Source of the DNA: Fragilaria crotonensis
Lineage: Eukaryota > Bacillariophyta > Fragilariophyceae > Fragilariales > Fragilariaceae
Direction of reading: 5' to 3'
DNA: 50,420 nucleotides
NCBI GenBank assembly: GCA_022925895.1
Contig: JAKSYS010000469.1
Coordinates: forward strand, 1 to 50,420
Each line of letters opens with the position of its first letter. The first letter of the stretch is position 1. Under the pieces are notes generated by a model that saw only the letters and a list, made by a program, of their open reading frames with translations, had not been told where the DNA came from and made no database searches. This document shows positions 1 through 50,420 of this stretch, one piece after another. A program made the translations under genes and the position numbers.

Positions 1-341
1 ACGGTACAACATTATGACGATACGACAATACAATCGATATGACATTAGCACGGTACAACATTACGACGATACGACAATACCATCGATACGACATTAGCAC
101 GGTACAACTTTACGACGATACGACAATACGACGATACGACATTACGACGATACGACAATACGACGATAACGATACCACATTACGACGATACGACAATACG
201 ACGATACAATGATACAACAATTCAACGCTACGACATTAGCACGGTATGACATGACTACAACGGTAAAGTGTATAAACGGTACGACATTAGCACGGTATGA
301 CATGACTACAACGGTAGAATGTATAAACGGTACGGCATGCC
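1..341. repeat. Degenerate ~49-51-bp tandem repeat array
   Basis: Units begin ACGGTACAACATT or ACGGTATGACATG and end GACATTAGC. They start at 1, 50, 99, 241 and 292. The third unit is expanded internally by short ACGATACGACAATACG motifs (about 15 bp). The frames that stay open here (for example 209-592) only translate the repeat and show no recognisable protein. I see no gene. Confidence 0.8.
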
Positions 342-535
342 TACAGTGCCGACACCACATGGTCAAGACATCACATTCGTTTGACATCAGACCTGCACCA
401 CGACCACATGTCGTCACAACATCGTCAATGGTACGACGACGTCGTCATCGAATCGTCGCAATTGACGACGTTGCAATCATCGTTCGTTATGAAGTGTGCA
501 CCCGACGTTTGCTTGTTCGGTGTTGTTGTCATTTT

Positions 536-757
536 GAAAAAGTGTTCATACTTCGGTACCGCCTCACGTACAAGCTACGTGTCGCCACTTGAGTTTCAAA
601 AAAGTGTTCATACTTTGGTATTACGTTACGTACACGCTACGTGTCGCCGCTAAAAGTGTTCATACTTCTCACGTACAAGCAACGTGTCGCCAGTAGAGTT
701 TTGAAAAAGTGTTCATACTTCGGTATTGCTTTACGTATGTACATGCTACGTAATCGT
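536..757. repeat. Four tandem copies of a ~51-62-bp motif
   Basis: Each copy starts AAAAAGTGTTCATACTT, continues through ACGTAC and ends near GCTACGTGTCGCC. Copies start at about 536, 598, 652 and 704. The last has lost the GTGTCGCC end. The stretch from 757 to about 910 holds no gene that I can support. Confidence 0.75.
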
Positions 758-912
758 ACAATAGCAATGTACATCGAGTAAGTAATGTACCTAAGTACAT
801 TACATGATACATGTACTTCATCTACACACAGTACTTGCACTTATCGAAGTTGGACTGATAACTACTGCCCCACCCGCATTGCCCACTACTTATTGCATCA
901 GCAGTAATCTGG

Positions 913-1400
913 CCAATCAAATGTGTTTTAAAATACTGACTGGTTAGAAATGGTCAAACACACCATGGACCGAACTGATGATTTCATACAGTTCATTTTT
1001 TAGACATAGTGACGTTGTAGTTTTTTTTACTTAGATGAAAATCTTTTTAAGTAATCACTCATCTCGTCCAATCAAATAATTTCTCTGATTTTTGACGGAG
1101 TCAAAATGCTAAGTAAGGCCATACCAACCTCATGTGACTGCCCCATACTTAAACGTAATGATCTTAGAATTTTATTTTAATTAAAGGTGCGTTTTTTTAA
1201 GTAAACACATGTGGTAACCAATCAAATAATTTCTCGAATTTTTGACGGCCTGGATATCGTATGTATTGCAACACTAATATTATGGTACTGCCCCATACTT
1301 AAAGTGAGTGCCTAAGATTTGCAATTTTAATTAGATAATTAAGTACCTAATTAAAACTATACTCTGGCCAATCAGATAATTTTCAGGAAATTGGCGGAGT
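913..1400. repeat. ~150-bp-spaced repeats upstream of the AlkB-SRA gene
   Basis: The motif CCAATCAAATAATTTCTC, followed by a Gly/Thr-rich TTTTTGACGG block, occurs at 1068 and 1218, with a diverged copy at 1368: exactly 150 bp apart. A partial copy (CCAATCAAAT) lies at 913. A second motif, ACTGCCCCATACTTAAA, precedes two of them with the same 150-bp spacing (CCCC at 1141 and 1291). The spacers are AT-rich and diverged, so this is an old tandem array or a periodic regulatory/subterminal region rather than a fresh satellite. Confidence 0.7.
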
Positions 1401-1505
1401 GAAATTTGTCTGAGCCACATAAAGTTCGTATGACGGTGCATCTCATATAGCGTATCATTAGGCTATATGTGACGTAGCGGCAGCGAATATGCAGCATATG
1501 CAGCA

Positions 1506-4079
1506 GGAATTTCACTGACCGAAAACCAATTCCACAAAGTCGTGCTTTCCAAGAAATCAAGGAAACATGGTTTTTCCACCTCAACAACCCATCATCCCTG
1601 TCAATCCTCTCTGGACTGTTAACCAGACAAGGCCACCATGGTTTCCCCCGCCGTCGTTTGCCTTGTATCCCTCCTTTCCCATGCAGTATGCACCCGCTCA
1701 TGGTGCAATGCAGCCTCCCATAATCATGCCCATGATTTTCGTGATCAACGCGGCGCCAGCTCCGAGTCCACCTCCTTCCGTTGTAGTTAACAACTACAAC
1801 AATTGCAACTTTTATGGTGCACCTCCTTCGAGCGAGAAAGAGGAGAGTGCTTCGAACGAGAAAGAGGAGAGTGACAAGATCAAGTTGGATAGCAAGAAAA
1901 GAGGTAACGATGCCATTGACCACACGTTTGGGATTCAAGGCTGTCGGTGATGGTACATGGTGGTGAAGAAGAGAAAGAAAACTTCGATCGTGACGAAGAA
2001 GAGAGTGAAAGACGACAGCCAAGGAAACACTGATCATTTGGAAGAGGAAACACCACAAAGAAGACCAAGCGACTGATGCAAAAAGTTTACAAGAATGCTG
2101 ATTCAATTTCGCTGCCATCAATGGTGAAGGCAAATGAAACGTATGAGCGGATCATTGCCAGATCGAGAAAATGGTTATCAGCACAAAAGGGATATGGTCC
2201 GTGGAGTTTGCATAGTGTGAAGAATGTTATAGACAATGGTAAGACCAAACCGCTTGTTTTCCAAATGAATCGAGGTGGAACAATTCAATTCTTTCCTGGG
2301 ATTGTGTGCAAGATGTTGTCGGTTGGAGATGAGATGCAAATATAAAGCAGTTCAAGCAATAAGGTTCGAGAGTGTGGAACGAGCCCAGACTTCATGCTTT
2401 ATTCACTTCTTCCCAGCAAATTGCCAAGGGAGGAAGTGGTTTTCAGTATGGAAGAGTAAGAGTTGGGAGCAACCCACTTGAGACACTCCCAGTTATATCA
2501 AAGCTTGCGGAGAAGATGGCATTCAAATTTGGATTGAGTAATAACCAATGGAACATTGGGTGTCATCTTGTTATTTATCGAGATGGCAGGGATTCCATAA
2601 ACTGGCATGCAGATGACACGCAAGGGGAAGATATGGTTCTGTCATTAACTGTGGATGGTCCTGATGACACATAGGTCAATTTGTTTTCGCAGCCCAATAC
2701 AAAGCATTGCAAGATTTAGATGAACAGATTGAATTGTTCCCCGACCTGAGATGCCTACAGTATGGATGCTGGGGTGCAACATGGAATTTCACTGGACGGA
2801 AAAACCACTCCCACAAAGTCGTGCTTTCCAAGAAATCAAGGAAATATGGTTTTTCCACTCAACAACCCATCATCCCTGTCAACTTCCTGACTGTTAACTA
2901 GACAAGGCCACCAGTATATTTCCCCGCCGTCGCTTGTCTCGTATCCTCCTTTCCCATGCAGTATGCACCCGCTCATGGTGCAATGCAGCCTCTCATAATC
3001 ATGCCCATGATTTTCGTGATCAACGCGGCGCCAGCTCCGAGTCCACCTCCTTCCGTTGTAGTTAACAACTACAACAATTGCAACTTTTATGGTGCACCTC
3101 CTTCGAGCGAGAAAGAGGAGAGTGCTTCGAACGAGAAAGAGGAGAGTGACAAGATCAAGTTGGATAGCAAGAAAAGAGGTAACGATGCCATTGACCACAC
3201 GTTTGGGATTCACAAGGCTGTCGGTGATGGTATGATGGTGGTGAAGAAGAGAAAGAAAACTTCGATCGTGACGAAGAAGAGAGTGGTGCGCGACGACGTC
3301 AAGGAAACACCGACTCATTTGGAAGAGGAAACACCACAAAAGAAGACCAAGTTGACTGATGCAAAAGTTTACAAGAATGCTGGATTCACCTCGTCGCTAT
3401 CAATGGTGAAGGCAAATGTGAAACGTAGCGAGCGGATCATTGCCAGATCGAGAAAATGGTTATCAGCACAAAAGGGATATGGTCCGTGGAGTTTGCATAG
3501 TGTGAAGAATGTTATAGACAATGGTAAGACCAAACCGCTTGTTTTCCAAATGAATCGAGGTGGAACAATTCAATTCTTTCCTGGGATTTGTGTGCAAGAT
3601 GTTGTCGGAGTTGGAGATGAGATGCAAAATATAAAGCAGTTCAAGCAATACAAGGTTCGAGAGTGTGGGAACGAGCCCAGACTTCATGCTTTATTCACTT
3701 CTTCCCAGCAAATTGCCAAGGGAGGAAGTGGTTTTCAGTATGGAAGAGTAAGAGTTGGGAGCAACCCACTTGAGACACTCCCAGTTATATCAAAGCTTGC
3801 GGAGAAGATGGCATTCAAATTTGGATTGAGTAATAACCAATGGAACATTGGGTGTCATCTTGTTATTTATCGAGATGGCAGGGATTCCATAAACTGGCAT
3901 GCAGATGACACGCAAGGGGAAGATATGGTTCTGTCATTAACTGTGGATGATCCTGATGACACACGGTCAATTTGTTTTCAGCCGGCCAATACAAAAGCAT
4001 TGCAAGATTTAGATGAACAGATTGAATTGTTCCCCCGACCTGGAGATGCCTACAGTATGGATGCTGGGGTGCAACATGG
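1506..4079 (+). repeat. Direct tandem duplication of the 5' part of the AlkB-SRA locus
   Basis: Unit 1 (1506-2782) and unit 2 (2783-about 4079) begin with the same GGAATTTCAC and run in parallel through the promoter-proximal and dioxygenase coding sequence. The join at 2781-2787 has only GGA as shared microhomology. Long stretches are identical or nearly so (about 1690-1920 against 2956-3190; about 2390-2660 against 3676-3960). The differences are almost all 1-3-base indels, many in short homopolymers. Unit 1 is clean at its 5' end and error-rich at its 3' end. Unit 2 is error-rich at its 5' end and clean afterwards. Confidence 0.85.
1567..2782 (+). pseudogene. Truncated, frame-broken first copy of the AlkB-SRA gene
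   Basis: The copy opens with an ATG and 127 intact codons (Pro-rich N-terminus, then the APAPSPPP and acidic/lysine stretches shared with the downstream gene). A 2-base loss near 1930 shifts the frame. Later losses, compared with the second copy, fall in runs such as TTT, GGG, AAAA and CCCCC. The HxD iron-binding segment is present (near 2600), but the copy stops before the second iron-binding histidine and has no SRA domain, so it cannot encode an active enzyme as read. Its N-terminus, about 38 codons longer, is probably the true start of the locus, because the matching segment of copy 2 (2848-2955) is indel-damaged. Real duplicate or assembly artefact: I favour artefact. Confidence 0.7.
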
Positions 4080-4842
4080 ATATGTCCATGCCATGTTGAA
4101 GACAGGAAAAGCAGGATATGAGAGTGGGAAGAGGATGGCAATTATATTTCGCAATGGACTTCAGAAGCACAACATGGAGGATAATGGGAAGATTGTTGAA
4201 AACTATAAGCCCAGGACACGAGTTCAATACATTTTTGGTGGAATGGCTAATGTTCTCACTGAAGGAGAGTGCTATTCCCGGGAGGCTTTGATGGATATGG
4301 GGGCTCATCTGAATGATCGGGGGAACATTGATGGTAATAAGACAGATGGATGTCCCTCGATTATTGTTTGCTTCATGCGAAGAAGGTGGGATCAAGATCA
4401 CTTTCATTTTCTAACTTATGAGGCTGGAGATCATTCCAGACCCTTGGCGATGTTGAAGAGTTATCATGATCACAAGCCAATCAGGGTGTTTCGTTCTTCC
4501 AAGGGCAACAGGGAGAAGGGTAAATATTTTCCTGTGAGTGTGGATCCCAAAAGAACAGTGTATCGCTACGATGGGCTTTATTATATTATTTGTGCAAGGA
4601 GTCGGGATGATAAAGATGCAGATCCTTCAAATGCCAGAGTGTTCTATATGGTACGTGCTGAGCCAAGTGAAACCATGTCAGCATTGCATCTGCAAAATCC
4701 AGCAGCCCGAGAATTCCTTCCAAGCCTGGACAAAGGAACAAGAGATTTTAGTGAACGACCATCTGAAGACTTGCATGAATCTATCGATCCATGGAGCATT
4801 GAGGTGTTCCATGATTGGAATCCTCATTGGTGTGGACTTTAA
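2956..4842 (+). CDS. AlkB-like 2OG-Fe(II) dioxygenase fused to an SRA-YDG domain
   Basis: This 628-codon frame joins two nucleic-acid modification domains. Residues ~1-150 are low-complexity, Pro-rich then Lys/Glu-rich, and include basic nuclear-localisation-like runs. Residues ~200-400 match the AlkB fold: iron ligands H315-x-D317 (in INWHADD), a distal His at 378 (in QHGYVHAM) and R393/R399 in the 2-oxoglutarate-binding strand (GKRMAIIFR). Residues ~413-575 match an SRA domain, with KPIRVFRSS (507-515) and the signature YRYDGLYY (536-543). AlkB enzymes oxidise methyl groups on bases; SRA domains bind methylated or hydroxymethylated cytosine. A protein that reads modified cytosine and oxidises bases is therefore inferred, not shown. 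The start used here is the first clean ATG; the copy at 1567 suggests a longer N-terminus. The gene converges on the helicase 26 bp away. Confidence 0.85.
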   Translation: MQYAPAHGAMQPLIIMPMIFVINAAPAPSPPPSVVVNNYNNCNFYGAPPSSEKEESASNEKEESDKIKLDSKKRGNDAIDHTFGIHKAVGDGMMVVKKRKKTSIVTKKRVVRDDVKETPTHLEEETPQKKTKLTDAKVYKNAGFTSSLSMVKANVKRSERIIARSRKWLSAQKGYGPWSLHSVKNVIDNGKTKPLVFQMNRGGTIQFFPGICVQDVVGVGDEMQNIKQFKQYKVRECGNEPRLHALFTSSQQIAKGGSGFQYGRVRVGSNPLETLPVISKLAEKMAFKFGLSNNQWNIGCHLVIYRDGRDSINWHADDTQGEDMVLSLTVDDPDDTRSICFQPANTKALQDLDEQIELFPRPGDAYSMDAGVQHGYVHAMLKTGKAGYESGKRMAIIFRNGLQKHNMEDNGKIVENYKPRTRVQYIFGGMANVLTEGECYSREALMDMGAHLNDRGNIDGNKTDGCPSIIVCFMRRRWDQDHFHFLTYEAGDHSRPLAMLKSYHDHKPIRVFRSSKGNREKGKYFPVSVDPKRTVYRYDGLYYIICARSRDDKDADPSNARVFYMVRAEPSETMSALHLQNPAAREFLPSLDKGTRDFSERPSEDLHESIDPWSIEVFHDWNPHWCGL

Positions 4843-4868
4843 TATTTGATCGATACTAATTAAATGTT

Positions 4869-7800
4869 TTATTTTAACTGATATTTCACCTCAATTGTTG
4901 CCATGAACTCACAAAATGTTTCTTTAGATGTGTAAATTCCCTCGATGAATTCCTTGAAGCTGCTGTTTACCTTGAACTTCAGGAAATAATTAGAAAGCAA
5001 GCGACGAAGCCTCCCCTTTACTTTGCATTCATTGGTGTCATGACGCTCAGCACCTGGAACACATTTGTAGACCCAGCATTCGCAGCATGCAATGTTATTT
5101 AAGTATGCCTTGTCAAAACATTGAGTCTTGCGATCATGATCACTCACACCACATTTGTAACAGGTCTTCCAGGAAAAGCAACAACTTCGGTTCTCTGGCA
5201 AGGACTTACTCCCTTTGCCCTTGAGAAGAGGTATGCCACGACACCCAACCCCTTCACAAACAAGGCAACGCAATGTCAGCATTCTGAGAACTCGTTGAGT
5301 TGCCTCTCCATCTCTCCTTTCCTTTTCCAAACGAAGTGAAACTTCATTTTGAATTCTTGTCACTGGCATTCGTCGACAGAATGGACAAGCACCACAAATG
5401 TCTCGGTTCTTTCCAAATGAACTTGATAATATCTTCAATGCACAGTCCTTTTGTACTTGCGATGTATCAATAAGCCAGTCACGAACACCAACAGAAGTCA
5501 TAGTTGCTTTGTATTTGCTGTAATCATCCGATGATAAGATTCTTTCGTTCAAAAGCTTCGTGAATCTTTGCTGATCCTCTGATACTCTAAAATCCGACAA
5601 TTGTTCCGGCAGCAAAGAGGACTTGTCCAGTTGTGGTTCTCATGTACTTCCGCAACCGCCCAACTGCTTGGACTATCTGCATGGAATCATAAAGGTAGCC
5701 AGCACACGCGAGATGTCTGCATTGTGGATTTTCGTTTCCAACCATTGCGATGGACGTGGATATCAGGACTTTGAATGCTCCTCTGCTCCATTCCAAGGCG
5801 ACCTGATTTATGGTCTCTCGTCCTGTATCAGAGGAAACAAACCTGCAGTCATACCGTGAGGAAAGAAGTTCAAACAATTCAGAACCATCATGTTTCTCCG
5901 CAACAAAGATATGAATGGCAGTATCCAGGCCAGGTGGAGGACCCAACCTCATCGCAACAAAGCTTGTAACCTTATCCAGGTATGTAGAAGTAAAAGTGAC
6001 CTTTATCTTGAAGCCTTTCGGAAAATCTCCTATGACATCATTTCCATGAATAACTTTCATATCTCCCAAGTTGTCGGAGACGGATAAGCAAAGTTTCTTT
6101 GCCAATCTTGGCAGTGTGAAGAGTGGAATGGATCCGCTCAGCGCAACAATTGGAATACCCAACACTGGAAGTCTCCCGTACACTTTATACTTGTCACGAA
6201 AGCTCAACTCTGAAAAAATGGTGTGAACTTCATCGATAACAATCTTGTCCATGACATCCACCCAAGACTCCAAATGTCCAAAATGGAACGTGAACAAATT
6301 GAACATTGCATCCAGGCTGAGAAACAATATACCAGGAAGCCTTCTGTTGTTCAAAAGCTCCTCGGGAATTGCCATTTGGGTAATATCCCTTCCTGTGAAC
6401 GAGAGCAGTGAAATGTTTGAATCCAACCCAAGCTTCTCGATAACAGCAGAAGCATTTGCAAACTGGTATCCAGCCAGAAAACTGTAAGGTGAGATATGGA
6501 TAATTGTCTTGCAATCATGGTTTGCGAGATAACGAGCAATGGTCGGAATGATGTAGGACTCAGACTTTCCATCACCTGGAGCAAGAAGAGCAAGACAATG
6601 CTGCTTTTTGGAGGATCCGGGACCATAACCAAACTCAACTAACTCTTTCTGCTGTGTCGAGAGGTAGTTGTTGCTCTCCAATGAGGAGGACTTTGGAAAC
6701 CGAAGCTGCATTGCCTTACGAATATCTGACAAGGACAACATACTCCGACACTTCAATAGATGATGCGAGGTATCCCCAATTGCAGAATGATATGCATCAA
6801 AGTGGGCCTCCTCGGAACCGATTTGTTCAGTTGAATAGGTGCTTGCATGTGTATAGGTAGAATGACCCATTTTTGATGCTCCGATTGCACTTGATGTCAA
6901 AAATTTGTTTTGAAGATTGCCACTTGTAACAAAATTTGTAACGCAAGCCCAAAACTGTCGTACTTGTGTCATGTCTGGCAATGATGACAAAGTGAAGAGA
7001 TCTCGAATCACATGGGAAGGTCCAAAATCAGCTGGATTGTTTCGACTTGGAAAAATCAATCTTGAGCATCCACCATCATCATCTCGCAATATGCTTTTGT
7101 TTGCTTGTAAAAGAGATCGGAACAAAAGGAAGTACCGACAAATAAGTGGAGGGAGTTTCCGCTCGACTTCTTTATGCTTCCTTCGTGAAGTGTTGTTAAA
7201 ACCTTTCAATGAGGAGAGAGAATAATAGATGGTCTGGTTGCTAAACACGCAGTGAAACATTGTTGGTTCAGCTAACTCTGTCATTCTTGCGGATCCTCCA
7301 CCAAAGCCATGAAATGACATCTCAAGCAGTGCGGTTAAGGAATCCCACTGATCAATTGGCAAAAGAGGAACTGGTTTCCAGGCGGGAGAAATGTCAACAA
7401 GGAAAATGTCTCCAGTGTCCTCATTGACTCTTACTTTGACATTTGTCGAGAGATCAACAACTGGCTCCCACCATATCCCAATCGCCAACTCGGAGATTGC
7501 TTCCCGCATAAGAAATTCTGTTCGAGGTACAATTTGAGACCAATCATCATACAAAAATGTAAACTGATCAACCGTTATATTTCCCATGGCATCAAGGGTT
7601 GTCTTTCGGCGTTTGGGTAAACGACGATGCATTTCACGGATTTGACGAACCATTGGTGACAAAATATGAATGACCGGTGATTCTCGCACTGATTTGACAA
7701 GTGCTGGACCAAATGTTGTAAAGGAGTGCTCCGCAAACGAACAAATAACGGAACAAACTGCTGCTTTCAAAATTGATGCAACCTTCGAGAACACAGATGA

Positions 7801-8952
7801 GACTGTATCGCATGAAATCATGTTGATTTCTGAACCATGTTTAGAACTCGAAAAGCAAACATAAGACAGAATTCTGCAACCAAGGGAAGGGAGGACACTG
7901 ATTGAGGGACTTCCAGCAGCAAATCCTTCAAAAGAAGGGAACTGCAAATGCATCATGGTTGTCAAAGCCTCGTGACAAAAAAAGACCTTGTCTGTATGAA
8001 AAGGCTAGAAGCTTCTTCAATTCAGGAAGTAGACTCCTGGGATCATGTTGCATTGTGTATGTGCAACGATGCGAAATTTCATCAACCTCACCACCTTCGA
8101 AGGTTTGTAATGCAGCCCGTAGATTGCCTGGCACCATCAAAATATTTTTTGTTGCGAAATTCAGAAGCCAATCCTCAGCATGTGAGTGAATTTGTATCAG
8201 CAATCTCTCACTTGAAGGATGTGGTGCTGAGTGGATTGACAAGAAGTCCATTTTTATCTTCTGGACAAATTTGCTGCCACCACCGCATCCTGCAATAAGA
8301 GGGGTGAACATGTGAGTGTAGGTATGGTCCTGTTTTTCACGTTGAGGAAGCAATGGGAGAAGGACAGTTCTCGCCTCCTTATAATCAAATTGTTTCTTTA
8401 TGCGGGATGGTCCATCACCAAATAGAGAAGTGACCTGTGATGGGACACATATCGACCACAGCAGAGCTTGATTAGCTCGAGTTTTTGCAGTTTGATGCGT
8501 CACAACCCATTTTTTTGCAATGTCGAAGTGCGTTGTCTTTCTTAATTGAAAACCATCCCACATCTACAGGAATAACCAGTGTAGGTATTCTTGTCGCTTC
8601 GGTATGATTCAATGGATCCTGAGGCCTTTGCAATTTCGAGTTGCAATTCGAAAGCGAGGAGAAGAGAACGAACCAAAGCAACTCTGCTGTCCAAACCATG
8701 TTTTTTTAAATGCCGGGAGATGCATCGCTCATCAGGCTGAATAATTGAATTTTTTTTACATTGCCGACAGCATAAACCAAAAGGAGAAAATGTGAAAAGA
8801 TCCCTAATAGGAAGCATGGGGTCTGCATCCTCTTGTGGAATGTCTTGAAGGACCATTGCCTTTCGCTTGGTGCCTGTCATCTGAGACACATTAAAGTCCA
8901 TGGTTTGTTGTGGTGGACAATGGAGTTGAGGGATGAATGATATGGCTTTCAT
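4869..8952 (-). CDS. Large RecQ-like DEVH helicase with N- and C-terminal zinc clusters (three frameshifts)
   Basis: Read right to left, four overlapping frames (8952-8542, 8563-7928, 7965-5587, 5615-4869) make one protein of about 1,350 residues, joined at three small indels; one is in an A4 run at 8549-8552. The N-terminus has a CRQC...H-x3-H finger and a second CRCG-x-VF...H cluster. A long unassigned middle region follows. The SF2 helicase core has Walker A APGDGKSE (6560-6590), Walker B DEVH (6223-6243), motif III SGS and motif VI QAVGRLRKYMR (5636-5672). The C-terminus (5615-4869) is Cys-rich with repeated CxxC pairs. I recall similar zinc finger plus RecQ-like proteins in fungal repeats (DUF3505 type), but cannot confirm homology. 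Role inferred: replication or transposition of its own element. The frames carry almost no nonsense codons, so this is either a young pseudogene or an intact gene with sequence errors. Confidence 0.75.
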
Positions 8953-9014
8953 TTGAAAATTGGCGCACGGATTTTCATACTACAAGGGAGGTAGAGAGTG
9001 TGATGAATTCCATA

Positions 9015-9112
9015 CCTCCCGTGGTATTTGTCCTTAAGTAAAAAGTCCCTCCCATGGCAAGGAAAATCCCTCCCGTGGTACATCTTCCTAAATAGAAGTC
9101 CCTCCCGTGGTA
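9015..9112 (-). repeat. Four iterons, CCCTCCCGTGGTA type, 5' of helicase copy 1
   Basis: Copies lie at 9015-9026, 9047-9059 (CCCTCCCATGGCA), 9068-9080 and 9100-9112. A TCCTTAAGTAAAAAGT spacer separates the first two, and TATCAAGTAAA follows the last. The array lies between the helicase start and the terminal hairpin, where a replication or transposition protein could bind. Confidence 0.85.
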
Positions 9113-9160
9113 TCAAGTAAATATATTTATGCCTGAGGAAAATTTATCTAGTTCAAACCC

Positions 9161-9176
9161 CGCCCCCTTAGGGGCG
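9161..9176. other. Terminal GC hairpin of helicase element 1
   Basis: CGCCCCCTTAGGGGCG can fold as a 6-bp stem (CGCCCC/GGGGCG) with a CTTA loop. The same CCCCGCCCCCTTAGGGG block ends the second element at 11784-11800. To its right, helicase copy 2 sequence starts at once, which sets the element boundary near 9171-9177. The outer CG may belong to the target. Confidence 0.75.
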
Positions 9177-11650
9177 AGAAGTCCAAAGCAATGTTGTGGT
9201 CTCTGATATAAGTCATGTTCACGACCGTATCCAAACTCAACAAGTTCCTTCTGTTGAGATGAAAGATAGTTGTGTCCATCAATTAAAATAGCCTTCGGAT
9301 ACCGTAGCGACATTGCCATCCGAATATCACCCAATGATAGTTTGCATGATTGCAGATGAGACATCTGGTAGGATGTGTCCCCGATGGCAAAGTGATAAGC
9401 ATTGAAGTGAGATTCTTCAGCCCCAAGTCGTTTGCTTGAATAAGCAACACCATGTGTCATCTTTGAGTGCCCCATTTTTGATGCCGCCACAGAACTTGCT
9501 GTGGATGTCAAAAAGCCTTTCCATCCCCATCGTCACCAGTAACAAAGTTTGAAACACACGCCCAAAATTGTCGAATCTGCCGCATATCGGGTGATGAATC
9601 CAAATTGAAAATATTCCTGAACAAATTTGGAACACCAAAATTTGAAGGTGTTATCAGCTTTGGAAAGATGAAAAGGAATTTGATTGCTCAAAAAGATTCA
9701 CATTCGCATTGACGAGAGATCGGTACAACAAAAAGTATCGAGTGATGACAGGAGGGAGTTTTCGCTCAACTTTCTTAAACCGACGACGAGAAGAACTGTT
9801 AAAACCCTTCAGTGACGTCATGGAGTAATATAAAGCATTGTTGCTGTACACGCAGTGGAACATAGTCGGTTCTGTCAACTCTCTCATCCTTGCAGATCCT
9901 CCTCCAAAACCATGAAATGCCATCTTCAACAGTGCCGTTAAACAATCCAAATGATCAACAAGGAATGAAAGTCCAACATTCCAACAGGGAGTGACATCGA
10001 GCAATGAAATGTCTGCCGTATCATCATCGACATGGACTCTGATAAATGTTGATGGATCCACCACAGGCTCCCACCAGGAACCATCAGCCAAATGAGTTAG
10101 CGACTCCCGCATCAAGGTAAGAGCTGTGGGTACTATGCGTGACCAGTTGTCGTATGGAAATGCATATTGGTCAACAATGATATTTCCACCGGAGTCAATC
10201 ATAGTTTTGCCTTTTGGTAGTCGTTCATGCATTTCTCTTATTTGTCGAACCATCGGTGACAGAATATGGAGTACGGGAGCCTTGCGAATAGATGACACAA
10301 GCAAATCTCCAGAATGGGTGGATGACTGCTCTGAAAAGAGCAGATGACGGAGCATACTGCTGCTTTCAGAAGCGATGCTACCTTGGAGAATAACGATGAC
10401 ACAGTGTCACAGGATATCAGAGAGATTTTTGATTCCTGAGCAGATACACGAAAAGGAAACATGAGACAGAATTCCACCGCAAAGGGATGCGTGGCAACTG
10501 ATGGTGGAACTTCAAGCAAAAATCTTTCAAAAATATGCGACTGCAAATTCATCGCTTTCATCAAAACCCTTGATGCAAAAAGGCCCTTGCGATAGGAATA
10601 GGATAAAAGCTTCTTCAATTCAGGTAGTAAGCTGGATGGATCATGCTGCATCGTATAAGTCTTCCTTGTGACATACCATTGACTTCACCAGCATCAAAAT
10701 TTTGTAGTCCAGCGCGGAGATTCCTGGCACCATCAAAATATTCTTCGCGCAAAATTCAAAAGCCAATTTTCAGCTTGGTTATGAATTTTGATCAGAACTG
10801 TCTCATGCATTTGGCTCGGTGGAGAATGGATAGAAATGAAGTCATTTTTATCCTTCTTACAAAGTCTTGTGGACAAACACAACCATCAATGATGGGGTGT
10901 ACATGTGTGTGTACGTATGGTCGTGCTTTTCCTGGGTGGAAGGAAAGGAAGCAAAGCCTCTTGCCTTGCAGTAATCAAATTGCTGCGTGATTCGAGGTAC
11001 AGTGTTGAAGAACTTGTCAATTTGCACCTCTGAAACAAATTGACCACAACACAATTTGATGAGCTCAACCTTCTGGAGACAAGACGGATCACAACCCAAC
11101 CTTGTGCAGTGACGGCGTGCGTTGTCCTTTCTTGGAAAACTTCACCGCAGATGCATGAAAATCCCTTATAAGTACTGTTGTCAATTCGGAACGGCTCAAT
11201 TGTTCCAGCAGCCTTTATGACTTCCAGTTTTGTTACAAAAGTATCAAAAGGGAACGGATAGACGCGGCCCTGCTGTCAAAACCATGTTTTTGACATGCTC
11301 ACGGATGCATCTCTCATTGATCTGATAGACACTTTTTGGGCAGAGTCGACACCCAAGTCCAAAGGAGAAATGGAAAATATACCTTGAAGTGATGCAGGGG
11401 GTGATCAAGTTGATCAGATGCTTGCAAAGGAGACATGTTGTTGGTAGTCACCTCTTGTATCTCAAGGGTGGTCATCATGATGTGATAATGGCGCTTGTAC
11501 CAGGAGTGCCGAGTGCATAGTTCAAAAATTGGGCGGCAAAAACATTTTGACCATACCTGGTTTAACATACGTAAAGACTATCATTCGATGAGTTGATGCA
11601 CCTAAATTGCGCCATATTTTTGTACGAGCAAATTGTACGGATAGCGTTTT

Positions 11651-11738
11651 CCCCTCCGGATGTAGTCGTTCCTAAGTAAAAAACCCTCCGGACGTATAAA
11701 ATTCCCCTCCGGACGTACAAATTTCCCCTCCGGCCGTA
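11651..11738 (-). repeat. Four iterons, CCCCTCCGGACGTA type, 5' of helicase copy 2
   Basis: Copies lie at 11651-11664 (CCCCTCCGGATGTA), 11684-11696, 11704-11717 and 11725-11738 (CCCCTCCGGCCGTA). The layout equals that of 9015-9112: four copies, CCTAAGTAAAAA between the first two, and TATCAAGTAAA after the last. Only the CCCTCC core is shared; the specificity half differs (CGTGGTA against GGACGTA). Confidence 0.85.
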
Positions 11739-11783
11739 TCAAGTAAAAGCATCTATACTTGAGGACATTTTATCTAATTTGAA

Positions 11784-11800
11784 CCCCGCCCCCTTAGGGG
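11784..11800. other. Terminal GC hairpin of helicase element 2
   Basis: CCCCGCCCCCTTAGGGG, with CCCC/GGGG paired around TTA (11790-11800). It matches the end of element 1 base for base up to GGGG, after which the flanks differ (AGTGTG here, CGAGAA there). This fixes the element end at the G run. Confidence 0.75.
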
Positions 11801-11916
11801 AGTGTGTCAGTGCATATTCTATATCTACGCGACACCGTGCTACTGCCTACTGCGCACGGTCGACTATCTACAGTCGTTGACATGCATGACGCATGCGCAA
11901 CTCCGATTAGTTTAGC

Positions 11917-12129
11917 TTAAAGGCCGATGTACCCCATCGGCTCACAACTTCTAATATAATCCTTTATTACCTCAATCGCATTCTTGCGGGTCCATTTGAT
12001 CGTAAGGGTGAAGAGGCAGAAGGATATACTTAGCCACAACACGAACGCCAACACATCGCCCATCACACGTTTGATATCGATATCGCCACGTGCTTGTGAT
12101 TCCCTGTTTCTGCGTTCGTTCCTCTTCAT
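11917..12129 (-). CDS. Possible small membrane protein (weak)
   Basis: A 70-codon frame has a charged N-terminus and one convincing hydrophobic segment (VLAFVLWLSISFCLFTLTI), then a charged tail ending in GYIGL. An overlapping frame (12313-11972) could extend it upstream through one indel. I do not recognise it. It may be a chance frame. Confidence 0.2.
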   Translation of the reverse strand: MKRNERRNRESQARGDIDIKRVMGDVLAFVLWLSISFCLFTLTIKWTRKNAIEVIKDYIRSCEPMGYIGL

Positions 12130-13659
12130 TGCGACGGCTGTGTCCTAACCCGACTCCCAAGCGAGTCACTGTTTGTGGAGCCGCCGTACTAGGGAGGGTC
12201 TCACATACAACACTCCGTATCCGATAAACCTGTGGTATCACTGCTAGGTGCCCTGTAGTCAGCGGTTTGGCGGTCACAACGTCACAACTCACAACAAAAT
12301 CGAATTCCCCCATTGGACAGACCCATAGCCCTATTTATCCTAAAATACCCTGGTACCGGTAGTTTGTGGCCTGGGAGATGCGGGAAAGCAGGGCAAATCG
12401 CAAATCGACCACATGCGCTCTGCTGTACCAGTACTGTACGGAAGCCGTATCACTTCGTTGAAGTTCACAGACTGCGTACAGCACTCTACTGGCTCCTGCT
12501 CTATCGCAAGGATAGAAGGCAATCACTCGGGAGATACCAAGCTACAAGCTACCAGTTGCAGTATTGTAAAGTAGTACAATACAATATACAGTACAGTATG
12601 TCGAATGGAACAAAACTCGACGGGAACAACGATCACGGCTCGACGACGGCATGTTGACTTCCTGCCTTTATTTAGTTTTTAACATGAAAAGGAATGAAGG
12701 AAAAATACTCCCGAAACCATGATTTTTGTATATGCATATTGTTCGATTGACTACAACTTTTATTAATGTTTTTTAGTATTTCTAATTGTACAATGAGCTG
12801 CGCCATTGGCCATCCTACTCGTTGGCTCCCTACTTGCTACAGTAGTACACTACAGTGCACCAGGTGCGCCGCGTGACATGTGTCTGGCTGTTGGCTGGAA
12901 TTGGAGTGCTGTGTGACGTACAAGTACATACAATACTCAGAGCCCAGAGTACGTGATATCCGTACGAATGTCGATGTACTCGGAGTACAACAGAACTCGG
13001 AGCTAAATAATTATTTATCGAGTGAGAAACAGTTTTAAATTTCCAAGAAACGGCTATGTAAGGATCGTGATAGTGTGCGAAAGTTAATCGGCTCAGTCAC
13101 GAACACTAAAATGTTCAGTGTCGTCTCTGAACGTGGTTCAGTGTCGTCAATGAACGCGGCAAGACGGTCGAAAAAACACCGAAACTTCCCAAAAGTCGAA
13201 CTTTAAGTCCCGTAACTTGAGCAATAAAGGTGCCACATCGTAAAGTAAGAATGATTTGAAAAGCTGTGAATACGAGTTTCCAAATCCGTGCTCCGATTGG
13301 CGGCATCTTGCTTTATCGATGAACGTTTGTCGATTGAAAATCGCATTTGGGTGAAACGAGACAAGTGTTCGCGGCTATAACTTAACGAATATAACTCAAA
13401 AATATAAAGTAAATCGGATTCAGATAGAAGAGATCAAGGGCTTTCCAAATCATTCCGGTATTTGAATGTACAACCTTTATTCGCCATGTTATGGTGGGCT
13501 CGAAAGTTTCGTAAAATCATTGACGGGCGACACTAACGTCATTGAACGTCGTCACTAACTCGACACAAACGTTAGTGAACGAAAGGACACATGCCTCGAA
13601 AACTCGTTGAGTCAATGCACAAAACGCGCATGCTCTCTACGACGCTCCTAGTACAACAA

Positions 13660-13745
13660 AAAATTTAGTGAACTTAGTGAACGACGCAGTGAACTTAGTG
13701 GACTTAGTGGACTTAGTGAACGACGACAGTGTCGTTAGTGACGTG
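13660..13745. repeat. Short tandem repeat of the AGTGAACTTAGTG type
   Basis: Repeats of TTAGTGAAC/TTAGTGGAC and GAACGACG alternate in this stretch, with looser related words (CACTAACG, GTTAGTGAACG) back to about 13090. This is simple-sequence DNA; no gene. Confidence 0.65.
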
Positions 13746-13886
13746 ACTCAACAAGAAGTCACTATTTTACAGGTAGTTGACGGTTTTTAGTAACATGTGA
13801 TGCAAGAAAATACATAGGTACTCTGAGCATTTGTATGAGAGTGGCCGAACGAAGTTTCAAACGACCTCAGATGCGCATATCACTGA

Positions 13887-14695
13887 GGCCCGTTCCAACC
13901 GTCGCAGAATCGGCCGCAAAAATCGGCCGCAACCGCACGCTTCGCACGCCTTTTTTGGGGCTGATTCGCGATGACGGTTGGAAGGCCTATGAAGATTATG
14001 CCGCAGAATCGGATTCAGATGTGCACCGGATTCTTGGTTCTCTTCTGACAAACCAACAAATAAAACCTTACAGTACGCGAGTATTTTAGAACGCTAGCAG
14101 TACTTGTACCTGGTACTGCCGCAGTGAATACCAGCAACCAGTTGTCATACTGGCGATGAATGAGCATCTGAAAGCATGAGTAGATGAAGTACAAGTACTT
14201 GTACCAGGGTGCACTACGTGGTATTCTTCAGCTGGGATCGCAACGTCACAACGTCACAACGACACAAAATCATCGTACGTACGGGTACTGTAGTACGAGA
14301 ATGATTATGATACTGGTACCAGAGATACGAGGTAGCGCCATTGCTAGTGTACCAGCACTATGTACGAACAAGACAAAGAGTGAACTGCAAATCAATCGTT
14401 ATGCTGAAGGGAGGAGTGGTGTGGTGTGGTACTGTAAGTCTGTAAGCCGTAGCAACGCCTCTCGTACACAGTACACAACCTCATCCTAATTCCTTCGTCA
14501 AGTTATTTAAGAAAACCCGGATTCCTGCGGCTGATTTTAGAAAACCCGGATTTCTGCGGCTGAAAAACCTCCCCCCAAACAGCCAGGAGGTTATTCAGCC
14601 GCAGCGCTATTTATTTAGCCGCAGAAAATTTTGACTCGTTCGAATAAAAATTGCGGCTAAATTTGCGGCCGATTCTGCGACGGTTGGAACGGGCC
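13887..14695. mobile_element. Non-autonomous PIF/Harbinger-like MITE
   Basis: A perfect inverted repeat of at least 34 bp bounds the element: 13887-13920 (beginning GGCCCGTTCCAACCGTCG) and its reverse complement at 14662-14695. A 3-bp TGA lies directly outside both ends (13884-13886 and 14696-14698). A 3-bp target duplication and GGCCCGTT-type ends are typical of Harbinger/Tourist elements. An internal degraded copy of the same end at 13968-13987 suggests a nested or rearranged smaller element. The interior has no transposase; the weak frame 13835-14089 only spans the left end. Confidence 0.75.
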
Positions 14696-14696
14696 T

Positions 14697-14903
14697 GAAC
14701 GCACACTTCTTTCTACATTTGTAGTAAACAAAATGTATATGTCATATGTAGATTCGCATTTGACTGAACGCACGCTTCCTTCTACATTACTAGTAATCAA
14801 AATGTAGATGTCATATGTAGATTCGCATTTGACTGAACGCACACTTCTTTCTACATTAGTAGTAAACAAAATGTATATGTCACTAGTGGGTACCTCACAT
14901 TTG
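14697..14903. repeat. Three tandem 69-bp repeats
   Basis: Units start GAACGCAC at 14697, 14766 and 14835, exactly 69 bp apart, and contain TCTACATTAGTAGTAAACAA and CATATGTAGATTCGCATTTG. The third diverges after about 50 bp. The sequence left of the MITE (13868-13886, GATGCGCATATCACTGA) resembles the unit end (GATTCGCATTTGACTGA), so the MITE landed inside this array. Confidence 0.8.
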
Positions 14904-15081
14904 ATCGGAGTGTCTACTACAGGAAACTGGACGTACAGTACCCCCAACCTGATCGTACTCCGTACCACTACTTTTACTGTTACTGTTTACTTTCAGTACT
15001 CAACCCTGGCGAAGCTCCGTAGTGAAAAAATTCAGACAGTATTCATTTGATCCAGTACCCCAGAGTGGTCATACTCCGTAA

Positions 15082-15113
15082 CAGACGGACGCACGCACGC
15101 ACACACGCACACA
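15082..15113. repeat. GCAC/CA microsatellite
   Basis: This is a run of ACGC/ACAC units. The surrounding 14904-15392 holds GTAC-rich intergenic sequence and the likely promoter of the glycosyltransferase-like gene, with no other gene. Confidence 0.7.
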
Positions 15114-15392
15114 ATTAATTTATAATATAGTAGGATATGTAGACATGGCAACTCGGAGTTCTTGCTACGTACTCCGAGTATCACATATCGGCCTACGTGA
15201 GCAAGTTTGCCATAAAGATACAGCACCAGCAGCACTACCCGTAGTTCCCAGTACAATGGTACGAGTTCCTTGTATCACTTACGATGGAGGGGACTTCGTG
15301 ATACCTTCAATAGAGTGCTTACGCGTCAATACATTATTACAGTGTATTGAAAAAAGGAAATCGTATATTTCGCTACTTTCCCGCAGCTCCCT

Positions 15393-16837
15393 GTGAATTG
15401 TGAATGTGAAAGGATGCCATTCAAGATGCGGGCGACGAAATGCAGGCCTATCAAAGTAGCCATCTCGATTTTATCAGTGTTCGCCGTGATGCTGGCCATG
15501 ATGCAGCTGGTTAGGAACGTGAACGTGCAAATGAGACCAGACGCAGTAACACGGGTTAATCGTGTCATGAGTCCACGGTGGTTCACATCATCCACCAGTG
15601 GAGTGTCGCCCCTAGCGGCCGACGCCGCAGCAAGCATTGTCATCTCGCAGATCCGGAACGCCAGTATCGATCGATTTTGTTTGGGGTGGGACGTGGATAC
15701 GGATACGTTCGATATTGACGAATGGTGGACGCATCATCCTGGTTTTGTCATTGGGCACCAAAATTCGACACATCAATGCTTCGAATTGGAAGTCAACCCA
15801 GAGAAGTTGGATTTTCTACGAAAAGTGCATAGGAATCAGTTTCCGACAGAATGCGATACGGTGCTCCCGCAGAACTTGATAAGCTCAGGATGGGGTGCGG
15901 ATTTCAATGCTTTGGGGAAAGGTTTGTTAACTGCCCTAGCGGAACAAAAGCCAATGATTGTACAATGCATCCCTGGCAACGAAAAGCAGGTGTGGCAATA
16001 TGCTGCTGCAAGGGATGGCTCCAACGCGACTTGCGCCTCAAAAGACCTCAATTGCTACTTTCTCCCAATTACAAAATGCAAGGTCAATCATTCGCGAGCA
16101 TTTCAAGGTAACAAGGCAGTGCATCGGCGTGACGTGAAAGAATGGCCGTGGGTGTATCAATACCTTAGTCGGGGCCAGCAATGGATTCGTCGAGCTGTTG
16201 TGAATTTTGTGGACGATCAAAGGCCACCGTTTCCGCCAAATGCATCCTGCACTGTGATGCACGTGCGACGAGGTGATGCATTCTTCAAAAAAGGTTTACA
16301 CGATTTCGAGGCTATCACCCAATATCTGATTACCTCAATCAGCTCCCAAAGGAACGCCGCCAACCGGGGTCCAATATATTTTTGTTGACGGACGACGCCA
16401 ACGCGATTGACGAAGCGCGGGAATTCCATTCGCATATCAATTGGCACTGGATCAACCGGACGCGAAGTCGAGGTACAGAAGCAGAATTTATGCGTCATGT
16501 TACGGAGCCTACACCCAAAGATGAGGTGATTGCGATTCTTGGGACCTTCGAGATTGCAAAGCAATGTGATGCAGTCGTGCGTGGGGATAGCGCTTTTGGA
16601 GACTTTATTGCTTCTCAAGTAGTTGATTCGTGGAGGGCGAAGGGAAGAGGCATTCTTTCGTTGCAAATCCCTGAAGTGTATGCTAGTGAGGAGGAACGCA
16701 TGAAATCTGGTCAGGCTTTGGAAGCGCACATCAAGAAGCTGAGGGCATCGAAAGGAGCTAACACAGCACTGAGGATGCGGCACGAGAAAAAACTTGCAGG
16801 CGGCGAGCGGCGTTTAGTCTACCACATAGCAGTTTGA
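15393..16837 (+). CDS. Type II membrane fucosyltransferase-like protein (one frameshift)
   Basis: Two frames, 15393-16388 and 16382-16837, continue each other and break at a G4 run (16366-16369). Restoring one base there runs RNAANRG into NIFLLTDDANAID. The N-terminus is cytosolic and basic, followed by a membrane segment (about residues 20-40, VAISILSVFAVMLAMMQLV), as in Golgi glycosyltransferases. The lumenal part has VMHVRRGD, like the HVRRTDK nucleotide-sugar loop of alpha-1,6-fucosyltransferases (GT23). Downstream are FLLTDDA and FEIAKQCDAVVRGDSAF, which fit the donor-binding C-terminal half. Several N-x-S/T sites are present. Role inferred: fucosylation of glycans in the Golgi; substrate unknown. 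The start at 15393 or at the in-frame ATG at 15414 would both keep the membrane anchor. It is either a real gene with a one-base sequence error or a very young pseudogene. Confidence 0.6.
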
Positions 16838-17224
16838 ATTCATGCATAAGTACTTGGAGCACTTCTGAAGATCAATTCGGAGTACTTTGCACATTGTACA
16901 TTATACAATGCAGACTATCATACAGGAGCAACTTTTCTTGCTCACATATCAACAGCACAGTACAAGTACCTGCTGCTGGGGACAAGCAAAAGGCATGTCA
17001 TACCGTTAAAGCTCCGGGCTACTATCCGAGTACGTGGGAGGTCCGGCAAAATCAGATTTCTTCTCGTAGCTTCAACACACTTTAAATATCAAGCAGAGGT
17101 GTGTTTCCGGACCTCGCTGGTACAACTCTGTTGTTTTTGTGGTTCTCTGCTGCGTGATGCGTACGTCTGTAAGAGCATGTTTTACGGGCTGATTGTTTCC
17201 TCAAGCACCGTAGATGACAGACCA
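16838..17224. other. Intergenic spacer
   Basis: GTAC-rich sequence without a frame of interest. It separates the glycosyltransferase-like gene from the Copia fragment. Confidence 0.45.
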
Positions 17225-17910
17225 AGTTCAACTACCTGGAGAAATGCACCAGAATTGACGTGACATGCGCTACTCATCAATGCGCAAGATTTGTCGGCAA
17301 ACCGAAGGACGTTCATGGGAAAGCGGTCAAGTGGATTGGTCGGTATTTGGCAGGTACCAAGGACAACGGTCTAGTCCTGAAACCTGACAAGAGCAAGGGT
17401 TTTGAAGTCTATGTGGATGCTTCATTTGTTGGTGATTGCGACCCAGAGACAGCAGAATGGGACAGTGACACTGCCAAGTCAAGGATGGGATACATCTTCA
17501 TGTATGCTGGTTGCCCTATCTTGTGGACATCAAGGGTTCAGAGCGAAGTGGCGCTATCGACGACTGAGAGTGAATACATCGCGATTTCAAGTGTGACTAG
17601 GCAAGTGCTACCTCTGATGGAATTGATGGACGAATTGGAAGAGAAGGGAGTAATTGAGAAGAGTGTAAAGCCAGTCATGAGATGCAGAGTCTTTGAGGAT
17701 AACAGTGGTGCAGTGGAATTGGCAACAAGCGTCAAAAGTCCAAAAATGCGACCAAGAACCAAGCACATCAACACAAAGTATCACCATTTCAGGCAACAAG
17801 TGCAAGAAGGACGAATTGTGATCGAAACGATCGGAACGGAGGACATGTTGGCGGACATACTGACAAAAGTGGTCAATGAGGAAACCTTGAAAAGGTTAAG
17901 ACCTATGTGA
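17225..17910 (+). mobile_element. Ty1/Copia fragment: C-terminal reverse transcriptase connection and RNase H
   Basis: The reading frame opens as KFNYLEKCTRIDVTCATHQCARF and runs through GRYLAGTKDNGLVL, YVDASFVGD, ALSTTESEYIA, CRVFEDNSGAV, RTKHINTKYHHFR and ADILTK, ending in a stop at 17910. These are the ordered landmarks at the end of Copia polyproteins (RNase H). Protease, integrase, most of the RT and both LTRs are absent. Its 3' side runs directly into the helicase fragment. Confidence 0.85.
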
Positions 17911-18690
17911 TGCACTGACACAAACAAGTTAGAAACACCAGCCCAAAAGTGCAGAGATCTCTGATGATGTGTGATGGTTGAATGGCTGAATGATTGATTC
18001 TTGTAGGGAAAATGAGATTATGAGTGTTGTCGCTGCCGTGGCTGGTGAACAAACTTGAACAACAAGAAATATCTGGAGATAACAGGAGGTAGCTTGCGCT
18101 CAATTTCCTTGCTGTTTTGACGTGATGTGCTGTTGAAGCCTTTCAGGGTAGAAAGTGTGTAATAGACTGTATTGTTGGTGAAGAGACAATTAAACATTGT
18201 TGGATCGCGACGCTCATTCAACCTGGCCGAACCCCCACTGAAACCTTGAAAAGACATTTGTAAAAGTGCCGTCAAATGGTCAAAATGCTCCAGTGAGAAA
18301 AGAGAACCTTGTTTCCACACGGGACTCAAAGGTCACCAGTGTTACATTCCACGCGAACTTTAACATTGGTCATAACATCCACTACCGACTCCCACCAAAT
18401 TCCATTGGCCAAGTTTGACATCGCAAGCTTCATCAAGAGCACAGTCTAAGGAAGGATTTGTGACCAGGTGTCAAATGGAAAGGAGAATTGATCGACAACA
18501 ATGTTTCCGATTTCATCAAGAGTGGTCTTCCTCCGTTTTGGGAGTCAACGATGCATTTCACGAATTTGCCGGAGCATCGGTGACAGAGAATGGAGAACAT
18601 GGGATCTTCGTACAGCAGTTAAAAGTGCTGGACCATGTGTGTTGAGAATGCATCTTCTGTATAGGAACAAATAACAGAATTTTAACTTTA
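17911..18690 (-). pseudogene. Third helicase-family fragment
   Basis: The minus strand reads LKAL-like remnants, PFHLT, the segment FDHLTALLQMSFQGFSGGSARLNERRDPTMFNC, LKGFNSTSR, ERKLPPVISRYFLLFK and PTRINHSAIQPSHIIRDL. These match, in order, the middle region of helicase copies 1 and 2. Several frameshifts are present. Neither zinc fingers, ATPase core, iterons nor hairpin are here. Confidence 0.7.
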
Positions 18691-18761
18691 GGAAATTGAG
18701 TAAGCCTTACTAATTTTCTACGTGAATCTGTGGTACAATATCTACGTGTAGCACCATCACC

Positions 18762-20762
18762 ATGACGACGGCTTCAAGTCGAGATTATGACGATGGTGGT
18801 GCATCTGGTTCCAAACCAACTTTCTCTGACGATTTATCCGATGTGACGCCAACCGATGATAGAAACGCACGTGGTAAAGACTGTCACCGTGTTGAGAAAA
18901 CCCTCCGTTTTCGTTTTGCACCCAATCATCGTACTGAAGATAACATTGCCCCCGGTCATGTTCACCTTCATTGGATTACCGCCGTACAGGAAACCTTCGG
19001 TGATCAGGTTCGAATCATCGATAATCACAATCGTGTTCTTCCAACGGTAAATCTTCTCAGATGGACAACTCTTCAGCATCAGCAACATTTTAACATTCAT
19101 CAACCAACACCAAGTGATTCAATCCATCAACACGACAACGTTCGATTTAATTCTACCGCGAAGGGTAAAGCCCAATTCATCCTCCATAGAATTCAAACAA
19201 GTATTCCCTTGAGAGAAATCAAAGCAATTCCCAAAATCAGGCAGTTATTGGTCGAAAACTCGTGTTATGTACATGAACATCGGTGGTCGGAACAAATTTG
19301 GAATACGACTCATCTCGGATTTATGGTGGGCCTCGATCCGCAGTATTACGACGTGGATCAAGCCACTATGAAAATCAACAACGATATTCATCAGAAGTTC
19401 CCTCGTACCAAGATCCCAGCGTTCCGACTTGTTTTTAGCACTCCACAAATTCGAAATGACCAGTTTTATGCAGTAACAAAGGCATATGCGATTGAGACGG
19501 AGAAGGCAAATAGTTTGAACATGATGCAGATTCTTAAGACCACGTATCAAGATACAGCAACATATGTCCCATTTCAGTTGAGGAGTAAACATCCAGAAGC
19601 GTACGCAAGAACTATACGACAACAATCGCGGATCTTAGCTTCTCATTATGTAATCATCATGCAGAATATTGGACCGGATGCTATGTTTTATTTGGAAGAC
19701 CATATCAAGGCTATCGACGGAGTTATCGATGTGATGCCATCCAAGACAGTCGAGGTTACGGGGAATTACCGAGTCCTTGTTCATAAAGTCAAGTTTCAAA
19801 ATATTCGTCGTGAATTGAGAAAGAATTTACCCTTGTGGTACAAAGAACATGTTTCCGCGGAGGTTCACCCTCGAGACGACCAATATTTAGGAGAACCAAG
19901 GGTAGCAATCCTGGAAGAAGACGGATATTCTAGTGGCGAAGACACTTACACGGCCAAAAGTATTGCAACGGCGTTCTCATACGAGGGATCAATTCCGGCA
20001 TTCCGCGACTCGCCTATTCATCCAGACCAGGCCACCCAGCAACGGAATCAACAAGGTCTCCCTTCGAGCGTTCAAGCTACAGAGATTGGAACATGGGCCG
20101 ATCGAGTCCGTGGCAATAACGGCATCACAAATACAAACCACCAAGTATCAACTTCGATTCAGTCCCAGAGCACATCTGATCTTATATCAGATCTTGCATC
20201 GAGTCGAGCTGAAGTGGAAGAATTACGTACGCAGATGTCAGAACTCACCGCAAGTTTTGAAACGCAACGGGCAGAACTTGTGACGTTCTTCAAAGAAGAA
20301 ATGGCACGAAGTTTATCCGAACAGCTCCAGGCCATAACACAACAACAACAGCAACAACTCCACCTACAATCATCTCCAGAAACAACGACAATTGATCAGG
20401 TTATCACCCTCATCCAAAACCAAGATCGGAAGTTTCAAGCACTTACGGATATGGTGGCCTCCATGATGACGATGGCACACACGACAAATGACAAGCGTCC
20501 GCCTGACGAGATGAATACGTCATATGAAAGCAGCAACGACACACAAGGTACGCAGGAATTCCCCGGAAGGAACATGGATAGGAAACAACCACCCAGTAAA
20601 CAATTAATCATTCAAAAGGACATCGACCGCGCACAGCAGTCTCCATCTCATATAGACCATGCAGAAATGGATCTATCAGATGACAGCCTAACTCCAGGGG
20701 GCGCACAGGACTCTTCCATCGCCAGTGGCGGGAAGGTCAACCAAGATCGTTATCATGATTAG
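18762..20762 (+). CDS. LINE ORF1 protein
   Basis: 666 intact codons. Residues 1-370 are an unassigned, possibly globular part with many His/Gln/Asn. Residues ~475-545 form a coiled coil (SRAEVEELRTQMSELTASF...) running into a Gln-rich stretch with a Q5 run. The tail is polar and acidic. I see no CCHC zinc knuckle. ORF1 proteins of LINEs bind their RNA and multimerise; that role is inferred from position and the coiled coil. The stop overlaps the ORF2 frame by 38 bases. Confidence 0.7.
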   Translation: MTTASSRDYDDGGASGSKPTFSDDLSDVTPTDDRNARGKDCHRVEKTLRFRFAPNHRTEDNIAPGHVHLHWITAVQETFGDQVRIIDNHNRVLPTVNLLRWTTLQHQQHFNIHQPTPSDSIHQHDNVRFNSTAKGKAQFILHRIQTSIPLREIKAIPKIRQLLVENSCYVHEHRWSEQIWNTTHLGFMVGLDPQYYDVDQATMKINNDIHQKFPRTKIPAFRLVFSTPQIRNDQFYAVTKAYAIETEKANSLNMMQILKTTYQDTATYVPFQLRSKHPEAYARTIRQQSRILASHYVIIMQNIGPDAMFYLEDHIKAIDGVIDVMPSKTVEVTGNYRVLVHKVKFQNIRRELRKNLPLWYKEHVSAEVHPRDDQYLGEPRVAILEEDGYSSGEDTYTAKSIATAFSYEGSIPAFRDSPIHPDQATQQRNQQGLPSSVQATEIGTWADRVRGNNGITNTNHQVSTSIQSQSTSDLISDLASSRAEVEELRTQMSELTASFETQRAELVTFFKEEMARSLSEQLQAITQQQQQQLHLQSSPETTTIDQVITLIQNQDRKFQALTDMVASMMTMAHTTNDKRPPDEMNTSYESSNDTQGTQEFPGRNMDRKQPPSKQLIIQKDIDRAQQSPSHIDHAEMDLSDDSLTPGGAQDSSIASGGKVNQDRYHD

Positions 20763-23700
20763 AGGAAGAGATTTGGCAGCACCGGGTTCTCAGATTGAGA
20801 ACCCATATCGGCGAGGGAGATCATCGCTAGGCAATCCAAATGAACAACAAACAGAAGACCCGAATTTACTACGATTACATACCGCTCAAGCTGAATGGAA
20901 TAACCTGTTTACAAGCCGTTCGGTTCGTAACGAACAAGGTGTGGGAGCGAATCGTTCTATCGTACTCACAGAACGAAACCGCCGCTCGAACTACTCCTGG
21001 GGAGATCAATTAGCAGACAAAGACGGTACGACAACCAGAGTTTATGCTCTGAACGTCAACGGGTTCACTCTCGATAGAAGAGGAGGTCAATTCGATGAGT
21101 TTTGTAAGGTGGCAAAAGAAACGCAGGCTGATATCGTATGTTGTCAAGAGCACAATTTGGATGTAACTCAAACTCAAGTTCGTAGCATCTTGTATGATAC
21201 CCTACGGCAGCATTGGTCAAGGACACGCATTACAATGGGGACGTCACCGATACCATTCGACAACATGTTCAAACCCGGGGGGACAATGATTACGGCAATC
21301 AACAGTATCACCGGACGAATCATCGGTACTACCAACGATAAATGGGGGAGGTGGGTGAGTCAGACATATCGTGGGCGAGACAATGTTCGGATTACAATTA
21401 TATCTGCATATCAGGTCGTTACCAACAATCCGAGGGGGAACCAGTACTGCCGCATCGCAGCAGAGGAGTTTACTATTACAGTCTAACGATGGATGCACTG
21501 AGCCGAGGAAAGCTTTCAAACGGGATTTGCGGCTCTTCATACAGGAATGTCTCACAGAAAGACACGAGATACTGTTAGTCGGTGACTTCAATGAATCACT
21601 TGGATCAGAAATAGATGGAATGAGCAAGATGGCTGCGGATCTGAATCTGATAGACCTGATGAAAGTTCGGCATACTCAGTCATCTCCGGCAACCTACTCG
21701 AGAGGTCGATCAAGGCTGGATTATGGACTCGCAACACAACACGTTGCATCTTCCATGACAAAGTGCGGATATGAATCATTCAACTCCAGGTTCCCAACAG
21801 ATCATCGAGCGTATTTCTTCGATTTTTCCACGGATCAATTGTTCGGAAGTGAAACACAGACTTTGGCAAACCCAGAATTACGAATGCTGAAGTCCAACAA
21901 TGTGGAGCAGGTGACCCATTACGTTAAAACATTGTACGATTTTATGGAAAGTCGTAATGTCTTTGATCGAGCGGAACGCCTTAATCTCCCAGGTGATCGA
22001 CACGAATTTGTAGAACGTTTAGATAAAGACGTGGTGAAAGCGAGTTTGGATGCGGAACAAAGGACGAAGCATTTTAAAGAACCTGCATGGTCAGTTGAAC
22101 TTGCTCAGGCGAGGCAAAAAGTCTCAATCTTAAAGAAATGCCTCAGTTCCCTTCGCACAGGTTTAGATCATCGCAGCATTTTATTGAATGATATTAACAA
22201 CGCAGGTCTTGATATCTCGGTACCATCTACGTTACAGGAATGTTCGTCACAGCTTCGGCACGCGCAGAAAGAAGTGAAGACCATCGTGTCTACAAGTTTT
22301 CAACGTCGAGACGAGGAACGCAATGAACGTATCCGTACTTTGGACGAATCTATGGCAAAGGCAGATAAAGCCCATGCAACACTGTTGCGCAGGATCCGGC
22401 GCGCGGAGTTGATCAAGAGAATGTTTGAAAAATTGAAGATACTTCGGGCGAGAGGACAACGCAATGGAGTTACCAGCATTGAAATCCCCGTGCATCCAGA
22501 CGACGATCCTAAAACGTGTCAGGACTGGCAGACAATCGATGTCCCCGACGAAATTGTCCAACATCTCCAGGCTCGAAATAGGAAACACTTCGGCCAGGCT
22601 CATGGAACCCCCTTCACGTGCGAACCGTTAAACAATGATTTAGGTTTCTGCGGTGAAGGTCCAGGTGCTGACGCCATCTTAAGTGGTCAATATCGATCAT
22701 TCCTTTGCTCCTCAAATTCAACTTCTTTTGCAACACCTCAAGATTACCGAGGAGATGGCTCAACTTCAAACATTTCCGACAATCTCCCAAGAGGAACTGG
22801 TGGGTAAATTGAAGGTGTGGCGAGAATCCACCACAACGTCCCCATCGGGGATGCATTTGGGACATTATAAATCCTTCTGGCTCGGCATAAGTATTCTAAC
22901 GCAGTTGATGAAGATGTTTCGGATTCGGAGACGGCATCAGACACATCGAGGTCCCCAGCGATTATGCGATGAAATGCGAATATGATCGAATGCAACAAGC
23001 GATCCTCCGGGTGCATTTGTTAATCATCAATTATGCTCTGGAGCGCGGTTATTCACTCAGTCGATGGCGAACAGTTGCAAATACTATCCTCTTTAAGGAG
23101 CCTGGAAATGTGAAAATCCACAGAACACGAGTGATACACATATACGAGGCAGATTATAATCTGGTTCTTGGTTTAAAATGGAGGATCGCTCTATACCAAG
23201 CGGAAGCACTCAAACAACTCAATGATGGGCAATATGGATCTAGACCGAGAAGGAATGCAATCGACCCTGTGATGATTGAAGAATTGCAATTCGAAATCTC
23301 ACGAGCAACAAGAAAAAGTTTGATTCAAACTAACTATGATGCAGCATCGTGTTACGATAGGATCATTCCGAGTATGGCAATGATCGCGAGTCGAAAATTT
23401 GGAGTTCCTAAAACTGCCACACGCTTAAATGCCAAAACCTTACAAGAAGCGAGATATCATATTCGAACAGAACTGGGTTTATCTCCTACAAGCTATCAGC
23501 ATGAAGACAGTATGCCTATCTACGGAACAGGTCAAGGTAGTGGGAATTCTCCAATGATCTGGTGTTTCATATCTAGTGTACTCTTCGATTGTTATGAAAA
23601 ATCCGCATACCAAGCCGTCTATTGTAATCCCGACAGAACTCATCCGATCGACATCAACATGATCGGATTTGTGGACGATAGCAACGGTCAGGTTAATTCA

Positions 23701-26700
23701 TTTTTACAAGACGAGTCCCCGGAGGGATTATTGGACTTGATTCGAAAGGCCGAACACAACGCAGTTACATGGTCCAACCTGTTGAGTGCAACTGGTGGGT
23801 CCCTCGAATTGTCAAAGTGTTCGTATCACGTCGTACATTGGAAATTTTCGGCGCAAGGGGCACCAGTCTTGAGTAGTGTGAAATCCCACGTGCCTCCGTT
23901 AGTAGTTCCCGATCCGTTTACAAGCGACAGGTCTACTCTTGAGTATTTACCACCTTCGGTTGCACACAAAACACTCGGACATTATAAAGAACCAACAGGG
24001 ACGCAGCGTACTCAATTTAAACAACTGAAGGCCAAAAGCGACCAGGTTACAGAATTCTTATGGACTACGCATCTGACGCGACAGGAGGCGTGGACGTATT
24101 ACCATTCATGCTATTTGCCCAGTATTACATATCCGTTGACAAGTTCGTTCCTATCCGAGGCTCAATTAAATAAGATCCAGCAAAAGGCAATGACAATAAT
24201 TTATGCAAAATGTGGGTTTAATCGACATACCAAAAGGGAAGTTTTATTTGGTCCATATCAATATGGAGGCGCAGAGTTTCGTCGCTTGTTTGTCCATCAA
24301 GGTATCGCGCAAACGAAATACTTTCTTCGTCATTGGAGAACGCAATCAACCGTTGGGAAATTATTTCGATGCTCCTTGTCATGGTTTCACTTGACGACTG
24401 GTATGTCCTTTTCAATTTTGGAGCGAGTCCACGTTCCACTTCCGCACCTCGAGTCTAGATGGCTTGCGTCTCTTCGAGGATTTCTGGCTTTGATAAAGGC
24501 GTCTATTCAAGTTGACGATCCGGGAATACAACCTCTACAACGCGACGGGGATGTTCATCTTATGGATATGATTCTCGACGCAAATGTTTTCTCTGATACA
24601 GAAATTCGAAGGCTTAATTATTGTCGGTTGTATCTCCAGGTGGTCACCCTCTCAGATATTACAAAACCGAACGGAGAAGAACTTGATGCAAGCATTCTCC
24701 ACGGCGCACCGTCATTGATGAGCTCTAAAACTTCGTTACTGCCAGTCAATCAAGATAAACCGTCTGCTAGGGAGTGGACATTGTGGAAACGAGCAAATCG
24801 CTTGTGGAGCGATCATACAGGGCGCCTAATGAATCCATTGACGACCTGGTTGTGCACGGTCCAAGATCAGCGACAGCATCATTTTGCATATCTTCATCAA
24901 AGCATATTATACATCCGAAGCCATGATACCACTTACACAAAATATCGTGCCACAAGGCAGGCGGCGTATAGAGCGTCGTCACACCGCTCATATACGATTC
25001 ACCAAATCCCTCCTCAGGCAAAGCCGGTTGAGGTTGCTCTAATGGACAACGGTTTTTGCACGTGTACGGTACTTATCATCAAGTCCGGTTACCACCTGTA
25101 TTTCCTCAATCAACAATTGCAACATTCGATCAATATGTCCATACACTTTCGCCATGGGAGATAGAGTTGCTACAATACGTTCCTGCAAATTGATCCGAGG
25201 GCTATCTGCGTAGCTCTGGAATCCACGTTCCGAGCCGTCAGCGATGGATCAGTGCGTGCTCATAAACAAGGAGCGTTTGGTTGGGTGTTGAGTTCTAGTT
25301 CAGGGGAAAGAATGGCGTACGGGATGGGACCGGCGAGCGGACGACAACCAACGTCTTATCGAGCAGAAGCGTATGGTATGCTTTCTCTCATGAGGTTCTT
25401 ACTTCGAATTCGTGAATACTCGTCAATGCATGACGAGTGGTCGGGTACAATTGGAACCGATAGTAAGAGTGTCCTTGATACGTTGATGAATGGTGATCAC
25501 GACTTGCAGGAGGAAGAGGTTCCAGTCGATTTAGATGGCGACAATGTAGTACTAGATGCGTTACGGCCTGATTGGGATGTTTTGATTGAAATTCAAGAAG
25601 CAATGCACCGTCTTCCCAATGTGCGCCTCACTTACGTTCGCGGTCATCAAGATCGAAAGAAACGGTATGAGTCGTTAACACTGATGGGCCAACTAAACGT
25701 CAACGCCGATCATGAAGCAGGTATCTTTCAAGATGTCCATGGGTTAGAGCGACCACTTGTGCTGATGTCACCGATGACCAGAGCGCATCTTCATCTTCCG
25801 GACGGAACGGTTACCGGCAATTATGACCGATGTTTACAACATGAGGCCACCGCTAAGCCTCTTCTGGAATATATTCAGACCAAGAATCAATGGACACCAT
25901 CTATCATGAATAGTGTTGACTGGACGGCTCATGCTAACGCGTTAAAGAAGCACTCCACACGGAAAACCCATATGGTGAAGCTTCTGCACGAACTCTTGCC
26001 AACGACGGGGCAAGCGAATAGATTTGATGATGGGAAACGACAATGTCCTTTATGTCCGACGACGCGGGAAGACAGGGATCACATTCTTTGCTGCAACCAC
26101 CCAACGCGAAGGGAGTGGAGAGAAAAATTCATGCGCGACCTCACAGATCATTGTATGATTAATGACACCGACCCAAACCTTCAAATAATATTGTGCGACG
26201 GTCTTCAAGCTTGGTTCAACAGGCCTCAGGGATTTACATTACAACCGCATGAGTACGATTCGCGATTTCACCGACTTATTACTCAACAAAATCGCATTGG
26301 TTGGCGTCAAATTTTTCACGGACGGTTCAGTGTGGAATGGGTCCGCCACCAAGACTCTTATTATAGCCAATCTCAGGAACGATGCGAGAGCTCGCATAGA
26401 ACCTCATTTACCGGCGAGAGCTGGCTTATCAATTTGATCCGTTTTGTTTGGGATAAATGGTATACGCTTTGGAAACAACGCAATCAGGAACTACATGGAC
26501 GCGATGTCGCAACTCGAATGGAAGCGGAAAGTAAGGAAGTCAGGCGGCAACTAAATGACATATACATGCGGCGACAACAATTGGAACCTTGCGTACAAGA
26601 CTTACTGTTTGAGGAAGTCGAACAACATTACGAAGTATCTACAGCGGTCACCAAAAACTGGTTACGAATCAATTCAGGGTTGTTTCGGGATAGCATGAGA

Positions 26701-26766
26701 CGAGTCAAAACTAAAGCCATTCAGGGTGTCCGATCGATCAGAACCTATTTTGCACCTATACGGTAA
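20725..26766 (+). CDS. LINE ORF2: AP-type endonuclease, reverse transcriptase, RNase H (frame-broken)
   Basis: Frames 20725-21486, 21371-22807, 22683-22985, 22969-25164 and 25252-26766 form one polyprotein. The endonuclease shows CCQEHNLD, GDFNE, SRLDY and DHRAYFFDF. The RT shows SPSGMHLGHYK, YDAASCYDRI (motif A), GTGQGSGNSP (motif B) and FVDD (motif C, about 23668). RNase H has D in SDGSVR (about 25243), E in YRAEAYG, D in GTDSKSV and VRGHQD. A Cys/His cluster CPLC...H...C (about 26044-26100) and a conserved C-terminus follow. At least five 1-2-base indels break it; the first is in a G5 run (21434-21438). Few nonsense changes are seen, so sequence error or recent inactivation are both possible. 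Confidence 0.8.
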
Positions 26767-26825
26767 TTTACGGTACCGTGCGACAGTATGGACGGTGGCT
26801 GCTATCTTATCCGAGTTAGTGCCCA

Positions 26826-26876
26826 TCCGTGTGGGTCGAGTATTCCTTATCATGGATGCTGCGGCAACACGTTAAA
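26826..26876 (+). other. LINE 3' end hairpin
   Basis: The block CCGTGTGGGTCGAGT, the stem GTATTC (26840-26845) / GGATGC (26854-26859, pairing with two G-U wobbles), then GCGGCA and ACGTTAA are shared with the end of the second LINE at 46312-46360, with compensatory change in the stem. A likely recognition site for the element's own reverse transcriptase. Confidence 0.65.
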
Positions 26877-26907
26877 CATTGAAATTAAGTTTTTTTTTTT
26901 TTTTTTT

Positions 26908-28001
26908 GTTTGATCATTCACAGGGACATTCAAAGAAATTGACGGGCGGTCTAGATGCTTACAGTATGAATAGAAGCTATGGAGGAGCACAACCAATAAT
27001 GCGTGAGTCAAAAATAAAGGAACACGATGGGTACCTCGGGATGTATGCTGCACGAACCTTAAACGTTGGCGACACACAATCTTTTGTGTTTACCTCGGAG
27101 GATGATGGTCCATTCTGGATGTCACCACAAGAACGGGAACTTAACCGTGACGACCGCATACTCCCATCGCCGGCAGGCATTCCGCGAATGCGAAACAAAA
27201 CCATCGCTGAACTCAAATCGGAGCTCGTTCCACTCAATATCTTGAGCAATCGCCGCCAATATCGCCTGACCGAATTACAACAGATTGCAAGGGATAACAA
27301 TTTGGATCCAAAAGTGGAAAGGACAAGGGAGAAAAAAGGTTGGTTAGGCCAGCCGAAAGGTCTCATGCAAGTCCTTTGGGAGCAAGGATGGATAGATGAA
27401 GGCAATATTGACAAGTACACAATGGATATTGCGAAAGACAAGAATGATGGTGAAGATATGGAGGATGCCGAAAATTGGAGCTTAAAATATCTGATGGCAT
27501 CGTGTCTTGACTTTGCTGAAGAGATGACAGCGTTGCAACATGTGGGACATGCACTTGGAGTTTCGGTCCTCATCACTCCAAAGTTCCACGCCGAAATGGC
27601 CGGCGAGGGAATTGAATACAGTTGGGGGGGGTGTCGAAGAGTGTCTACCGCAAAATGCCACTGGATTCTAAAAGGGAAAGACATCTTTCAAGGCGTTAGT
27701 GAAAGAATGTACAAGCAGAGATGTCCTCAAAACAGTGACAGTGCGAAAGCTTTCACGACGGGCACGATCATACATATGTGCATACTTTGTCCTTCATCAA
27801 CAAATCCTGAACAGTTGCGAGGACAGTATTCCTACAGCACTCACCTTGCCTCGGATCAAACGCGTCAGGAAGGAATTCAAAACCCACCGAGCTGTAGTTG
27901 ACTTTGATGCTGGCTTTGTGCAAAGCTTTGTCTCGCCTGCAATAGAGGATGTTGTTGTTCTGATGGCAGCAAAGAATGAAACGCCAGCAGCAGGAGTATA
28001 A
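26908..28001 (+). pseudogene. C-terminal remnant of a DDE (probably Tc1/mariner-related) transposase
   Basis: The frame after the LINE T-run reads SYGGAQPIMRESKIK, a helical DNA-binding-like part (RMRNKTIAELKSELVPL, LTELQQIARDNNL), GWLGQPKGLMQVLWEQGWID, then HALGVSVLITPKFHAEMAGEGIEYSWG. The last resembles the PKyHpE...E..W block around the final catalytic acid of Tc1/mariner-like transposases. A one-base shift near 27695 moves the frame to KLSRRARSYICAYFVL...RVRKEFKTHRAVVDFD, the usual tail. The N-terminal catalytic region is missing at the LINE junction. Family assignment is from recall and moderate. Confidence 0.55.
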
Positions 28002-28247
28002 CGTCTGAGACGCTATCGGTACTTTCGGAAATGCAAGACCGATAAAGACGAATCTGTTCAACGTGCAGCTCACCTTCAATTATTCTCGTTGCTTCTTCAT
28101 CGTTTCGGCCTCGTAGTGCAAATAGATGCGAATGAAACAGATTGTCGAAGATATAGATTTATGGATCATACCAAATTCTTGTTCTATTTTGAGGAGACTG
28201 CGGATTGGAGGCAGTTTCTCAGCTCAACTAAAATTTTAGAATACTGA
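28002..28247 (+). other. Open frame of unknown origin after the transposase stop
   Basis: In the same frame as the transposase tail, after its TAA, 81 codons stay open (RRYRYFRKCKTDKDESVQ... to FLSSTKILEY, stop 28245-28247) with no start codon near its beginning. It may be transposase tail or a separate fragment. Not recognised. Confidence 0.3.
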
Positions 28248-28311
28248 GTCTACGTGCTCCTACCATATATTGCCTCATGGTGAAACAAGCCATACAATCA
28301 TGGCGTATGAT

Positions 28312-28677
28312 CGGGGTGCTAAATTTAGGCGCGCGCCTACCGTTACGAGTTACGAGCATAATCGCCTAAATTAGACTTCGGCAAAGCGCCTAAATTAAAC
28401 GAACATACAGGTATATATGCTCAATATATTTATATATACAGTAGACACTAATACTGTAACCAGTAGCCGGTACCAGTAGCACAATAAGGAACTACTGTGG
28501 TCTTGCTTGTATCATAGTGTCTAGTTTGTACTCCGAGTAGTACTGGCATAGTGGCACTGTACCGTACCCCTAACCCCAGCGCCGAAATTAGACTTCGACA
28601 AAGCGCCTAAATCCTAAATAAACTTTTTTAGGCGCTGGTAGGCGCTCCGGCCAGATCGCCTAAATTTACCACCCCTG
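28312..28677. mobile_element. hAT-type MITE, copy A (366 bp)
   Basis: The ends are CGGGGTGCTAAATTTAGGCG and CGCCTAAATTTACCACCCCTG, inverted with few mismatches. The internal word GACTTCGACAAAGCGCCTAAA occurs near both ends, and a TA-rich centre lies between. An imperfect 8-bp flank pair, CGTATGAT / CGTGTGAA, fits a hAT target duplication. Copy B lies at 35383. Confidence 0.75.
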
Positions 28678-29598
28678 CGTGTGAAACATCAATTCACAAA
28701 TGATACACTACTACGCCTGTACGACGTACGACGTAGTGCTGGTAAATGCAACGACTCAATCACGACACATCAAAAACCAAAACAGATCAGAAAAGAGTAC
28801 AAGTAGGCTACTGCGAGCTGCGAGGACTACTACGAGTAGCAGACCTACTACAACGTTGCTAGCTTCTCTAGAGGTAGCTAGTAGTAGCGCTAGTCTATTT
28901 ACCTGGCGTATGACCTGATGCTCAGCGCTCGGAGCACTCGAGCCTCTCAGTATCTCCGTGTCCCCATTTCCGATGTGATGAATGAAATATCATAATTGTA
29001 CATAGATTGACTTGGACGAGTTCATATCTGATGGTGTGCATCCTACCTGTTTTACTATACCCTCCTACCCTGATTCCATGATACGTGCCGAAAATGAATG
29101 CACCAAGTGTTGCATGGCTCATGGCTCCCACCTGCAAATCCGAAGCGTTTTACGTTCTCCCCACTCCCCATCACTGGACACTCTTGCAACCCGTACACAT
29201 CCCACATCTTGCCACCGGCGAAATGTACAACGTACGGCGTAGAAATACTCCCTTTTGCATCGCGACCTATTTATTAAGAAGCGCCTCGTCTTTTTCTCAT
29301 TGAATGTTTTCTCCAGGGAACGAAAGAACGACCCAGGTGTGCCATCGCCATCCCTATGCAGAATTGGCCATTTCGGTACTCTTTCTGACCCAGGCGTTGT
29401 GGTTTGGATGGAATGCACCAAGAATGCATGTTTCGACTCACGGCTCACGAAGGGTCGTGAATCCAATTTGTTCCTCGAACATGTGACACGCTATCCAGGG
29501 TTTCTAATTCTTATAAGTGTGATGCTGTCGTTAGTAACTCCAGTATTCTTATTCTGTGAAACACTCGTAAATCAGGTCATGATGCTAGATCAAGTACC
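28678..29598. other. Intergenic, 3' side of SQD1
   Basis: No gene that I can support. The longer plus-strand frame at 29255-29827 runs antisense into the SQD1 coding end and is a shadow. Confidence 0.5.
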
Positions 29599-32008
<2,410 letters not shown>

Positions 32009-33367
32009 TTGATCTCAAAAGACGTTGTCCATTCATGCGGAATGTGGACTGCTACATCCAGGCTGCATGTATGGGGTACACATTCATCATCGAGACCTTC
32101 ACTGATATTCCTGTTGCTTTCATCAATTACGCACGCTTTCGTTGTGTCGCCTCCAACCCTCATACACAGAATACATCTTAGATTACGATCCGTGGATCGT
32201 AAATCCTCTCCCTTTTCTGGTCCTGGTCCAGTATTCGCCAACAAGCAGCCCATTTACATATCTATCGGACCTCAATGTTCTGGAAAGACCACCCTTCTAT
32301 CTCAACTTCAACAGCGGATCTCGAAAGATCCAACACAAAAGATTCATGATGTGACGTTAGACGAACAGCCCGGCGTATACATTCCGGTGGATATCGAATT
32401 CTTTCTCCTCCCGATATCTACGACGCGCCTTCAAATTTCTTACCTGAACCGTCGCATCTTGGGCAAAACAATTCGATCGCGACTGCAAGAACAAGTGGAA
32501 TTGACTGCCGTATTGCAGCGGCTGGCGGGAAAAGTAACCCAGACGCAATTCGAATCAACAATCACCCAACTCTATCGCAATCACACCCAAGAAGCCTTAA
32601 CACGAAGGAATCCCACCCTTACCATCAGCGATAGCATATGGAAAAACGACTATCACTCTCACGCAGCAACCGACTTGCTGCAAGTTGTCGAAGAATTCCA
32701 GGACCAACTCGCCGCATCGCAGCTTTTGTTGCCTCCACAGATTCAGCTCTTTATCGTCGAAGCACTCTTTAGACCAGATTTCCACACTTCAAATAAAACT
32801 GCTGTCGAGGCAGCCTCCGAGCAGCTTTTGTTTTTGGCAAAAACAATTCCAGATGCCCTCGCCTGGGGCAACACCAATACCCGACCTCGCGAGTATGCCA
32901 CCGCATTGGCGGCCGCCATGGCCAGCGGACGACCCGTTTATTTTTTGGCTTACGGGGATTCGACACGTCGATCCAAGAACAACAGAAATCATAATCATAT
33001 TGGAGTCGCCAAAGGCGTCTTTGCGTTGCCCAAATTGGAAAAGATCGACTTGTTGCGACGCAACATCCAGCGCCTGTTGGAAACTGGAAAGTACGTCCCC
33101 GCCAAGGGAATATGGGAATCTGCAGATCGAGTCGAACGATTGACGGAGACAGTTCTCCGAGATTTAGACAAGGAAGTAATGTTGCGACTGCAACAACAAA
33201 ATCAGGACGACGATGATGACACTGGGGAATCGTTGACTCTGCCACAGTTGATGCATTCCAAATTTGATTTTGATCGGAGATTAGTACAACTGGCAAATTA
33301 TGAATTGTTGAAGGATCGGACGGTGCGATATGTGGCGCCTCCAGGAAAACGATTGTCTACAAACTAG
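32009..33367 (+). CDS. P-loop NTPase/kinase-like protein, probably plastid-targeted
   Basis: 452 codons, no intron seen. The hydrophobic stretch LIFLLLSSITHA followed by F44-VVSPP looks like a diatom signal peptide with ASAFAP-type cleavage before Phe, so the mature protein is predicted in the plastid. Residues 87-95, GPQCSGKTT, form a Walker A loop. The later WGNTNTRPREYATAL and GRPVYFLAYG segments look like the second half of an RNA- or polynucleotide-kinase-like P-loop domain; I cannot name the substrate. The C-terminus is acidic (QDDDDDTGE) then ends FDFDRRLVQLANYELL...RYVAPPGK. The first ATG gives a long leader; the ATG at codon 12 would place the hydrophobic segment more typically. It shares a divergent promoter region with SQD1 and converges on homoserine dehydrogenase. 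Confidence 0.65.
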   Translation: MISKDVVHSCGMWTATSRLHVWGTHSSSRPSLIFLLLSSITHAFVVSPPTLIHRIHLRLRSVDRKSSPFSGPGPVFANKQPIYISIGPQCSGKTTLLSQLQQRISKDPTQKIHDVTLDEQPGVYIPVDIEFFLLPISTTRLQISYLNRRILGKTIRSRLQEQVELTAVLQRLAGKVTQTQFESTITQLYRNHTQEALTRRNPTLTISDSIWKNDYHSHAATDLLQVVEEFQDQLAASQLLLPPQIQLFIVEALFRPDFHTSNKTAVEAASEQLLFLAKTIPDALAWGNTNTRPREYATALAAAMASGRPVYFLAYGDSTRRSKNNRNHNHIGVAKGVFALPKLEKIDLLRRNIQRLLETGKYVPAKGIWESADRVERLTETVLRDLDKEVMLRLQQQNQDDDDDTGESLTLPQLMHSKFDFDRRLVQLANYELLKDRTVRYVAPPGKRLSTN

Positions 33368-33675
33368 TTGGCATGCGGAGAGTATGCTATACACCAGCTA
33401 AAGATGAACATGCGTTAGCGCCTCGTCTTCTCAGCAGTCGCAGCAATACACGCAGGTAGACGAGTTTTCGTGATGCCATGTCTTTTTGTTGTTCATGCAC
33501 ATTTTCACGGTAATGACACGAACGACGGTGGGCAGATCAACATAAAGGAATGCGCATGGAAGTACGAAAAAAGTTAACTTGTTCGTATTATTTGTACGTA
33601 TCGTTACATAGAGTCATGGAAAGCAAGCTGCATACGCAATATACAAGCCTCAAGTACACATCAGCAGGTTCGCTT
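33368..33675. other. Shared 3' region of convergent genes
   Basis: 308 bp between the stops of the P-loop gene (+) and homoserine dehydrogenase (-). It must hold both polyadenylation regions; nothing else seen. Confidence 0.5.
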
Positions 33676-35106
33676 TTATAGTTCCATCAAGAGCGGCATA
33701 TTGAGTGGTGCCAGTCGGCAGAAGGGTTGCAGTGAAACAGCATGGCAGAAAGCCTCCACATTGCTGACATTGCATTCATCCGTCGTGATACAAAAATCCG
33801 CCGACATTTTATCAGTAATGGGGTTTTGCAAAATAGAATGGATGCTGATCCCGTGCTCTTCTGCAAGCTCGCCAATCGTTCGAATGATCCCCAAGGTATC
33901 AGAAAACGGAATGCGAATGTAATGCGGGCAAACGTAATTCACGTCCAGATCCAACTGGCTCTGTGTGGGGAATGGATCTACAAGTGCTTGTTGATTTGCA
34001 ACCCGGACAATATCAGCGACGACCGAATTGGCAGTGGGGAAACGGCCAGCACCAGGACCCGTGTAGGAGCACGTGCCCAGGTTTGTGGATGTCACAGCAA
34101 TCGCATTGCCACTGCCACGAGCGCTCGCCAACAAGTGAGTGGTGGGGACGACGTGGGGAGTAACATAGACGGAAAGCGGCCCATCGAATTGACCTACAAA
34201 TATGCATAGATGAATAGAGGAGGTGAGCGCGCAGAGTTTTCCAACCATTGTTCAAGGGTAGCAGGCATAGAAGGGCAACGTACCGTCCTTCGGAAGACGC
34301 TTGGCGACACCCACCAACTTGATGGTACATCCCAGGAGTTTGGCATATTCAAAGTCTACCGGAGTAATCTGTGTGATACCTCGGCACGGTACGTCCTCAA
34401 CTTTGACAGTGGTCCCAAAGGCCAGCTTTGCCAAGAGGCATATCTTGGCACGAACATCGTGACCTTCAACATCTGCTGTTGGATCAGCTTCAGCAAAGCC
34501 CAAGTCCTGAGCTTCCTTCAAAACTCCATTGTAATCCGCTCCCTCTTCCATTTTTCCCAACATGTAGTTGGTCGTTCCGTTTACAATGCCCATCAATTCG
34601 GTAATGAAGTCACCAGTGTAGCAAGAATGCAAGGTTTGGATGATAGGAATACCGCCACAGACGGCAGCTTCGTACGCAAGGACTGTCTTGTTTTCGACCG
34701 CCAATTGGTGTAATTCATCCAGATACTCGGCCAGCAGAGCCTTGTTTGCCGTCACGACTGCTTTCTTCGCCCGGAGAGCGCCCTCCACCACAGTTTTCGC
34801 CAAGCCGGTTCCTCCCATCACTTCCACGACCAAATCAATGGATTCGTCTTGAAGAATCGACTGCACATCCGTGACAACTTCTGTCACACTTGTATCAATT
34901 ACAAAATCACGATTCTTGGAGGCATCGCGAACGCAGAGTTTGGTCACAACACAGGCACGGCTCATGGGTGGTTTAGTGTCCGTGCCGGACGAAGCGCCCA
35001 GACGGCCCATGAGAATTTCATAAGTACCACCACCAACCACACCACCACCAATCAAGCCGATGCGGAGAGGCGGAGCAACGCGAGCAGCAGCAACAACAGC
35101 GGACAT
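33676..35106 (-). CDS. Homoserine dehydrogenase with ACT domain
   Basis: Reduces aspartate semialdehyde to homoserine, the branch point to threonine, methionine and isoleucine. Exon 1 is 35106-34284 and exon 2 is 34193-33676. The 90-bp intron (34194-34283) has GTACGT and TTGTAG ends and joins RLPKD-G-QFDGPLSVYVTP in phase 1, giving 446 residues. IGLIGGGVVGGG (residues 16-27) binds NAD(P). AKKAVVTANKALLA, YEAAVCGGIPII and NGTTNYML line the active site. EADPTADVEGHDVRAK carries the family's catalytic Asp/Lys. The C-terminal YIRIPFSDTLGIIRTIGELAEEHGIS is an ACT domain, usually the threonine sensor. Unlike many plant enzymes there is no fused aspartate kinase. The N-terminus is short (about 15 residues before the Rossmann strand) and shows no plastid presequence; an unseen upstream exon is possible. 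Confidence 0.93.
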
Positions 35107-35382
35107 TACGATTCTGGACCAAACTATGCAGTGGAAAGGGATGAAAGGAAGAAGTTAATGGACAACCCACTTAGCACGAATTTCATGTATGTTGACTTCT
35201 CAAGGATAAGATGAGTTAAAAAAATGTGTGTGTGTGGTGCACGACGATTATACAGTACCGGTACAAGTAGGCTACCGTTATAACTTCGGACAAGTAGACA
35301 AGAACTGGTACGAGGTCGTACTTGTAGTGAGCCTCTGATAGAATGTGACACTCAACCTTGACCACGCCTGATGACTGATGAC

Positions 35383-35735
35383 CAGGGGTGATTTTTTTAG
35401 GCGGGCGCCTAAAAAATCAGCATGATCGCCTAAACTCGACTTCGACAAAGCGCCTAAATTAAACGAAAATATAGATATACATACTCTATATATATTTATA
35501 TACAGTAGACAGTACGACTATAAACAGTAGCCGGTACCAGTAGGACGATACACTAGTTGTACAGTAGTACTGTCGTGATCCTTTGTCTTGATTTTAGTAC
35601 TGGCACTGTGACACTGTACTGTAACCCTAACCCCTAACCCCAGCGCCTAAATTAGACTTCGACAAAGCGCCTAAATTTGCGAGTTTTAGGCGCTTGTAGG
35701 CGCGCCGGCCAGATCGCCTAAAAAAATCAGCCCTG
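35383..35735. mobile_element. hAT-type MITE, copy B (353 bp)
   Basis: The ends are CAGGGGTGATTTTTTTAGGCG-like and inverted CGCCTAAAAAAATCAGCCCTG. It is flanked by a perfect 8-bp duplication CTGATGAC (35375-35382 and 35736-35743), the hAT signature. It shares its internal words and TA-rich centre with copy A at 28312. A CCCTAACCCCTAACCCC stretch inside is part of the element, not a telomere. No transposase is encoded. Confidence 0.9.
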
Positions 35736-35738
35736 CTG

Positions 35739-36326
35739 ATGACTGATGATGGAAGCACTGTACGCTGTACCGGTAACAACTATCTATGTATGACGGATAG
35801 CTTTGTTGGTCTTCCACCTGGAAACTACACGTTGACCGATAACAACCCTCTTGGATGCTCGGATGTGAGCAACTATGATGAGACCCCGGATGGTGATGCG
35901 AATTACAGCAACACTGCGCCTGACAACAAGATTGTGATTACCGTCACTCCTAGTAGCTTTATGACTTATGACGACAACAACTTCGTTGATCGGCTTCCTG
36001 CGGGTTCGTCGACGTCTGCGCCAATTCTGCGTGACCCTCCTAGCTCGCCCCCTGATTTCTGTGAGATCGATCCAGATCCTAAGTGTACATAGTGTGCCCC
36101 TTCGCGTTCGTTGGATTACTGTGACGTTACGGAAGCATTTCCAACGTTGATTCAGAACCACAATGCAGCCAATAACAATCCCTCGGCTGTGTCGGCTCAA
36201 GGGTACTGGTTTCATAACCTCGAAGATAAGGTTACGGCATATCAATCTCTCTGTCGTGGAAGGGGTACAAGTACCTGGTATCTGCACCTTGAGTATTCTG
36301 CTGGCTCACGAGTGCCTCCGAGTTGA
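35739..36326 (+). pseudogene. Decayed SdrD-B-like secreted repeat protein fragment
   Basis: The frame reads DSFVGLPPGNYTLTDNNPLG, DVSNYDETPDGD, KIVITVTPSS and NNFVDRLPAGSS, the pattern of an SdrD B-like (Ig-like, calcium-binding adhesin) repeat. It continues into PPDFCEIDPDPKCT, hits TAG at 36090-36092, and stays open in the same frame (YCDVTEAFPTLIQNHNAANN...) to 36326. MITE copy B sits directly at its 5' end, so upstream sequence is lost or displaced. Further coding-like debris lies to about 36750 (for example 36541-36641 in another frame). Such repeats occur in large extracellular proteins of diatoms; no function can be claimed here. Confidence 0.45.
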
Positions 36327-38054
36327 GCTCTTGCTTATTGAATGATGTGCCTTCTACTGCCGATGGTGTCGTCGTCAAAGCCACTTCCATTATAATCAAA
36401 GGGCCTACGTCCGTGTGCCCAATCCGGCTGGTAAAGGCACTATCAACTCGCTCGATAACTCTATCACCACTTATACGGAGGCCGCTGCTGAGCTCTCGTT
36501 GATGCAGGCTACGAAGATCATTGTAGAAGAGTTCATCGGTACAACCACGTCGTCAACGGCGAGGTCGATGAAGTTGATATTATTACAGGCCGCGGTGTTG
36601 ATTGTCCTTGCAACGCTGTCGTTGACGAAAACTAGAATGGCCTTGATCAATTTGGTTGCTTCGAACCGAGTGGAGTTTGATCCGTTGAAACGAACGGATG
36701 TACTGCTGTTGACTTCATTCCTGGAAAGCGCCGTGCTGGCCCTGTGAAGAAGGATGTGTACATCTGTGGCGATGACAGCATATCTTCTGTCTTGGAGATG
36801 ATATTGAACGTGCAGATTCTGGAGCTGCATTACCCATGATGAAAGCTTGTCCTCGTGGCATGGGTGTTGCTCCTCGTCCATACAGTTGTCGTCCTCCTCC
36901 CCATGCACCTCTCGATGAGCGTTGCTGCTGTTGTCGAGTGGCAGCGGAATCGTCCGCCACCACCCCGGCGGTCGAAGATGCCGCCGAGGTTGCGTTACCA
37001 GGAACAAAGAAGTCCTGAAATTTCGCTCAGCTACGGGTAGTTACTGCAGTTAACTGCAGCAATACATGGTAAATCGACGACTCCTTTAGTAGGTGATAGG
37101 TGATAGTGCTCTTGGCGGCTCCTACCGCTTTACTCCGATTACCACGTACTTGTAAATACGAGGCTATCATCAGGTATTCTCATCCACTCCTTATCCATCA
37201 TCGTTTCGAAGCAAGTCAGAATTCAAACGGCCACCAACACTGCACGTCTCGATGTATGTGACAACTAATTTCGTACTCAGGGTGCTACAATTTTGACTTG
37301 TTACGAATATAGTACGTGGCACGGATACAAGTACGAGGTCGGTACCCCCTCTCGATGAGTCTACATCCTACAAGGCTATGAATACCTGTTGTATCGCTCT
37401 GGAGTACTGAGTGGCACTCCAACGACGATGTTTCTTATCATACATATATATTGTATTGGATGCATGCCACAAGATCCTGGTAAAATGTACTTTGCGACCA
37501 TTGAAAGTACAGTAGAGATTCCTCATCTCCCATCTAGATTCCTCATGACGCCTCGAGATTCTTTCATACGGCCACCCGACATGTCGCAGCAATCCTCAAT
37601 ACTGGCGTGAGACGTTTATTACTACGTGTCATATCAAGGACAGGTGTAGTCGTAATTCACACGACCCGCACAGCAGACGAAGTCGATAATAGTTTGTTGA
37701 CTTACGCAGTAGCATTAGACTGGACTCCGCAATTCATCTCACAAAACTTAAAACTACCTTGTAGTCTCGAGAAGGGTTAATTAAGACTTCCCATCACTCT
37801 ACAACAATAGGTACGAGTAATCGAATTTTCATTTCACTCATCGTAGCTATTGGGATTTTGTGTTTTTTACTTCAAATCACTTCCTATTTCGACTAACGCG
37901 CCGCTTCTTCCTACTATACACTGTATGTCGTATGTCATTTCATACCTCGTGTACTTTTTTGGATTTGCTGGTACTGTCCCGTACTGTATCCTGTATTACC
38001 ATGCCTGCCCCGTCCATCATACGTCCGTTTCATTTGGATTCTCAGCGGAACGTT
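36327..38054. other. Intergenic with coding debris, then promoter of the PstS-Hint gene
   Basis: 36327-37020 looks like decayed coding sequence without a clear family. 37021-38054 holds no supported gene. The frame of the next gene stays open upstream to 37860, but I treat that as leader. Confidence 0.45.
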
Positions 38055-40388
38055 ATGAGTCCCTCCAAAGCAAACATTTCGACCATCTTCAAGTTGACGC
38101 TTGCTGCCCTCGTGGTGAGTGTTGCATCTGGCCAAGCTGTAACATGCGGACCCGCTGGGTTCAGGTTGGCTGGTGGTAACGCCCTGTATCCCTACGCCTT
38201 ATCTTTGGGCCAGAGCTACTCCAATGCCTGCAACAAGAATTTTGTTAACAATGTTGGAGGATCGTATGTATACAATCCAGCGAGGGATGTTGTCATCGAG
38301 GCCGGTGGGGCCCTTGTCGGCATTAATCGTGTCTGTGATAGGGTGGGGGGTGCTGTTGACATTGGTGCCGTTTCTCGAGAATACCGTACCACCGAGGCAA
38401 CAAGCGCTGATGGTTGGAATTGGAAGTGCGTCAATAATCCGAATCGCATAATGACTCGGGTTGATACAGCGATCGATGGTATTTCTGTCATTGTCAAGAA
38501 ATCAGGTACTGCTGCCACTTGCATCGGCTTTCTTCGAGGTCTAAGTCAGGATCAGCTGCGTTGGATTTATTCCGACCGTACCATCGAGCAACTGACGCAG
38601 ACAGGGTGGTCTAGAGCTTCTCTTTCTCAGGGAAAAGGAGGAACTGCCCCTATCTGGAGTAATCTTCATAAGTCTTGTGGGGAGAAGGAAATCAATCTTG
38701 CTGGGCGTGATTTGGTGGGTTCCGGGACCACTGATTATTTCAGGGACAAGATCTTCAAAGCACCTGGTGAGAACATCGATCTAACCGGTACTCGCGGTTA
38801 TCAGAACTCTGTCAGTGATCTAGAAGTGATTGGTTGGGTCGCTGTTGATGACGCCATGATCGCCTTCACTACACTTGCCTACTATACTCAGAAACAGAGT
38901 CTTCTCACACTCGTGGCAGTCAAGAACCGAGTCGGTGATTTCGTGAAGCCATCGAAAGAGACCATCCGTTCGAACGAGTACAACCCGCTTACACGCCGAC
39001 TCACCTTTGAAGTTTTGCAATCTTCACTTGCAAATACACGACCATTCATTGAATTCACTTTCTCCGCGACTGGTGACGGCTTGATCGCCGCAACTGGATA
39101 TGATACAGTCCCAGCTGCAGACCAACTTCTAATGCTTTCCCGCATTGGATCGCCGACGCGAGGGGTATCCTTGAGCGGAATCTCATGTGAAACGAACGGC
39201 GTGATCAGGGTCGGTGGTAACTCAGCGCTCCGCCCTCATTTTAACGTGTGGGGGTTATTTTACACGGCGAAATGTCCGGGTGTTGACGTAACTCTCTTGA
39301 ACGTACCTACCAATCCTAACGTCGTCTCACTCCAACGTGCGTGCGGCGTGGCAGCTGCCGGTACGAACTTGGAGATCGCAACCTCTAATGCGAAAACTAC
39401 CTATGCTACGGTCGGGAACGATTACACCTACAAGTGCCCCACCACGACCAAGAAACTCATCGAGCTGACTATGGCCCCTGGTCTTTTTGCTTACGTAAAC
39501 GATGCTGCAGCTGTCCTCCCCATCAGCCGTGGTCTCCTAAGATTTGCCCTCAGCACAACGGGGGACGAAGTTCTTACCAAGCTTGGTCTCACCAGTAATG
39601 CTCCAGCGGTCAACACCGCCATGCTTTCTCGCGTCCCTAAACCAGGTGGTTTCTGCTTCTCAGGTGATAGCTCTGTCGAAGTGTTGAACCGCGGTTATGT
39701 CGCCATGAAAGATCTCTCCATCGGTGACAAGGTCAAGGTTGCAGGAGGCAAGTTTTCTGAGGTTTATTCCTTCGGACACTACGAGCCTGATGCCGAGGCG
39801 CCATTCCTCTCCATTGATGCCGGGCTTGAGAAGCCTCTCCTCATCAGCAGCAAGCACATGGTGTTCGTCAACGACAAGGCCGTCGCTGCTTCTGCAGTTT
39901 CAGTTGGTGACAAGCTTTCACTCGTAAGCGGGTTTGCCACTGTGAAGAAGATCACGGAGGTGACGGCAGCCGGTGTGTTTGCTCCGTTCACGAAGGATGG
40001 TACTATCGTTGTCAACTCGATTGTTGCCTCGTCTTACGTCGACCTGAAGGAAAATCCGTTTGTCATCGGTGGCGTCATCACTCTCGACATGCACTCTATC
40101 GCGCACATGGCTCAGGCTCCGCATCGGGTTGTCTGCGCAGTGGCCCCTGCTTTCTGCGCTTCCGAGACCTACAACAATGGCGTTTCCGTTTGGGTCGATG
40201 CGCCGCTGGTCGCATCCGTTTGGCTTTTCAAGCAGCATCCTGCTGTTTTGACTGCTGCCTTCTTGCCGGTGCTCTCCTTCATCCTTCTTGCCGCTTCTGC
40301 GGAAGCTTTATTCACGAACCCTATCCTTCTCGTGATTGCGGTTGTAGCCACACTTCTCACGACCCGTAAGCACAAGAAGTCTGCCTAA
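38055..40388 (+). CDS. Secreted protein: tandem PstS-like domains, Hedgehog-type Hint domain, C-terminal membrane segments
   Basis: 777 residues from the ATG at 38055, chosen because it gives a clean signal peptide (FKLTLAALVVSVASG|QA); ATGs at 37860 and 38001 are in frame upstream. Residues ~25-320 resemble phosphate-binding proteins (FRLAGGNALYPYALSLGQSY, GAVSREYR, DGISVIVKKSG, GSGTTDYFRDKI). Residues ~380-530 repeat this pattern in shorter form (IRVGGNSALRPHF...GLLRFALSTTGDEVL). At C534 a Hint domain starts: CFSGDSSVEV, MKDLSIGDKVKV, LISSKHMVFV, SVGDKL, FAPFTKDGTIVVNSIVASSYV. Hint domains self-cleave at the first Cys; in Hedgehog, cholesterol is attached to the freed end. Two hydrophobic segments end the protein (LPVLSFILLAASAEALF and PILLVIAVVATLL), followed by RKHKK. 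Predicted: an exported binding domain released or anchored by autoprocessing. Substrate not known. Confidence 0.8.
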   Translation: MSPSKANISTIFKLTLAALVVSVASGQAVTCGPAGFRLAGGNALYPYALSLGQSYSNACNKNFVNNVGGSYVYNPARDVVIEAGGALVGINRVCDRVGGAVDIGAVSREYRTTEATSADGWNWKCVNNPNRIMTRVDTAIDGISVIVKKSGTAATCIGFLRGLSQDQLRWIYSDRTIEQLTQTGWSRASLSQGKGGTAPIWSNLHKSCGEKEINLAGRDLVGSGTTDYFRDKIFKAPGENIDLTGTRGYQNSVSDLEVIGWVAVDDAMIAFTTLAYYTQKQSLLTLVAVKNRVGDFVKPSKETIRSNEYNPLTRRLTFEVLQSSLANTRPFIEFTFSATGDGLIAATGYDTVPAADQLLMLSRIGSPTRGVSLSGISCETNGVIRVGGNSALRPHFNVWGLFYTAKCPGVDVTLLNVPTNPNVVSLQRACGVAAAGTNLEIATSNAKTTYATVGNDYTYKCPTTTKKLIELTMAPGLFAYVNDAAAVLPISRGLLRFALSTTGDEVLTKLGLTSNAPAVNTAMLSRVPKPGGFCFSGDSSVEVLNRGYVAMKDLSIGDKVKVAGGKFSEVYSFGHYEPDAEAPFLSIDAGLEKPLLISSKHMVFVNDKAVAASAVSVGDKLSLVSGFATVKKITEVTAAGVFAPFTKDGTIVVNSIVASSYVDLKENPFVIGGVITLDMHSIAHMAQAPHRVVCAVAPAFCASETYNNGVSVWVDAPLVASVWLFKQHPAVLTAAFLPVLSFILLAASAEALFTNPILLVIAVVATLLTTRKHKKSA

Positions 40389-40950
40389 ATTTAGTGTTGA
40401 GTATTAATTGCCTCGAGCATTTCTTTTACTGTCGCTTTCATATGGTCCAGAGCGAGCGAGTATTTATGACATTAAGTGGACCGCAAAGGCATCTGACGTG
40501 CCTTAATTGAGTGTTAATGTTTGGTTCAAAGCATTCCTTACAATGCTCTACTGTTTTCTTGAATTTATGCCAAAGAAGCGGTCAGCTCCGGCATCTGACG
40601 TGGACTAATCCGGTAGATATGGAAGATTCCATTCTTTCGGCTGTGAAGTCATAGAAGATAAAGGCCGTGATGTGTGTGGATGCGGGAAAACGTACAGTCC
40701 ACCAACTCCTTCCATGTTCTACACCACACCACCGGCAACAGCATAAGTAGTTTATCTGTAGCAACAATAACAGACAAGCACCATCTGCAGCACAAACAGA
40801 GGATTTCTTCTGCCTCTACGAAGTTGGATTTGGCGTGATCGTGAAAATTGCAGGTGTGAACTACGGTAGGAATCTGCAGTACCGGTATCCACTATCCGGT
40901 GTTCAGTGCTCGGAGTACATTACTGGAGTATCAGGCCGATACGATACTGC
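40389..40950. other. 3' region of the PstS-Hint gene
   Basis: No gene. GGCATCTGACGTG occurs twice (about 40488 and 40592), each close to a TTAAT or CTAAT word. Confidence 0.45.
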
Positions 40951-40958
40951 ATGGGAGC

Positions 40959-43647
40959 CAGGCCGTGTAAAACTGGGGGATCCCCCAGAAACACCCGAAT
41001 AAGCTTATTCCGGGGTTTTTTTTGGTTTTATCCTGGGTTTATTCTGGTGATGCCTACTACAGCGTGTCTCGAGGCTGATTTGAAGTGCCATACTGCAGGG
41101 ATGTTACTGAAAACTATGTGCTAACCATTTAATCATTCATATTAGTTGCTATTCCAAGCAATTCAAAGTATTGTTTGCTGTGTAGGATACCCTCAAGCGA
41201 GAAATCAGTGAGACTCGAACGATAGTCGCCCTTCTCCCAGTTTATCAACGAGAAATCAGACTCGACGGTTGCAGTTCCAGGAAACACGGTTGCAAGACCA
41301 CCAAAGAATTGCTTAAGTGGTGCAAACTGCTTGTCAAATGGAGCCCATGCCTCAGCAAATGAGCTCGAGTGTTTTTCACTTTCCACAATCGCCCTGATGC
41401 GAGCATCTTGCGCAAGTAGCAACTTCAGATCATTAAAAAGCTCCTCAAGGGTATCAATCTCAGCGCTCTGCCACGTATGAAGGAGGCGCTCACGTTGTTG
41501 CTGAATCAAGATAGAAAAATCACGATTGCTGACAGCAGCCAGTTGAGAAGGTGTTGCCGGTGGGAGCATGTAATCAGAGGAGTTATTTGAAGCATCTCGC
41601 TCCGCTTGAATTGAGTCAATACCACTGACGAGATCAACAAACATGTGAGCAACACTATTCAAGACTTGTGTATAGGTCAAGAGATTTGCACCGTCAGAAG
41701 AAGCTGACATTTCCTGAAGTCGCTCCATGGCAAAAGAACCACAATTCTCAACAAATTTATGAGCGTCGTCGAGTTTCATTGCAAATTTGCCTTTGTGAAC
41801 ATGCCACTCTCGTACTCTTGATGTCACATTCGGATCCTGAAGAGAATCATTTGGAGGGGACAAGGGAGTCATCAAACGATCGATGCCATCATTTGTCTGC
41901 AATCGTGCTATTTCGTCAAGCGACAATGGTCCCAAAACTGCGCCGCCAAGCTTGCACAAGTCCACAATGAGCCCTTCGAGAATTTGACGCTGTGCTGAGA
42001 CCTGAAGCTGCTTCCCTTGAAGCGATACAATAGTGGCATCGACAACCTTCATAACACGGTTCAAACAGCACGTGACTATCCACCAAGCATCCGTCGGCGC
42101 CCAGTTGACAGTTTTTGTTGCTAGATGTGCAATGATATCCACTCGGTTGGCGACAAACCATTTGATGACTTTGCTCATTGACATCCAACGAGTGTTGACA
42201 AATCGTGGACACTTCGATCCCATTTCTGCAATCAGGTTGAACTGCCTTCGCAGGTGACCGGTCATAGATGTCACCGTGCCGACAAATGAGTCGTCGCACA
42301 AAGAGTTGTAAAGTCGCTGCAACACAAGGTCGAGCTGGTGCAATGCACACCAGACTCGATAGAATCCTGGCAATGCAGCATTCCCGAACCGAGAAGCTAC
42401 TCCGCGGTACTGACCCGTCATGCTTGAGGCGCCATCAGTAGTGACTGAGATGATTCGGTTCCTCCAGTCAGGGGCCAGGTTATCAAGTGCGGTTGATGCG
42501 AGGTCGTACATGTGTTCGCCAGTGTGACGGTCTCGCATTGGGATTGCAAGCAAATGCAAGTTTGACAGCACACCACAACTTGAAACGACGCGAATCCTGA
42601 CGTCGAGATACGACGTATCACTTTTGTTTCCTCCATCAAGCGCAATAGAGAAAGCCCAGGACTCCTTCAGAATCGCTGAGATAGTCTGCAAATTTGATGC
42701 ACACACGATTCGAACAAAGCTGCTTACTTTTTGTGGGCACATCGATCCAAGGGCTGAAAGGCCGAGCGTTTCCTTCATATCTTGCATTACCCTAGATGCT
42801 TGACGGAAGGACAGCCCACTGGCAACCATTTTGATGCATGAGTAGAATTGCATTTTTGACGAAACCGTAGCAACGTAGTTTTCAACGCCAGTATCGCGGT
42901 CACCCTCTCCAGCACCACCTTCGACGTTTGTCTCGGAAGGTTGTTCTTGAAGCTTGAAGACCGACAGAAAACGCTCCTTGGTCAAGGAGTCATCATCATC
43001 AGGATCAAAGAGCATGTTACCAATAATTCCTTCTACGATAGACCTGTCGATCCATACATTAACAGTGGAGTCATTTGTAATAGCTGGTCTGAAGAAGTTT
43101 GACACTTCTGGTTTTCCGCCGGCACAAGTAACAAAGTATGATGCCTTTTCTCCCGGAGGAAGGGCAGCATACTCCTCAAATCGCTGTTGATGCTGTTCAA
43201 CCATGTGGGTCTTCATGTGATCTGGTCGCCATGGCTTGCTGAACATCTTGATGTTGGATCTTGGAGCTCGAATTCGATCATGACGTCCTTCCTTGCCAAA
43301 CGCTCGACAGAACTGGCATTCAACAGAGCACACATTGCCCGTAGCGGCATCTCGAGCAGTCACGCGAACCCCATAAGCCTTCAACCACCTCTCATGGAAT
43401 TGACTTGGTTTGGCACACTTTCTTTTCTTCATTTGGTTGGATGTTCGTTGTGCTGATGATACGACGCTTGTAATACTTTTTGTAATACTCGAGTGAATGA
43501 AATCCAACAACGATTTCCCCTCCAAAATTGTTGATGTACATACTACTTCCTACGTAATGTACACGATTTTAAACTGGGTCTTTTTGGAGGCTTACTTTGG
43601 GGGAATTCCCCCAGCATAAGCGAAACCCCCCAGTTTTACACGGCCTG
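40959..43647 (-). mobile_element. Complete autonomous-looking hAT transposon (2,689 bp)
   Basis: Perfect 21-bp inverted ends lie at 40959-40979 and 43627-43647 (beginning CAGGCCGTGTAAAACTGG). A perfect 8-bp target duplication ATGGGAGC lies at 40951-40958 and 43648-43655. One intact transposase frame fills the interior. Subterminal palindromes CTGGGGGATCCCCCAG (about 40975-40990), GAATAAGCTTATTC and GGGGGAATTCCCCC (about 43600-43613) lie just inside the ends. Everything needed for mobility that I can check by eye is undamaged. Confidence 0.95.
41129..43525 (-). CDS. hAT transposase
   Basis: 798 intact codons. A BED-type zinc finger is formed by C70, C73, H103 and H107 (CQFC...HMKTH). The RNase H-like core has a first acid at D297 (ALDGG) and a second at D364 (VTTDGASSMTG), and then WCALHQLDLV (C393, H396), the hAT C/H motif. 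A helical insertion domain lies in between. The last acid is E755 in TATVESDFSLINWEKG, which also begins the hAT C-terminal dimerisation region (RSSLTDFSLEGILHSKQYFELL). The enzyme cuts and pastes its element, leaving 8-bp duplications, in agreement with the flanks seen here. No frameshift or internal stop, in contrast with most other elements in the window. Confidence 0.93.
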   Translation of the reverse strand: MEGKSLLDFIHSSITKSITSVVSSAQRTSNQMKKRKCAKPSQFHERWLKAYGVRVTARDAATGNVCSVECQFCRAFGKEGRHDRIRAPRSNIKMFSKPWRPDHMKTHMVEQHQQRFEEYAALPPGEKASYFVTCAGGKPEVSNFFRPAITNDSTVNVWIDRSIVEGIIGNMLFDPDDDDSLTKERFLSVFKLQEQPSETNVEGGAGEGDRDTGVENYVATVSSKMQFYSCIKMVASGLSFRQASRVMQDMKETLGLSALGSMCPQKVSSFVRIVCASNLQTISAILKESWAFSIALDGGNKSDTSYLDVRIRVVSSCGVLSNLHLLAIPMRDRHTGEHMYDLASTALDNLAPDWRNRIISVTTDGASSMTGQYRGVASRFGNAALPGFYRVWCALHQLDLVLQRLYNSLCDDSFVGTVTSMTGHLRRQFNLIAEMGSKCPRFVNTRWMSMSKVIKWFVANRVDIIAHLATKTVNWAPTDAWWIVTCCLNRVMKVVDATIVSLQGKQLQVSAQRQILEGLIVDLCKLGGAVLGPLSLDEIARLQTNDGIDRLMTPLSPPNDSLQDPNVTSRVREWHVHKGKFAMKLDDAHKFVENCGSFAMERLQEMSASSDGANLLTYTQVLNSVAHMFVDLVSGIDSIQAERDASNNSSDYMLPPATPSQLAAVSNRDFSILIQQQRERLLHTWQSAEIDTLEELFNDLKLLLAQDARIRAIVESEKHSSSFAEAWAPFDKQFAPLKQFFGGLATVFPGTATVESDFSLINWEKGDYRSSLTDFSLEGILHSKQYFELLGIATNMND

Positions 43648-43661
43648 ATGGGAGCCCGTCT

Positions 43662-43864
43662 ATGTCCCCCAATCGAGCCGATCGAGCTTTTCTAAAAAAA
43701 CGACTCCCTGAAATATATTGAAAATTAAATTACACGTCAACTCTACATACGAATCTCAGGATGCTCCTCTGCGAAGAGAAATACCCTACACCGTGCCAGT
43801 AGTCTGTAGAAGACAGTACTACCGTACAGTAGTGTAGGTGATGGCCGGCTCGATTAGGGGACAT
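43662..43864. repeat. Small inverted-repeat element next to the hAT transposon
   Basis: ATGTCCCCCAATCGAGCCG (43662-43680) and CGGCTCGATTAGGGGACAT (about 43846-43864) are inverted copies with one mismatch, about 165 bp apart. No clear target duplication. Possibly a MITE, or a cruciform-forming region in the promoter of the methyltransferase gene. Confidence 0.6.
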
Positions 43865-43953
43865 GCACGGGTTCCTGTTCCCCCTTCGAGTTCATACGAA
43901 AGTTTGTTGTCTCCAGTCTCCATCACAAATGGGATCTCATGTGGTGATGAACA

Positions 43954-45138
43954 ATGTCGACATCGCATCCCTCCGTCTCAGAGGCTCGTTGGCGTATTCT
44001 CCGTTCTGCATTGATGGGAGAAGTGTGCCCCGATGATGCCAATCACGCCTCGATTCATCGTTTCGCAGGCTGGGACCTCTTGAGGAAAAGTGTGGCAGAT
44101 CCACAACGTGATTTGTCCATGGTAGATTGCGATCGCTTTGACTTGTTGTACCATGAAATTCTGGCACGGCAGTGCTTTTGTGGCGATGAGGGCAGCATTC
44201 AAATTCAAATTCCGGCGTCGACGAGTTTTACTGAAATTAACAGTCTCAGAGAGCAATTGGGTCGACAAGGTATTCACGCCAAACATCCTGACGACCGATT
44301 TCTGATGGACGTGAAATGGTCATATTGTTCGTACGTTGCAATGGAATACTTGCTCTGCCAGTCTGCTCAGCTTTTTATAAGGGAACGAAAAGCAAAGCGA
44401 AAAGTATCGGTCCGAGAACTGCAGAGTCACGACCTCAACGATGGCGTCGACAACACGGGACAGATGCGTGTTTGGGATAGCGAGTGTACGTTGACGCATT
44501 GTCTACTGAACAAGGAGGCAGGCCTTTACAAGTCACTTCCTATTCTATCGAAGCTTTCTTCAACTCATACTGTGGTTGAACTTGGCGTTGGAATGGCTGG
44601 CATTGCTGGATTGGCCCTCGCCAAAGCGTTAAGTACAAATGTATTGCTTACCGACGGCCATCCTGATGCCGTGGATAACAACAAGGTCAACATTCAAATG
44701 AATAGTCTACTTGGAAATGTCCAGTGCGAGCGATTGCTGTGGTCGGTTGACGTCCAAATTCACCAAGAAGAAGCTGATTTAGTCCTGTGCTCCGATTGTA
44801 CGCACTTTCAAGAGCACCACGCGTCATTGATGATCACGTTGGCGAACCTTCTTAAAATCGACGGCACTGCCGTACTCTGCCAACCACCTCGAGCCAAATC
44901 TTTAGGTCGTTTCTTGACTCTTTGCGATTCAATGGCTGGCCTGTGGGACATTGAGCGGGTGTCAGAGCCTGGCTTGGAAAGGTTGCACCAGACGTCATTG
45001 CTCAATCCCTCGTACGACCCGAATCTACACTTCCCTTGTCTAGTTGTGCTAAGAAAGCTACGACCACTCGAAACCGATGATCGCAATCGCGCGCGAAGGG
45101 TGCAATGTATCAGATCCCCGTCACCAAAAACGAATTAA
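43954..45138 (+). CDS. Class I methyltransferase, calmodulin-lysine-methyltransferase-like
   Basis: 394 codons without intron. The C-terminal half is a METTL/FAM86-type Rossmann methyltransferase: SAM loop ELGVGMAGIAGL (209-220), LLTDGHPDAVDNN (acidic loop binding the SAM ribose, then the NN pair), LLWS, DLVLCSDCTHF (275-285) and LCQPPRAKSLGRF. The end, NPSYDPNLHFPCLVVLRKLR, closely resembles the tail of calmodulin-lysine N-methyltransferase (CaMKMT), so protein-lysine methylation is likely; calmodulin as substrate is inference. Residues 1-170 are family-specific and unassigned. The hAT element ends 300 bp upstream. Confidence 0.7.
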   Translation: MSTSHPSVSEARWRILRSALMGEVCPDDANHASIHRFAGWDLLRKSVADPQRDLSMVDCDRFDLLYHEILARQCFCGDEGSIQIQIPASTSFTEINSLREQLGRQGIHAKHPDDRFLMDVKWSYCSYVAMEYLLCQSAQLFIRERKAKRKVSVRELQSHDLNDGVDNTGQMRVWDSECTLTHCLLNKEAGLYKSLPILSKLSSTHTVVELGVGMAGIAGLALAKALSTNVLLTDGHPDAVDNNKVNIQMNSLLGNVQCERLLWSVDVQIHQEEADLVLCSDCTHFQEHHASLMITLANLLKIDGTAVLCQPPRAKSLGRFLTLCDSMAGLWDIERVSEPGLERLHQTSLLNPSYDPNLHFPCLVVLRKLRPLETDDRNRARRVQCIRSPSPKTN

Positions 45139-45330
45139 TGTGGTCGAGATGGATCAAGAAGAATGAATTTGTCGCTGCTGCCGCCATGCACTCTATTCGT
45201 GGATCGTTGCCCTGTTGCAATTGTCAATCGTTGATGCATACATACAAAAGGAAAATATAAAAGCATGTATCAGGCCCTCTTTGATGAACCATAAATCACT
45301 CATATGTCAAAGATCTTGTTGTACGAGTAC
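45139..45330. other. Spacer before the truncated LINE
   Basis: Short spacer with no gene. The LINE target sequence lies at its right end. Confidence 0.4.
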
Positions 45331-45377
45331 TACTTCCCAGACTCACCTAGGAGAGATACGGGTGGTCGACCACGGAG

Positions 45378-46250
45378 ATGAAAAACGTAAATTGGTCAGC
45401 CCATGGCGCGAGCCTTCGGCAGAAAATTAAGCTGAAGACTCACTATACGAAACTGGTCCATGGAATCCTCCCGACATGTAAAAACATACATCGAGGTGAT
45501 CTACTCAGAAATAAGTGCCCCTTATGCCAAACAGCCGTGGAGGACTGGAGCCACATATTGAAATGTCCACACGAAAGCCGCGCCACTTGGCGAGCTCAGG
45601 CGGTAAAGGCTGTGGCTGAGAAATGCGACTTCCTCCGCACGAGGCCACTCCTTAAAAGGGTGCTGCGCGACGCATTGACGGGATGGCTTAAACACGATAC
45701 CGATGACTACATCCTGGACTTCCGAACCTATCCGTCCGACGTCCACCGTTTGATCAAACAACAGAACGACTTGGGGTGGCAGCAACTGTTCCTAGGGCGC
45801 TTTAGCAACGAATGGAGTGACCTACAAGACACTTTCTACGCACAGAAAGCAGACGAGAACGAACATACCAAAAAGAAGACAAAGAAACAAACGGGACACA
45901 GGTGGCAAGTTGCAATGATCGGACTGCTGTGGGATCAATGGTGGGTTGTATGGGAAAGCCGGAATAAAGATTTACATGGGGCTGATGAACGCTCCCGAGC
46001 GCAGGCAGAGACACGAGAATTACAGAGGAAGCTGAGGGAACTGTATGACCTTAAGGCGCAGTTGAGCACCGCAGTGCAAGACCTGATGTATGAAGAGGTA
46101 ACGGAGCATTATGATCGCCCAAATTGGGTTAATAAAAACTGGATTGCTGTACATGAACCAGTGATCAAAGCGGATTTGAAACGCGTGACAACGAGGATCC
46201 GAGCCGGCACAAGATCTATTCGGCAGTTTTTGATATCACTGGTCTCATAA
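45378..46250 (+). pseudogene. LINE ORF2 C-terminal fragment
   Basis: 290 codons align with the end of the ORF2 at 25252-26766: VNWSAHGASL (VDWTAHANAL there), KLVHGILPT, the cluster CPLCQTAVEDWSHILKCPH, LIKQQNDLGWQQLFLGRFSNEW, WDQWWVVWESRNKDLHG, VQDLMYEEVTEHY and the end GTRSIRQF. Many substitutions separate the two, so they are different LINE subfamilies. No stop or frameshift in this part, but no promoter, RT or RNase H. Confidence 0.85.
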
Positions 46251-46311
46251 GTAATGGATGCATGAAAGTGCATGGAAGCGGGGGCTTGTCTGAAGTGAAA
46301 GGCAAGGTTCC

Positions 46312-46360
46312 GCCGTGTGGGTCGAGTGTTCCTGGTATGAACACCGCGGCAGTACGTTAA
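46312..46360 (+). other. LINE 3' end hairpin, second copy
   Basis: Stem GTGTTC (46326-46331) / GAACAC (46339-46344) with a 7-base loop, inside the conserved block CCGTGTGGGTCGAGT ... GCGGCA..ACGTTAA. Confidence 0.65.
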
Positions 46361-46407
46361 TCTAGAGTAGAGAGTTCAGTTCGTTTTTTACTTCCCAGAC
46401 TCACCTA

Positions 46408-46750
46408 TGATACTGTATGTCATGTTAAGTGTGCTAAGTCCATGACATGCTCCAGATGTGCAGCATACGAGTACATGCACTTCAATCTTGTACAGTATGT
46501 TCCGGACTTGTACTCTTGTATCGAGGAAGTACCATGTAGTGTACTACTATACTGGTAGCTGAAACTTGAAAAAAAAGTGATTCTTGGATCTCCTCGTAAA
46601 ACTTCATGCAGGACGTGAAACGCATGTTCTGAATTCTGAACAACTACTCCAGTACTCGAGTATTTCGCAAAAACAAGCTTTCGCCACAACGATCACAAGA
46701 AAACGACCATAGGCGATTGCATCAAGAACTTCACTTGGCACTACGCAGCC
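46408..46750. other. Promoter region of the PhoD-like gene
   Basis: No gene seen. GTAC-rich sequence. Confidence 0.4.
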
Positions 46751-48478
46751 ATGACAAAATACTGCAACCTCTGGATTGTCGTCCTAACAATTTTATGCCT
46801 AGTTTTCTTCTTGGCCAGCATAATAACGTCAGTCGTGTCAATCAACCAAGATTACAATACGGCTCCAACGCAAGGATGGGTCTTGGTCGGAGGGGTAACT
46901 TCCACCTCAGCGACATTTCGCGTTCGGTCCCAAGGAGAGGTTTCCGGAGTAACGTTGGTCGTCTCGGAAAGTGAATCCTTGTCGAAACCAATATTGGAGC
47001 AAATTCTGGGCAAGGGCGTCGACGACGAACTGGTTTACTCTGTCAACGTCACGTCACTGCAACCACAGACAACATACTACTATGCTACCTTACGAAGCGA
47101 AAGTCCCACGACTATACTTCGCCGAGGCAATTTTCGAACTCCTGCTACCGAGGGACAGCCATTCAACTTCAAGATCGCAGTGGCAGGTTGTTCCTGGACA
47201 GGGTCCAAGAGTGACGTTTATCGATACATGGCTGCGCAGGATCCACTACTCATGCTTCATCTGGGCGATTTTCATTATGAAGACATTAGTGCGAACGATC
47301 TGGAGTTACGAATCAACGCCGTCGACCTGGTCTTGGGAAGTGACTCGCAGCAAGAACTGTACAGCAAAGTGCCGATTGCGTACACCTGGGATGACCATGA
47401 TTGGATGGGCAACGATTCAGGAGAGCGCGAAAAAGAACCAGGAGCCAGAGAGACAGCGCTCAAATCATATCAGATTGCTTTTCCTCATCATGCGCTTGCA
47501 TTAGAAGGTGATGCGGTACCGCTGTATCAAGCCTTCACCATTGGGACCGTACGATTCATAATCTCCGACCTACGAAGCGAGGCAAACGAGACCAACATGT
47601 ATAGCACGGAGCAGCGGGATTGGTTGTTCAATGAGCTCTCACAAGCCGATCAATACGACTTTGTTATCTGGGCCTCATCTAAACCTTGGATTGGAGAAGT
47701 TGATTTGGGCGATGACAACTGGACCGGTCAGCCCAATGACCGGAAAGAATTGTCTGAGTTCATCTCGACAACATTGGGAAAAGCCCAGAACCTACTTGCT
47801 GTCTCTAGCGATGCGCACATGCTTGCCTTTGACGATGGCAGTAACACTTACTACGGCGATGACGACGGGGCATTATCGTTTCCAATCCTCCAGTCCGGGC
47901 CGATGGATCGGCTTGGCAGCGTCAAAGGTGGACCGTACTCTGACGGTTGTTACACAGTTGTCCGAGAACGAAACCACCAATACAGCACCATATCATTCGA
48001 AATGAACGGGACTGAGCCATGTTTGGAGATTACAACGTACGACAACCAAAACGTGGTAATGCAGAAGACGCTCTGTGGTAAGATCTTCAAGGAAGCAGCA
48101 CCAGGAACTGGTACCTGTTCCGCGCCCACGTTTCGGCCTGCATCTACTGCCATGCTTGCCGTTTCGGTGGTGCTCTGGGCGGTCGTGATGGCAGGTGCTT
48201 GTTATGTTCTTGGCATATGGCAAGGGTTACTGGTGTCTTCCATCGCGGCCTTCTTCTTGGTCGCTACGCTCATGAGCGCTCTGGTGCCTGTTTCTAAAGG
48301 GATATCTCAATGGAATGTAAACGTTGTGCTAATTATTGCTGTGGTTCAAATGTCAACCGTTACCATGTATTGCGGGTATTGGTTCTATACCGTGTGGAAA
48401 AAGCAGTCCGAGGATGATGCAATTGACGAGGATGGCATTAGTGTGGATGTTGAAGAAGAATGCGTCGTTGACAAATGA
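46751..48478 (+). CDS. PhoD-like metallophosphatase with membrane segments at both ends
   Basis: 575 codons, start in good context (GCCATGAC). Residues 7-30 are a signal peptide or signal anchor. An Ig/fibronectin-like N-domain (GWVLVGGVTSTSATFRVRS, residues 42-60) precedes the phosphatase core, as in PhoD enzymes. Metal-binding landmarks are LHLGDFHYED (169-178), WDDHDWMGN (213-221) and VSSDAHML. Three hydrophobic segments lie in ~485-565 (MLAVSVVLWAVVMAGACYVL; LLVSSIAAFFLVATLMSALV; VNVVLIIAVVQMSTVTMYCGYWFY), with an acidic tail. PhoD enzymes hydrolyse phosphate mono- and diesters and are often induced by phosphate starvation. The active domain would face outside or a lumen. N-glycosylation sites are frequent. 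Substrate and regulation are not shown here. Confidence 0.88.
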   Translation: MTKYCNLWIVVLTILCLVFFLASIITSVVSINQDYNTAPTQGWVLVGGVTSTSATFRVRSQGEVSGVTLVVSESESLSKPILEQILGKGVDDELVYSVNVTSLQPQTTYYYATLRSESPTTILRRGNFRTPATEGQPFNFKIAVAGCSWTGSKSDVYRYMAAQDPLLMLHLGDFHYEDISANDLELRINAVDLVLGSDSQQELYSKVPIAYTWDDHDWMGNDSGEREKEPGARETALKSYQIAFPHHALALEGDAVPLYQAFTIGTVRFIISDLRSEANETNMYSTEQRDWLFNELSQADQYDFVIWASSKPWIGEVDLGDDNWTGQPNDRKELSEFISTTLGKAQNLLAVSSDAHMLAFDDGSNTYYGDDDGALSFPILQSGPMDRLGSVKGGPYSDGCYTVVRERNHQYSTISFEMNGTEPCLEITTYDNQNVVMQKTLCGKIFKEAAPGTGTCSAPTFRPASTAMLAVSVVLWAVVMAGACYVLGIWQGLLVSSIAAFFLVATLMSALVPVSKGISQWNVNVVLIIAVVQMSTVTMYCGYWFYTVWKKQSEDDAIDEDGISVDVEEECVVDK

Positions 48479-49028
48479 TAAGGAAAAGGATTAGTAACGA
48501 ATCGGTACAATGATGGATCTCGATTCGTTATTACACAAGTGTGCCGAGTGCCGACACGATTTTCCAAGGGGCGTACCGGAACTCATAGCTCATAGGTGCG
48601 ACGGTAACTGAAAGTCCCATTTTTGTTCTGAGCGTGGATTTTGAAGAGTAGGGTCGGGCATGGGCATCTGCTCTATGTCATATACTGTACGCACGTTCTA
48701 CCGGTAGGCGACATACAGTAACACCAACCAAAACCTACGATACTCCAGTGATACGGTACTGGAGTACTGATGCCCAACAGTATTCGAACTCATCTCTTGC
48801 GCGCCATTTGAGCGTTTTGAGCCATCATGATTCGTGATCGGTGATCGGTGATCGGCAATGTGACGGTCGGTGTCAGGCGCCTTTAGAACGGTTGATCTCG
48901 TACATACAGCGCGTACCTGTACACGTTAATACCACTCCTACTAGCACTTCCTACCGGTACTACAAGGCGCTTGCAAACCTTTCCCTTCAAAATGAAACGC
49001 AGCCCGTCCAATAGCAATTGTTCTGAAC
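48479..49028. other. Intergenic between PhoD-like and PSF2 genes
   Basis: No gene. Three tandem GTGATCG units at about 48836-48856. Confidence 0.45.
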
Positions 49029-49732
49029 ATGACCACCACATCGTCGACAACAGGTCCTTCCTTTGCCGACATCAAGAGACACGCGTGCAGCGAGTTTTTG
49101 GCTGGTGATGAACCGATCACCATCGTTCCGTCCTTCTCACATCCCAAACCTCTCGAGCTCATCTCCATGTCCACCATCGGCCCTTTCACTGCAGGAGTCC
49201 AAGTCCAGGTACCCCTCTGGCTGGCCACTCTCTTGCAGCAAAATCTCTGTGTCGCGTGCAGGCACCAATCTGGATGGAAGTTGACACGCTACGCAAGATT
49301 CTCAAATTCGAACACGATTCGGACAGTTTCTCTCCTGATTTGCCGTTTCGGTATCAAGAAATTTCCAAAGCACTCTTGGCCGTGGCTGGTTTGGAAGACC
49401 AAGAGGCGATTCGCATCCTTTGTGAGGACATTGCGACGGTGCGCATGGACAAGATTCGTCGAAACTTACACACGCTGTCCCAACAATCCTTGGGAACCCT
49501 GGAGCCTCTGCCTGTCATTGATGTGACTGGCATTGGATCGCTAGAATTGGCCGCCATTGAACCCTTTTGTGCCACTGCATTTCAACATCATTTGTTACTA
49601 TCGACGTCGATGAAGCGAGACAAGGTAGAAAGTACAATGGAGGGTGCTGACGAAGTGTCTGCTGGTCAGGACGTTGGCGCCAATCAGGGGAATGCTCCAA
49701 AGGCCACCAGTCGATTGAGACGATTTCGCTAA
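49029..49732 (+). CDS. PSF2: GINS complex subunit PSF2 (2-base frameshift)
   Basis: PSF2 is one of four subunits of GINS, which with MCM and CDC45 forms the replicative helicase. Frame 1 (from 49029) gives EFLAGDEPITIVPSF, IGPFTAGVQVQVPLWLATLL and QNLC. Frame 2 continues RVQAPIWMEVDTLRKIL, FSPDLPFRYQEISKALL and IRILCEDIATVRMDKIR. The family reads CR-x-x-x-P-x-W-M across this point, so removing two bases at the TGTGT repeat 49248-49252 rejoins them exactly. There is no plausible intron. The expected size, about 230 residues, fits PSF2. As an essential single-copy gene it is unlikely to be dead, so an assembly error is the simplest reading. The C-terminus (EGADEVSAGQDVG...) is a poorly conserved tail. 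Confidence 0.88.
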
Positions 49733-50420
49733 AATTATTGAAAAAGTGGCGCACCGAACTGGGACCGGCAACATGCGTACGCATGATCGTAAGTCGTGCC
49801 ACAGCATAGCATTTGCTACGCCAATTGCCAATCTATGGAGTGTTATGCATCTGATTCTTGTCAGCAAAAATTGTTAGGATCGACTACGTGTGGTCGCGGT
49901 TGGTTGGGGGCAATCCTTCTGAATTGGTGTTTGTACCCATTTACGCATTTAAGAGTGGTCTCACGGTCTCACCAATAGAGTCCAGACTATGCATCCAGCC
50001 GAGCACTCGATGCCGATAGCATTGTGCAACCAAAGGTCTTCTGACGACCCGGATTTTCTGGATTGTCACTGATACCGTAGACTAATAACTGTAACCGAAT
50101 TGGATGGAGGGAACGGTTTTTGAAACATTCTTTGTATCATCATGGTGTGTTTCATTCGCGTTAACTACGGTAGGAAGACACGACAGGAAACCGAGAATAG
50201 GAACTTTCCTGAGTCGAATGGCATGGGATCCGTGAATGAGTCACAATTATATCCACAAAAATCCTGCTAAAAATTGGGTGAAGACTTGGCAGGCTTATGT
50301 GCATGGCTTTCGATTCTCTTCCACATGAATTGTTCGTATGAACAAGCAGGTCACACATACTAGCATTGTGTTTGAACAGTGAATATCAAATCTGAGATCA
50401 GCAGGTCGAACGACATTTTC
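49733..50420. other. Downstream region, no gene seen
   Basis: I see no coding, RNA or repeat feature that I can support up to the end of the window. Confidence 0.45.

Follow-up and report, generated by a model that had tools for sequence, protein, structure and literature searches.

We found that the left 9.2 kb of a 50,420-nucleotide stretch of Fragilaria crotonensis DNA (hereafter the window) is best explained as the most distal of several units stacked at the end of a diatom chromosome, in which an AlkB-SRA gene occupies an exchangeable, possibly mark-erasing cargo slot facing a helicase. Taken as a whole, we consider this explanation somewhat probable. The original prediction, that both genes belong to one mobile element, is partly supported: what it observed was right and its interpretation half right. 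It had placed everything from the window start to 9176 within the element, and bases 1 to 9172 do appear to lie inside a chromosome-end unit. The window contains the following features.

1-340, no strand: subtelomere-type minisatellite with 49/51-bp units (TRF)
about 1499-2785, plus strand: degenerate tandem copy of the AlkB-SRA gene start, with many small indels
2956-4842, plus strand: AlkB-SRA gene, 628 aa, open frame (ORF and Pfam)
3637-4152, plus strand: AlkB (2OG-Fe(II) oxygenase) domain, aa 228-399 (PF13532)
4273-4614, plus strand: SRA (modified-cytosine reader) domain, aa 440-553 (PF02182)
4843-4868, no strand: 26-bp gap between the convergent stop codons
4869-8563, minus strand: chromosome-end helicase, SF2 DEAD/Helicase_C with a Cys-rich C-terminus (Pfam, ORFs and DNA comparison)
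9152-9172, minus strand: proximal end of the terminal unit, CCTAAGGGGGCGGGGTTTGAA (unit-start pattern)
9173-11128, minus strand: older helicase unit, interrupted by the terminal unit at core aa ~462 (alignment to the reference core)
11778-11798, minus strand: proximal end of the older unit (exact pattern match)
17916-18646, minus strand: still older helicase remnant, oriented as the others (sequence match)

As predicted, the AlkB-SRA gene and the helicase converge with 26 bp between their stops. The AlkB domain scored 34.8 bits against PF13532 (cut-off 31.2) and has intact H315/D317, H378, R393 and R399, which we take to be the AlkB pattern HxD..H..Rx5R. The SRA domain scored 48.6 bits against PF02182 (cut-off 30.7). 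Eight phage records match within aa 196-403 of the protein, several of them annotated as alkylated-DNA repair proteins. Replacement changes were fewer than silent ones in all five comparisons made (pN 0.24-0.38 vs pS 0.78-0.88); the AlkB-SRA alignment comprised four of six rows, leaving out L005, which has stops, and L002. A PDB search with AlkB-SRA gave no match at E 0.01, and single-sequence structure prediction was uninformative (pLDDT 31.5). A genome search with PF13532 marked at least seven places, the copy in the window not being among them. The indels of the degenerate copy at 1499-2785 reflect either decay or contig-end sequencing noise.

The window helicase is split over three overlapping ORFs on the minus strand (7928-8563, 5587-7965 and 4869-5615), and we therefore regard it as a frame-broken copy, whether the breaks are real or sequencing errors. 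Likeness at the DNA level to another copy's N-terminal part extends past these ORFs to about 8800. Pfam recognised DEAD and Helicase_C only. The RecQ-like label that the helicase had been given found no backing: NCBIfam returned below-cut-off, non-RecQ matches, a phmmer comparison with PDB gave no match, and profile matches in PDB (E 0.002-0.1) were to LGP2/DHX58, IFIH1, DDX3X and an unspecified RNA helicase. RecQ membership is unsupported by these NCBIfam and PDB comparisons.

The right end of the unit interrupts a second helicase, as had been noted, with the boundary at 9172. The observation that the missing half of this helicase does not lie left of the AlkB-SRA gene was likewise confirmed, and none of it was detected between base 1 and 9172 at E <= 1e-4. 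The boundary follows a recurrent unit start, beginning with CCTAAGG, which we found at 52 genome sites vs 1 in the control. Unit starts share one direction within each of the 14 contigs that carry several, a pattern to which tandem duplication could partly contribute. In the fetched DNA, 8/23 unit starts abut an older helicase, cut at eight different positions, and on those eight contigs there was no further helicase match distal to the cut helicase. Since the starts recur, keep one polarity and cut older helicases variably, these data suggest addition to chromosome ends and not simple insertion. Several distal stretches are nearly identical between contigs, with 99.1% identity over 8.9 kb for C592/C84, 97.9% over 5.9 kb for C490/C754 and 99.7% over 2.1 kb for C551/C578. 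Among the unit ORFs read by eye, no HUH/Rep protein or reverse transcriptase was noticed.

Base 1 of the window is also base 1 of its contig (C413). By blastn, window bases 5-478 match positions 433-896 of locus L016 on contig C754 at 80% identity. Positions 1 to ~428 of L016 are telomeric repeat (CCCTAA/CCCCTAA) with the matched repeat directly after it, and the alignment places window base 5 some 5 bp from this telomere junction. Because bases 5-478 match a telomere-adjoining repeat, the left terminus of the unit probably lies at a chromosome end. Three contigs (C23, C592 and C754) combine telomeric repeat at their start, of the CCCTAA type, with helicase sequence; all five of their unit starts are directed at the telomeric repeat, and their helicase copies or fragments read telomere-ward. 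By position, this is a telomere-linked helicase unit, in that the helicase adjoins telomeric repeat at many ends.

The gene that faces the helicase differs from unit to unit. The convergent AlkB-SRA/helicase pair occurs again in C578, where the AlkB-SRA gene is cut exactly at the CCTAAGG start of the next unit. The fetched DNA contains 21 helicase 3' ends; 2 face AlkB-SRA, 15 a second family (X), 2 a third family (Y) and 2 none of these, giving 19/21 ends with a facing match. Sixteen of these ends come from DNA fetched for helicase or telomere alone, and 14 of them are filled (12 X, 2 Y). The other five, all filled, are the end in C413 (given), two in C578 (fetched for AlkB-SRA), and those in C258 and C269 (chosen for having X and helicase hits together). 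Two of the 15 X faces (C12 and C841) are 43-residue remnants. At 90% identity the ends form eight sequence groups (AlkB-SRA 2, X 3, Y 1, none 2); the copies are non-independent and some may be alleles. In the tree, which held 18/19 helicase copies, the AlkB-SRA pairs fall on two different helicase lineages, cargo type varies between related helicases, and Y in helicase units is confined to one lineage. The trees of the cargo held 7/9 AlkB-SRA copies per domain, C578 being absent from the AlkB-domain tree; in them the two genes from helicase units have SRA domains of different groups (support 0.84). Genome counts are lower bounds, the candidates scored being 57/124 for helicase, 88/121 for X, 56/414 for Y, 90/112 for the X partner, 27/27 for the Y partner and 85/214 for Harbinger transposase.

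The claim of one mobile element thus holds for the shared repeated unit, found as a pair again in C578, and fails for AlkB-SRA as a fixed part of it (2/21). Checking helicase copies for a convergent AlkB-SRA gene, as had been proposed, gave a divided answer: 19/21 lack it, and the slot is nonetheless mostly filled. The outcome named beforehand as refuting the prediction, helicase copies that lack AlkB-SRA, was thus obtained for AlkB-SRA itself but not for the cargo slot. We rejected AlkB-SRA as an obligate helicase partner, since only 2/21 helicase 3' ends face it.

Family X has no useful Pfam match. H392, D394, H452 and R457 are invariant in its eight aligned copies (eight of the ten rows initially called for, without L022, which has a stop, and L025). 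An hhalign comparison of X with YbiX and seven phage relatives scored 25.2 (P 0.0033), but at a probability of 9.8%; this score was reached by 0/200 column shuffles and 2/200 block shuffles. Omega for X was 0.10-0.33 in five pairs. From such sequence evidence we regard X as putatively 2OG-Fe-like, with weak-to-moderate confidence. In family Y, H694, D696 and H763 are invariant in eight aligned copies, a likeness in motif only, and its profile score was no better than that of shuffles (102 and 79 of 200 reached the same score). Profile comparisons of X with AlkB-SRA and with Y gave nothing, and the Tet_JBP profile produced no Pfam match for AlkB-SRA, X or Y. Seeded scans found no relatives of X, Y or AlkB-SRA in viral contigs and none of X in prokaryote genomes.

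Relatives of the cargo genes also occur outside helicase units, and 7/9 AlkB-SRA loci have no neighbouring helicase. An AlkB domain that scores above its Pfam cut-off faces DDE_Tnp_4 in C732. In C603, an SRA-bearing relative (SRA 34.8 bits vs 30.7; no recognised AlkB domain) lies within a PIF/Harbinger element (PF13359, 79.9 bits) that spans L006 2430-7027 and has inverted repeats GGGTGCATATTATCC... with TTA on either side; PIF/Harbinger elements make a 3-bp TWA duplication. This was the only copy for which both transposon ends were seen. Four of the nine AlkB-SRA loci have no partner, namely C180, C410 and, at contig ends, C656 and C65. Within 2.1 kb of available sequence the C180 gene has no mobile partner, and its adjoining gene looks host-like by eye. 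The partner tally lists only C603 and C71 under Harbinger and scores C732 as partnerless despite its facing DDE_Tnp_4. Family X, and less often Y, faces MULE-like genes, and 44/52 scored Y loci are without a partner. The X and Y partners show a SWIM-like Cys/His pattern by eye. The X partner has no Pfam match except FAR1 at E 0.027, below cut-off and in a neighbouring frame, and the Y partner matches PF21056 at E 0.0035, also below cut-off.

We propose that each unit would run from a fixed start (CCTAAGG...) through a helicase transcribed telomere-ward and a cargo gene in the opposite direction to subtelomeric satellite and telomere. Judging from this anatomy, shortened ends may gain new units with one polarity, by a biochemical route that we can only infer. 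The contents of the slot would be exchanged, with AlkB-SRA in C413 and C578, X in most sampled copies and Y in one lineage. AlkB-SRA itself is best read as interchangeable cargo, carried by several types of mobile element and possibly erasing marks, a function suggested by its domains. Its SRA domain would recruit the AlkB oxygenase to methylated DNA of the element, and there the enzyme might oxidise or remove a silencing mark, or a lesion, so that the element stays expressed in telomeric chromatin. That the gene shields the element from methylation silencing is plausible, given the SRA domain, 13 C5-methyltransferase matches on nine contigs of the genome, and pN below pS; the usual substrates of AlkB enzymes are alkylated bases or m6A RNA rather than 5mC. 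Since related units hold a different, possibly oxidising enzyme in the same place, mark erasing may be part of element survival. One fixed slot whose gene is exchanged is evolutionary evidence that the activity is useful to the element. More tentatively, the units could form a new class of selfish chromosome-end elements, linear, bounded on the proximal side by one inverted telomere-like repeat, CCCTAAGG, and on the distal side by the telomere, and capping eroding ends without reverse transcriptase. Helicase and SRA-guided oxygenase would then act as an end-capture and anti-silencing pair, the slot being refilled from a mark-eraser pool common to Harbinger and MULE-like transposons.

Three other explanations were weighed. 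The units could be Y'-like subtelomeric duplications with a host role, spread by end-to-end recombination, in which helicase and oxygenase help to maintain telomeres or to repair alkylated DNA there. Their position at contig or chromosome ends and telomere-ward reading agree with this, AlkB is a repair family, and the near-identical distal stretches are what end exchange, or allelism, would produce; the available part of one paper (PMC10532341) discusses a role of fungal telomere-linked helicases in maintaining telomeres. We nevertheless judge a host role unlikely: the unit starts are precise and in 8/23 cases sit on variably cut helicases and not at homologous joins, relatives of the cargo lie opposite transposases at other genomic loci, and related helicases differ in cargo.

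It is less likely still that AlkB-SRA is a host gene, or the gene of another transposon, present at this end by chance, with the helicase alone forming the element. The C180 locus beside a host-like gene, the seven loci away from helicases and the separate grouping of the two SRA domains would fit such a coincidence, but the convergent pair occurs twice on different helicase lineages, the C578 gene is cut by the next unit's start, and 17 other helicase 3' ends hold X or Y in the identical slot and orientation. Least probable is an ordinary transposon inserted in a helicase, whose left terminus and target duplication would lie close to the window start or outside it. Such an element would explain the precise right end inside another helicase, but the left end is a telomere-adjacent repeat, direction is uniform within each of the 14 multi-site contigs, and the distal halves of the cut helicases are absent in all eight testable contigs. 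On polarity and absent distal halves we rejected the simple insertion with target duplication that had been predicted; the unit seems instead to extend as far as the telomere, and units are stacked in one polarity on truncated predecessors. Stacked chromosome-end units with an exchangeable cargo slot are our preferred reading.

Our literature search found nothing joining AlkB, an SRA domain, a transposon and a diatom, and, judged by title, nothing on subtelomeric helicases in diatoms. TET/JBP-carrying DNA transposons of fungi were reportedly described by Iyer et al. 2014. In the part available, a recent account (Kojima 2025, PMC12730594) reports a 2OG-Fe dioxygenase gene in several unrelated DNA transposon superfamilies, Harbinger included, and its movement from one superfamily to another, and proposes escape from methylation silencing; neither 'AlkB' nor 'SRA' occurs in its main text. 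As far as that part goes, these transposons are the closest precedent, with 2OG-Fe cargo across element types including Harbinger. Here, by contrast, the genome is of the diatom lineage, an AlkB-SRA fusion and family X replace TET/JBP, and the cargo also sits, mostly convergent, in chromosome-end helicase units. Phalaenopsis Ty3/Gypsy elements have, according to the abstract, acquired an AlkB (2-ODD) demethylase with m6A RNA activity in vitro (PMC9289625). They too are mobile elements with an AlkB-type enzyme, but LTR retrotransposons with an RNA substrate whose abstract names no SRA, whereas here the SRA domain points to DNA. Arabidopsis VANDAL encodes VANC, which, in the available part of the report, causes methylation loss throughout transposons and has targets that are often arranged as tandem repeats (PMC5735166). 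VANC resembles our proposal as element-encoded anti-silencing and differs in binding sequence motifs, as that part describes it, while the AlkB-SRA mechanism would be enzymatic. VANC is not known to be an oxygenase. Telomere-linked helicases are known from Magnaporthe and S. pombe. For Ustilago UTASa, in the available part of the paper, a helicase gene family is likewise repeated beside telomere repeats (PMC10532341). Our units share this arrangement adjoining telomere repeats and differ in that the RecQ profiles do not match and in the facing oxygenase cargo, which that part does not mention for the fungal helicases. In conclusion, mobile elements with mark-removing dioxygenases of their own are already in print, namely DNA transposons of fungi with TET/JBP genes and an orchid retrotransposon with an AlkB domain. 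Our reading yields a testable prediction about the mark that silences subtelomeres and transposons in diatoms and about the substrate of AlkB-SRA; what it would add to the known systems is a like strategy in a genome of the diatom lineage, inside chromosome-end units and with different enzyme families, one of which is fused to a reader of methylated DNA.

The original prediction joined an AlkB-SRA gene (an AlkB 2OG-Fe(II) oxygenase domain fused to an SRA modified-cytosine reader domain) and a converging RecQ-like helicase in one mobile element. In our search of the genome (62.1 Mb, 881 contigs; 19 matches to the silicon-transporter family PF03842, best E 4e-193, make a diatom lineage most likely), both genes proved real as claimed; membership of the helicase in RecQ was not confirmed. 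The window starts at the first base of its contig, C413, and contains:

2956-4842, + strand: AlkB-SRA gene, a single open frame with AlkB and SRA Pfam domains both above cut-off
about 1499-2785: start of the AlkB-SRA gene repeated in tandem in degenerate form, near-identical apart from many small indels

The tandem copy is either a decayed duplicate or an unpolished contig end. The helicase (DEAD/Helicase_C), on the opposite strand, is split across three overlapping ORFs, and 26 bp separate the stop codons of the two genes. An example of an intact relative is the 1324-aa frame of contig C490.

We observed the convergent AlkB-SRA/helicase pair again in C578, with 96 bp between the helicase and AlkB matches. 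In that contig, the AlkB gene breaks off precisely where the next chromosome-end unit begins with CCTAAGG (a unit being the repeat made up of this start, a helicase reading toward the telomere, a facing cargo gene, satellite and telomere), which places the gene inside the preceding unit. We assessed this cargo slot in the fetched DNA, at 21 helicase 3' ends, counting an end if its match reached at least residue 228 of the 248-aa C-terminal query. Nineteen ends had a facing match within 2.6 kb to AlkB-SRA (two; C413 and C578) or to one of two other gene families, X (15, two being 43-residue remnants) and Y (two; C490 and C754). The two empty slots are an end cut by the next unit (C84) and a fragment beside the telomere (C23). 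Sixteen of the ends were fetched for helicase or telomere alone, and 14 of these were filled. The 21 ends are not independent copies: at 90% identity over 1000 bp past the stop, they form eight groups (AlkB-SRA two, X three, Y one, empty two); some of the near-identical contigs may be alleles. Two results, the C578 pair and the nearly always filled slot, make AlkB-SRA part of the unit. Since three different families fill the slot, the helicase units have exchangeable cargo genes, and AlkB-SRA is one of several rather than a fixed partner. The two genes thus share a unit as predicted, but their partnership, seen at two of 21 ends, is not fixed. The helicase tree agrees with exchangeable cargo: the window helicase groups with C776, and the AlkB-bearing helicase of C578 with X-bearing copies (support 1.0). 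The SRA-domain tree separates the window gene from that of C578 (support 0.84). The association has either at least two origins or a history of exchange.

The right end at 9172 recurs as CCTAAGGGGGCGGGGTTCAAA, which at up to three mismatches has 52 genome sites, compared to one for the reversed control. These sites lie on 27 contigs, 14 of them with two or more (39 sites), and direction is uniform within each of the 14; the chance of such uniformity is 2 to the power -25 if directions are independent and random, though any sites derived from tandem duplication would lack this independence. Scanning the fetched loci at up to five mismatches gave 23 unit starts. Same-family helicases lie directly before eight of these, no two cut at the same residue, and three more have part of a unit 81-271 bp ahead; 12 showed no similarity to unit proteins within 400 bp before the start. 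The start looks like a single telomere repeat, inverted, with GGGG after it, and the base preceding CCTAAGG is C in 16 of the 23. The original prediction had the element's right end interrupt a second helicase and considered a simple insertion. Such an insertion leaves the other half of the helicase in place, whereas addition of a unit to a shortened end does not. Distal to the eight cut helicases, no other helicase match appeared up to the contig end (for C84, to within 126 bp of it). This result and the uniform direction of the sites speak against simple insertion, and we read the arrays as probable products of repeated chromosome-end shortening and unit addition. Next to the oldest helicase remnant is a long non-LTR-retrotransposon-like stretch (18762-26766) with frames resembling, by eye, endonuclease, reverse transcriptase and RNase H.

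Minisatellite occupies the window's first bases, and no telomeric array was seen at the window's own start. Window base 5 aligns to position 433 of C754, a contig in which telomeric CCCTAA/CCCCTAA repeat occupies base 1 to about base 428, so the window seems to start almost exactly where the telomere should begin. Telomeric repeat opens C754, C592 and C23; the helicase copies in the first two and the C-terminal fragment in C23 read toward it.

The AlkB-SRA protein retains H315, D317, H378, R393 and R399, which we assign to the AlkB active-site pattern. Across five comparisons, AlkB-SRA copies have pN of 0.24-0.38 and pS of 0.78-0.88, with silent sites saturated. In family X, HxD, H and R are invariant and one strand contains PGDMLxFNP and HC; omega is 0.10-0.33 in five pairs. 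Pfam and PDB profile searches gave no useful match for X. When X was compared by profile with YbiX plus seven phage relatives, its PGDMLxFNP strand aligned to the YbiX Gly-Asp...His strand, presumably its distal active-site strand; the score was matched by 0/200 column shuffles and 2/200 block shuffles (hhalign probability 9.8%). We consider X a probable rather than a certain 2OG-Fe oxygenase. In family Y, HxD and H are invariant and the profile score is no better than shuffles; Y would be an oxygenase by motif only. Copies of Y abound, with 414 first-look candidates, of which 56 were scored.

Relatives of the cargo genes also occur on transposons. Of nine AlkB-SRA loci, two face the helicase and three a DDE_Tnp_4 frame. 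In C732, an AlkB domain above the Pfam cut-off faces this frame, where the contig ends. In C603, an SRA-bearing relative with no recognised AlkB domain faces the transposase, with 54 bp between matches, and the pair is enclosed by ~65-bp inverted repeats beginning GGGTGCATATTATCC, with TTA on each side. Judged from its sequence, this element (2430-7027 of fetched locus L006) is a 4.6-kb Harbinger transposon; C71 has the same arrangement, decayed. The loci in C656 and C65 reach contig ends, and C410 holds a fragment with no partner in our lists. The C180 AlkB-SRA, with no mobile partner in the available 2.1 kb, is possibly a domesticated copy. It is a stand-alone 713-aa frame (L001, 2125-4263) in which Pfam recognised only SRA, and adjoins a gene that is Yip1-like by eye.

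After merging, family X has 53 loci. The facing gene is the helicase at 15 of them and, at 22, a transposase-like gene that carries a SWIM-like motif; at three, the transposase-like gene lies upstream and reads the same way, and for 13 none of the listed partners occurs within 4 kb. The 52 merged Y loci, part of the 414 candidates, include five facing a similar transposase-like gene, two facing the helicase, one divergent to it and 44 with no listed partner. Inverted tandem-repeat arrays, with family-specific repeats of 52 bp or 73 bp, lie on both sides of X in MULE-like elements (L032 2996-5480, L033 1408-4863, L038 976-3683). A further ORF family, Z (L017 4424-6424, L032 934-3009), is Ulp1-protease-like by eye with no Pfam match; it accompanies X in the chromosome-end units of C592, C84 and C783, and a relative (30% identical, E 3e-31) lies beside X in the C388 MULE-like element. 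Elsewhere in the window are a 798-aa frame, hAT-type transposase-like by eye, with no Pfam match at E 0.01 (41129-43525), its upstream flank (43650-43868) being 88.6% identical to a stretch of locus L008; a MITE-like perfect 35-bp inverted repeat with arms 741 bp apart (13886-13920 and 14662-14696); and an 842-aa frame (37860-40388) resembling, by eye, a repeat protein of phosphate-binding type whose C-terminal part is Hint-like.

Anatomy, polarity, cargo exchange and an excess of silent over replacement changes in the cargo gene are established at the sequence level. We propose that SRA would bind methylated cytosine in unit DNA and AlkB would oxidise a mark or lesion there; the unit would then stay transcribed despite telomeric chromatin. 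C5-methyltransferase has 13 matches on nine contigs of the genome. The strongest argument for such an element-serving role is that genes of this kind hold the same facing position on different mobile elements, an argument that leans on X being an oxygenase. Among the strongest points against it are the AlkB family's best-known activities, which are repair and RNA demethylation, and the almost identical distal stretches shared between contigs, which fit exchange between chromosome ends as well.

In the open-licence literature, outside which several key papers lie, we found no description of chromosome-end helicase units that carry AlkB-SRA or another oxygenase as cargo. In orchids, a Ty3/Gypsy lineage encodes an AlkB domain that acts on m6A RNA (PMC9289625). 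In Arabidopsis, the transposon-encoded VANC proteins strip methylation from transposons along their whole length (PMC5735166), and the X-flanking arrays of the MULE-like elements recall their tandem-repeat targets. Fungal telomere-linked helicases resemble the diatom units in position (PMC10532341), but the helicase studied here gave no RecQ match. Fungal DNA transposons, including Harbinger, carry and exchange TET/JBP dioxygenases (PMC12730594) and are the nearest precedent.
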